DNA of 36,693 bases. Origin: Polyangia bacterium. GTDB taxonomy: Bacteria > Myxococcota_A > Polyangia > Polyangiales > Sandaracinaceae. The position numbers and the translations under genes were made by a program. Numbering within the stretch: the first letter of the stretch is position 1; every line of letters begins with the position of its first letter. Shown here one piece after another: positions 1-36,693 of the stretch. Location: assembly GCA_030426845.1 (NCBI GenBank), contig JAUHXR010000055.1, forward strand, positions 1 through 36,693. Direction: 5' to 3'. Below the pieces are notes generated by a model, which had not been told where the DNA came from, searched no databases, and saw only the letters and a program-made list of their open reading frames with translations.

Positions 1-1134
1 ACCGGCTACGCGTGCGAGGAGGTCCCGCTCCCCGACCCGCCGACGGTGGAGCTGCCGGTGGTGGTCCGCGACTTCATCCCGAGCTGCCAGGACGGCAACG
101 GCGCGGTCGTCACGCGCCTGCCGATGGAGGCAGCCGGCGCGACCCCGCCGTACGGGCACCCGGACTTCCAGTGCTACAACGGCGCGGAGTCGCGGATGGT
201 CGAGACGATGCTGGTGGGCGGCGTCCCCGTCCGCGCGGCCGGCGCCACGCGCCTGAGCAGCGACGCGAGCTTCGGCCTCTGGTACCGGTCCGACCCCGAC
301 TACAACCGGACGGCCGTGCAGGCGATGACGCTCAACGAGATTGGCGGCGGCGCCTACCGGTTCGACTCGTCGAGCTTCTACCCGCTCTCGACGCCGCTCG
401 ATGGCTCCGCCGCCGCCGGCTTCCCGACGGAGGGGCTCGAGTCGCTGCTGCCCGACGGGAGCGGCGCGGGCAACCAGAACTTCTTCTTCACGTCCGAGGT
501 CCGCTTCTGGTTCGCGTACGAGGGCGGCGAGACGCTGGCCTTCTCGGGCGACGACGACGTGTGGGTGTTCATCAACGGCCGCCTCGCGGTCGACATCGGC
601 GGCGTGCACGGGCGCGCGGACGGCTCCATCACGCTGAGCGACTGCGCGAGCGCCGACCCGGCGATGAACGCCGGAGGCTGCCTCGCCCCGCTGGACCTCC
701 GGGTCGGCGGCATCTACGAGGCGGTCGTCTTCCAGGCCGAGCGACACACCACGCGCTCGCAGTACCGGCTCACCCTGACGAACTTCGACCGCGCGCCGTC
801 GACCTGCCGCTCCACCTGCGGCGACGGGGTGGTCGCGTCGGACGAGGCCTGCGACGACGGCCCGGCCAACGGCGCGACCTACGACGGCTGCTCCGCGACG
901 TGCACTCTGACCCCCTACTGCGGCGACGGCGTCGTGCAGGCGGACTTCGGCGAGATCTGCGACGACGGCCTCAACCTCGGCGGCGGCCCGAGCGCCTGCG
1001 CCCCCGGCTGCACGATGCTCGGCGCGCGCTGCGGCGACGGCGTGGTGCAGACGGACGCGGGCGAGACCTGCGACGACGGCAACACGGTCGACGGCGACGG
1101 GTGCAGCTCGTCGTGCCAGTTCGAGATCATCTGA
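1..1134 (+). CDS. Fibro-slime domain protein with DUF4215 cysteine repeats (5' end missing)
   Basis: The reading frame is open from base 1, and the first possible start (GTG at 46) lies inside the domain, so the gene begins before the window. The visible 377 residues start at the beginning of a fibro-slime (PA14-related, beta-sandwich) domain: VRDFIPSC near the start and the diagnostic DDDVWVFINGRLAVDIGGVHG-type core at about residues 184-204. After it come three DUF4215/myxobacterial cysteine repeats of the pattern CGDGVV...ETCDDGN...DGDGCSSSC, filling residues 272-374. Such proteins are secreted or surface-bound and are thought to bind carbohydrate or matrix; that role is family knowledge and not shown here. 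There is no C-terminal membrane anchor, so any anchor or signal peptide must be in the missing N-terminal part. It stands alone on the plus strand, 59 bases from the convergent MarR gene. Confidence 0.87.
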   Translation, partial: TGYACEEVPLPDPPTVELPVVVRDFIPSCQDGNGAVVTRLPMEAAGATPPYGHPDFQCYNGAESRMVETMLVGGVPVRAAGATRLSSDASFGLWYRSDPDYNRTAVQAMTLNEIGGGAYRFDSSSFYPLSTPLDGSAAAGFPTEGLESLLPDGSGAGNQNFFFTSEVRFWFAYEGGETLAFSGDDDVWVFINGRLAVDIGGVHGRADGSITLSDCASADPAMNAGGCLAPLDLRVGGIYEAVVFQAERHTTRSQYRLTLTNFDRAPSTCRSTCGDGVVASDEACDDGPANGATYDGCSATCTLTPYCGDGVVQADFGEICDDGLNLGGGPSACAPGCTMLGARCGDGVVQTDAGETCDDGNTVDGDGCSSSCQFEII

Positions 1135-1193
1135 ACGCGGGAGAAACGCCGGCCCGCGGTGTGATCGAGGGTGCGGTGGGATCTCGAGCGCGG

Positions 1194-1682
1194 CTATCCG
1201 TCGCGGCCGGCCGACGGCTCGGCCTCGATCGCGGCGATCAGGCGCTCCATCAGCTCGACCGTGCGCCGTAGGTCGTCCGCGCCGAGCTCCGCCTCGAGCT
1301 CCTGCGCCCAGGCCACCGTCCCGTCGCGAAGCTTGGCGATCGCCGCGAAGCCCGCCTCGGTCGGCGCGAGGAGCTTGGCCCGCGCGTGAGCGGGGTTGGG
1401 TCGGAACTCGCACAGGCCGTTGTCGACGAGAAGGTTCGCGACCCGCTGGACGGCCTGGCGGGTGAGGCCCATGGCGCGCCCGATGTCGGACACCGTGCGG
1501 GGCCCGCCCAAGACGGCGCCGAGCACCTGCCACCAGGCGGCGGTCAGGCCGGCGGGCTTGGCGAGCTGCTCGGCCTTGGCGAGGAACAGCCCGTTGAGGC
1601 GGAAGGTGCGCAGCACCAGCTCGGTGAGGAGCTCGCGACGCGGCGGCGCATCGTCGGCCATCGTGCGCGTCCTGCGGCTCAC
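1194..1682 (-). CDS. MarR-family winged-helix transcriptional regulator
   Basis: A 162-residue protein of normal MarR length. After an N-terminal dimerisation helix region, the winged helix-turn-helix runs from about residue 50 to 110: WWQVLGAVLGG, then TVSDIGRAMGLTRQAVQR as the recognition part, then a wing ending KLLAPTEAGF. A C-terminal helix (about 113-155) completes the dimer interface. The GTG start at 1682 overlaps the stop of the upstream PfpI gene in a GTGA tetranucleotide, so the two are translationally coupled; an internal ATG at 1661 (MADDAPPRRE) is an alternative start. MarR proteins often repress their own operon, and the perfect palindrome upstream of the PfpI gene is the obvious candidate operator (inference). 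The ligand cannot be told from the sequence; MarR partners of PfpI-like proteins often respond to phenolic or electrophilic stress. Confidence 0.92.
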   Translation of the reverse strand: MSRRTRTMADDAPPRRELLTELVLRTFRLNGLFLAKAEQLAKPAGLTAAWWQVLGAVLGGPRTVSDIGRAMGLTRQAVQRVANLLVDNGLCEFRPNPAHARAKLLAPTEAGFAAIAKLRDGTVAWAQELEAELGADDLRRTVELMERLIAAIEAEPSAGRDG

Positions 1683-2335
1683 GCCTGCGCGAGCACGCCG
1701 TAGGCCGACGGATCATCCTGGCCGAAGAGGCGGTACCAGGCGTCGAGGACCTCAGGCGTGAACACGTCGAGCCGAGCGAGGGCCGCCCGCGCGAACTCGA
1801 CGGGGTGGGTGGGCCCGGCCGTGATCAGGCCGCGGTCGTCGACGACGGGCTCGAGACGGTACCGCGCGGAGCCGGCGTAGGCGCCGCCGGTGTACTGCAG
1901 GTACTCGGGCGCAGAGCTCGTGTGGTCGCGCTCGTCGAGCAGCCCGGCCCGCGCGAGCCCGGCGGTGGCGCCGCAGATGGCGGCCACGGGCACGCCCGTG
2001 TGGAGGAAGCGCCGCGCGCACTCGATCGCGGCGCCGTTCGCGGTCGGGTCGGCGTCCCAGACGTCGCCGCCCGGGAGGATGAGCATGGCGCTCGCGCTCG
2101 GATCGAGCTGGTCGAAGGTGAGGTCGGGGACGACGGTGAGGCCGCCCATGGTCCGGACCGGCGCGCGGGTCTCGGCGACGGTCCGGGTCTCGAACTGACC
2201 GGGCGCGCGCTGCCACCGTGGGCTCGCGATGCGCGCCATGAGGTGGCCGATCTCCCAGTCTGCGAGTGAATCGAAGACGGCGAGGTGCACGGTCCGAGGG
2301 GCGGAAGCGGCGGAGGCAGCCTGAGTTTTCGTCAT
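1679..2335 (-). CDS. DJ-1/PfpI-family protein (class I glutamine amidotransferase fold)
   Basis: 218 residues with the DJ-1/PfpI fold. Visible landmarks are the conserved acidic residue in FDSLADWE (Glu28), the strand-turn AMLILPGGDVWD, and the nucleophile elbow AAICGATAGLA with Cys121, followed by HTS at 138-140 as in YdeA/PfpI-type members. The family contains proteases, glyoxalases, isonitrile hydratases and chaperones, so the exact activity is open; the length and HTS motif fit the intracellular PfpI/type-1 GATase-like group. It is first in a two-gene minus-strand operon with the MarR gene (4-base overlap). The ATG at 2335 is only 18 bases from the palindrome at 2353-2370, and I see no clear Shine-Dalgarno, so the leader must be short. 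Confidence 0.9.
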   Translation of the reverse strand: MTKTQAASAASAPRTVHLAVFDSLADWEIGHLMARIASPRWQRAPGQFETRTVAETRAPVRTMGGLTVVPDLTFDQLDPSASAMLILPGGDVWDADPTANGAAIECARRFLHTGVPVAAICGATAGLARAGLLDERDHTSSAPEYLQYTGGAYAGSARYRLEPVVDDRGLITAGPTHPVEFARAALARLDVFTPEVLDAWYRLFGQDDPSAYGVLAQA

Positions 2336-2725
2336 GACAGTGTCTTGTCGTATTGACAGTATATTGTCAAATGGCCCGGTGGAGATTCTGCTCGGGCCCG
2401 GGTTCGGCTCGCTCGCGGGCCGGGGCCGTGCCGGGGCTCTGAGCGAGAGCCGGGGCTCGGTCGCTCGCCGCGCGGAAGATCGCGCGCGGCATCAAGCGGG
2501 TGAGGCCGGGCTGCGGGTCGGTTGTCGCCAGCCACCGCTCAGAGCAGCGCATGAGCGAGCGTCGACGGGACGGGGCCCGAGTCCGCAGGGCCGCGGCCGC
2601 GAACACGACGCCGCGCGGCGCCTTCATGAACCGCGGGACGGGGGAGAAGACCATGAGCGCGGGCGGCCGACGCTCGGCGTGGGTGCGCTCGATCTCGGAC
2701 CGGTTCTGCGCGAGGCTCCCCAGCC
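2336..2725. other. Intergenic stretch without a convincing gene
   Basis: 390 bases between the divergent PfpI and methyltransferase genes. The first 35 bases are AT-rich and hold the candidate operator. The rest is ordinary GC-rich sequence. A 95-codon minus-strand frame (2654-2367) is open and uses GC-ending codons, but it has no ribosome-binding site and matches no family I recognise, so it is not called. A plus-strand ATG at 2653 has a good GGGGGAG ahead of it, but its frame does not continue into any recognisable protein. Confidence 0.5.
2353..2370. promoter_or_regulatory. Perfect inverted repeat, candidate MarR operator
   Basis: TTGACA-GTATAT-TGTCAA is a perfect 6-base-arm palindrome over 18 bases, with an AT-rich centre that stands out sharply from the surrounding DNA. 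On the minus strand the centre reads TATACT, a good -10 hexamer, so the palindrome probably covers the promoter of the PfpI-marR operon. A related half-site pair, GACAGTGTC, lies next to it at 2336-2344, just outside the PfpI start codon. Size and symmetry fit a MarR dimer site; autoregulation is inferred from position. Confidence 0.55.
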
Positions 2726-3493
2726 ATGCAGTACGCGCCGCCGCCGGAGGTCCTGGCGCGCCTCGACGAGGCGAGCGTCGAGGAGGCGCTGCGCGCGTTC
2801 TACGTGACGCGCCGCGAGAGCTGGCTGCGGCCGGAGGAGACCAAGAAGGTCACGGAGCTCGCGGGGATCCTGCCGGTGCTCGCGCGGACGCGGCTCGATC
2901 CGCTCCTCGTCGACGCGGCCGCGGGGCGGGCGCCGGTCGGGCTGATCGCGGCGCGGCTGCTCGGCTGGTCCCGGGTGGTCGTGATCGAGCGCGACCCGGG
3001 ACGCGCGGCCTCGGCGCGGCGCGCGGCGGCCCGGGCGCCGGCGCTCGGGGTGGAGGTGCGCGAGGGCGACGTGGCGGACGCCGAGGTCTGGCCGACGGGA
3101 GCCGAGGTGGTGGTGGCGCTCCACGCCTGCGGGCCGGCGTTCGACGCGGTGATCGACCAGGCGAGCCGGCGGGACGCGCCGTGGATCGTGGCCGTGCCGT
3201 GCTGCTACTCGGACGCCATCGCGTTCGCCGCGGTCGCGCGCCGCTGGGCCGACCACCTCGGCGTGGCGAGCCAGGCGGCGGTGCGGCGGCCGTTCGTGGA
3301 GTCGCTGATCGACACGGAGCGGACGCTGCGGCTCGAGGCGGCGGGCTACCGGGTGTCGGTGCAGGCGTTCGTGCCGCCGACGGTGACGCCGCACAACCGC
3401 GCGTGGAAGGCCCATCGCGTCGGGCCCGGCCGGCGCGCGGTCGAGGCGAAGGCGCGCTGGGACCGGCTGATCGCGGGGCCGCCCGGGGTCTAG
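2726..3493 (+). CDS. Class I SAM-dependent methyltransferase (Methyltransf_32-like)
   Basis: 255 residues. The Rossmann-type SAM-binding core is visible: motif I LLVDAAAGRAPVGL at about 60-73, the acidic end of strand 2 in VVIERDP (85-91), motif II region VREGDVAD, and the signatures ALHACG (131-136) and AVPCCYS (156-162) that mark the Methyltransf_32/METTL25-like group, whose members act mainly on RNA or unknown substrates. Motif I reads DAAAGRAP instead of the usual DxGxGxG, the normal form in this group (DxGSGxG) being somewhat eroded. The substrate is unknown. The ATG at 2726 follows a GAGG about 12 bases upstream. The stop overlaps the stop of the convergent unknown gene by four bases. 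Confidence 0.85.
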   Translation: MQYAPPPEVLARLDEASVEEALRAFYVTRRESWLRPEETKKVTELAGILPVLARTRLDPLLVDAAAGRAPVGLIAARLLGWSRVVVIERDPGRAASARRAAARAPALGVEVREGDVADAEVWPTGAEVVVALHACGPAFDAVIDQASRRDAPWIVAVPCCYSDAIAFAAVARRWADHLGVASQAAVRRPFVESLIDTERTLRLEAAGYRVSVQAFVPPTVTPHNRAWKAHRVGPGRRAVEAKARWDRLIAGPPGV

Positions 3494-3999
3494 CTCCCCG
3501 CGCCGCGGGCCCAAGGGAGGAGCGCGGCCTGCAAGGCGGCGTGCACATCTTCGTCGCGATCCCGCGGGAGCATGCACGCGACGAAGCCGACGCCGCTCGC
3601 GCCGCCGGCGCCCGGGGCGCCGTGGCCGCCGAGCTCGTCGAGCGCGAGGCACCCGTCGCCGGGGCCGAACGGGTAGGAGGCGGTCGCGGCGCGGAACAGC
3701 TCGCTCCAGCGCTCGGCGGTCGCGTCGGCGAGGAAGCGCTCCGCCGCGTCGCGGGTAGCGTCGAGCCGGGGGTGCGGCTCGGCGCCGCTGACCACCGGTC
3801 GCAGCGCCACCACCGCGCGGGCGATCAGGAGCCAGGTGGCGACCACCCGCGCGTCGTCGGGGGGCTCGGACCGACGCGCTGCGTGGTACGCCAGGTCGAC
3901 GCGGTGGACGAGCGCGACCATCGCGTCGCGCGGCGCGAGGCCCGCGTCGAGGGCCGCGAGGACGTCGGCCGCGAGCTCGGGCGTTGGGGGCCGAAACAC
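3490..3999 (-). CDS. Hypothetical protein, 169 residues, mostly helical
   Basis: I recognise no family. The frame stays open far upstream (to 5109), but that part is antisense or out of frame to the DegV gene; GTG at 3999 is the first usable start before the coherent part, giving a protein that begins FRPPTPELAADVLAALDAG. It is rich in Ala, Leu, Arg and Asp, with amphipathic helices, a Trp-containing helix ATWLLIARAVVALR near residues 52-65, and a glycine-rich loop GGHGAPGAGGASG followed by VGFVACMLP. No signal peptide or membrane span. The start is uncertain because no Shine-Dalgarno is visible. It lies downstream of degV-like on the same strand (107-base gap) and may share its transcript. 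Confidence 0.6.
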   Translation of the reverse strand: MFRPPTPELAADVLAALDAGLAPRDAMVALVHRVDLAYHAARRSEPPDDARVVATWLLIARAVVALRPVVSGAEPHPRLDATRDAAERFLADATAERWSELFRAATASYPFGPGDGCLALDELGGHGAPGAGGASGVGFVACMLPRDRDEDVHAALQAALLPWARGAGS

Positions 4000-4106
4000 G
4001 GCGGAGACGGTACCCGGCGCGGCGCTCGCGGTCCACGCGTCCCAGCGTCCCCGGCGCCCGAGCTGCTCGCGGCGCGGGCGCGACGCGCGGGTCGCGGAGG
4101 CTCGGA

Positions 4107-5006
4107 TCAGAAGCCCGGGGACGGGACCGGGGGCTCGAAGGGGAGGTCGGCGACCGCCACCGCGGCGAGGCCGACGGTGCCGCGGCCGGCGTAGAGGTAG
4201 ATGCTCGGGCTCAGCGGCGCGACCAGCTGGAACACGACCTCGTAGCGCTCGCCCGCCTGCTGCGTTAGGGAAGCAGCCTTGTCGGGAGAGTCGCCGTGGA
4301 GGACGGCGAGCCACACGCGGCTGCCGCGCGGAATGGTGGCCTCGAGCTGGTCGAGGAGCGCCGGCCCGGGGTCGGCGTCGGCTTTGATCTTGCCAGTCGT
4401 CACGGTCTCGCCGTCGACGAAGGCGAGGAGCGGGCGGACGCGGAGCACGTTCGCGAGGAACGCGCGCAGCCCGCTCACGCGGCCGCCCTTCACCGCGTAG
4501 TCGAGGGACTCGAGGGTCCAGACCATGCGCGCGCGCCCGGCGTAGGCCTTGAGGAGGGCGAGGACCGAGGCGCCGTCTCTCCCCGCGGCCAGCGCCTCGC
4601 CCGCCATGAGGACGGGCAGGGCGACCCCGAGGTCGGTCAGCCCGCAGTCGACGATGTGGATGGTCGCGCCCGCCGCGACGACGTCGTCGACCAGGCGCGC
4701 CGCGGTCTGGGCCGCGTGGTAGGTGCGGATGATCTTCTGGGAGGTCGTCAGGACGAGCGGGCTCTCCCCGTCCTGGACGAGCTGCTTGAAGATGTGCGCC
4801 ATCTCGGCCGCGGAGCTGCCGACGACGTGCGGGTGCTCGCGCGCCTCGGCGACCCAGCGGTCCACCTGCGAGAGCGCGATGGGCTCGCGCGTGTCGTGGT
4901 CGACGCCGTCGACGAGGATGTGCTGGGGGGAGAGCACGACGCGGTAGCGCGCGATCATCGCCGGCGTCAGGTTCGACCCGGGGTTGGTGACGAGCCGCCA
5001 CTTCAC
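4107..5006 (-). CDS. DegV-family fatty-acid-binding protein
   Basis: 299 residues, close to the usual 280-290 of the DegV family, cytosolic proteins that bind one fatty acid between two domains (in Firmicutes, FakB feeding the FakA kinase). Landmarks: an N-terminal strand LVTNPGSNLTPAMI, in which Asn replaces the usual Asp of the DS motif; VVGSSAAEM where the conserved TSQPS segment normally lies; VLTTSQKIIRTYHAA, the second ligand-contact Ser/Thr segment; and MVWTLESLDYAVKGGRVSG with RVRPLLAFVDGE, the classical central DegV signature. No fatty-acid kinase gene is in the window, so whether it works with FakA is unknown. Start GTG at 5006. Confidence 0.9.
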   Translation of the reverse strand: MKWRLVTNPGSNLTPAMIARYRVVLSPQHILVDGVDHDTREPIALSQVDRWVAEAREHPHVVGSSAAEMAHIFKQLVQDGESPLVLTTSQKIIRTYHAAQTAARLVDDVVAAGATIHIVDCGLTDLGVALPVLMAGEALAAGRDGASVLALLKAYAGRARMVWTLESLDYAVKGGRVSGLRAFLANVLRVRPLLAFVDGETVTTGKIKADADPGPALLDQLEATIPRGSRVWLAVLHGDSPDKAASLTQQAGERYEVVFQLVAPLSPSIYLYAGRGTVGLAAVAVADLPFEPPVPSPGF

Positions 5007-5135
5007 GGGATCCGAGGGTCCCTTTCGAGACGGGGCTCGTCAACCTCCGTCGCGGGGGTCCAGACGGGGTCCTCGGACGAGGACGGCGGCGGCGCGGCGG
5101 GGACCGCAAGCCCGGCCCCGCGTGCGCCGTACGAG

Positions 5136-5579
5136 CTACCCGCCGTACGAGGCCGGCGTGGTGCCACCCTCGAACGCGATCTGGGCGAGCGCGTCGATCA
5201 CCGCCTCGGCCGTCTCGGTGGCCCTCAGCTCGGCGACCACGACGCGGGTGCCGCGGCTCTCGAAGCGGCAGTCGGTGTAGCCGGCGACGTCGCGCGTGAG
5301 CGGGCCGAGGAAGGCGTCAGGGCCGCCCCGGACGGTGAACGCGACGCGGACGCTGCGCTCCCCGAAGGAGAAGCCGTGGATCGAGACGCCGCGATCCTGG
5401 ACCTGGAGCCCTATCGCGTAGAGCACGGCGTTCTGCATGTCTCCGTCCATCGCGAAGCCCTCGGGGGCCTCGGTGATCTCCAGGAGGGCGGCCCAGGTGC
5501 TCAGGGACCTGCGTCCTCGCGGGGGCTTGCGTCGGCGCGCGCTGGGGGGACGGCGTCGGCGGATCGGTCGCTTGCTCAT
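5136..5579 (-). CDS. Hypothetical protein with a strongly basic N-terminus
   Basis: 147 residues from the ATG at 5579, chosen because a textbook GGAGGT lies at 5589-5584, four bases upstream. The first 24 residues are almost all Arg, Lys, Pro and Ser, a tail that could bind nucleic acid. The remainder (about 25-147) looks like one small alpha/beta domain: two helices (WAALLEITE and NAVLYAIGLQVQ), then strands GVSIHGFSFGERSVRVAFTV and TRVVVAELRATE, and a final helix AVIDALAQIAFEGG. I recognise no family. It is divergent from the Ser/Thr kinase gene with 178 bases between, so the two may share a control region. No membrane segments. Confidence 0.75.
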   Translation of the reverse strand: MSKRPIRRRRPPSARRRKPPRGRRSLSTWAALLEITEAPEGFAMDGDMQNAVLYAIGLQVQDRGVSIHGFSFGERSVRVAFTVRGGPDAFLGPLTRDVAGYTDCRFESRGTRVVVAELRATETAEAVIDALAQIAFEGGTTPASYGG

Positions 5580-5757
5580 GTTCACCTCCGAGCCCTCGCA
5601 TCGGCGACCGAACGCGACGGTTGCGTCGGAGGCGCGCCGTGGAGCGCCGTGCGCCAGGCGCACTCCGACCGGTAACGCGTCGGCGCGCCCGACGTAGGCC
5701 GAGGTAGGCTCGGCCTGGCGTCGACGTCCCGGCCTCATCCTCACGGAGCACGCAGCG

Positions 5758-7002
5758 ATGGAAGTCCCCCTCGGTCTGTTCTCGGACGCGCCCCCGCGCC
5801 GCACCATCGGCTACGGCGACGCGCAGCGCGGCGGCGCGTCGAACGTCGTGGTGGTCGAGGGCGCGGACCCCGGGCGCACGCTCCCCGCCGAAGCGGCCGC
5901 GACAGTCCCCGCCTCGACCGCGCCCTCGAGCGAGAGCTCGAGCGCGTCACCGAGCCAGAGCGCCAGCGCTCGGCGGCGGGCGGTTTGGGCGGGCGCAGCC
6001 GGGGCGCCGCGGGAGCGCTACGTCGAGGGCTCGCTCCTGGGCGAAGGCGCGACGGCGGAGGTGCGCGTGGCGGAGGACGTCGACATCGGGCGGCGCGTCG
6101 CGATCAAGCGGCTGCACCGCGGCGGGATGCGCGACGAGATGCTCCTCCGCGAGGTGCGGATCGTGGGCGGGCTCGAGCACCCGAACATCGTGCCGATCCA
6201 TGACGTCGACGTGGACGACGAGGGGCACCCGTACCTCGTGATGAAGCACGTCGAGGGCGTGACGCTGGAGTCGATCATCGACGACCTGCGGCGGCGCGAT
6301 CCCGCGGCCATCCAGCGCTGGTCGATCGAGGCCCGGATCGAGCTGTTCCTCGGGCTCCTCCACGCGATCGACTACGCGCACGCGCACGGGGTGCTCCACC
6401 GCGACATCAAGCCCGAGAACGTGATGGTCGGGCCCTACGGCGAGGTGCTCCTCATGGACTGGGGTATCGCGCTCCGTCAGGCGGAGGTCGACCCGGCGGG
6501 CGGCCGCCTGGTCGGCACCCCGCTGTTCATGTCGCCCGAGCAGGCCCGGATGGAGCCGCTCGACACGCGCAGCGACCTCTACTCCGCCGCGGTGCTCTTC
6601 CACGAGCTGATCACGCTGCGCCACTACCTCGAGGGGTCCGACGACATCCCCACGATCCTCCAGAAGGTCGGCCACGAGGGCTGGCGCCGCTCGCTGCTCG
6701 ACTGGCACCGCCCAGGGCCGCAGCCGATGGCGCCGCTCGAGCTGTACCACTTCCTCCGCAAGGCGATGGCGTTCGACCGCGAGCGGCGCTTCGCGAGCGC
6801 GGGCGAGATGATCGTCGAGCTGTCGCGGATCCTCGAGGGGAGGGTGCGCATCCAGTGCCACGTCACGCTCGTGAAGAGCACCGTGCGGCGCGCGGGTCGC
6901 TTCGTCGACCGGCGGCCGTGGCTCGCGTTCTTCCTGTTTCTGTTCCTGGTCGCGGCCTCGCTGACGGGGCTCGCGAACCTCGCGTGGACGGCGTTCGCGT
7001 GA
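5758..7002 (+). CDS. Ser/Thr protein kinase with C-terminal membrane anchor
   Basis: 414 residues. A Ser/Ala/Pro-rich N-terminal extension (1-85) precedes a PknB-type kinase domain (about 88-362). The glycine loop LLGEGATAEV is at 93-102, VAIK with Lys117 at 114-117, the catalytic loop HRDIKPEN with Asp216 and Asn221, DWG at 234-236 (a common bacterial variant of DFG, Asp retained), and the activation-segment end GTPLFMSPEQA at 253-263, so it should be active. Residues 388-411 form one hydrophobic span followed by only a few residues, so the kinase is tail-anchored with no extracellular sensor domain. It starts at ATG 5758 with GGAG about 11 bases upstream. The next gene follows after 34 bases and may be co-transcribed. 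Confidence 0.95.
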   Translation: MEVPLGLFSDAPPRRTIGYGDAQRGGASNVVVVEGADPGRTLPAEAAATVPASTAPSSESSSASPSQSASARRRAVWAGAAGAPRERYVEGSLLGEGATAEVRVAEDVDIGRRVAIKRLHRGGMRDEMLLREVRIVGGLEHPNIVPIHDVDVDDEGHPYLVMKHVEGVTLESIIDDLRRRDPAAIQRWSIEARIELFLGLLHAIDYAHAHGVLHRDIKPENVMVGPYGEVLLMDWGIALRQAEVDPAGGRLVGTPLFMSPEQARMEPLDTRSDLYSAAVLFHELITLRHYLEGSDDIPTILQKVGHEGWRRSLLDWHRPGPQPMAPLELYHFLRKAMAFDRERRFASAGEMIVELSRILEGRVRIQCHVTLVKSTVRRAGRFVDRRPWLAFFLFLFLVAASLTGLANLAWTAFA

Positions 7003-7036
7003 GCTCGATCGCCTTCGGCGGCATCCTCTGAGGGCG

Positions 7037-7651
7037 ATGATCCGCCGCTCCCCTGCCACCGCGCTCGCCGCGCTGCTGCTCCTGGCCGCAGGCGGCGCGG
7101 CGGCCCAGCGCTCCGCCGCGCCGTTCACGGCGGCCGAGCGCCGGGCGATCCAAGCCCACCGCTTCGTGTCGCGGCCGGTCACCCGGGAGCGGGACGGCTT
7201 CCACTACCTCGGCGGCACGAGCTGGCAGCTGGTCGACGCGAGCCCGGACGAGGTCTGGCGGGTCGTCGGCGATCCGACCACCTACCCGCGGCTCATCCCG
7301 TCCCTCACCGACGTGCGGGTCGTGCGCGAGGAGGAGGGGCGGCGGCTGGTCCGCATGGCGCACCGACACTCGTTCGCGTCGGCCAGCTACTTCGCCGTCG
7401 TGGAGCTCGACCCGGCCCGGCACCGGATGAGCTTTCGCCTCGACCGATCGCGCCCGCACGACATCGCGGCGGGCCACGGCTTCATCAACCTGCACCCGTA
7501 CCGCGGCCAGACCCTCGTCGAGTGGGGGGTGCTCGCGGACATGGGCGGCGGGGTCGCGCAGCAGGTCTTCGGCCCGTTCCTGCACGACTGGCTGCTGAAG
7601 ATCCCGCGCTGCGTGCGCGCCGAGGTGGAGCCCGGCGCCGAGGGCTGCTGA
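7037..7651 (+). CDS. Exported SRPBCC/START-like domain protein
   Basis: 204 residues. The N-terminus is a standard signal peptide (RR, then a Leu/Ala core, predicted cleavage after Ala23 in GGAAAQ). The mature part is a polyketide-cyclase/START-type (SRPBCC) fold: strand TSWQLVDASPDEVWRVVGDPTTYPRLIPSL is the typical opening, followed by VRVVREEEGRRLVRM and the long C-terminal helix ending FLHDWLLKIPRCV. The fold makes a hydrophobic cavity, so binding of a lipid or other hydrophobic ligand in the periplasm is likely; no catalytic residue can be assigned. It lies 34 bases after the kinase gene on the same strand. Its stop faces the thioredoxin stop 10 bases away. Confidence 0.85.
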   Translation: MIRRSPATALAALLLLAAGGAAAQRSAAPFTAAERRAIQAHRFVSRPVTRERDGFHYLGGTSWQLVDASPDEVWRVVGDPTTYPRLIPSLTDVRVVREEEGRRLVRMAHRHSFASASYFAVVELDPARHRMSFRLDRSRPHDIAAGHGFINLHPYRGQTLVEWGVLADMGGGVAQQVFGPFLHDWLLKIPRCVRAEVEPGAEGC

Positions 7652-7661
7652 CGGCCCGTGT

Positions 7662-8084
7662 TCAGAGGCCGAGGCGGTGGGCGATCTCGTCGGCGGGCAT
7701 GGCGCCGCTGACCCGGGCGCGCTCGGTCCCGCCGCCGAACAGGATCATCGTGGGGATGCCGCGGATGCCGTACCGGCCGGCGACCTGGGGGAGGGCGTCG
7801 GTGTCGAGCTTGGCCACGACGACCTCGCCGGCGCGCTCGCGCGCGAGGCGCTCGAGCTCCGGGGCCACCGCCCGGCACGGGCCGCACCAGACGGCCCAGA
7901 AGTCGACGAGGACGGGGAGCGGCGAGTCCTTCAGGAGAGCGTCGAAGTCGGCGGCCGAGCCGACCGCGATCGGCGCGTCCAGGGGAACGAGCGGGCCCTT
8001 GCACTTGGCGCAGCGGGCGGTGGCGCCGAGGCGCGCCTCGGGGACGCGGTTCTTGGCCTTGCAGCTCGGGCAGCGGTGGATCAT
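7662..8084 (-). CDS. trxC: Thioredoxin 2 with N-terminal zinc-binding motif
   Basis: 140 residues, normal for thioredoxin 2. The N-terminal 30 residues carry two CxxC pairs, Cys5/Cys8 and Cys25/Cys28, which bind zinc in TrxC. The thioredoxin domain has the active site WCGPC (Cys67, Cys70), the buried DFWA aspartate region, and the cis-proline loop GIRGIPTM (Pro111). It reduces disulfides in the cytoplasm, and in other bacteria it is induced by oxidative stress. I place the start at ATG 8084 because it puts MIHRCPSCKAKNRVP at the N-terminus exactly as in TrxC; no strong Shine-Dalgarno is visible. It is monocistronic as far as can be seen. Confidence 0.94.
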   Translation of the reverse strand: MIHRCPSCKAKNRVPEARLGATARCAKCKGPLVPLDAPIAVGSAADFDALLKDSPLPVLVDFWAVWCGPCRAVAPELERLARERAGEVVVAKLDTDALPQVAGRYGIRGIPTMILFGGGTERARVSGAMPADEIAHRLGL

Positions 8085-8213
8085 GCGCCGGAGAGTACAC
8101 ACGCGGCGCGCGTTCGCTAGGAGCGGCCGCGTCGCGTAGGTGTCACGCCGATTGCCGTTTCGCCGCAGGCGTCGCCGGGCGGCCGCGCCATGCTCGCGGC
8201 GAGGAGACGAGCG

Positions 8214-8429
8214 ATGACGACGGTACACATCCGAGTGAGCCAGAGCTCCGCCGAGCGGCGGGCCCGCGCCGAGCATCGGCGCCTTTGCGCGGAGATCTCT
8301 GCGCTGGAGAAGCAGGCCGACCCCCAGACCGAGCTGCTGCGGGCGCTGCGCGTGTGCCGGGTCTTCATCGAGACCGAGATGCGGCGGCGCGGCTGGCCGG
8401 ACGGGCGCGTCGCGCACACGGCGAGCTGA
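8214..8429 (+). CDS. Small hypothetical protein, 71 residues
   Basis: The ATG at 8214 is preceded by GAGGAG at 8201-8206 with a 7-base gap, a better signal than the in-frame ATG at 8190. The product is charged and almost entirely helical: a short strand MTTVHIRVSQ, then an Arg/Glu-rich helix with heptad character through CAEISALEKQADPQTELLRAL, and a second helix RVFIETEMRRRGWPD. No signal, membrane span or family that I recognise. It is divergent from thioredoxin 2 (129 bases between). Existence is supported by the ribosome-binding site and plausible composition only. Confidence 0.55.
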   Translation: MTTVHIRVSQSSAERRARAEHRRLCAEISALEKQADPQTELLRALRVCRVFIETEMRRRGWPDGRVAHTAS

Positions 8430-8493
8430 GAGGGGGCGAGGGCGGCCTCCGGGCAGGTCGCGCTCGTCGAGCCGCTCGAGGAGGTCGTACGGG

Positions 8494-9192
8494 TCACGCG
8501 GTCAGGAGGCGCATAGGCGCGGGCCAGCGCCCGTGCTCGGAGAGCGGCACGAAGCGCAGGGTGCTGAACTCGTAGTGGAAGGCGCGCCGCGCGCGCTCCT
8601 TCATCGCGTCGCGGTGCTGGGCGCCGTCGACGTCCGGGGCCCGGCCGCGGACCATGCCGATCATGTCGCGCTCCGTCTTCCACATGCTGAAGGTCGAGAA
8701 GGTGTTGAGCGGCCGGTAGGCGACGGTCGCGCGGGTGACGCCGGGATGATCGCGGACCTGGCGCTCGACGGGTCGGCCCCAGCGCTCGAAGCGGAGCGTC
8801 TCGGTCAGCCGGAGGCGCGCGAAGGTGACCCCGACGACGGGGCTATCGGGGTCGGCGACGTCGGGGTACAGCGGGGCGTCGTCGAGGCCGCGGTAGGTGC
8901 CCCAGCGGCGGTAGAAGCGCAGCCGTACGTGCCAGCCGGGCTCCGCGAAGACGGGGTAGGGCGGGGCGTCGAGGAAGCGCTCGAGGTGGTCCTCGTGCTC
9001 CCAGCGCGCGAAGAGCACGAGCGTGGTCCAGTGGTAGCGACCGGGCAGCCACACCGACGCGCCCATGCTCATCGGGAGCAGGCACTCGGCGTGGCGCAGG
9101 CCCGGGACGCGCCTCAGCGCGGCGCTGCTCACGAGGCGCGCGGCGACGCGGTGCAGCGGGGCCTGGATCAGGTGATAGCTGAACAGCTCCAT
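8494..9192 (-). CDS. Spheroidene monooxygenase (CrtA)-like protein
   Basis: 232 residues from ATG 9192; the frame is open for another 900 codons upstream, but that part is antisense to other genes. The pattern is that of CrtA-like proteins: PGLRHAECLLPMSMG, then TTLVLFARWEHEDHLERFL (the segment comparing source and target), GVTFARLRLTETLRF, and late in the protein NTFSTFSMWKTERDMIGM followed by RRAFHYEFSTLRFVPL. CrtA oxidises spheroidene in purple bacteria with haem; many CrtA-like homologues occur in genomes without that pathway and are uncharacterised. No carotenoid gene is near, so I call the family only. It may belong to the dimeric alpha/beta-barrel superfamily, which would account for the two similar halves (inference). 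Confidence 0.75.
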   Translation of the reverse strand: MELFSYHLIQAPLHRVAARLVSSAALRRVPGLRHAECLLPMSMGASVWLPGRYHWTTLVLFARWEHEDHLERFLDAPPYPVFAEPGWHVRLRFYRRWGTYRGLDDAPLYPDVADPDSPVVGVTFARLRLTETLRFERWGRPVERQVRDHPGVTRATVAYRPLNTFSTFSMWKTERDMIGMVRGRAPDVDGAQHRDAMKERARRAFHYEFSTLRFVPLSEHGRWPAPMRLLTA

Positions 9193-9321
9193 CGCGGACT
9201 CGGGGCTCTCGAGTATCCCACGCCGCGCGTCGAACGCGCGCAACCGCCCGCGCCGTGGGTCGATGAGCGGGCCATGCGCAGGTCGAGGACGACTCGGCGA
9301 TGCCAGCGGAGGGGGTGAGGC

Positions 9322-11094
9322 GTGGGACGGATGCTGGGGCAGCTCGTCTGTCAGGGGTGCGGCGATCGGTTCTGGCCGGACGACCACGGCGCGCCCGTGC
9401 TCGCGTGTCCGCGGTGCGGCGCAGGGCACGCGAACCCCGACGCCGTCCCGCTGCCCGTCTGGAAGCTGCCCCTCACCGCGCCGGCGACGCACGCGGTCCG
9501 GGGCTGGGCCGCGCGTCATTGGCTCGACGAGCTCCCGCGCGTCGGCCTCAGCGGCCCGCTCGCGGCGCAGACGAGCGCGAGCGGGGCTCACGACGGATTC
9601 CGCTACCTCGCGTGCTCCGGCCACCTGCTGACCTATACGTCGGGGAGGCGCCTCGGGCAGGACGGGACATGGACGTACGTCTTCGTGGCCGCGCAGCCGC
9701 CCGCGGTCGGCGGCGAGGGGTCGATCGGCCGGTGGCGCCCGGCCCGCGGCGGGGTGTGGACGTACACCGCGCGGCGGGTCGGCGCGCCGGAGCTGGAGCG
9801 CGACCTCCTGCCGGAGATCACGGGGGCGCTCCGCGCGGCCGGGCATGCGCCGCTCCACCCTTGGGTCGAGGCCGAGGCGCCGACCCCGCTGCCGAGGGAG
9901 GACGTCGCGCTCGTCCTCCGCGGAGGCCCCGCGCCGGGTCACGCGCTCGAGAGCCTCGACCTCACCTGCGACGGCTGCGGCGCGGCCGTCCAGGTGACCG
10001 GGCTCGTCGGGCGTCGCTGCGTCTACTGCGGCGCCCCGCAGGCGCTCGACCCGGCGGTGGAGGCGGCGCTCCGTGGCTACCGGCTCCGGGTCCACGCGGC
10101 GCAGCTCGGGGGCGCGCCGTCCCTCATGAACGCTGCCTGGCGAGGTCGCGCGTCGGGCGAGGGGATGAGCCTGGCCTGCGTGGTGTGCGGGGCGCCCAAC
10201 GCGCACGCGCCGGGGGCGACCGACGAGCGGTGTGGCGCCTGCGGCGCGGCGCTCCTGCCCTCGAGCGCCGCGCGGGCGCGGACGCTCGAGGCCCAGGACG
10301 GTCCGCGTCGCGCGGCCCTCGCTGTCGCGGCCTACCGTGAGGCCGCGCAAGCGTACTTGCTGGAGGGGGCAGGCGGAGGCCTGCTGGTCTGCCTCGCCGC
10401 GTGCGGGCTCCTCGGCGGGGCCATGATGGGGGCGAGCGTCGTCTTCCGCCTCGCGCGCGGGCATCACGGGTCGCCGCCCCTCGCGATCGTGATCCTCGGG
10501 GCGCTCTGGCTGCTGGGGCTCCTCGGCGTGTTCGTCGTCTCCGTGCGCGGGCGCCGGAGAGCGTCGCGGTGGCGCTCGCGGGTCGCGCTCCTCGCGGAGC
10601 AGCTCGGCGGGGAGCTCGGCCATGGGGCGCGGACGCTCGACGCCTGGGCGAGGCGGTGGTGGGCCGATCGGCTCGCGTCGTCCTGGCTCCGCGACGCCCC
10701 GGGGCGCGGCGTCGTCTCGGCGCAGATCGCGGGCTTCCCGGTCGCGCTCTGCGTCGCACCGGAGGACCCGTGGGGGACGCGCGCCCACGTCGCGGTCCTC
10801 GTCGCGTGCGCGCTCCCGCGCGACGTCGTTTACTGGATCGACCACGGCGCGGCCGCGGCGCTGGGAGGCGAGCTGGCGGAGCTCGGCTTCGAGGTCCGCC
10901 TGCGCACGGGCGGGGTGGTGGTCGAGGCGCGCCCGCGCCTTCGAGCCGCGATCGCCGCGGACCCGCAGCGCCTGTCTCTGCTCGGGCCCGTGGCCCACGC
11001 CGCGGCCCGACTCGCGCACCTGCTCCGCGCCGAGCCGCCGCGCGAGGTCCCGCCCCCGCTCGACTCGACGACGGGACGCGTCCGCGGTACCTGA
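9322..11094 (+). CDS. Membrane protein with three zinc ribbons
   Basis: 590 residues. Three four-cysteine zinc ribbons can be read: CQGC/CPRC (Cys10, 13, 29, 32), CDGC/CVYC (about 215-235) and CVVC/CGAC (about 286-310). Between the first and second is a beta-rich domain with DGTWTYVFVAAQP. Two close hydrophobic spans follow at about 353-380 and 388-410, with Arg-rich flanks, then a soluble C-terminal region of about 170 residues with WARRWWADRLASSWL. I know no named family; the layout suggests a cytosolic zinc-binding head anchored in the inner membrane. The GTG start at 9322 has GGAGG about ten bases upstream; ATG at 9331 is an alternative. The YndJ-like gene follows after 12 bases, so they form an operon. 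Confidence 0.85.
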   Translation: MGRMLGQLVCQGCGDRFWPDDHGAPVLACPRCGAGHANPDAVPLPVWKLPLTAPATHAVRGWAARHWLDELPRVGLSGPLAAQTSASGAHDGFRYLACSGHLLTYTSGRRLGQDGTWTYVFVAAQPPAVGGEGSIGRWRPARGGVWTYTARRVGAPELERDLLPEITGALRAAGHAPLHPWVEAEAPTPLPREDVALVLRGGPAPGHALESLDLTCDGCGAAVQVTGLVGRRCVYCGAPQALDPAVEAALRGYRLRVHAAQLGGAPSLMNAAWRGRASGEGMSLACVVCGAPNAHAPGATDERCGACGAALLPSSAARARTLEAQDGPRRAALAVAAYREAAQAYLLEGAGGGLLVCLAACGLLGGAMMGASVVFRLARGHHGSPPLAIVILGALWLLGLLGVFVVSVRGRRRASRWRSRVALLAEQLGGELGHGARTLDAWARRWWADRLASSWLRDAPGRGVVSAQIAGFPVALCVAPEDPWGTRAHVAVLVACALPRDVVYWIDHGAAAALGGELAELGFEVRLRTGGVVVEARPRLRAAIAADPQRLSLLGPVAHAAARLAHLLRAEPPREVPPPLDSTTGRVRGT

Positions 11095-11106
11095 GGCGGG
11101 CGCTCC

Positions 11107-11985
11107 ATGACCGAGCTCGCCCTGCTTCGCGCTCTGCTCCTCGGGAGCCTGATCGTCGCGTCGCTCGGGACGCACCGGCTGTTCTTCTCGGCGCGATCCT
11201 TCCTGGCGCGATCCTGCCTGGCGCGATCCGTCCCCGCACGGTCCGTCCCTGCGCGGGCGCGCGCGCACATCGCCCTCAACGTCGTGGGGCTCGCCTGCGC
11301 GGCGGCGGGTCTGTACTCGCCCGTGCCGGTCCTCGCCGTCGGCTGGCTGGTGTTCTGTGCCGGCCAGCTCGCGTGGTTCGCGTGGCGCGACCGCCGCGCG
11401 CTTCGCTCCCTCGCGGGCCTCGCGGGCGCGGTGCCGCTCCTCTTCAGCAACGTGTCCGCGGTCTGGATCGTCGGCGGCGCCAACGACCTCGGGATCCTCG
11501 GCTACGGTCCGCACTTCAGCTTCTACGCGGCCCTCCACGGGGTGGTGCTCGGCTGGATCCTGGTCGGCGCGATCGCGGGCCTCGCGCAGCGCGACGGGCC
11601 CGACCGCACTCTCTACGGAGCGGCGGTGATGGTGTGCTTCGCCTCGTTCCTGCTCATCGCGGTGGGGATCGATCAGCTCCGCGCGATCAAGCCGGTCGGG
11701 GTGATCGGGCTGTCGCTCGCCATCCCGGCCGCGCAGCTCGTCTTTCTCCGCCGCGCGTGGTCCCGCCACCGCGGCGCGTTCGCGCTCGGCGGCGTGAGCC
11801 TGCTCGGGCTCGTGTTCACGCTGACGCTCGCGTGGCGCAACGAGCTGGGGATGGCCGCGTTCCCCGCGCTGCTCGAGGTGCGCGGGATGGTCTCGGCCCA
11901 CGGGGTGATCAACGCCGCGGTCGTGGCCCCGAGCTTCCTGCTCGCGGTGATCCTCGACGGCGACCCGCCCGACGCGGCGGCCTGA
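11107..11985 (+). CDS. YndJ-like multi-pass membrane protein
   Basis: 292 residues with seven or eight hydrophobic spans. The segments GPHFSFYAALHGVVLGWI (an HF motif at the start of a span) and the C-terminal VSAHGVINAAVVAPSFLLAV (HGxxNA) match the pattern of the YndJ family, whose function is unknown. After the first span, residues 29-48 are a pentapeptide repeat of the form ARS(F/C/V)(L/P), encoded by a 15-base tandem DNA repeat. The ATG at 11107 is 12 bases behind the stop of the zinc-ribbon membrane gene, so the two are probably co-expressed and may act together. The stop is 3 bases from the convergent S2P-like gene. Family assignment is moderate; the membrane topology is clear. Confidence 0.78.
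   Translation: MTELALLRALLLGSLIVASLGTHRLFFSARSFLARSCLARSVPARSVPARARAHIALNVVGLACAAAGLYSPVPVLAVGWLVFCAGQLAWFAWRDRRALRSLAGLAGAVPLLFSNVSAVWIVGGANDLGILGYGPHFSFYAALHGVVLGWILVGAIAGLAQRDGPDRTLYGAAVMVCFASFLLIAVGIDQLRAIKPVGVIGLSLAIPAAQLVFLRRAWSRHRGAFALGGVSLLGLVFTLTLAWRNELGMAAFPALLEVRGMVSAHGVINAAVVAPSFLLAVILDGDPPDAAA
11191..11250 (+). repeat. 15-base in-frame tandem repeat (four units)
   Basis: Four head-to-tail 15-base units starting GCGCGATCC at 11191, 11206 and 11221, with a more diverged fourth (GCACGGTCC) at 11236. The first two differ by one base. They lie inside the YndJ-like gene in frame and code for ARSFL, ARSCL, ARSVP, ARSVP in a positively charged loop. Since 15 is a multiple of three, copy-number change would lengthen the loop without a frameshift. 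Confidence 0.85.
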
Positions 11986-11988
11986 GCG

Positions 11989-12663
11989 TCAGCCGGGCGC
12001 CGCCTCGCTCACCCTCGGCGCGCGCAGGTGCTTGCGCCAGTTGTCGTAGGCGATCGTCGCGGCGAGGTAGACGAGGACGGGCTGCACGATCCACGCGCCG
12101 AGCGCGGCCATCCCCGCGAGGAGCGCCAGGCTCACGTAGGTGGCGACGCGGAGCGCGCGGTCGGGGCCGAGCGCGCGGCGGAGGATGGCCTGGAGCACCA
12201 GGCCGCCGTCGAAGGGGATCGCGGGGAGATAGTTGATCGCGGTCAGGACGAGGTTGCAGCCGCCGAAGATCGCGACCGCGTCCGCGACGTGCGGCGGCCA
12301 CGCGCTCGGATCGAGCCACGCGAGGGCGGCGTAGCTCGCGCCCGCGAGGGCGGCGTTCATGGTGGGGCCGGCGCTCGTGCGGACGAGCTCCTCGACGAAG
12401 CCGGGCGGGGGGCCGGCGTAGTCGATGCGGCCGGCGCGGGTGAGGACCATCCGGTCGATGCCCTTGCCGTAGGCGAGCGCGACGGCCCAGTGGCAGCCGA
12501 GGTGCAGGCCCGTGCCGAGCATGAACGAGGCGACGACGAGCAGGCCATCGAGCCAGGTCGCGCCGGCGAAGAAGGTGCTGCCGATGATCAGGAGGGCCTC
12601 GACGTTGGTCTGAACCCGCGTCCCGAAGAGCTTCAGGAGCGTGAACGACTGGTCCCCGTACAC
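11989..12663 (-). CDS. Site-2-protease (M50)-like membrane protein lacking the catalytic Glu
   Basis: 224 residues with about six hydrophobic spans. The N-terminus FTLLKLFGTRVQTN is the usual M50 opening. Where active enzymes have HExxH, this protein reads HLGCH: zinc ligands His54 and His58 are kept, but Glu is replaced by Leu55 (codon CTC). The later M50 motifs are intact: GPTMNAALAG (Asn103) and NYLPAIPFDGG with Asp152, the third zinc ligand. It may therefore bind zinc or substrate without cleaving, or use another residue. The only usable start is GTG 12663, because an in-frame stop lies three codons upstream of it. Target and partner unknown. It converges on the YndJ-like gene with a 3-base gap. 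Confidence 0.85.
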   Translation of the reverse strand: MYGDQSFTLLKLFGTRVQTNVEALLIIGSTFFAGATWLDGLLVVASFMLGTGLHLGCHWAVALAYGKGIDRMVLTRAGRIDYAGPPPGFVEELVRTSAGPTMNAALAGASYAALAWLDPSAWPPHVADAVAIFGGCNLVLTAINYLPAIPFDGGLVLQAILRRALGPDRALRVATYVSLALLAGMAALGAWIVQPVLVYLAATIAYDNWRKHLRAPRVSEAAPG

Positions 12664-12757
12664 ACACCAGGGCTACTCCGGAACGCGCGGCGAAGGAAGG
12701 CGTGGGCCGACGCCGACGCCGGTTCTCCAATCGCGGGTCGTCAGGTAGGGTCCCCGC

Positions 12758-13453
12758 ATGAGCCTGGATGACACCGCGCGCGCCGTCTTCGCCGAGAAGC
12801 GCCCCCCCCTCGGGCTGCTCCTCGCCGGGCGCGCTACCGAGATGCTCGCCGCCCCGCTGACCGACGCGCAGCGGGCGCCCCTGGAGCGTCTCACCGAGGC
12901 GCTCGAGGCGTGGTGGCCCGACAAGAAGCGCGACGCGGAAGACATCCACAAGGTCGAGGTCGCGGCCGTCCTCGAGGCGGCGCGAGAGGACGAGGCCGCC
13001 TTCGCGGCGCCGCTGCGGGGCGTCCACGTGCAGCTCAACGCGTTCCTCCAGGTGCGCCCGCGGAGCCTGCCGCCGGGCGACTACTACGACCTCGGCGCCG
13101 ACGACTTCGTCGCGGTGCTTCGCGACGGCGCCAAGGCGACCCGCCTGCCGCTCGCGCAGCTCGACGCGCGCCTCAAGCTGATCGTCGAGCACAAGAAGGA
13201 GAAGTGGCCGCTCCTCGTCGCGCGCACGCGCCGCATGTCGTGGGCCCGCGGGCGCGCGTGGGGCAAGCTCGACAAGCGGGTCCTCGAGCTGGCGCGCCTC
13301 GCCGACCTCGGCGCCGAGGCGACGTGGTCCAAGGTAGGATCGCAAGACGCCCTGCGCCTCGAGCTCGACGACATCAAGCGCATCACCGTGCTCAAGCCCG
13401 AGGAGCTGGAGGCGCTCCGCGCGGTGATCCCGAGCGTCCCCGAGCCGGGCTGA
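12758..13453 (+). CDS. Hypothetical protein, 231 residues
   Basis: No family recognised. The protein is soluble and highly charged, with long helices: RAPLERLTEALEAWWPDKKR (about 39-58), EVAAVLEAAREDEAAF, and a basic region LIVEHKKEKWPLLVARTRRM followed by ARGRAWGKLDKRVLELARL. The C-terminus DDIKRITVLKPEELEALRAV resembles a short helix-loop-helix. No signal peptide, membrane span or metal motif. The start at ATG 12758 gives MSLDDTARAVF; the ribosome-binding site is weak (AGGG about 10 bases upstream). It is divergent from the S2P-like gene with 94 bases between. The consistent composition along the frame supports a real gene. Confidence 0.75.
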   Translation: MSLDDTARAVFAEKRPPLGLLLAGRATEMLAAPLTDAQRAPLERLTEALEAWWPDKKRDAEDIHKVEVAAVLEAAREDEAAFAAPLRGVHVQLNAFLQVRPRSLPPGDYYDLGADDFVAVLRDGAKATRLPLAQLDARLKLIVEHKKEKWPLLVARTRRMSWARGRAWGKLDKRVLELARLADLGAEATWSKVGSQDALRLELDDIKRITVLKPEELEALRAVIPSVPEPG

Positions 13454-13528
13454 GGCGCACGCGAATCGCGAGGGCGACGCCAGGGACGAGCATCGTCGCG
13501 AGGCGTGCTGCCCGCGGCCCGGCGCCGC

Positions 13529-14470
13529 TCACGATGTCTCTGGGTCGTCGAAGCGCACGATCGCGAGCGCCACGAGGGAGACGGAGTCGCGCGGCTCGCT
13601 CGTGGCGACGAGTGACCGGATGTCGCGGTAGGCGCGGCGCAGGATCTCACGCACCTCCGGGAGATCGCGCTCGGCGAGCGACATGACGTTGTAGCCGAAG
13701 GTCTCTCCCTCCCCGAGGCTCTGGGTCCGCGCGGCCACGACCCCGCTCCAGTGGCGCTGCAGACGGGCCTGCGTCTTGGTGTCCACGTTGAGCTCGCCGA
13801 CCACTTCGAGGCGGCCGTCTCGCGCCTCAACGATGCCCGCCTCGAGCAGCCGGCCGAGCGCGCGATCGACCGGCTGGATGTCGATCCGGAGCCGCCGCGC
13901 GATCGCGCCCGCGTCGGTGGGTGAGCCCGGCGGGGCGGTCTCGAGCGCCCGAAGGATCGCCTCGCTCCAGGGCTCGTCCATCGCGAGGCTGACGGCGGCG
14001 CGGGCGGCGTACACGCGGGGCGCGAGCTCAGGCACCTGCTCGATGTCCACGAGCTCCGCCACCAGCTCGGGCGCGCGGCCCGTCATCACGTCCACCAGCT
14101 GAAGGAACTCGGGCAGCCGCGGCCGGGCCGCCCCGCTCAGCCACCGCGCGACGGAGAAGCGGGACCGCCCCATCCGCCGCGCGAGCGCCGTCACGGGCCG
14201 ACCGCCGCGCAGCTGCTCGAGCCACCCGTGCAGGTCGTCGGGCGCGAAGCGGGCGGCCGTGTGGAACCGCGCGAACGCGGAGTCCACGTCGATGCGGGCG
14301 CGACCGCACGCCCGCAGCGTCTCGGCTGCGGTGGGAAACCGTCGCCCGTTCTCCCAGTCGGTGATGGGGTTCCCCCGGTAGCCGAGCCGCCTGGCGAACG
14401 CCACCTGGGAGCGCTTGCCGCGGATGGCGCGCAGACACTGGCTGGCCGCACGCTGGTAGTCGACGGACAT
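13529..14470 (-). CDS. DUF4423 (TIGR02147-type) transcriptional regulator with tandem HTH
   Basis: 313 residues from ATG 14470; GTG 14494 is an alternative start eight codons upstream. The N-terminal part has an XRE-type helix-turn-helix (RSQVAFARRLGYRGNPITDWENGRR) and a second, similar segment about 70 residues later (VTALARRMGRSRFSVARWLSG). The C-terminal half is the DUF4423 domain: a winged-helix-like AIARRLRIDIQPVDRALGRLLEAG, the linker with GELNVDTKTQARLQRHW, and the final ETFGYNVMSLAERDLPEVREILR with a closing beta strand. The family is expanded in Fibrobacter and myxobacteria and is presumed to regulate adjacent genes. It is divergent from a lipoprotein gene only 107 bases away, which is its most likely target (inference). 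Confidence 0.85.
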   Translation of the reverse strand: MSVDYQRAASQCLRAIRGKRSQVAFARRLGYRGNPITDWENGRRFPTAAETLRACGRARIDVDSAFARFHTAARFAPDDLHGWLEQLRGGRPVTALARRMGRSRFSVARWLSGAARPRLPEFLQLVDVMTGRAPELVAELVDIEQVPELAPRVYAARAAVSLAMDEPWSEAILRALETAPPGSPTDAGAIARRLRIDIQPVDRALGRLLEAGIVEARDGRLEVVGELNVDTKTQARLQRHWSGVVAARTQSLGEGETFGYNVMSLAERDLPEVREILRRAYRDIRSLVATSEPRDSVSLVALAIVRFDDPETS

Positions 14471-14577
14471 GGGGTTGCCCAGATTAGCACGCACGTGAGC
14501 CTAGCTGAGGCCCAATATGTTCGATTGTGGGAGAGTTTGGGCTGGTCAACGGGCCTCGCGTTGCGCATCGTGAGGAC

Positions 14578-15279
14578 GTGGCAAGTTACCGACCTCGCAT
14601 CGCCCTTCTCGTCTCTGTCCTCGTCTCGTCCGGTTGCTTCGGCCAATCCGGGGGGCCGCCCTTGTGCGCGGAGCCGGAGCACTCGCTCTGCGCTCCGCTC
14701 GGTGAGCGCCTCGTCGGCACGGTCCTGGAGGCGACCTCGAGCTCGGTCGTCATCAGGGTCGAGGAGGTGCACGACGACCCCGACTACGGGTCCGACCCCC
14801 GGCTCCGCGTCGGAGACGTGGCAGGCACACGCCCCCCCGGCTCACACCGACACGACCGCTATGCGTGGCCGTCGGTCGCGGTGGGAGACCGGGCCTGGCT
14901 GATCCAATACGTGCCCCGCTACCCGGCCAACGAGAGCGAGTGCCCGGCCTGGACTGCGTGCCGCGAAGGCTGCGCCTTGACCGACAACGCCTGTCACACC
15001 GCCTGCAACCAGACGGACTTCGGCTGCGGCCCGGGCACCGACGCCGCTCGGCGCGACGGAACGACCGTCCTGCTGGGGGTCGAGCGAGGCGGGATCGTCG
15101 ACCTCGGGACCGACTACCTCGGACCGCTCGATGTGCCCCTCGCGGAGGTGCCGAGCATCGACACCTATGCGGAGTGCGTCGCCGTGCTGCCCATCCCCAG
15201 CGACGCCGTGTACGTCCCGACCCCGACAGGCGAGTGTTACCAGCCCGTGTACTCGCGCGTCGACCCCTGGGATCCGTGA
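14578..15279 (+). CDS. Cysteine-rich lipoprotein of unknown function
   Basis: From GTG 14578 the protein has a lipoprotein signal: hydrophobic LLVSVLVSS, then the lipobox SSGC with Cys20. An in-frame GTG at 14527 would add 17 residues; neither start has a good ribosome-binding site, so the start is uncertain. The mature part (about 213 residues) begins with CxxxxxxxxC pairs, has a strand-rich segment VGTVLEATSSSVVIRVEEV that looks like the start of an OB or SH3-like barrel, and a cysteine-rich insert CREGCALTDNACHTACNQTDFGC. I recognise no family. It should sit in the outer membrane or periplasm. Adjacent to and divergent from the DUF4423 regulator, which may control it. Confidence 0.65.
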   Translation: MASYRPRIALLVSVLVSSGCFGQSGGPPLCAEPEHSLCAPLGERLVGTVLEATSSSVVIRVEEVHDDPDYGSDPRLRVGDVAGTRPPGSHRHDRYAWPSVAVGDRAWLIQYVPRYPANESECPAWTACREGCALTDNACHTACNQTDFGCGPGTDAARRDGTTVLLGVERGGIVDLGTDYLGPLDVPLAEVPSIDTYAECVAVLPIPSDAVYVPTPTGECYQPVYSRVDPWDP

Positions 15280-15604
15280 GCGCGGGCTGGGCGAGGCTGA
15301 GTGGCTGACTCGCTGAGCCCCTCGGTCCTCGCGCAAGCGGCGGTGCCCGGCGCGCTCGCCGTGCGGCGCTGCGTCCTCGCCGAGGGCATGTCGACGCGCC
15401 GAGGCGAGATGCCCTGCGCGTCCGACGACGGGGGCCCTGTGCGTCCCGCGACCGCACACCCCCGGCAGGTTGCCCCACCCGCGAGCGGCGGTGCGGGCAC
15501 TGCGCCTCCTGGCACGCCTCGTGAACTACCGTCGGGCGCCTCCTTCGAGGCCGCGTCGCCGAACCCGGCGCACGCAACGAACCTACCGGCAGAGAAAGGC
15601 CACC
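15280..15604. other. Gene-free stretch upstream of the DUF2383 gene
   Basis: About 325 bases. Frames are open on both strands, but none has a ribosome-binding site or a recognisable product. The DUF2383 frame itself is open back to 15470, but the translation upstream of 15605 is low-complexity Arg/Pro. It probably holds the DUF2383 promoter; I see no convincing -35/-10 pair and only a half match to a sigma-54 site. Confidence 0.5.
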
Positions 15605-16054
15605 GTGAACACCCGCTACGAATTCAACGAGGACAACGTCGACCAGCTCAACTCCTTCCTCCGAGGGGAGCTCTCCGCGGTCGAGACCTACCGCCAGGCG
15701 ATCGACAAGGTCGAGGAGGACCCCTCGCTCCGCGGCGTGCTCGAGCGCTGCAAGGCGTCGCACCAGACGCGCGCCGACATGCTGTCGACGCAGATCACCC
15801 GCCTCGGCGGTGAGCCGACGACGGGCTCCGGGGTCTGGGGCAGCTTCGCCAAGCTCGCCGAGGGCGGCGCCAAGCTGTTCGGCAAGAAGGCCGCCGTCTC
15901 CATGCTCGAGGAGGGCGAGGACCACGGGCTCGCGGACTACCGCCGCGACCTCGATGATCTCGACACGCCCGTGAGGATGTTCGTGGAGAACGAGATCCTC
16001 CCCGCGCAGCGCAAGACCCACGCGGAGATGAGCGCACTGCAGTCCGCGATGTGA
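15605..16054 (+). CDS. DUF2383 ferritin-like four-helix protein
   Basis: 149 residues from GTG 15605, which follows AAAGG about seven bases upstream. The protein is a DUF2383 (ferritin-like) four-helix bundle: helix 1 VDQLNSFLRGELSAVETYRQA with the conserved Glu in the E-x-x-x-x-Y pattern, helix 2 with SHQTRADML, the glycine-rich link GSGVWGSFAKLAEGGAKLFG, helix 3 with LEEGEDHGLADY, and helix 4 with EILPAQRKTHAEM. Acid and histidine residues at the ferritin-type positions (Glu, ExxH-like pairs) suggest metal binding, though the family is biochemically poorly known and often stress-induced. It is monocistronic; a hairpin follows at 16096-16130. Confidence 0.9.
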   Translation: MNTRYEFNEDNVDQLNSFLRGELSAVETYRQAIDKVEEDPSLRGVLERCKASHQTRADMLSTQITRLGGEPTTGSGVWGSFAKLAEGGAKLFGKKAAVSMLEEGEDHGLADYRRDLDDLDTPVRMFVENEILPAQRKTHAEMSALQSAM

Positions 16055-16095
16055 TCGTCCTCCGTCGGCCGGCCTCCAGTCGGCCGCGAGCGACC

Positions 16096-16130
16096 CGCGC
16101 GCCCCTCGACGACCGTCGCGGGGGCGCGCG
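16096..16130 (+). terminator. Hairpin, possible terminator of the DUF2383 gene
   Basis: A 10-base stem, CGCGCGCCCC with GGGGCGCGCG, encloses a 15-base loop that itself can form a 4-base stem (CGAC/GTCG). It begins 42 bases after the DUF2383 stop and ends 36 bases before the next start. There is no T-run, so intrinsic termination is uncertain. Confidence 0.4.
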
Positions 16131-16165
16131 CGCTCCGTCGGGGCGCGTTGTATCCTCCTCCCGCG

Positions 16166-16774
16166 ATGGTGGACGCGGCCCGATTTCCTCGCCTCGCGCA
16201 CTACCTCGATCTGCTGCCCGAGGGCATCCGCTCCTACCCCGAGTGCGAGTCCAAGGGCGTGCTGTTCCGCTCCGCGATCGACGGGCACGATCTGAGCGAC
16301 GTGATCGACCGGCTCCCGCCCGAGCTGCGCGAGCTGATCGAGGAGCCGCCGCCGGCCGGGGTGTGGGTGCCCGCGGTCCTGTGCGACGCGGCCTTCCACG
16401 CGGTGTGCGACCGGTTCTACCCGACCGACCAGGCGATCCGCGGCTGGTCGGAGGCGCGCACGCGCACGACCGCCACGAGCCGGGTCTATCAGCGGGTGAT
16501 GCGCGCGGCGGGGCCCGGGGTTTTCCTGCGGCTCGCCGAGCCCGTGCACAACCGCATGTTCCAGCGCGGCACGGTGGTGCGGATCCGAGTTGAGGGGAGC
16601 CAGGCGCGCCTCACGCTGACGCACCCGCCGCATCTCCACATCACGTCCAAGCACGCCACCAACGTGCCGATGCTGCGCGCGCTCCTCGAGCACGTCGGCG
16701 GGCGCGACATCGAAGTCGAGATGCGCGAGAGCGGGCCGGACGGCGCGCTCTACCTGGCGCGTTGGCGCCCGTAG
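16166..16774 (+). CDS. DUF2378 (TIGR02265) family protein
   Basis: 202 residues from ATG 16166 (VDAARFPRLAHYLDLL); a TTG 18 bases upstream is also open but unlikely. The family was defined as a Myxococcus paralogous group and is almost confined to myxobacteria; its function is unknown. Diagnostic parts: KGVLFRSAIDGHD near the N-terminus, VWVPAVLCDAAFHAVCDRFYPT in the middle, the short basic turn RTRTTATSRVYQRVM, and the C-terminal half with two strand pairs around RLTLTHPPHLHI. No signal or membrane segments. It converges on the 3-beta-HSD-like gene with a 3-base gap. The presence of this family is one of the strongest taxonomic pointers in the window. Confidence 0.87.
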   Translation: MVDAARFPRLAHYLDLLPEGIRSYPECESKGVLFRSAIDGHDLSDVIDRLPPELRELIEEPPPAGVWVPAVLCDAAFHAVCDRFYPTDQAIRGWSEARTRTTATSRVYQRVMRAAGPGVFLRLAEPVHNRMFQRGTVVRIRVEGSQARLTLTHPPHLHITSKHATNVPMLRALLEHVGGRDIEVEMRESGPDGALYLARWRP

Positions 16775-16777
16775 AGC

Positions 16778-17788
16778 TCAGACCGCGCCGGTGGCCTGGA
16801 GGTGCCGGCAGGTGAGCTCGATGCCCTCCGCGATCGACACGCGCGGCGCGTAGCCGAAGTCGCGCCGAGCGCGCTCGATGCTGAAGTAGTGGTGCGTGCA
16901 CATGTAGCGGATCGCGAACCGCGTGAGGCCGTCCTCGGCGTTGATCGTCCCGCCGCGAAGGGTGTCGATGCCCTCCTTGACCGCTGCGATCGCGTAGACG
17001 ATCTGGTGCGGGATCTTGCCGCGGATCGGCGGCAGGTCGAGGCGGTCGAGGACCCGGCGCACGAAGCCCCAGAAGGGCATCGGCTCGCCGTTCGTGATGA
17101 AGTAGGCGTTGCCCGCGACGGGGGACTCGAGGCTCAGCGCCTCGTCGGCGCCGAGGAGGGCGTCGACGAGGTTCTGCACGTAGGTGTAGTCGCTCAACCA
17201 GTTGCCGAGGCCCACCTGCCAGCGCAGACGGCCGGCCTTGGCGTGGGCGAGCACCGCGGGCAGGAACCGGGTGTCGTGCGGCCCGAAGATGACGTGCGGG
17301 CGCAGCGCGGTGGTGGCGACGTCGTGCTCGCCGTTGGCCGCCAGGACGAGCTTCTCGGCCTGGACCTTGGTGTGGGCGTAGGGGGCGAGGTTGGCGGTCG
17401 CGTAGGGCAGCGACTCGTCGCCGTTCTCGATGTCGTGGCCCTCGTAGACGACGCTGCCGCTCGAGACGTAGACCATCTTGCCCACGCCGTTGGCCTGGCA
17501 GGCCTCGAGGACGTGCCGCGTCCCGTCGAGGTTCACCCGCCGGACGAGCTCCTCGCGGTTCTGCTTGGTGTGGACGAGGCTCGCGTTGTGGAACACCGAG
17601 TCCGCGCCGACGAGCGCCTCGCGCACCGCCGCAGGATCGGTGATGTCGACCTTGAGGAACTCCGCGTCGAGGCCCTCGGGCTCCCTCACGTCGAGCACCC
17701 GGACCTGGTCCCCGCGCTCCAGCAGAGAGGTGACGAGGTGACGACCGACGAAGCCCCCTCCTCCCGTGACGACGCTGACCTGACCCAT
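16778..17788 (-). CDS. Extended SDR, 3-beta-hydroxysteroid dehydrogenase/NSDHL-like
   Basis: 336 residues. The nucleotide-binding loop TGGGGFVG is at 8-15, the acid DVR at 33-35 points to NAD, and the catalytic set is Ser109/Ser110 in VYVSSGS with Tyr137 and Lys141 in YAHTK. The C-terminal part carries 3-beta-HSD-type features: FWGFVRRVLDRLDLPP and a final FSIERARRDFGYAPRVSIAEGI. Such enzymes oxidise or reduce 3-hydroxy/keto groups of sterols or long-chain beta-keto acids (OleD has a similar sequence type); which one cannot be read here, and no sterol or ole genes are adjacent. The ATG at 17788 has a run of GGAGGAGGAG at 17803-17794, an unusually strong ribosome-binding site. Confidence 0.93.
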   Translation of the reverse strand: MGQVSVVTGGGGFVGRHLVTSLLERGDQVRVLDVREPEGLDAEFLKVDITDPAAVREALVGADSVFHNASLVHTKQNREELVRRVNLDGTRHVLEACQANGVGKMVYVSSGSVVYEGHDIENGDESLPYATANLAPYAHTKVQAEKLVLAANGEHDVATTALRPHVIFGPHDTRFLPAVLAHAKAGRLRWQVGLGNWLSDYTYVQNLVDALLGADEALSLESPVAGNAYFITNGEPMPFWGFVRRVLDRLDLPPIRGKIPHQIVYAIAAVKEGIDTLRGGTINAEDGLTRFAIRYMCTHHYFSIERARRDFGYAPRVSIAEGIELTCRHLQATGAV

Positions 17789-18047
17789 CCGGCTCCTCCT
17801 CCTCGCGCCGCGATCGCCCGCGGCGGGGGAGGGCTATCGCGCACGAGCGGTCTCGTCGAGCGCACGTCCCTCGGGATCGCCTCGGCCGTCTCTCCCCCGT
17901 GCGTCGCGCGGCCCGGAACGAGGGTGACCAGTCGGCTGGCCATCCCGGGCGGCTCAGGAGGTCGCTCGCCTGGTCACGCGCGAGCCGAACCGGCGCATCC
18001 GCTCCGGGTCCGGACGCGGCATGTGCGTTGCTTCGCGTCGAACCGCC

Positions 18048-19466
18048 ATGACCTACCGCGCGTACCTCCTCCCCTGCCTCCTCCCCTGCCTCCTCTTCCT
18101 CGCAGGCCTCGGCTGCACCGCGGGGGTCAAGGACGACCTCGGCGACGCCCCGCTCGACGCCGACAGCTCCTCGGACTTCTTCACCCGCCAGCTCGCGCTC
18201 GCGGGCACGGTCGGGCTGCCCGATCGGATCGTCGGGCGCTACGCGGAGGACGGCTTCACCGGCTACACCTTCGTGGCCGGGGCGGGGGACCACGTCGTGA
18301 TCGACGTCACGACCGGCGGCGGCTCCGACCCGGTCGCCTACCTCTACGGTCCGCAGCGGAGCGGGAGCTGGGCGAGCGCCCGGCCGATCGCGCGCAACGA
18401 CGACTGGCGCGGCTCGCTCGACAGCCACATCGAGGGCCGCGTGCGCTTCGCCGGCACCTACCTCGTCCTGGTCCGCGAGTACTGGGGGCGCGGCGGCGAC
18501 TTCACGCTGACCATGGGCTGCGGCGACGGCGCCTGCGGGGCGGAGTGCGGGCCCGGCGGGAGCTGCCCGCAGGGCGCCTACTGTCAGCACGTCATGTGCA
18601 TCACCGCGCCGTGCCCGTCGTTCTGCCGGCCCCAGGAGCCGGAGCCGCTCCCCGGGGCCGAGGGCGCGCCGTGCGGCAGCCGCGGCCTCCAGGCGTGCGG
18701 GGCCGGCCTGTACTGCGACTTCCCCGACAGCGCCAATTGCGGACGCTCGGATCGTCCGGGCAGCTGCACGCCGACCCCCGAGATCTGCACCCGAGAGGTC
18801 ATGCCGGTGTGCGGCTGCGACGGCGCGACCTACAGCAACGCCTGCTCGGCCGCCGCGGCCGGCGTCTCGGTGGATCACCCGGGCGCGTGCGGCGCCGAGA
18901 CCTGCGACGAGGCGGAGTGCGGTCCGCCGATCCGCGCCGCGTCGATCCTCTGCGCTGACGGCGCCGTCGGCGGAAACACCGGCCGGTGCCTGCGCAACGG
19001 CGACGGGACCTGCGGCTGGGAGCTCCGCGAGTGCCCCGGTGGGGGCGGCGACTGCGGTGGCCTGCTCGGGCTCACCTGCGCGGCCGGCGAGGTCTGCGTC
19101 TACCCGATGTCGGCGATGTGCGGCGCGGCCGATCAGACCGGCCGCTGCGAGACCCAGCCCACCGCCTGCACCCGCGAGTACCGGCCGGTCTGCGGCTGCG
19201 ACGGGCGCACCTACAGCAACCCCTGCAACGCGCACGCGGCCGGGACGTCGGTCGCGAGCGAGGGCGAGTGCGGCGGCGGCTGCCGGGTCGCGGGGTGCAG
19301 CGGCCAGCTGTGCGTCGGGGTCGGCGATCCCGGCTTCTCCACCTGTGAGTGGCGCGACGAGTACGCCTGCTACCGATCGGCGACCTGCGAGCCGCAGGCC
19401 GACGGCGCCTGCGGGTGGACGCGCACCCCGGCGCTCGACGCCTGCATCGCCGGCGGCGGGATGTGA
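18048..19466 (+). CDS. Lipoprotein with two Kazal-type protease-inhibitor domains
   Basis: 472 residues from ATG 18048. The signal peptide ends in the lipobox LAGLGC (Cys23), so the protein is lipid-anchored. Residues about 44-155 form a beta domain resembling the bacterial PPC domain (GRYAEDGFTGYTFVAGAGDHV, then GTYLVLVREYWG). Then come cysteine-rich modules and two Kazal domains, near 246-282 (CTREVMPVCGCDGATYSNAC) and 373-409 (CTREYRPVCGCDGRTYSNPC), each with the C-x-C-D-G-x-T-Y-x-N core, and a third cysteine module at the C-terminus ending CGWTRTPALDAC. Kazal domains inhibit serine proteases; on a predatory bacterium they could protect the cell surface (inference). Divergent from the SDR gene with 259 bases between. 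Confidence 0.9.
   Translation: MTYRAYLLPCLLPCLLFLAGLGCTAGVKDDLGDAPLDADSSSDFFTRQLALAGTVGLPDRIVGRYAEDGFTGYTFVAGAGDHVVIDVTTGGGSDPVAYLYGPQRSGSWASARPIARNDDWRGSLDSHIEGRVRFAGTYLVLVREYWGRGGDFTLTMGCGDGACGAECGPGGSCPQGAYCQHVMCITAPCPSFCRPQEPEPLPGAEGAPCGSRGLQACGAGLYCDFPDSANCGRSDRPGSCTPTPEICTREVMPVCGCDGATYSNACSAAAAGVSVDHPGACGAETCDEAECGPPIRAASILCADGAVGGNTGRCLRNGDGTCGWELRECPGGGGDCGGLLGLTCAAGEVCVYPMSAMCGAADQTGRCETQPTACTREYRPVCGCDGRTYSNPCNAHAAGTSVASEGECGGGCRVAGCSGQLCVGVGDPGFSTCEWRDEYACYRSATCEPQADGACGWTRTPALDACIAGGGM
18065..18095 (+). repeat. 12-base direct repeat in signal peptide
   Basis: Two perfect copies of CCTCCTCCCCTG (18065-18088) and a partial third copy (to 18095) lie inside the signal-peptide coding part of the Kazal lipoprotein and produce the repeated peptide LLPCLLPCLLF. 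The unit is a multiple of three bases, so slippage would change the hydrophobic core length but keep the frame. Confidence 0.7.
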
Positions 19467-19574
19467 GCCGGCGCCTTCCCGAGGCGACGGCGCTCCGCAG
19501 GCGTGGGTCCGCCAGCGGCCGCAGCCGGCGCCACGCTTGGGGGTAGCCGGGCCGCCCGGTACCCTCTCGGGCCG

Positions 19575-20198
19575 ATGAGCGCCAAGCCGCGGATCCTGGA
19601 GTGCGCGCGCGACCTCTACGTCAGCGAGGGGCTCCGGGGGCTCTCGCTGCGCCAGGTTGCGCGGCGCGCCGGCGTGAGCGCTCCGGCCATCTACAAGCAC
19701 TTCGCGAGCAAGGAGGCGCTCTTGCTCGAGGTCGCGCGCGAGGGTCACGCGGTGTTCGCCGGCTACCTCGCGCGGGGGCTCAAGGGGAGGACGCCGGCGG
19801 AGCGGCTGATCCGCACCGGTGAGGGCTACCTCGACTTCGCGCTCGAGCACCGCGCCTTCTATCTCGTGATGTTCGTCGCCCCGCCCGAGCACCTCGGCTA
19901 CGACAAGCTCGCGCGTCAGAACGACGACGAGGGGGCCGCGACGTTCCAGATGCTCGTCGACCGGGTCGCGGAGTGCATGAGCGCGGGGGTCCTCGACCGC
20001 GCCGATCCCGTCGAGGCCTCGCTCGTGATCTGGGCGCACGTGCACGGCATGGTGACGCTCTACTTCCAGATGCCCGCGCACGCGGAGCACGCGCACCTCG
20101 GCGCCCCGCAGGTCGCGGACGAGGCCAGCTTCCGGAGGCTCTACCGTCGAGGCCTCGACGTGCTGCTGAGCGGGTTCGGGCTCGAGACCCCCGGTTGA
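19575..20198 (+). CDS. TetR/AcrR-family regulator with WHG-type C-terminal domain
   Basis: 207 residues from ATG 19575. The N-terminal TetR DNA-binding domain (about 5-50) is canonical: ILECARDLYVSEGLRGLSLRQVARRAGVSAPAIYKHFASKEALL. The C-terminal ligand domain contains SLVIWAHVHGMVTLYF at about 152-167, a WHG-like motif seen in the TetR_C_33 group. The ligand is unknown. No divergent partner is adjacent: the next gene follows on the same strand after 59 bases, so it may regulate itself and that gene, or act elsewhere. Start and length fit the family; no ribosome-binding site is obvious in the preceding bases. Confidence 0.92.
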   Translation: MSAKPRILECARDLYVSEGLRGLSLRQVARRAGVSAPAIYKHFASKEALLLEVAREGHAVFAGYLARGLKGRTPAERLIRTGEGYLDFALEHRAFYLVMFVAPPEHLGYDKLARQNDDEGAATFQMLVDRVAECMSAGVLDRADPVEASLVIWAHVHGMVTLYFQMPAHAEHAHLGAPQVADEASFRRLYRRGLDVLLSGFGLETPG

Positions 20199-20257
20199 CC
20201 GCGCCGGGAGGCGTGGTGATAGTGACTCGGCCGCTCGGCGGCGGGGAGGCGAAGACG

Positions 20258-20569
20258 ATGGGTGACTACATCCTCGAGCGGCAGCTCAACAACGCGCTCA
20301 AGAACCTCGACGACGCGATCGCGCGCGGTGACCGGCTCGGCGCGACGCTCGCGAATGATCAAGTCAACCGCATCCGCGCGCGGATGCGGACGCCGGTGCG
20401 CGAGCCCAACCCGCTGGTCAGCCGGCTCCCTCGATTCGTGCAGTCCGCGATCGAGAACCGCGGCATTCGCCTGCCCGCGCTCGAGCGCGCGCTCAAGACC
20501 GACAAGGTCGTGGTGACCGGCACGCTGAAGAACGGCGCGCCCATGGCCGTGCTCAAGATCAACTTCTGA
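20258..20569 (+). CDS. Small hypothetical protein, 103 residues
   Basis: ATG 20258 is preceded by GGGGAGG with a 9-base gap, a good ribosome-binding site. The protein is helical in its first half (YILERQLNNALKNLDDAIARGD, then TLANDQVNRIRARM) and has a conserved-looking C-terminal strand pair KVVVTGTLKNGAPMAVLKINF. No signal peptide, membrane span or metal motif. No family recognised. It follows the TetR gene by 59 bases on the same strand and converges with the next gene (stop-to-stop gap of three bases). Confidence 0.7.
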   Translation: MGDYILERQLNNALKNLDDAIARGDRLGATLANDQVNRIRARMRTPVREPNPLVSRLPRFVQSAIENRGIRLPALERALKTDKVVVTGTLKNGAPMAVLKINF

Positions 20570-20572
20570 CCC

Positions 20573-20836
20573 TCACCAGGTCGGATCGAGCAGGCCGCGC
20601 ACGAGCTCCTCGGCCCACCGCGCCGGCGTGAACACCAGCTCCTCGGTCGAGTAGCCGATCCCGTGCAGCAGGTTCGGCCGGCCGATGAAGCCGCCGGAGT
20701 AGTGCACGAGCCGGTGCTCGGCCCGGGCTCGCGCGTAGGCGGCGCCATAGAGCAGGCAAGGGCTGAGGACCACCGCGAGCGTCACCGCGCTCAACCAGGT
20801 GCCCGCTCGACGTCGGGTGGTGGAGGGCAGCGTCAC
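20573..20836 (-). CDS. Small membrane or exported hypothetical protein, 87 residues
   Basis: The frame starts at GTG 20836 without a visible ribosome-binding site. The N-terminal 36 residues are a basic stretch (TTRRRAGTW) and one hydrophobic segment (LSAVTLAVVLSPCLLYGAAYA), a signal anchor or signal peptide. The remaining 50 residues are polar with several aromatic residues (HYSGGFIGRPNLLHG, then FTPARWAEELVRGLLDPTW). No family recognised. Support is the coherent signal/mature layout and the tight convergent packing with the 103-residue gene; it could still be a chance frame. Confidence 0.5.
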   Translation of the reverse strand: MTLPSTTRRRAGTWLSAVTLAVVLSPCLLYGAAYARARAEHRLVHYSGGFIGRPNLLHGIGYSTEELVFTPARWAEELVRGLLDPTW

Positions 20837-20945
20837 CGACGGGTCTACGGCTCGGGGGACGCGGTTTGTTCCCTCGCCGCCCTCCTGAGCTCTCGTCGAC
20901 TGAGCTCTCGTCGGACCGGGGTCGGCCCGACGCGCGCCGCGGCGA

Positions 20946-21653
20946 CTACCCGAGCCAGATGTCGATCGGGCGATCCGGGTCGAGGCTCGGCACCCCGCGG
21001 CCGGCGCGGTAGGCGCCGGCGCCCACCGGCTCCTCGCGCAGCGTGCCCACCACCTCCACCTCGTCGCCGTCGGCCAGGAAGCTCACCTCGCCGCGGTCGT
21101 CGTACACGCGCACGCGGGCGCTGACGGGGACGCGGAGCGGGCCACCCGAGTGGAGCACGGTGACCTCGCCGTCCTCCACCCGGACGCGGCCGCGAACGGC
21201 CTCGTGGGCTCCCGACCGGGCGCGGCGCCCTCGCGCGCGGATCCGCCGGGCGGCCCGAGCGATGCGCCCGAGCAGGTGCGGGGCGCGCGCGGCGACCAGG
21301 AATCCGGCCCAGAGCGCGAGGGCCAGCGCGGCCAGGACGAACCCGAGCCCGATGTCCTCGACGCGCGCGCCCACGCGCGCCGCCGCGGGCACCCCGAGCG
21401 CGAGGAGGAGCGCGGGGAGGCCCAGCCCCATCCCGAGCCCCCAGCTCTCGCGCGCGAGCGACGGCGGCGCGGTCTCCGCCTGGGTCTGGGTCGGCCGGAC
21501 CTCGACCGCGCCGCCTCGCGGGCGCATCGGGACGTCGCAGCGGGGACACCGCTCCCGCACGTCGGCGCCGTCGCCGCAGCCCGCGCACTCGAAGCGGGGA
21601 GGGGCGCTCGCGGCCGAGGTCTGGCTCCGCGCGGGCGGCGACTGGTAGCCCAT
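20946..21653 (-). CDS. Zinc-ribbon membrane protein
   Basis: 235 residues from ATG 21653 (MGYQSPPARSQTSAASAPPR); the frame is open further upstream but that part is antisense to the vWA gene. A short zinc ribbon CAGCGDGADVRERCPRC (about 24-40) is followed by a Pro/Thr-rich linker, two hydrophobic spans near 74-90 and 100-120, a strongly Arg-rich stretch, and a C-terminal beta domain starting AVRGRVRVEDGEVTVL with an acidic loop DDRGEVSFLADGDEVEVVGTL. The latter resembles small OB- or GIDE-like beta domains, but I cannot assign it. Divergent from the vWA lipoprotein with 153 bases between. It recalls the larger zinc-ribbon membrane protein at 9.3 kb in layout only. Confidence 0.75.
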   Translation of the reverse strand: MGYQSPPARSQTSAASAPPRFECAGCGDGADVRERCPRCDVPMRPRGGAVEVRPTQTQAETAPPSLARESWGLGMGLGLPALLLALGVPAAARVGARVEDIGLGFVLAALALALWAGFLVAARAPHLLGRIARAARRIRARGRRARSGAHEAVRGRVRVEDGEVTVLHSGGPLRVPVSARVRVYDDRGEVSFLADGDEVEVVGTLREEPVGAGAYRAGRGVPSLDPDRPIDIWLG

Positions 21654-21806
21654 CGCGCGTCCCCGAGCGTGCGCGCCCAGGCGCGCGATCTGCGTGTACG
21701 TGCCCACGGAGTCACAACGCGCCGCCGGGCCGCTCATTGCGGCAATCGCACCTCCGACGTCGGCAGGACCGCGGGCGCGCCCGCCGGACGCTGCTAGCAT
21801 CGTTGC

Positions 21807-22877
21807 GTGCACCGCCTGACCCCCGTCGCGCTGATCGTCCTGCTCTCCTCCTGCGGTGCGCGCACCGATCTGGAGGGCCCCGGCCCCGAGCGCCTCGATG
21901 CCGCGGGGCTCGACGCGAGCGGCCCGCGGCTCGACGCGGGCCCCGTGCCCGACGGGGTCGACGCCGGCTGGGACGCGGGGGCGCCCCCGGACGCCGGTGA
22001 GATCTGTCCCGAGCTGAGCGCGACCTTCTCGACGACCCCGCCGATGATCGTGATCATCCTCGACCGGTCGGGGAGCATGCGCTTCCTGTTCCGGGAGTGG
22101 ACGCCGCAGTTCCCCTCCGCGAGCCGGTGGGAGGTGATGCGCGAGCTGCTCGTCGGCGTCGAGGGCCGGGTCGACGGGCTCGTCGGCAACATCCGCGCGC
22201 GCGTGGGCCTGAGCACGTTCACCACCGAGCCAGGGGTGTGCCCGGCGATCCGATGGGTCTCCCCGGCGTTCCGCAACCTCGAGGCGATTCGCGCCGAGCT
22301 GCAGGGCTCCGGCCCCGGCGGCGGGACCCCGACGGCGGAGGCGATCGACGACGCGCTCGCGCGGCTCCCCGCCCACCGGATGGAGAACGAGGCGGTCTCG
22401 TTCATCCTCGCGACCGACGGGGAGCCCGGGGGCTGCGGCGGTGGGGGAGGTCGGGCCAGCGTGCTCCGGGCGGTCGGCGACGCCTACGACCAGGGCGTCC
22501 GCACCTTCGTGGTCGGGGTCGGCGACGACACCTCGCTCGAGCACCTGCAGGAGGTCGCCAACGTGGGCGTCGGGCTCGACTCCGCGACCGGCACGGCGGA
22601 GTTCTGGAATGGCCGCTCCCCCGCGCGGCTGGCGAGCGCGCTCAACGAGGCCGCGTCGCGCGTGACGACCTGCTACGGCGACCTGAGCCGCCCGCTGCGC
22701 GATCTCTCGCGGGCCTGCGAGGTGGAGGTGTCGGTCGGCGGTGACCCGCTCCCCTGCGGCGGGACCGACGGCGTGCGCTTCCCCGACGAGCGCCACGTCG
22801 AGCTGTCCGGGGCGGCCTGCAACGCGTTCCGCGACTCCCGCACCATCGCGTTCAACGCCCCCTGCGACCTGCTCTGA
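21807..22877 (+). CDS. vWA-domain lipoprotein
   Basis: 356 residues from GTG 21807. Lipobox LLSSC with Cys16, followed by a low-complexity linker (about 28-64) built of Asp-Ala-Gly and Pro repeats. The von Willebrand type A domain spans about 77-290: the MIDAS motif DRSGSM (Asp86, Ser88, Ser90), the second metal residue in GGGTPTAEA, and the third in ILATDGEPGG. All MIDAS positions look intact, so it should bind a divalent metal and, through it, protein ligands. Residues after 295 form a short cysteine-containing tail (six Cys). Surface location is likely. It converges with the DUF1996 gene, whose stop is 15 bases away. Confidence 0.92.
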   Translation: MHRLTPVALIVLLSSCGARTDLEGPGPERLDAAGLDASGPRLDAGPVPDGVDAGWDAGAPPDAGEICPELSATFSTTPPMIVIILDRSGSMRFLFREWTPQFPSASRWEVMRELLVGVEGRVDGLVGNIRARVGLSTFTTEPGVCPAIRWVSPAFRNLEAIRAELQGSGPGGGTPTAEAIDDALARLPAHRMENEAVSFILATDGEPGGCGGGGGRASVLRAVGDAYDQGVRTFVVGVGDDTSLEHLQEVANVGVGLDSATGTAEFWNGRSPARLASALNEAASRVTTCYGDLSRPLRDLSRACEVEVSVGGDPLPCGGTDGVRFPDERHVELSGAACNAFRDSRTIAFNAPCDLL

Positions 22878-22892
22878 CGCTCGGCTACTCGG

Positions 22893-24206
22893 CTACATCG
22901 TGTGCCCGCCGGCCGACGCCTCGGGCCACGGGTCGGTGAGGAAGTTCGGGCCCTCGTAGTCGTTGAGCCGGCTCACCCGCCGCAGCCCCCGGCCGGTGCC
23001 GTTCTGCCCCGTCTGACCGAGCGAGCAGTTGCGCGGTCCGCCGAAGGTCCCGCTCGGATCGAAGCAGCCGTCGGTCCAGAGCTGGATGGTCCGCTGGTTC
23101 CAGCCGCCGAGCCAGTCCCCGTGGAGCGAGCCGCCGGGCGTGCCTCGGTCCGACGAGAGGCGCCACTGGTCGACGCCCGCGCCCGCACCGTCGCGCCCGT
23201 TTGGGTAGTAGACGAGGTAGGTAATTTGCGGGACCCGGTAGGGGTGGCTCGCGGGGCAGGGGTCGTTGTTGTTGACGAACGCGGTGTGGCTCAGGTGGTC
23301 GTCCGAGCGCAGCACCGGCGCGCCGGTGCCGTCCACTGCGAGGCACTGCGGGAACTGGATCGAGGCGATGATCGAGTCGCCGGGGTTGCAGTCGAGCGGG
23401 ATGCGGCTCTGCGACGAGTGCGTCGAGCCGCTCACCCCGCACATCCAGGTGAGCCGCGTGTTGGCGGTGAAGGTCTCGCCTGCCGAGCCGCCCGGGCTCA
23501 CGTTGCCCGCGAGCAGCTCGACCCCCGGCGGCAGCGGGTGGACCTCCGAGGGGCGATGGCTCTTGTAGTAGAGGATGATCTGATCGGGCACGACGATGCT
23601 CGGGCCGTCGGCCGAGCGATCGAGCATCGCGGGGATCCAGTAGGCGGAGCGGTTGAGCTCGAAGCCCTGACAGGTCCCGCCTCCCGACTCGAGGATGCTC
23701 GCCGGGTTGGACGAGCCCGGGGGCTCGAAGACGGTGCCCGCGTGGGTGCGGGTGTTGCCCCAGAACATGTGGAGGTGGGCCGCGCCCGGCTGGCCGGGGT
23801 AGACGATCGGGTCGTCGTGGGCGAAGTGGGAGTACTGGCAGCCCACGCGGAACTGGCCCTGGCCGCCGGGCCCGGGGCCGTTGTCCGGTGGGCTCAGCCC
23901 GAGCGTGAAGTCGTCGTGCTCGAAGCCGAGCGCCTCGATCGCGGCCTGGGAGTCGCCTTCGTGCTGCCGAAAGAGAGGGTCGCGGTTGCGGATGGACTCG
24001 TAGCTCGGGCTCGCGTGGCCGCCCCCGTCGTGATCTCCCGCGTCCCCGATGGGCGGACCGGCGTCGTCCGGCGTGTCCCCCGCGTCCACCGCGGCGTCGA
24101 CCGCCACCGCGCCCGCGTCGCGGACCGGCCCCCCGTCGTCCGGAGGACCGTCCGCGTCGCACGCCGACAGGACGAGGAGGGCGATCGTGAGGCTGGTTCC
24201 GCGCAT
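22893..24206 (-). CDS. DUF1996-domain lipoprotein
   Basis: 437 residues from ATG 24206. Lipobox VLSAC (Cys16), then an Asp/Ala/Gly/Pro-rich linker to about residue 60. The rest is one DUF1996 domain: FRVGCQYSHFAHDDPIVYPG, then AAHLHMFWGNT (HLHxFxGN signature), SAYWIPAMLD, and the C-terminal CPASHPYRVPQITYLVYY and GGSLHGDWLGGWNQRTIQ with final cysteines. DUF1996 occurs in fungi, actinobacteria and myxobacteria; its function is unknown, and the conserved His/Asp clusters suggest metal or carbohydrate binding (inference). It is on the same strand as the tandem DOMON-like lipoprotein, 145 bases downstream of it. Confidence 0.9.
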   Translation of the reverse strand: MRGTSLTIALLVLSACDADGPPDDGGPVRDAGAVAVDAAVDAGDTPDDAGPPIGDAGDHDGGGHASPSYESIRNRDPLFRQHEGDSQAAIEALGFEHDDFTLGLSPPDNGPGPGGQGQFRVGCQYSHFAHDDPIVYPGQPGAAHLHMFWGNTRTHAGTVFEPPGSSNPASILESGGGTCQGFELNRSAYWIPAMLDRSADGPSIVVPDQIILYYKSHRPSEVHPLPPGVELLAGNVSPGGSAGETFTANTRLTWMCGVSGSTHSSQSRIPLDCNPGDSIIASIQFPQCLAVDGTGAPVLRSDDHLSHTAFVNNNDPCPASHPYRVPQITYLVYYPNGRDGAGAGVDQWRLSSDRGTPGGSLHGDWLGGWNQRTIQLWTDGCFDPSGTFGGPRNCSLGQTGQNGTGRGLRRVSRLNDYEGPNFLTDPWPEASAGGHTM

Positions 24207-24351
24207 CGACCGAGCATCACAGCATCCCGCGTGCCATGGCCAGCGCGCGCTTCGCCGACGCGTTCGCCCGGCTCCGGAGCGGGCCGCGCGCCGCCCGGAG
24301 CGCTCCGTGCACCACCGGCGGCGGCCCGGTGGCCGGCGCTCGAGGATCGGA

Positions 24352-25794
24352 TCAGGGGCGCAGCTCGATGAAGCGGACGGCGAACTCGGGATCGACGTCC
24401 TGCGGCAAGGTCTGGTTGGACAGAACCGAGCCCGCGGCGGAGCCCAGCCGGACGAAGACCCCGATCGTGGTCGAGGGGGTCGCGCCGAGGTCCGCGAGCG
24501 CGATGGACGTCTCGCAGGCGGACGCCGAGCACGCGGTCGAGGCGGAGGTCGGCGGGGCGAACGCGGCCTGGTCCGTGGCTACGTCCCGCCACCCGACGCG
24601 ATCGCTCGCGCCGCTCGCTGGCATCTCGAGCGTGCCCCACACGAAGTCGAGGAGGTGCTCGGAGGGGAGGATGAGCGTCTTGGTGGAGATGGCGGTGTCG
24701 AGGGCGCCGCTGAGGTCGCCGAAGCTCGCGGTGCTCGTCGGCACGCCGCCGACCCCGCCCACGTTCGCGTCCACGTAGGCGAGGATGGCGTTGCCCGCGA
24801 CGAGCGAGCCCTCGACCGCCATGTAGAGGCGGTCCGCGTCCCGGAGGAGCCGCACGGTGGTGAGCGCGTTGCCGGCGAAGGGCGTACCCGCCGCGCTGAG
24901 CGCGTTCGTCTCCACCGCGGCCCCGGCCCACTCGGTCGCGCCGACCACTCCGTCGATCACCGGCGCCGAGCCGGGCGGCCCCGCGTCGACCCCCGCGTCG
25001 GCGAGCGGCACCCCCGCGTCGAACAGGTCGCCGTCCTCGATCCGGAGGACCGCGCGCACCACGCCGGGCGCGCCGGCGTCGTCCTCGGGCAGGGTCTGGT
25101 TGGTGAGCGAGCCGTCGGCGGCCACGATCCGGGCGAAGAGCGCGAGCTCGCGCGGTCGATCGCCCGCGACGCTGGACAGATCGATCGCGGCCTCGCAGGC
25201 GTTCGCGCCGCACACGAGCGGCGCCTCCTCACCGGTAAAGGATCGAAAGTCGTCTGGCTGGTCGGCGAGATCGCGCCAGCCGGCGTCCGGATCGAGGCCG
25301 GTCACCGAGCGCGGCATGGCGCGCGTCCCGACGGCGACGTCGAGGGCGAGGTCGGCCGGGAGGTCGAGCTCCTGCGAGAGCGCGACGTCCAGCCCGCCCT
25401 CCGCGTCGATGAGCGCCGTGGGATCGGCGACGCCGTCGGGCCCGCCGCGCTCGCCGTCCACGTAGACCACCAGCGCGTCGCCGGCCGCGATCGTGCCCTC
25501 GACGCCGACGTAGAGGCGGCCGCGCGAGATGTACGCGAGCAGGCGCCGGAGCGTGCTGCCCGGCCGATCCGTGGCGACGTCCGCGCTCACCTCGACCGCG
25601 CGCGCCCACTGAGGGTCGTCGAGCACCCCGTCCACCGCGAGCGGCGGGCCGGCGTCGGGGATGATCCGCGGGCCGGCATCCATCCGCGGGCCGGCGTCGC
25701 GGGTCGGCGGAGGCGGCGGGGGCTCGGTCCCGTCGCAGCCGACGCTCGACGCCACCAGGAGCACGCAAGCCAAGGTGCGGGAGGCTCGTTCCAC
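24352..25794 (-). CDS. Lipoprotein with two tandem DOMON/CBM9-like domains
   Basis: 480 residues from GTG 25794. The signal peptide ends at SSVGC (Cys20), followed by a Pro/Asp-Ala-Gly linker. Two clearly homologous units follow, about 53-240 and 279-467, joined by a second Asp-Ala-Gly linker. Matching landmarks are VDGVLDDPQWARA and IDGVVGATEWAGA; RLYVGVEGTIAAGDALVVYVD and RLYMAVEGSLVAGNAILAYVD; GWRDLADQPDDF and GWRDVATDQAAF; CGANACEAAIDLS and CSASACETSIALA; TNQTLPEDD and SNQTLPQDV. The opening IDG...EW and the strand order resemble CBM9/DOMON-like beta-sandwich domains that bind sugars or haem. Each unit has its own small Cys pair, probably a disulfide. An outer-surface or periplasmic binding role is inferred. 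Confidence 0.87.
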   Translation of the reverse strand: MERASRTLACVLLVASSVGCDGTEPPPPPPTRDAGPRMDAGPRIIPDAGPPLAVDGVLDDPQWARAVEVSADVATDRPGSTLRRLLAYISRGRLYVGVEGTIAAGDALVVYVDGERGGPDGVADPTALIDAEGGLDVALSQELDLPADLALDVAVGTRAMPRSVTGLDPDAGWRDLADQPDDFRSFTGEEAPLVCGANACEAAIDLSSVAGDRPRELALFARIVAADGSLTNQTLPEDDAGAPGVVRAVLRIEDGDLFDAGVPLADAGVDAGPPGSAPVIDGVVGATEWAGAAVETNALSAAGTPFAGNALTTVRLLRDADRLYMAVEGSLVAGNAILAYVDANVGGVGGVPTSTASFGDLSGALDTAISTKTLILPSEHLLDFVWGTLEMPASGASDRVGWRDVATDQAAFAPPTSASTACSASACETSIALADLGATPSTTIGVFVRLGSAAGSVLSNQTLPQDVDPEFAVRFIELRP

Positions 25795-25944
25795 GATTCA
25801 CGATGACACGAGGTCGGACGCGCGCGCCAGAAGGTGGGCGCCACGGGTGGGGCGTATCGCCACGGGTGGGGCGCCGTCGCGCGGGCTGGGCCGCCCGCGC
25901 GGCCACACGAGAGGGCAGGAACGGCACGTGCTTTCTCGACGGGT

Positions 25945-26112
25945 ATGGAACCTGGCGACGAGCTCGACGACGCGCGTGGCGGCCTCCTCCTCGGGGGCGC
26001 GGTCGCCGCCCTGTTCTTCGTCGTGCTCGGCGGCGTCTACCTCACCGAGGGCCTCCCCGGCGTCGCGGGCATCGGGACGGCCGCGCTCGGCCTCTTCTAC
26101 CTGTCGTCATGA
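25945..26112 (+). CDS. Small membrane protein, 55 residues
   Basis: ATG 25945 to the TGA at 26110-26112, which overlaps the ATG of the PLD gene in an ATGA tetranucleotide. A short acidic N-terminus (EPGDELDDARGG) is followed by two hydrophobic segments (LLLGGAVAALFFVVLGGVYL and AGIGTAALGLFYL) with a tight turn between, so it is probably a two-span hairpin in the inner membrane. No family recognised. Support comes from the coupled overlap with a clear gene and the clean membrane pattern; the ribosome-binding site is poor. Confidence 0.6.
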   Translation: MEPGDELDDARGGLLLGGAVAALFFVVLGGVYLTEGLPGVAGIGTAALGLFYLSS

Positions 26113-27161
26113 GCGCCCTCCGTCTCCTCGACGGCGCCCCCGAGGCGTACCCCGCGATGATGGGCGCGATCGCGTCCGCGCGGCGGTCCGTGCTCCTCGA
26201 GATCTACCGGCTCGACGCGGCCGGGATCGGCGCGGACTTCCTCGACGCGCTAGCGGACGCGCGGCGTCGCGGCGCCCGGGTGGAGGTACGGGTCGACGGC
26301 TGGGGCAGCGCGGTCACCGCGCCGGCCCTCGCGGAGCGGCTCGAGGCCGCCGGTTGCGAGCTGCGCGTCTACAACCGCCTCCGCGACACCCTGTGGGGCC
26401 GCTTCGATCGCAACCATCGGAAGATCCTCGTGGTGGACGAGCGCGTCGGGTTCGTGGGCGGCCTCAACCTCGCGGACGAATACCTCGGCGGCCCGCAGGG
26501 CGCGCCGTGGGCCGACGTGGCGGTCCGGGTCGAGGCGCGCGGCTGCGCCGCCCTCACCCGCGCGGTGCGGCGCGAGCACGGGCGCGCGACGATCGATCGC
26601 GACGTCGACGTCTGGCTCAGCGGTCGCGGCGGGGGCTGGCGGCTCCTGCGTCGGTACCGGCGCGCGTTCGAGGACGCGTCGCGCCGCATCTGGCTCGCGC
26701 ACGCCTACTTCCTGCCGGACCGCCGGCTGGTGCGCCGCCTCGTCCGGGCCGCGCGGCGCGGGGTCGACGTCCGCCTGTTGATGCCGGCCCGGAGCGACGT
26801 CCCCCTCGCGACCCACGCGATCCGCGGCCTCTACCCGCGCCTTCAGCGCGCGGGCGTGCGCATATTCGAGTGGGAGCGCTCCGTCCTCCACGCCAAGCTC
26901 GCGCTCGTGGACGATCGCACGACGCTGGTGGGCAGCTTCAACCTCGACCCGCTCTCGTTCATGAACCGCGAGTGCCTGCTCGACGCCGCGTCGCGATCGC
27001 TCGCAGGCCAGGCGGGGGCGTGGCTCGAGGCGCGGTTCGACGACGCGCGTGAGGTCCCGGAGTCGTCCGGCTCCTGGTTCGATCGACGGATCCGCGCGCC
27101 GCTCGGGCTACGGCTGCGCGACGTCACCTGGCGCGCGGCGCGGGCGCTCGCTGCCGGGTGA
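26109..27161 (+). CDS. Phospholipase D/cardiolipin synthase-like protein
   Basis: 350 residues from ATG 26109. Two HKD motifs are complete: HRKILVVD with His103, Lys105, Asp110, followed by GFVGGLN; and HAKLALVD with His261, Lys263, Asp268, followed by LVGSFN. Size and spacing fit the ClsB/ClsC group of cardiolipin synthases, which exchange phosphatidyl groups between phospholipids. No N-terminal membrane span, so it is cytosolic or peripheral; the small membrane protein encoded just upstream with a 4-base overlap could be its membrane partner (inference). It is followed after 91 bases by the amidoligase gene on the same strand. Members of the superfamily can be nucleases as well, but the context of a membrane protein favours lipid chemistry. 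Confidence 0.92.
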   Translation: MSALRLLDGAPEAYPAMMGAIASARRSVLLEIYRLDAAGIGADFLDALADARRRGARVEVRVDGWGSAVTAPALAERLEAAGCELRVYNRLRDTLWGRFDRNHRKILVVDERVGFVGGLNLADEYLGGPQGAPWADVAVRVEARGCAALTRAVRREHGRATIDRDVDVWLSGRGGGWRLLRRYRRAFEDASRRIWLAHAYFLPDRRLVRRLVRAARRGVDVRLLMPARSDVPLATHAIRGLYPRLQRAGVRIFEWERSVLHAKLALVDDRTTLVGSFNLDPLSFMNRECLLDAASRSLAGQAGAWLEARFDDAREVPESSGSWFDRRIRAPLGLRLRDVTWRAARALAAG

Positions 27162-27252
27162 GGCATGCCGCCTCGATCGTGCGCGAGCGCTCGGTCGCCT
27201 CACCGTGCCCCCCAGCGCCGGCGTCGGCACGCCAGTTGAAGAGCCTACGGGC

Positions 27253-28167
27253 ATGACGGTCGATATGACGGGCGGTGCGCCCGAGGCGCGCGTGGGAGTG
27301 GAGATCGAGCTCGGCGGGCTCGACGTGGACGCCTGCGCGCGGGTGGTCGCGGGGGTCTTCGGCGGCGAGGTCGCGGAGGAGGGTCGGTTCGAGCGAAGCG
27401 TCGCCACCGACCTCGGCGAGTTCCGCGTGGAGCTCGACGCGGGCTGGCTCAAGGCGCTCGGCCGGCACTCGCAGCCGCCGGGCGCGATGGAGGAGGCGGT
27501 CGGGCGCGCGCTCGAGACGGTCGCGACCGAGGTCGTCCCGTGTGAGATCGTCGCGCCGCCGATCCCGCGCCGCGATCTCGGCGCGCTCGACCGGCTCGTG
27601 TCTGCGCTGGGCGACGCGGGCGGCCGCGGCACCTACGAGGCGCTGCGCTTCGGCTTCGGCGTCCACTTCAACCCCGAGGTGGATCCAGAGGACGTCCACG
27701 CGGTGCGGCGCACGATGCAGGCCTTCGCCGCGCTCCACGGGCGGCTGTCGCGCGAGTACCACGTCGATCCGTCACGGCGCCTCACGACCTTCATCGACCC
27801 GTGGCCGCGCGCCTACCGCGACCGGCTGATGGAGCCCGGCTACCGGCCCCGAAGCATGAGCGCGTTGATGGACGACTACCTCGAGCTCACCCCGACGCGG
27901 AACCGCGCGCTCGATCTGCTGCCGCTCTTCGCGCACGTGGACGAGGCGCGCGTGCGCGATCGGGTCGGCGACGAGAAGGTGAGCCCCCGCCCGACGTTCC
28001 ACTACCGGATGTGCAACTCGCGCGTGGGGCACCCCGACTGGCGGCTCACGCAGGAGTGGACGTCCTGGCTCAGGGTCGAGGCCCTCGCGGCGGACCCCGC
28101 GCGGCTCGCGCGCGAGCTCTCGGTCGCGCCCCGCGCGCCGCTGCCCTGGGACGGTCTCCTCACGTGA
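27253..28167 (+). CDS. Putative amidoligase (glutamine-synthetase-like COOH-NH2 ligase)
   Basis: 304 residues from ATG 27253. The N-terminus EARVGVEIELGGL is the (F/V)GVEIE motif of the amidoligase_2 (PF12224) family, predicted ATP-dependent ligases of the glutamine synthetase fold that join a carboxyl to an amine. Other fitting parts are RFGFGVHFNPEV, the basic strand SRRLTTFIDPWPRAYRDRL, and the late segment PTFHYRMCNSRVGHPDW. The next gene encodes a peptidase C26/gamma-glutamyl hydrolase-like protein, overlapping by 4 bases (GTGA). Pairs of this ligase with a class-I amidotransferase-fold protein recur in bacteria and point to making and breaking gamma-glutamyl amides. The substrate is unknown. 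Sure of the pairing; family assignment fairly sure. Confidence 0.8.
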   Translation: MTVDMTGGAPEARVGVEIELGGLDVDACARVVAGVFGGEVAEEGRFERSVATDLGEFRVELDAGWLKALGRHSQPPGAMEEAVGRALETVATEVVPCEIVAPPIPRRDLGALDRLVSALGDAGGRGTYEALRFGFGVHFNPEVDPEDVHAVRRTMQAFAALHGRLSREYHVDPSRRLTTFIDPWPRAYRDRLMEPGYRPRSMSALMDDYLELTPTRNRALDLLPLFAHVDEARVRDRVGDEKVSPRPTFHYRMCNSRVGHPDWRLTQEWTSWLRVEALAADPARLARELSVAPRAPLPWDGLLT

Positions 28168-28850
28168 GCGTGCGTCCGCTGGTCGTCGTCACCACCTCGG
28201 CGCACCGCTCGCGCCTCTACCCGGCGCTCCGGGCCGCGGTGCAGCTCGCCGGCGGGCGGCCCTGGCGCCTCGACCCGCGCCGCCCCCGACCGGACTGGGG
28301 CCGCGCCCGCGCGCTGCTGCTCGGCGGCGGGATCGACGTGGACCCGAGCCGCTACGGCGCGCCACGCCGTCCTGGCGCGCGCTACGAGCCGGAGCGCGAC
28401 GAGCTCGAGCTGAGCGCCCTCGCGCGCGCGGCGGAGCGCGACCTGCCGGTGCTCGGCATCTGTCGGGGCGCGCAGCTGATGAACGTCGCGGCCGGCGGCA
28501 CGCTGCACCTCGATCTGAGCGCGGTGGTGCCGGGCCACTCGCCCCGGGTCCGGCTCCGCGCGTTCAAGCCCGTGGACGTGCGCCCCGACACCGCGCTGCG
28601 ATCGGCGCTCGGGCGCAGCCGCCTGCGCGTGAACTCGATCCACCGGCAGGCGATCGACGCGGTCGGCGACGGGCTCACGGTGAGCGCGTTCGACGACCTG
28701 GGCGTCGTGCAGGGCGTCGAGCGCCCCGGCGCCTCGTTCTTCGTCGGCGTGCAGTGGCACCCCGAGCTGATGCTCCACCACCTCGCGCAACGTCGCTTGC
28801 TGAGGCGATTCACCGCCGCGGCTCGCGCGGACCGGAGCGCGGAGACCTGA
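28164..28850 (+). CDS. Peptidase C26/gamma-glutamyl-GABA hydrolase-like protein
   Basis: 228 residues from GTG 28164 (SVRPLVVVTTSAHR), the GTG overlapping the amidoligase stop. It has the class-I glutamine amidotransferase fold and the PuuD/gamma-glutamyl hydrolase features: LLLGGGIDVDPSRYG (52-64), the nucleophile elbow LGICRGAQLMNVAAGG with Cys100, VNSIHRQAID, and the catalytic QWHPE with His199 and Glu201. The triad is complete. PuuD-type enzymes cut gamma-glutamyl amides; together with the coupled ligase this suggests a two-step amine modification. The stop lies inside a 14-base tandem duplication (28835-28862). Confidence 0.92.
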   Translation: MSVRPLVVVTTSAHRSRLYPALRAAVQLAGGRPWRLDPRRPRPDWGRARALLLGGGIDVDPSRYGAPRRPGARYEPERDELELSALARAAERDLPVLGICRGAQLMNVAAGGTLHLDLSAVVPGHSPRVRLRAFKPVDVRPDTALRSALGRSRLRVNSIHRQAIDAVGDGLTVSAFDDLGVVQGVERPGASFFVGVQWHPELMLHHLAQRRLLRRFTAAARADRSAET

Positions 28851-28862
28851 GCGCGGAGACCT
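28835..28862 (+). repeat. 14-base tandem duplication spanning a stop codon
   Basis: Two perfect copies of GAGCGCGGAGACCT, the first at 28835-28848 in the last codons of the peptidase C26 gene and the second at 28849-28862, with GAGCG starting a third. The TGA stop is formed at the junction of the two copies. The unit is not a multiple of three. Confidence 0.85.
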
Positions 28863-28940
28863 GAGCGTGGCGGGGGGCGCGCCGCCACGATCGTGCGCCT
28901 TCGCCCCACCTCGCCCCGGCCGGGGCCAGCGCTGGGCGCC

Positions 28941-28956
28941 TGGCACGTCCCTCGCA
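28941..28956 (+). promoter_or_regulatory. Sigma-54-like (-24/-12) promoter of the stressosome operon
   Basis: TGGCACGTCCCTCGCA matches the sigma-54 consensus (TGGCACG, four bases, TTGCW) at all positions except one (C for T at the -13 region), with the correct GG-to-GC spacing. Transcription would start near 28967, giving a leader of about 36 bases to the DUF1328 ATG. No enhancer-binding protein is encoded in the window. This is a sequence match only. Confidence 0.5.
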
Positions 28957-29002
28957 ACTCACCTCGATCGTACCCAACTCAACCCGAAGGAACCCCTCGC
29001 TC

Positions 29003-29170
29003 ATGCTGTACTGGACCCTGCTCTTCGTCGCCGTCGCGTTCGCCGCCGGCGTGCTCGGTTTCGGCGGCGTCGCGGCCGGGGCGGCCGGCATGGCGAAGAT
29101 CCTCTGCGTCGGTCTGCTCATCTACGTGGCCCTCGGCGCCGCCTCGCGCGCGCTCCGGCCCGCTGGCTGA
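29003..29170 (+). CDS. DUF1328 small membrane protein (YtjA-like)
   Basis: 55 residues from ATG 29003, preceded by GAAGGA about ten bases upstream. The sequence is nearly the full DUF1328 pattern: MLYWTLLFVAVAFAAGVLGF, then GGVAAGAAGMAKILC and a second span ending in GAASRAL. These two-span proteins occur widely in Proteobacteria and are often stress-induced; function unknown. It is the first gene of the operon, 53 bases ahead of the YtxH gene. It is below the length at which frames are normally listed, but the match is unambiguous. Confidence 0.92.
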   Translation: MLYWTLLFVAVAFAAGVLGFGGVAAGAAGMAKILCVGLLIYVALGAASRALRPAG

Positions 29171-29222
29171 GCTGGACCGAACCCCCGACCCGAGCTCCCC
29201 CGATCCCAACAAGGAGACCCAC

Positions 29223-29615
29223 GTGAACACCAACCCCATCCTCACCACGCTCAAGGGCGCCTACCGTTTGATGCAGTCCCTCGACATCCCGGACCTGCGC
29301 GGCCGCGCGATGGACCGCGCCGACTCGATGCTCGCCGGTTACGGCTACACGCGCGGCCCCTCGCTCGTCTCGCGCGTCGCGACCCACGCGGTGACCTTCG
29401 GCGCTGGCGTCGCGGTCGGCGCGGGGGTGGGCGTGCTGCTCGCACCCAAGGCGGGCGCGGAGACCCGTCGTGAGCTCGCCGAGGCGATGGAGGACCTCTA
29501 CTCCCGCGCTCGCGAGTCGCTCGGCGCAGAGCCCAGCGCGGAGGAGCCCGCCTCGCAGAGCGCGAACGAGCGGGCGCCCTCGAGCCCCGAGTCGATGAGC
29601 GCGCCGGCCAACTGA
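29223..29615 (+). CDS. YtxH-domain protein
   Basis: 130 residues from GTG 29223, with AAGGAG six bases upstream. The middle carries the YtxH signature, one glycine-rich membrane span AVTFGAGVAVGAGVGVLLAPKAG followed by AETRRELAEAMEDLYSRA. The C-terminal 35 residues are Glu/Ser/Ala-rich and disordered. YtxH proteins are general-stress proteins in Bacillus, where ytxH is under sigma-B; this fits their position ahead of an Rsb module. The TGA stop is directly followed by the GTG of the next gene with no gap, so translation is probably coupled. Confidence 0.87.
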   Translation: MNTNPILTTLKGAYRLMQSLDIPDLRGRAMDRADSMLAGYGYTRGPSLVSRVATHAVTFGAGVAVGAGVGVLLAPKAGAETRRELAEAMEDLYSRARESLGAEPSAEEPASQSANERAPSSPESMSAPAN

Positions 29616-30668
29616 GTGTCCCGCGCCCCCACCTCAGGCCCCCCCCACGTGCAGGCAGGCGACCGCCCGGTCGCCTCCCCGCGCGTGGCTGGATCGACGA
29701 CCGCGGCAAGGCCGCGCTCGACTCCACCCGGGCCAGCCGCCAGGCTCCACGGCGTGGCTGCCTCCCTCGCCGTGCACGACGCCGTCTGGGTGGCCGCGCG
29801 CGGAGACGTGGGGACGGCCCGCCGGGTCGCGATGCGCGTCGCCCTTGCGCGACCCGAGCTCGAGCCGGCGGTGGTCGGTCTCGTGGCGACGGAGCTCGCG
29901 ACCAACCTGGTCGAGCACACGGAGGGCGGCGTCCTCCAAGCGTTCGCGGACGCCGAGGGCCTCGAGCTGCTCGCGGTCGACGCGGGCGCGCGCGTGGCCT
30001 CCCGCTCCGGCCTGCGCGCAGGGCTGCAGACGATCGCCGAGCAGAGCGACGCGCTCGAGGTCGACGCGACCGAGGCAGGCAGCGTGCTGCGGTGTCGCTT
30101 CGGTCCGCCCGCGCGCGTCCGTTTCGGGCTCGTACAGGCGCCCCTCCGAACGTGCGATGGCTCGGGCGACGGGCTCGCGATGCGGTGCAATGCGGAGGGC
30201 TTCAGCGCGGTCGTCCTCGACGTGCTGGGCCACGGGCCGAACGCGAGCCGGGAGCGCGACGCCATCCTGAGCGCGCTCGACGCGACCGCGTGGGAGCGCG
30301 ACCCGGACGCGCTGGTAAGCGTGGTCGAGGGCGCGACCCGTGGGGGCCGAGGCTGCGCGCTGCGTTGGGTCTCGGTCGAGGGGGGCGCGCTCAACACGCT
30401 GAGCGCGGGGAACGTGAGCGGGGTGGTCCTCCGGACGGACGGACACACCCGCCTGCTGGACCGCCCGGGCCTGATCGGTCGCCGGGTGGACATCCGGCTC
30501 CGCACCCACCCGTGGGACGACTCGTGTCGCCTCGTCGTCCACACCGACGGGCTCTCGATCCGTCAGCTCGCTCCCCGCCGCGCGGGGGCCCCCGCGCTCG
30601 AGGCCGGCCGACTCTTTCGGGCAGCCGCGCGCACGCGGGACGACGCGACCGTGCTGGTGGTGGGATAG
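29616..30668 (+). CDS. RsbT-like ATPase fused to RsbX-like (SpoIIE/PP2C) phosphatase
   Basis: 350 residues if started at GTG 29616, directly behind the YtxH stop; the first 45 residues are low-complexity Pro/Ala/Arg, so GTG 29754 is a possible true start. Residues about 52-160 are a GHKL/RsbT-like ATPase domain with the N box VATELATNLVEH (Glu93, Asn97), but the G1 box reads VDAGARV where RsbT has DxGPGI, and the G2 box is degenerate. Residues 168-350 are a PP2C/SpoIIE-type phosphatase: VLDVLGHG (Asp202), HTDGLS (Asp311) and DDATVLVV (Asp343) retain the metal ligands. RsbX in Bacillus dephosphorylates RsbR and RsbS and resets the stressosome; this protein probably does the same. Confidence 0.88.
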   Translation: MSRAPTSGPPHVQAGDRPVASPRVAGSTTAARPRSTPPGPAARLHGVAASLAVHDAVWVAARGDVGTARRVAMRVALARPELEPAVVGLVATELATNLVEHTEGGVLQAFADAEGLELLAVDAGARVASRSGLRAGLQTIAEQSDALEVDATEAGSVLRCRFGPPARVRFGLVQAPLRTCDGSGDGLAMRCNAEGFSAVVLDVLGHGPNASRERDAILSALDATAWERDPDALVSVVEGATRGGRGCALRWVSVEGGALNTLSAGNVSGVVLRTDGHTRLLDRPGLIGRRVDIRLRTHPWDDSCRLVVHTDGLSIRQLAPRRAGAPALEAGRLFRAAARTRDDATVLVVG

Positions 30669-31924
30669 TGTCCTCGCGCGACTCACGCGCGCCGCGCGCG
30701 CAGACTCGACCGCAGGGCCTCCACCCGGTGCCGGCCGAATCGAGCGCTGCGAGCCCCGACCCGAGAGACGAAGACCGAGCCGAGCTCGCGCGCCTCCGCG
30801 CCGAGCTCGCGGAGACCAACCGCGGCGTGGTCGCGCTCCACGCCGACCTCGACGAGGCCGAGCGGCGTCGCAACGACTTCCTTGCGATGCTCGCCCATGA
30901 GCTTCGCAACCCGCTCGCAGTGGCGCGACTCGCCCTCGACGACATCGACCGCGAGGGCTCGAGGGAGATCCTCCACCGGCAGCTCGGCCAGCTCACGCGG
31001 CTCGTCGACGACCTGCTCGAGGCCTCGCGCGTGGTGCGCGGCAAGGTGTCGCTGCGCATGGAGCACGTCGAGCTCACCGAGCTCGTCGACACGCTCGTCC
31101 GCGACCGCGCGGCGGTGCACACCGCCCACGCCTTCGCGTGGGAGCGGCCCGCCTCGCCGATCGACGTGAAGGGCGACCCGGCGCGCCTCCGGCAGGTGCT
31201 GACGAACCTCCTCGACAACGCGCAGAAGTACTCGCCCGAGGGCACCACGATCGAGGTCGCGCTCACGGAGCGCGACGGCCAGGTCTCGCTCGCGGTGCGC
31301 GACGAGGGCCGCGGCCTGACCGCCGAGGAGCGCCGAAGGGTGTTCGACCTCTTCGTGCAGGCGGAGAGAACGCTCGCGCGCGAGCCTGGCGGGCTCGGCA
31401 TCGGGCTCACCCTGGTGCGTCACCTCGTGCAGCAGCACGACGGGGTCGTCTTCGTGGAGAGCGAGGGCCTCGACCGCGGCTCGCGCTTCGTGGTGGAGCT
31501 GCCGCAGGGCGGGGCGCCGGTCGCGTCCTCGGCTGCGTCCTCGCCCGACGCGGAGGTCACGCTCGCCGGGACGCGGGTCCTGCTGGTGGAGGACAACGAC
31601 GACCTGAGGCTGCTGCTCGCCGCTCGCCTGCGTCGCCACGGCCTGGAAGTGGACGAGGCGGAGGACGGGCTCGCGGCGCTCGCGACCCTCGAGCGGGGCG
31701 CCTACGACGTCGTGGTCGCCGACGTCGGCCTCCCCGAGGTCGACGGCTTCGAGCTCGCGCGGCGCGTGCGCGCGCGGTGGCCGTCCCAGCGCCTGATCGC
31801 CCTGACCGGGTACGGCTCGACGGAGCACCGGCGCCGCGCAGCCGACGCCGGCTTCGATCGGCACCTCGTCAAGCCGGTCGAGCTTCCTCAGTTGCTCGAG
31901 GCCATCGGCCGCGCCAAGACCTGA
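30668..31924 (+). CDS. Hybrid histidine kinase with C-terminal receiver domain
   Basis: 418 residues; GTG 30668 overlaps the preceding TAG by one base. A disordered N-terminus leads to a coiled coil containing ETNRGVVALHADLDEAERRR, a segment typical of histidine kinases linked to Rsb modules. The kinase core has the H box FLAMLAHELRNPLA (His77), N box LTNLLDNAQKYS (Asn184), G1 VRDEGRGL and G2 GGLGIGLTLV. The receiver (about 302-417) has Asp309/Asn310, phospho-acceptor Asp352 in VVVADVGLPEVDG, Thr380 and Lys402. There is no sensor or membrane domain, so the input must come from partners, most likely the stressosome. No output-domain response regulator is adjacent; one elsewhere may be the target. 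Confidence 0.94.
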   Translation: MSSRDSRAPRAQTRPQGLHPVPAESSAASPDPRDEDRAELARLRAELAETNRGVVALHADLDEAERRRNDFLAMLAHELRNPLAVARLALDDIDREGSREILHRQLGQLTRLVDDLLEASRVVRGKVSLRMEHVELTELVDTLVRDRAAVHTAHAFAWERPASPIDVKGDPARLRQVLTNLLDNAQKYSPEGTTIEVALTERDGQVSLAVRDEGRGLTAEERRRVFDLFVQAERTLAREPGGLGIGLTLVRHLVQQHDGVVFVESEGLDRGSRFVVELPQGGAPVASSAASSPDAEVTLAGTRVLLVEDNDDLRLLLAARLRRHGLEVDEAEDGLAALATLERGAYDVVVADVGLPEVDGFELARRVRARWPSQRLIALTGYGSTEHRRRAADAGFDRHLVKPVELPQLLEAIGRAKT

Positions 31925-31940
31925 CCTCACCGAGGAGCTC

Positions 31941-32747
31941 ATGCCGAACAAGAAGAAACTCTCCGCCCGCCTGCACGACCGGCGCGACGCGGTCCTGGCC
32001 GCCTGGCTCAAGGACCTCGACGGCCAGCTCGACCGCGACACGCGCGGCTTCCGCGACGACGCGTCCACGATCCTCGACCTCCTCATCACCCAATGCGGCC
32101 ACGCCGAGGAGCGGTGGGACGAGGCCGCCGACTCGCTGACCGAGCTCGCGCGCGCACGCGTCGCAGCGGGCTTTGCGACCGACGAGACCATCACGCTCGT
32201 GTCGGCGCTCCGCTCGGCGGCGCTCCGCGAGGTAGCCGCGCTCGACGACATCGAGCTCCTGCGGCACCTGTCCAAGCTGCTCGATGTGTTCCTGCGCTAC
32301 CTCGTCGACGCCTACGTCGAGGCGCGCGACCTCGTGATCGCGCGGCAGCAGGAGGACCTGCTCGAGCTGTCGACCCCCGCGGTGAAGCTGTGGGACGGCA
32401 TCGTCGCGGTGCCGCTCGTGGGCACCCTCGACAGCCGCCGCGCGGTGTCGGTGATGGAGTCGCTGCTCAACAAGATCTCCGAGACCCAGTCGACGATCGC
32501 GATCATCGACATCACCGGCGTGCCGACCGTGGACACCCAGGTCGCGCAGCACATCTTGCGCACCGTGGCCGCGGCGCGGCTCACCGGGGCGCGCTGCATT
32601 CTCTGCGGGATCCGCCCGTCCATCGCGCACACCATGGTGGAGCTCGGCATCGAGCTGAGCCAGGTGGAGACCCACGCCAACCTCGCGGCGGCCTTCGCGG
32701 CTGCGCTCCGCTCTCGCGGGCTGGACGTACGGACGAGCGATGCGTGA
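31941..32747 (+). CDS. rsbR: RsbR-type stressosome protein (RsbRD N-domain plus STAS)
   Basis: 268 residues from ATG 31941, with GAGGAG five bases upstream. The N-terminal 130 residues are an all-helical RsbRD_N-type domain (ARLHDRRDAVLAAWLKDL near the start), not the globin-like domain of Bacillus RsbRA. The STAS domain spans about 150-258: DGIVAVPLVGTLDSRRA, then IAIIDITGVPTVDTQVAQHI, in which Thr199 of VDT aligns with the phosphorylated Ser of RsbS, and CILCGIRPSIAHTMVELG. RsbR forms the stressosome core and is phosphorylated by RsbT. Its stop overlaps the RsbS start by eight bases. The helical N-domain is the likely sensor or docking part, with unknown ligand. Confidence 0.93.
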   Translation: MPNKKKLSARLHDRRDAVLAAWLKDLDGQLDRDTRGFRDDASTILDLLITQCGHAEERWDEAADSLTELARARVAAGFATDETITLVSALRSAALREVAALDDIELLRHLSKLLDVFLRYLVDAYVEARDLVIARQQEDLLELSTPAVKLWDGIVAVPLVGTLDSRRAVSVMESLLNKISETQSTIAIIDITGVPTVDTQVAQHILRTVAAARLTGARCILCGIRPSIAHTMVELGIELSQVETHANLAAAFAAALRSRGLDVRTSDA

Positions 32748-33105
32748 CGACGAGGCCTCGAGCCGCACCGCGATCCTCGCGATCGGCAACACGCTGATCG
32801 CGACCCTCCAGGGGTCGATCGACGACCGAGCGGCCCTCGCGCTCAAAGACGATCTCTCCCGCCGGGTGGTCGCCACGGCCGCGTCGGGCGTGCTGATCGA
32901 GCTGAGCGCGATCGACATCGTCGACTCCTTCATCGGCCGCGTCATCGCGGACATCGCGGCCGTCTCCAAGCTGCTGGGCGCGCGCGTCGTGGTCGCGGGG
33001 ATGCGCCCCGCGGTGGCGATCACGCTCGTCGAGCTGGGCCTGGAGCTCCCCGAGGTAGAGACGGCGGTGAACACGGAGCAGGGGCTCGCCCTGCTCGGGC
33101 GCTAG
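32740..33105 (+). CDS. rsbS: RsbS stressosome scaffold (single STAS domain)
   Basis: 121 residues, a single STAS domain of normal RsbS length. It starts at ATG 32740 inside the end of rsbR. Characteristic parts are TAILAIGNTLIATLQGSIDD and ELSAIDIVDSFIGRV, where Ser63 in DSF is the site RsbT phosphorylates in the Bacillus protein, and VVAGMRPAVAITLVELGLEL. Unphosphorylated RsbS holds RsbT in the stressosome; phosphorylation releases it. All expected residues are present. It is followed by rsbT after three bases. Confidence 0.94.
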   Translation: MRDDEASSRTAILAIGNTLIATLQGSIDDRAALALKDDLSRRVVATAASGVLIELSAIDIVDSFIGRVIADIAAVSKLLGARVVVAGMRPAVAITLVELGLELPEVETAVNTEQGLALLGR

Positions 33106-33108
33106 CGT

Positions 33109-33540
33109 ATGGTCTCCGACAGCGTCCGGCCCCTCGCGCGCGAGGCGCAGGTGATGCCGATCGTGTCAGACCACGACGTCGTGCTCGTGCGGCGCGCGGC
33201 GCGCGAGCTGGCCGAGGAGATCGGCATCGGGCTCGTCGCGCGGACCAAGCTCGTCACGGCCTGCTCCGAGCTGGCCCGCAACGTCCTCGAGCACGCGGGC
33301 GGCGGCCGCGCGAGCCTCGCGGTGGTCTCGCCGGACGGCGCTCGCCGGCACGGGGTCGAGGTGGTGTTCGCCGACGACGGGCCGGGGATCGGCGACGTCG
33401 AGCGGGCCTTCGAGCGCGGCTACAGCACCAAGCGCGGGCTCGGGCTCGGGCTCGGGGGCAGCCGCCGGCTGGTCGACGACTTCGCGCTGTCGACCGAGCC
33501 GGGCGAGGGGACCACCATCCTCATCCGCACCTGGGCGTGA
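33109..33540 (+). CDS. rsbT: RsbT switch kinase (GHKL anti-sigma-factor-type ATPase)
   Basis: 143 residues from ATG 33109; an internal ATG at 33154 with GAGG upstream is an alternative that still leaves the whole domain. The ATPase boxes are intact: N box TACSELARNVLEHAGGG (Glu54, Asn58), G1 FADDGPGI (Asp90), and the glycine stretch GLGLGLGG (110-117). RsbT phosphorylates RsbS and RsbR on stress and then leaves to activate a downstream partner (RsbU in Bacillus). No RsbU is encoded here, so its target is unknown; the hybrid histidine kinase or a diguanylate cyclase/PP2C elsewhere are possible. It is the last gene of the operon, followed by a strong hairpin. Confidence 0.94.
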   Translation: MVSDSVRPLAREAQVMPIVSDHDVVLVRRAARELAEEIGIGLVARTKLVTACSELARNVLEHAGGGRASLAVVSPDGARRHGVEVVFADDGPGIGDVERAFERGYSTKRGLGLGLGGSRRLVDDFALSTEPGEGTTILIRTWA

Positions 33541-33546
33541 ATTGAG

Positions 33547-33580
33547 ACGACCCCCGCGCCGGGCCGCGCGGGGGTCGTTT
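33547..33580. terminator. Hairpin terminator between convergent genes
   Basis: A perfect 13-base stem, ACGACCCCCGCGC paired with GCGCGGGGGTCGT, with a 6-base loop (CGGGCC), followed by TT on the plus strand. It begins six bases after the rsbT stop, and the stop of the convergent repeat-protein gene lies 24 bases beyond it. It probably ends both transcripts. The T-run is short, so efficiency as an intrinsic terminator is not certain. Confidence 0.75.
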
Positions 33581-33603
33581 GCCGTGGGGTCCCGGCGCGC
33601 GGC

Positions 33604-36600
33604 TCAGCGCCGTCGGCGGCGCCGGAACCCGAAGGCGCCGGCCGCCACCGCGAGGAGCGCGAGGCCGAGCGGCGCGCCGCCCGAACCCGGCTCCACCGCG
33701 CAGAGCGCGCCGCCGCTCACCCCGCCCACCGTCGGGCCCGAGCCGGGCTCGAGGTAGTCGGGGATCCCGTTGCCGTCCGCGTCGTCGGGCTCGTCCATGT
33801 CGGGCACGCCGTCGCCGTCCGCGTCGACGTCGAGCCAGTTGGGCGCGCCGTCGCCGTCGACGTCGTCGCTCGGGGTGGGCAGCGCCCGCCCGTCGGTGAC
33901 CTCCGTCGCGGTCGGGATGGTGTCGTTGTCGTCGTCGGGATCGAGGAAGTCCGGGATCCCGTCGCCGTCGAAGTCGCGCGGCGAGCCCGCGCCGCCCTCA
34001 CCGAGCTCGTCGGCGGTGGGGAGGGTGTCGTTGTCGTCGTCGGGGTCGAGGTAGTCGAGCGTCCCGTCGCCGTCGGTGTCGCGCGGGCTGGAGGGCCCGC
34101 CCGTGCCGAGCTCGGTGCGCGTCGGCACGCCGTCGCCGTCGTCGTCCGGGTCGTCGAAGTCGGGCCGCCCGTCGCCGTCGGTGTCGGGGCAGCCCGCTGG
34201 ATCGCCGATCGGATCGCCGGGGGGCGGGCACTCGACCGAGTCGAAGAGCCCGTCCATGTCGGTGTCGCGCTCGCCCGGCGAGCCCTCGAGTCGGCAGGTC
34301 ATGTCGCAGCCGTCGCCGTCAACCTGGTTTCCGTCGTCGCACTGCTCCCAGTCCGCGCCCTCGAGGGCGCTGACCTGGCCGTCGCCGCAGACGTCCCGGT
34401 AGTCGGGGAAGCCGTCACCGTCGGTGTCCGGGCAGCCCGCCATGACGTTGGGGCACTCGGTCGCGGTGGGGATCCCGTCGTTGTCGTCGTCGGGGTCGAG
34501 GTAGTCCGGCACGCCGTCGCGGTCGGTGTCGTCGTCGGTCGGATCCCCGTCGCCGTCGTAGACCTCCTGCCGCGTCGGGATCCCGTCGTTGTCGTCGTCG
34601 GGGTCGTCGAAGTTCGGGCGCCCGTCGCCGTCGGTGTCGGGGCAGCCGGTCGGGTTCCCCACCGGGTCACCGGGGGGCGGGCACTCGACCACGTCAGGGA
34701 TGCCGTCCATGTCGGTGTCCGTCGGGATCGAGTCGGCGTCGAGGTAGTCCGGTGTGCCGTCCATGTCGGTGTCGGGGCAGGACATCGGGTCGACGCACTC
34801 GAGGCTCGTGACGATGCCGTCCATGTCGTCGTCGACGTCGCGCCAGTCGGGCGTTCCGTCCGCGTCGGTGTCCTGGAGCGGCGCGTCGGTGCCGCCGTTG
34901 TCCGGGTCGTAGGCGTCGTCGAGGCCGTCGCCGTCCGCGTCCATCCCGAGCGCGATGCGGTCCGGCGCGCCGTCCATGTTCGCGTCGTGGCCCTCGATGG
35001 AGTCGAGGATTCCGTCGCCGTCCGTGTCGAGGTCCCAGAGGTCCGGCACCCCGTCGCCGTCGGTGTCCTCACACTCCGCGACGGTGCACTCGAGGCGGTC
35101 GAGGATCCCGTCGTCGTCGCTGTCGATGTCGAGGTGGTTGGGGCGCCCGTCGCCGTCGCGGTCGCAGACGGCGGGTCCGCCGACGCACTCGACGCGGGTC
35201 GGCACGCCGTCCCCGTCGTCGTCGGGGTCCTGGTGATCGGGCATCCCGTCGCCGTCGGTGTCCGGGCACATCGCGATGTCGCCCGCGCACTCCACGTCGT
35301 CGGAGAGGCCGTCCATGTCCATGTCGCTCGGCCCGCCGTCGGGATCGAGGTAGTCGGGCGTCCCGTCCATGTCCATGTCGGGGCAGGTCATCGTCGGGTC
35401 GGCGCACTCGGAGGTGGTGCCGACGCCGTCGCCGTCGTCGTCCGGATCACGCCAGTCCTGCGTGCCGTCCATGTCGGTGTCGGGCAGCGGCGCGACGACG
35501 CCGCCCGCGTCGGGATCGAACGCGTCGTCGATCCCGTCCATGTCCGCGTCGGCGCCGGCCGGCGTAACGTCGGGGACGCCGTTCATGTCGGCGTCGTGGC
35601 CCTCGGTCGCGTCCGGGATCCCGTCGCCGTCCGCGTCGAGGTCGAGGTGGTCGGGCACGCCGTCGAGGTCGGTGTCCGGGCAGGCCGTCGGGTCGGCGCA
35701 CTCCACGAGGTCGCGGATGCCGTCGCCGTCGCTGTCCGCGTCGAGGTAGTCCGGGTGACCGTCCGCGTCGGCGTCCGGCCCGGCCGGCGCGCGGCCGCCC
35801 TGGTCGACGTCGAAGGCGTCGTCGATCCCGTCGCCGTCGAAGTCCACGCCGCGCGGGAGGATGTCCGGCGCGCCGTCGCCGTTCGCGTCGGTCGCCTCGA
35901 CGCGATCGAGGAGGCCGTCGCCGTCGGAGTCGGTGTCGAGGAAGTCCGGCCGCGAGTCGCCGTCGCTGTCCTGCGCGGCCGCGGCGCGGCCCCCGTTGTC
36001 CGGGTCGTAGGCGTCGGCGAGGCCGTCCATGTCGGTGTCCACGAAGGCCATCGGCACGGCGGTGTCGGGCACCCCGTCGCGGTTGGCGTCGTGACCCTCG
36101 GTCGTGTCGGCGATCCCGTCGCCGTCCGCGTCGAGGTCGAGGTGGTTGGGCACGCCGTCCTGATCGAGGTCGACGCCGACCGGCAGCTCGTCGCAGCTGC
36201 CGTTGGCGTCGAGGTCCATGCAGGTCACCGCGTCGGGGTCGACGTAGTCCGGGATCCCGTCGCTGTCCGAGTCGACGCTGTAGTCCGTGCCGCCGCCCTC
36301 GACCACGTCGGGGATGCCGTCGTTGTCGTCGTCGATGTCGATGTCGTCCGGCAGGCCGTCGCCGTCGCTGTCGCCGAACTCGCAGGTCTGAGCCGGGCTG
36401 CACACCTGGGAGCCGGGGCAGTGCGCGTCGGTCGCGCACTCGACGCAGGCCGCGCCCGCGCCCGTCACGTCGCAGATCGGGGTCGGGGCCATGCACCCCG
36501 AGTCGGTGCCCGCGCCGGTCGCGTCGTCGACGCACACGTCACACGTGTTGCGCGCGACGTCGCAGACGCCCATCGCGCAGTGCGCGCTCTCCGTGCACTC

Positions 36601-36693
36601 GACGCAGGCCGTGCCCGCGGTGCCCATGCCCGAGGCGCCCGCGCAGATCGGGGTCGCGGCCGCGCAGCCGCGGTCGACGCCGCCGCCGCTCAT
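33604..36693 (-). CDS. Giant thrombospondin-type-3 repeat protein with C-terminal sorting tail (5' end missing)
   Basis: 1029 residues are visible; the ATG at the window edge lies in the middle of a cysteine module (AATPICAGASGMGTAGTACVEC), so the gene certainly starts outside. Residues 1-110 are Cys-rich modules. About 112-965 is an almost unbroken array of thrombospondin type 3-like calcium-binding repeats of the form DxDxDGxxD, with links such as PTRVECVGG and PGCPDTDGDG. A single DUF4215 cysteine module (CGDGQVSALEGADWEQCDDG) interrupts the array near 764-803. The C-terminus is ALCAVEPGSGG, a hydrophobic span LGLALLAVAAGAFGF and six Arg, close to the myxobacterial Cys/transmembrane/Arg sorting tail (GC_trans_RRR/MYXO-CTERM type). 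A rigid, calcium-loaded surface stalk or adhesin is the likely role. Confidence 0.9.
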   Translation of the reverse strand: MSGGGVDRGCAAATPICAGASGMGTAGTACVECTESAHCAMGVCDVARNTCDVCVDDATGAGTDSGCMAPTPICDVTGAGAACVECATDAHCPGSQVCSPAQTCEFGDSDGDGLPDDIDIDDDNDGIPDVVEGGGTDYSVDSDSDGIPDYVDPDAVTCMDLDANGSCDELPVGVDLDQDGVPNHLDLDADGDGIADTTEGHDANRDGVPDTAVPMAFVDTDMDGLADAYDPDNGGRAAAAQDSDGDSRPDFLDTDSDGDGLLDRVEATDANGDGAPDILPRGVDFDGDGIDDAFDVDQGGRAPAGPDADADGHPDYLDADSDGDGIRDLVECADPTACPDTDLDGVPDHLDLDADGDGIPDATEGHDADMNGVPDVTPAGADADMDGIDDAFDPDAGGVVAPLPDTDMDGTQDWRDPDDDGDGVGTTSECADPTMTCPDMDMDGTPDYLDPDGGPSDMDMDGLSDDVECAGDIAMCPDTDGDGMPDHQDPDDDGDGVPTRVECVGGPAVCDRDGDGRPNHLDIDSDDDGILDRLECTVAECEDTDGDGVPDLWDLDTDGDGILDSIEGHDANMDGAPDRIALGMDADGDGLDDAYDPDNGGTDAPLQDTDADGTPDWRDVDDDMDGIVTSLECVDPMSCPDTDMDGTPDYLDADSIPTDTDMDGIPDVVECPPPGDPVGNPTGCPDTDGDGRPNFDDPDDDNDGIPTRQEVYDGDGDPTDDDTDRDGVPDYLDPDDDNDGIPTATECPNVMAGCPDTDGDGFPDYRDVCGDGQVSALEGADWEQCDDGNQVDGDGCDMTCRLEGSPGERDTDMDGLFDSVECPPPGDPIGDPAGCPDTDGDGRPDFDDPDDDGDGVPTRTELGTGGPSSPRDTDGDGTLDYLDPDDDNDTLPTADELGEGGAGSPRDFDGDGIPDFLDPDDDNDTIPTATEVTDGRALPTPSDDVDGDGAPNWLDVDADGDGVPDMDEPDDADGNGIPDYLEPGSGPTVGGVSGGALCAVEPGSGGAPLGLALLAVAAGAFGFRRRRRR
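33760..36380 (-). repeat. Thrombospondin type 3-coding DNA repeats
   Basis: About 2.6 kb of degenerate tandem repetition, recognised on the plus strand by the constantly recurring GTCGCCGTCGGTGTC and GTCCATGTCGGTGTC words at spacings that are multiples of three. On the minus strand these encode DTDGDG and DTDMDG. The units are not identical, so they are an old, coding repeat and not a satellite. The region is likely to collapse or mis-assemble in short-read data. Confidence 0.85.

Follow-up and report, generated by a model that had tools for sequence, protein, structure and literature searches.

In a 36,693-nucleotide stretch of DNA from a Polyangia bacterium (the window, by which we mean the whole stretch analysed), we identified a well-formed copy of the known amidoligase-C26 gene pair. 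Our preferred explanation, which we regard as probable, is that this pair (27253-28850) lies among stress genes and reversibly forms gamma-glutamyl amides as a soluble module, and that the PLD-superfamily gene immediately upstream is a lineage-specific neighbour. Counting in favour of this explanation are the recurrence of a partner gene beside the amidoligase, a GS-like predicted fold, a set of invariant residues, the adjacency of PLD at a single locus, glutamate dehydrogenase-type genes near two amidoligases, and stress-type neighbours in several loci. Counting against it are a likely co-transcription with PLD and a domain fusion in a sister clade that hints at a membrane substrate.

Four same-strand genes at 25945-28850

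The cluster consists of four genes on the + strand, all of which were independently called as coding on the basis of codon use. These genes and their downstream neighbours are as follows:

25945-26112, + strand: 55-aa predicted two-span membrane protein (hydrophobic spans 15-31 and 37-53), an orphan with no family match
26109-27161, + strand: PLD-superfamily enzyme, 350 aa, cardiolipin-synthase-like, with two HKD motifs and no TM span
27253-28167, + strand: putative GS-fold amidoligase (Amidoligase_2, PF12224), 304 aa
28164-28850, + strand: C26 hydrolase (PF07722) of class-I-GATase fold, 228 aa, GTG start, with Cys-His-Glu triad residues
29003-29170, + strand: DUF1328 small membrane protein (PF07043), a stress-type neighbour
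29223-29615, + strand: YtxH-like protein (PF12732), a stress-type neighbour
29754-33540, + strand: neighbouring stressosome-type module (SpoIIE-like protein, hybrid histidine kinase, RsbRD_N/STAS, STAS, and RsbT-like ATPase)

The 55-aa and PLD genes overlap by four bases (ATGA), as do the amidoligase and C26 genes (GTGA). The junction between PLD and amidoligase is without overlap and consists of a 91-nt gap (27162-27252). Because the two genes lie on the same strand across a short gap in which no terminator-like site was found, they are likely to share a transcript. A preliminary description of this DNA had reported four same-strand genes, two 4-base overlaps, intact motifs, and a two-span small membrane protein; gene calling, Pfam, and the positions of the hydrophobic spans confirmed these observations, whereas the interpretation built on them was, as a whole, partly supported. 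Upstream of the cluster, a gene on the - strand (22893-24206) encodes a putative lipoprotein with a DUF1996 domain.

Family, predicted fold, and conserved residues of the pair

The amidoligase matched PF12224 with 180 bits over profile positions 2-244 of 245 (Pfam gathering cut-off, 22 bits). In an alignment of 20 homologues, E17, E19, D62, E98, N140, E142, R246, H250, and R252 are invariant; the acidic, Arg, and His residues of this set, which starts with G-x-E-x-E, may have a catalytic role. No credible match was found when solved structures were searched by sequence. A structure model was built from nine input sequences (pLDDT 75.9, pTM 0.77) and compared with known folds by VIA-align: the best match had a Z of 9.9 and an rmsd of 4.0 over 199 aligned residues, and the top 50 rows were all glutamine synthetase-type (Z 9.9 to 8.7, about 200 aligned residues). 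Foldseek with the same model gave no match at E <= 0.001 (best E, 0.025), and hhalign against the genome's own GS, a thin template, matched nothing. By the VIA-align comparison, a GS-like fold is supported as a prediction, in line with the first description of the protein as a putative GS-fold amidoligase. No viral relatives of the amidoligase profile were confirmed.

The hydrolase scored 150.6 bits against PF07722, above the gathering cut-off, and is the sole strong C26 match in its own genome. Its Cys, His, and Glu residues are intact (GICRGAQ and QWHPE) and align with those of PuuD (6vtv) and Lin1909 (3fij); solved relatives are 3fij, 7d4r, and 6vtv. It had been called a PuuD/C26-like hydrolase with a full triad. 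The C26 assignment and the triad residues stand, but the name PuuD applies at the superfamily level only, as the score against the PuuD equivalog (NCBIfam NF008471) was 64.6 bits, below the cut-off of 266.

Two unrelated partner enzymes alternate beside the amidoligase

The comparison covered 46 amidoligase loci, drawn from Myxococcota and Pseudomonadota; 45 were profile-scored on six-frame translations and one was added later. In 38/46 loci, a same-strand C26 gene directly adjoins the amidoligase. In 5/46, all from Rhodobacteraceae (L005, L007, L009, L011, and L012; Rhodobacteraceae/Natronohydrobacter), a gamma-glutamylcyclotransferase (AIG2/GGCT) gene, recognised by PF06094 in L007 and by profile in the others, replaces C26 and lies upstream of the amidoligase. 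The other 3/46 have neither: L053 and L098 are without both, and L039 ends at a contig end. In each of the three complete copies examined, the AIG2/GGCT partner has a single hydrophobic span at its N terminus. On the tree, the GGCT-paired amidoligases form a clade of single origin (100/100), sister to the C26-paired alphaproteobacterial copies. The window's genome encodes a second PF12224 amidoligase on contig C112 (L046:3985-5715), immediately followed by a two-domain AIG2/GGACT gene; this pair lies a few kb from a serine recombinase-looking gene.

That two unrelated gamma-glutamyl-bond enzymes alternate as the partner is the strongest evidence for the inferred chemistry of the pair. The earlier statement that the amidoligase/C26 pairing recurs in bacteria is borne out by these counts; the pairing is chemically coherent and already published, since Iyer et al. 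(2008) described PF12224 paired both with a C26/GATase-like thiol peptidase and with AIG2/GGCT (PMC2588565). The amidoligase-AIG2/GGCT pairing is also present in Tn6164 (PMC3485107).

Several loci have further neighbours. A glutamate dehydrogenase-family gene lies upstream of the amidoligase in L036, with a similar gene in L038. RlmN, recognised by sequence, is upstream in Roseovarius loci and was taken as a plain neighbour. In L115 (6804-8378), C26 is encoded upstream of the amidoligase instead of downstream, and its long C-terminal extension bears a weak resemblance to PDZ.

In our preferred explanation, the functional unit would be the two-gene amidoligase-C26 module. The amidoligase would activate a carboxylate at the expense of ATP (the likeliest candidate is the gamma-carboxylate of glutamate) and then join it to an amine, and the Cys-His-Glu triad of C26 would cut the same type of gamma-glutamyl amide; the pair would thereby make and unmake a small gamma-glutamyl compound. 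PLD and the 55-aa membrane gene would form a two-gene unit of their own, probably brought together with the module inside the stress-gene neighbourhood (DUF1328, YtxH, and stressosome) rather than serving as a fixed pathway step.

Stress-type genes recur near amidoligase loci

Genes of the kinds found downstream of the window pair also occur elsewhere. L035 (genome G016) has an RsbRST-type run, homologous to the window module, near its amidoligase; DUF1328, DUF2383, and YtxH are near that of L054, DUF1328 is near that of L115, Usp is near that of L053, and OsmC is near that of L094. Peroxiredoxin-, OsmC-, CsbD-, and Dps-like genes lie near other copies, and L088 and similar gammaproteobacterial-type loci have an MscS-like channel gene divergently upstream. 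Next to the pair in L097, on the opposite strand (8144-12203), are NepR, an ECF (EcfG-type) sigma factor that includes a PhyR-type region, a probable sensor kinase, and a PLD-like gene of another kind; this gene content resembles an alphaproteobacterial general stress response locus.

As raw neighbour counts, these data are only suggestive of a stress-gene association. They bear on a narrower form of our explanation, in which the product would be a soluble gamma-glutamyl-amine or small gamma-glutamyl peptide that acts as a protectant (a compatible-solute or thiol/polyamine store) in osmotic, oxidative, or general stress. We find this plausible, if slightly short of probable: the MscS-type channel, the redox- and stress-type neighbours, and the stress regulators are consistent with it, as is the origin of some loci in marine and soda-lake Rhodobacterales, but the counts are inflated by synteny within related genomes. 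Iyer et al. likewise proposed glutathione-related or peptide metabolites for such pairs (PMC2588565).

Membrane domains accompany some related amidoligases

Four genomes of one related Myxococcota family encode an amidoligase fused to an N-terminal VTT/DedA domain (PF09335):

L033:6783-8417, VTT-Amidoligase_2 fusion (Pfam)
L034:6169-7998, VTT-Amidoligase_2 fusion (Pfam)
L035:6801-8489, VTT-Amidoligase_2 fusion (Pfam)
L039:8526-10151, VTT-Amidoligase_2 fusion (profile built from the other three fusions)

The fused amidoligases form one clade (96/95) with one origin, sister to the copies of the window and genome G179 (90/92). Leaving Iyer 2009 aside, we know of no published description of this fusion. 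Because such fusions and membrane-anchored cyclotransferase partners exist in relatives, a membrane-linked amide modification, a weaker form of the idea first put forward for this cluster, is possible, and so is a lipid headgroup as the target of the amidoligase. A fuller proposal would have the amidoligase of this clade work at the membrane, its substrate being a lipid that bears an amine or an amine linked to a lipid. The enzyme would be tethered to its own lipid-transporter-type VTT/DedA domain in the sister clade and linked to a PLD-type headgroup enzyme here, and C26 or an anchored cyclotransferase would reverse the reaction, so that a lipid headgroup would carry a reversible gamma-glutamyl modification; we judge this unlikely.

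The PLD gene is not conserved beside the amidoligase

The PLD protein matched PF13091 (PLDc_2) with 130.6 bits, matched PF00614 as well (Pfam), and has two intact HxKxxxxD motifs (HRKILVVD and HAKLALVD). Of its initial designation as a ClsB-like PLD with both HKD motifs, the motifs and the superfamily were retained and the ClsB name was not: the score against the ClsB equivalog (NCBIfam NF008427) was 199.7 bits, below the cut-off of 281.

The preliminary description had further coupled PLD and amidoligase in a pathway, and retention of PLD beside the amidoligase in relatives was set beforehand as the check. The two genes adjoin in 1/46 loci, the window alone; PLD is absent beside the amidoligase in all 45 others, including those of the same-family genomes G178 and G179. 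Across 183 genomes of the order, the amidoligase was found in 10 and PLD (E <= 1e-40) in 47, with no co-occurrence of the two (Fisher p = 1). Extending the search to the class (317 genomes) raised the amidoligase genomes to 14 and added no further PLD neighbour. The 55-aa protein has no Pfam/NCBIfam match and no homologue in the 183 genomes, and it was rejected as a conserved membrane anchor. With adjacency at a single locus and no co-occurrence, a PLD-amidoligase operon was likewise rejected as a conserved unit, and the coupled pathway was not borne out; a local functional link between the two genes may exist in the window's genome. The PLD gene at L097 was not counted as a case of conservation: it lies 1.8 kb off on the opposite strand and encodes a different, longer protein.

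These results weigh against the reading of all four genes as a single pathway for the reversible glutamylation, or other amidation, of an amine phospholipid headgroup, e.g., that of phosphatidylethanolamine (PE). We consider it quite unlikely. The shared strand, the 4-base overlaps, and the 91-nt gap agree with such a pathway, as do the VTT/DedA domain on sister-clade amidoligases and the membrane anchors of the Rhodobacteraceae GGCT partners. However, the nearest relatives have no PLD beside the amidoligase, and close homologues of the window PLD adjoin DnaJ, GroES-like, Cpn60, SPFH/Band 7, and M50 protease genes. PLD genes are also common in the window's genome, as its 16 PLDc_2 matches indicate, and the window amidoligase has no TM span. 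It also counts against this reading that undecaprenyl phosphate and further cargo are transported by DedA-family/VTT proteins; in its favour, one DedA protein, PetA of Bacillus subtilis, is a reported PE transporter (PMC12893004).

A very unlikely alternative is that the amidoligase tags a protein or peptide and C26 removes the tag: substrates of the C26 and GGCT families are mostly small gamma-glutamyl compounds, no conserved small ORF was seen beside the pair across loci, and the 55-aa protein, as noted, is without homologues in the order. In its favour, the Pup ligase PafA is among the GS-fold ligases (PMC2588565), and 4bjr was among the weak Foldseek matches.

Where to search for the substrate

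Knowledge of the amidoligase/C26 pair goes back almost two decades; a literature search found no reported substrate for it. The comparison made here narrows where to search. Three pointers lead to the membrane (the VTT fusion, which has a single origin among the sister-clade copies, the membrane-anchored GGCT partners, and the PLD neighbour in the window), and the repeated presence of stress-type neighbours suggests a protectant. Reversible lipid glutamylation, if demonstrated, would add a new type of lipid modification to those of bacteria; otherwise the module in the window is of a known kind and unremarkable. Of the new facts, two are the most useful: sister-clade amidoligases are fused to VTT, and GGCT takes the place of C26 within one orthologous family.

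Comparison with known systems

The window PLD shares two HKD motifs, PLDc_2 domains, and the lack of a TM span with ClsB and the wider PLD superfamily, but it falls below the ClsB equivalog cut-off and its neighbours differ. PuuA and PuuD constitute the gamma-glutamyl-polyamine pathway, which follows the same logic of a GS-fold ligase and a C26 hydrolase; the triad is common to the window C26 and PuuD (6vtv). In contrast, PuuA is a GS-family enzyme dissimilar to PF12224 in sequence, the window C26 is below the PuuD equivalog cut-off, and no puu genes were seen adjoining the window amidoligase-C26 pair. The PF12224-AIG2/GGCT system, a type present on C112 of the same genome, likewise pairs the ligase with a gamma-glutamyl-bond enzyme; the fold of the partner differs, as the window pair has C26. 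Relative to the PF12224 pair with a GATase-like neighbour described by Iyer et al. in 2008 (PMC2588565), the window adds an upstream PLD gene and 55-aa membrane gene, an addition present in 0/45 other loci. The ligase family and the adjacent, same-strand hydrolase of C26/GATase fold are alike in the two.

Follow-up and report, generated by a model that had tools for sequence, protein, structure and literature searches.

The 36,693-nucleotide stretch of DNA analyzed here (the window) contains what is likely a sigma-54-type operon for a stressosome whose output is a hybrid histidine kinase, reached by free RsbT via a conserved helix. The locus belongs, with its genes rearranged, to the widespread RsbR-S-T-[RsbT-RsbX]-output kinase set and is not a self-invented system.

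Organization of the operon

Seven genes lie head to tail on the forward strand at 29003 to 33540, in the order DUF1328, YtxH, RsbT-RsbX fusion, hybrid histidine kinase, RsbR, RsbS, and RsbT. All genes were confirmed, as were their order and tight packing between a sigma-54-like site and a hairpin, as the initial annotation had described them. By their coordinates, four junctions have gaps (52, 0, 16, and 3 nt) and two have overlaps (1 and 8 nt). The first gene (29003 to 29170) encodes a small DUF1328 protein (PF07043, 30.3 bits versus a cut-off of 27) and the second (29223 to 29615, GTG start) a YtxH-like protein (PF12732, 44.9 bits).

A sigma-54-type −24/−12 site (28941 to 28956, forward strand; one mismatch to TGGCACGN4TTGCW) ends 46 nt ahead of the DUF1328 ATG. 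At up to one mismatch, two such sites were found against 0.13 expected per window. The promoter-like site is conserved in the family: the same type lies 67 nt ahead of RsbR in genomes G149 and G287 and also heads the operon of G239. G149 and G287 belong to the same genus and are nearly identical at the module. Among 74 other loci (L093 to L172) there was no signal, with two sites of up to two mismatches before RsbR versus four on the reverse strand; the site is therefore a feature of the lineage and not of the module. No activator gene was seen beside the operon. Between the convergent genes at its far end, a strong hairpin (33545 to 33580, not assigned to a strand) folds at −34.6 kcal/mol for a 53-nt stretch (z of −3.7); it has no U-run and did not pass a terminator scan. 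Taken together, the locus is probably one operon, sigma-54 dependent and cotranscribed, and the initial reading of it as a single operon with the hybrid kinase as likely RsbT output is supported.

That reading had also cast DUF1328 and YtxH as coregulated effectors or membrane sensors. A shared operon promoter is plausible, but a partnership with the stressosome is weak: among 20 stressosome genomes searched, the pair was near RsbS in one, the window genome, and one relative has the two genes at a distance of 2.3 kb from each other and not close to its stressosome. We therefore rejected them as conserved stressosome partners; they may be lodger genes under the operon promoter.

Switch proteins and the RsbT-RsbX fusion

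Catalytic and acceptor residues are conserved in the window proteins. RsbR (31941 to 32747) carries an N-terminal sensor domain, RsbRD_N (PF14361), followed by STAS; its T199 and S165, which we take to be the acceptor residues, align with the phospho-acceptor region of solved RsbR. RsbS (32740 to 33105), a STAS protein, has RsbS 6jhk as its best PDB match (E of 2e-31) and keeps the DSF motif with acceptor S63. The N, G1, and G2 boxes of RsbT (33109 to 33540) are intact, and its nearest solved sequences are SpoIIAB. RsbT occurs as a single copy, since the four further matches in the genome reach only 22 to 28 bits and lie within frames of 517 to 794 amino acids. In the ATP-box count across loci, the 5 of 111 rows assigned to RsbT that had lost boxes resemble fragment matches, not RsbT.

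The fusion gene (29616 to 30668) encodes an RsbT-like (GHKL) domain at about residues 50 to 165 and an RsbX/PPM phosphatase at about residues 166 to 350. The SpoIIE match of the fusion (24.1 bits) falls slightly below the cut-off of 25. A Pfam scan of the N-terminal half gave no match; the RsbT assignment of this half is supported by the structure model and a homologue profile (SpoIIAB, E of 3e-4), while VIA-align rows on the fusion model span mainly residues 166 to 350, not the RsbT half. The phosphatase half keeps the invariant acidic residues, and the closest solved RsbX-type fold is PDB 3zt9, presumably from Moorella. In the RsbT half the ATP boxes are degenerate and their glycines lost. 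Both G1 glycines are kept in 97 of the 98 fusions counted, the window fusion being the exception; the fusion of G300 (locus L048), which was left out of this count, also looks degenerate by eye. Scanning the genome contigs with the window fusion as query found no relative. Judged by these motifs, free RsbT is the sole intact switch kinase of the window operon, because the hybrid kinase has the helix only and the RsbT half of the fusion lacks the ATP-box glycines.

The hybrid kinase and its linker helix

The kinase (30668 to 31924) consists of HisKA (H77), HATPase_c, and REC (D352) only. The lack of a sensor domain noted initially was thus borne out, yet a linker helix is retained just ahead of HisKA (30803 to 30856, forward strand; residues 46 to 63), and no N-terminal RsbT-like domain was detected. 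Across output proteins this linker has the consensus E-[TS]-N-[RQ]-G-V-[VL]-A-L-[YH]-A-[ED]-L and leads into the catalytic part; the window helix is one heptad (7 residues) shorter than in relatives. Against a linker model of 30 columns, the window kinase scored 46 to 47 bits, its own row being among the 13 from which the model was built. Two Streptomyces phosphatases scored 31.5 and 31.9 bits, and nothing else unrelated among the scored sequences exceeded 5.7. In locus L165 the linker is predicted to lie within one helix running into DHp (residues 159 to 245); domain placement in the AlphaFold T-kinase model is unreliable (pTM of 0.42).

The helix is common to stressosome output proteins in distant phyla, but it is not universal: in G211, G057, G212, and the Roseobacters, a kinase without it follows the fusion. 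Nor is it confined to stressosomes: of 13 strong matches in the same taxonomic order, 8 (in eight genomes) were helix variants on kinases not close to RsbRST. Pfam checks placed six of these eight beside B12-binding or bilin-reductase genes; the Pfam scan of neighbors did not extend to L210 and L211. Two genomes of the same family also carry a variant elsewhere. The linker was accordingly discarded as a signature specific to stressosomes. When the first 66 residues of the Variovorax kinase were searched against the PDB, they returned coiled-coil noise only, and the linker string had no match in literature text.

The module in relatives

The search for loci in relatives used the pattern [ED]TN[RQ]GVVAL, with ranking by similarity to a Variovorax linker, and 80 loci from genome contigs were kept; because the pattern selected them, the invariance of the linker among them is partly by construction. 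The order R-S-T-fusion-kinase was present in 74 of the 80. The six exceptions comprise four truncated by a contig end, one with no separate RsbT match, and one with R-S-T divergent. Plasmid loci found by the linker agreed, with nine of ten fetched having the same order and the tenth starting at the start of its record. When the linker played no part in the selection, R-S-T-fusion appeared in 10 of the 19 further RsbS loci in the phylum, and in 5 of these 10 a kinase came directly after it. A kinase also occupies the output slot in all three Roseobacter modules fetched (two of the three kinases Pfam-checked).

The window order, TX-kinase-R-S-T, departs from the standard R-S-T-TX-output order and occurs in none of the 80 loci. 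A gene order unlike that of Bacillus, as claimed initially, stands, and the order departs from that of relatives too: the window holds a permutation of the conserved module rather than a new one. Over most of their length, the five window proteins match those of the G149 module at 52% (RsbR), 56% (RsbS), 57% (RsbT), 34% (fusion), and 48% (kinase). A REC-bearing gene follows the kinase in 78 of the 80 relatives' loci versus none in the window. We also considered whether a single-domain RsbX before RsbS-RsbR was peculiar to the window; this was rejected, as T-X-S-R-T-like orders occur in L052, L053, L055, and L080.

The initial annotation had named a conserved RsbU-like target beside homologous modules as evidence against its reading. 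Such a target exists in part: two fetched Streptomyces modules carry a GAF-SpoIIE phosphatase in the kinase slot, with the same helix.

Proposed mechanism and alternatives

We propose that a STAS shell of RsbR and RsbS would assemble and retain RsbT. Upon stress sensed by RsbR, RsbT would phosphorylate RsbS at S63 and RsbR at T199 and then depart; the RsbX half of the fusion would dephosphorylate the shell and thereby reset it. By analogy with the Bacillus RsbU linker, freed RsbT may contact and act on the kinase via the conserved helix, which would continue into the HisKA dimerization helix. Phosphate would then move from H77 to D352 in the REC of the same kinase, and from there to a phosphotransfer protein or regulator not linked to the operon. 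In relatives, an RsbT-like domain is often fused to the output as well as to the phosphatase; since the window kinase appears to have lost this domain and the fusion copy is degenerate, free RsbT would be the only intact copy. The Bacillus precedent, in which RsbT makes the linker of RsbU stiffer, and a suggested extension of it to kinases come from the eLife 2025 study (PMC12143880). Against the proposal, Heinz et al. 2022 (PMC9237108) obtained no positive result for an interaction of V. vulnificus RsbT with VvD1, the two-component protein downstream.

More tentatively, the modules may share a standard socket for outputs, made up of an RsbT-like domain for docking and the conserved helix, into which varied effectors are plugged (HisKA kinases and GAF-PP2C phosphatases, with HWE kinases having the domain without the helix). 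RsbT or RsbT-like domains would then read the helix, not RsbU_N, in modules without RsbU, and the window would hold a stripped version, with the helix only and one working RsbT.

A less probable reading of the same sequences makes the kinase a client of the STAS shell: outputs would dock on RsbR/RsbS by their own RsbT-like domain and be released or activated together with RsbT. Such a domain stands ahead of the kinase in 28 of the 80 loci, and its boxes are mostly intact (each ATP-box residue is kept in 30 to 36 of 38 kinase-fused domains from a wider set); it is also present on Roseobacter and Streptomyces outputs, degenerate by eye in the latter. No such domain was detected on the window kinase or in the other 52 loci, where docking would need another surface. 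Alternatively, RsbT, being a protein kinase, might phosphorylate Ser/Thr residues of the histidine kinase or of its REC, an idea put forward for Vibrio by Heinz et al. (PMC9237108), and the linker would then be just a structural signaling helix. This we judge unlikely, because the conservation of the linker (in part an effect of selection) exceeds what a generic coil needs and the linker recurs on a phosphatase.

It is more doubtful still that the real output lies outside the operon, in a general PP2C, an anti-sigma pair, or a sigma-54 activator, and that the kinase is a bystander of the rearrangement. The genome does have other PP2C genes and sigma factors, and no regulator adjoins the kinase; across phyla, however, the module contains a kinase or linker-bearing effector. 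Moreover, the initial statement that sigma factor and RsbU are missing holds beyond the operon. In the genome (95% complete), RsbU_N (PF08673) had no match and no SigB/F/G-type factor exceeded the NCBI cut-off of TIGR02980 (13 sigma-like matches, the best at 136 of 234 bits). Among the remaining SpoIIE matches, all six that were Pfam-scanned fit general PP2C families. That the odd gene order is an assembly artifact, as its absence from every other locus and its derivation from one draft contig (the window is one entire contig of a 538-contig assembly) might suggest, is very improbable: the novel junctions are tight (TGA then GTG without spacer, and 16 nt before RsbR), the five proteins are all similar to those of the G149 module, and the fusion-kinase pair is also separate from RsbRST in L151 and G300.

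Comparison with known systems

The shared helix, together with natural fusions of RsbT to outputs, offers short testable constructs for how the signal leaves stressosomes without SigB. The window operon lends itself to such tests, as it pairs one intact RsbT with a helix-bearing kinase that has no sensor domain. A kinase as stressosome output has already been published (Heinz 2022), with the RsbT route left open for most such outputs; according to that paper (PMC9237108), most downstream signaling proteins of stressosomes have no RsbU_N. New here are the output helix common to kinases and Streptomyces phosphatases and the RsbT-like domain on over a third of the relatives' kinases. A search of titles and abstracts found no paper on RsbT-RsbX or RsbT-kinase fusions, although these may have been published elsewhere.

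Among the closest described systems is the V. vulnificus rsbRSTX minimal stressosome with VvD1-VvD2 (Heinz et al. 2022, PMC9237108), where a single locus likewise holds RsbR/S/T/X together with an output of the histidine-kinase type, without SigB or an operon RsbU. By comparison, the window has its RsbX joined to an RsbT-like domain, an RsbR with RsbRD_N in place of a globin, a permuted order, and a kinase with an ETNRGVVAL-type linker, and it lacks a separate regulator gene. The window has the same five gene types, and the same linker before HisKA, as modules seen in Variovorax, Bradyrhizobium, Deinococcus, Anaeromyxobacter, and others. Those modules differ in their standard order, in a fusion whose RsbT half is intact, in a REC gene that mostly comes next, and in the RsbT-like domain that the kinase bears in 28 of 80. 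The Moorella thermoacetica stressosome, with a diguanylate cyclase as output (PMC12143880), resembles the window in its non-sigma output but works through an RsbU-type N-terminal domain that is absent here. Activation of RsbU by RsbT (eLife 2025, PMC12143880) passes through a coiled linker beside a dimeric effector, as proposed for the window; the window kinase, in contrast, has no RsbU_N domain, and its linker is a different conserved sequence. With Bacillus subtilis rsbRSTUVW-sigB-rsbX, finally, the window shares the RsbR/RsbS/RsbT switch and the RsbX reset, whereas its operon is without RsbU, RsbV, RsbW, and SigB, has a kinase as output, and follows another order.

Architecture of the operon

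The source genome is a 9.4-Mb draft, 95% complete, of which the window represents one entire contig. All seven genes listed in the initial annotation (DUF1328, YtxH, an RsbT-RsbX fusion, a hybrid histidine kinase, RsbR, RsbS, and RsbT) were found on the plus strand at 29003-33540, with operon-like spacing (gaps of 52, 0, 16, and 3 nt; overlaps of 1 and 8 nt) and a strong hairpin, without a U-run, 3' of RsbT. A −24/−12 (sigma-54-type) site with one mismatch is located at 28941-28956. Two such sites were found in the window versus 0.13 expected; the second (24221-24236, minus strand) lies ∼15 nt ahead of a DUF1996 gene (22893-24206, minus strand). In G149 and G287, relatives from one genus of the same family, the best site upstream of RsbR likewise has one mismatch and is positioned at −67, and in the relative G239 a one-mismatch site falls just within the over-called start of a universal-stress-protein (Usp) gene. 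Thus, a sigma-54-like operon head occurs in three genera of the order, with DUF1328, RsbR, or Usp as the first gene; among the 20 operon-head regions scanned, no others had a one-mismatch site. No sigma-54-like signal was found in 74 loci of L093-L172.

Same-strand genes upstream (25945-28850) begin with a small 55-aa open reading frame and code for a phospholipase-D-like protein (26109-27161), an amidoligase (27253-28167), and a peptidase C26/GATase (28164-28850). An amidoligase is also encoded ∼4 kb from RsbS in G211, and a phospholipase D homologue adjoins the stressosome in G193 (locus L069). Downstream, 33604-36693 (minus strand) encodes a long protein of Asp-rich repeats that carries a hydrophobic stretch near its C terminus and ends Arg-rich; its reading frame is left open by the edge of the contig.

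DUF1328 and YtxH had been proposed as stressosome partners. Of 20 stressosome genomes, 9 encode DUF1328 and 9 encode YtxH, yet the window is the only place where they lie near RsbS, which speaks against this role. In G149 (locus L194, contig C74), the two lie ∼2.3 kb apart on opposite strands, away from the stressosome; thus, their pairing recurs by itself.

Domains, key residues, and genomic background

RsbR combines an RsbRD_N sensor domain with a STAS domain and retains T199 and S165, which occupy the phospho-acceptor positions. RsbS retains S63 within DSF, RsbT all of its N, G1, and G2 boxes, and the kinase H77 and REC D352. The C-terminal half of the fusion resembles RsbX (3w40, E 4e-4) and aligned with 3zt9 over 184 residues in structure comparison (Z 24.2, rmsd 2.1). 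Its N-terminal half had no match in a Pfam search; a profile from 35 fusions matched SpoIIAB (E 3e-4), and the structural model is confident (residues 51-165 mostly pLDDT 79-97 by block, one block 69). As a whole, the operon looks like a complete stressosome set.

RsbT is present in a single copy in this genome. No match to RsbU_N was detected in the genome (positive control B. subtilis detected), all 13 sigma-like matches to SigB/F/G-type factors were under the cut-off, and six other SpoIIE-like proteins scanned belonged to general PP2C families. The lack of sigma factor and RsbU noted for the operon therefore extends beyond it, within 95% completeness.

Gene order among relatives

Searching 282 genomes of the phylum with RsbS revealed 20 loci, distributed over 18 of them. 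RsbR-RsbS-RsbT (R-S-T) followed by the fusion occurred in order at 10 of the 19 non-window loci (1 further locus was cut by a contig end), in 5 of these 10 with a kinase directly after the fusion. All five window proteins of the module (fusion, kinase, RsbR, RsbS, and RsbT) matched their G149 counterparts along most of the chain (34-57%, fusion lowest). The window order is fusion-kinase-R-S-T, i.e., the fusion-kinase pair is shifted ahead of R-S-T. In G300 this pair stands without R-S-T beside it, and at locus L151 R-S-T is divergent from it, which suggests that fusion and kinase can move together as a unit. The G300 pair lies at 2801-3775 and 682-2808 (minus strand) of locus L048, and the RsbT half of its fusion looks degenerate. 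The position of the phosphatase ahead of RsbRST, noted initially, is by itself not unique, since a single-domain RsbX precedes RsbS-RsbR at four loci (L052, L053, L055, and L080).

A conserved linker helix at the probable output position

Just before HisKA, the window kinase carries ELAETNRGVVALHADLDE, a linker found again in G149, G287, and G239. Its consensus peptide matched 24 of 72,556 plasmid records, from seven genera; 9 of 10 records fetched hold ordered R-S-T-fusion-kinase, and the tenth begins at the record edge. Scanning genome contigs with the linker pattern yielded at least 594 matches, of which the best 80 were analyzed: 74 exhibited the full R-S-T-fusion-kinase order, 4 were cut, 1 was without a separate RsbT match, and 1 was divergent, whereas the window order occurred in none of these 80. 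As these loci were picked by the linker, its invariance among them is partly circular.

Independently of the linker, a plasmid search with the fusion gave 98 records, from which five further modules were fetched. The output protein of three Roseobacter modules joins an RsbT-like domain to an HWE/HisKA_2 kinase that lacks the linker; that of two Streptomyces modules is a GAF-SpoIIE phosphatase. The Streptomyces phosphatases bear HQTNQGVLALHAELD and scored 31.5 and 31.9 bits with a 30-column linker model (next unrelated protein in the set, 5.7), which argues that the helix marks a putative output slot and not merely a single kinase family. In the model of a Bradyrhizobium kinase with an RsbT-like domain, the linker lies inside one helix (159-245) running on into DHp. 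The window linker is seven residues shorter than others before HisKA, exactly the one heptad expected if helical phase matters. In Nonomuraea and Embleya (L087 and L091), a REC-SpoIIE phosphatase gene comes next after the stressosome kinase, an arrangement resembling B. cereus RsbK-RsbY wiring on top of a stressosome.

An RsbT-like domain precedes the linker in 28 of the best 80 (of at least 594) kinases. In a wider set of 38 such domains, 36 retain E and 32 retain N, D, and both G1 glycines, while the two glycines of G2 are present in 30 and 33, respectively. Both G1 glycines were present in 97 of 98 fusions; the sole exception, the window fusion, also lacks G2, and the G300 fusion, outside this count, likewise looks degenerate. 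Most R-S-T-fusion-kinase modules therefore possess two or three RsbT-type domains, and the window has one intact copy.

The linker is not confined to stressosomes. A survey of 183 genomes of the order revealed strong linker kinases in 13, 5 at stressosome loci and 8 elsewhere; the 5 include G341, whose contig ends at RsbX, so that R-S-T is not seen, and whose genome gave no match in an RsbS search. The kinases elsewhere carry the variant DESNRGVVTLHAELEE and similar; six checked of these eight adjoin B12-binding or bilin-reductase genes, and three (L209-L211) have an RsbR-type STAS gene ∼5-7 kb off, without RsbS or RsbT. Hybrid kinases with the variant beside B12-binding/ferredoxin-dependent bilin reductase genes (L206-L213; G337, G389, G376, G412, and G399-G403) are possibly light-input systems using a related kinase. 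In G211, G057, G212, and the Roseobacters, the linker model found no linker in the kinase that comes after the fusion.

Comparison with known stressosomes

The operon is a rearranged, simplified form of a widespread module. As initially suggested, the histidine kinase is probably the stressosome output, given the wide occurrence of R-S-T-fusion-kinase and the linker before HisKA. The main value of the operon is that it points to this conserved helix as the likely place of signal entry into the output protein.

The literature searched, which left key reviews outside, yielded no description of the fusion, the linker, or kinases with RsbT-like domains. RsbT is reported to activate RsbU by ordering its linker, an idea extended to RsbU_N-bearing kinases (eLife 2025, PMC12143880), and the Vibrio module is reported to be co-transcribed with its output (PMC10436020). 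According to Heinz et al. 2022 (PMC9237108), SigB-less rsbRSTX modules are spread over numerous phyla and feed into phosphorelay, c-di-GMP, or PP2C outputs, most of which have no RsbU_N. Phosphorylation of the sensor kinase by RsbT was proposed there, and no positive result was reported for an RsbT-VvD1 interaction. In the modules these authors describe, RsbX is a single-domain phosphatase, whereas in the window it is fused to an RsbT-like domain.
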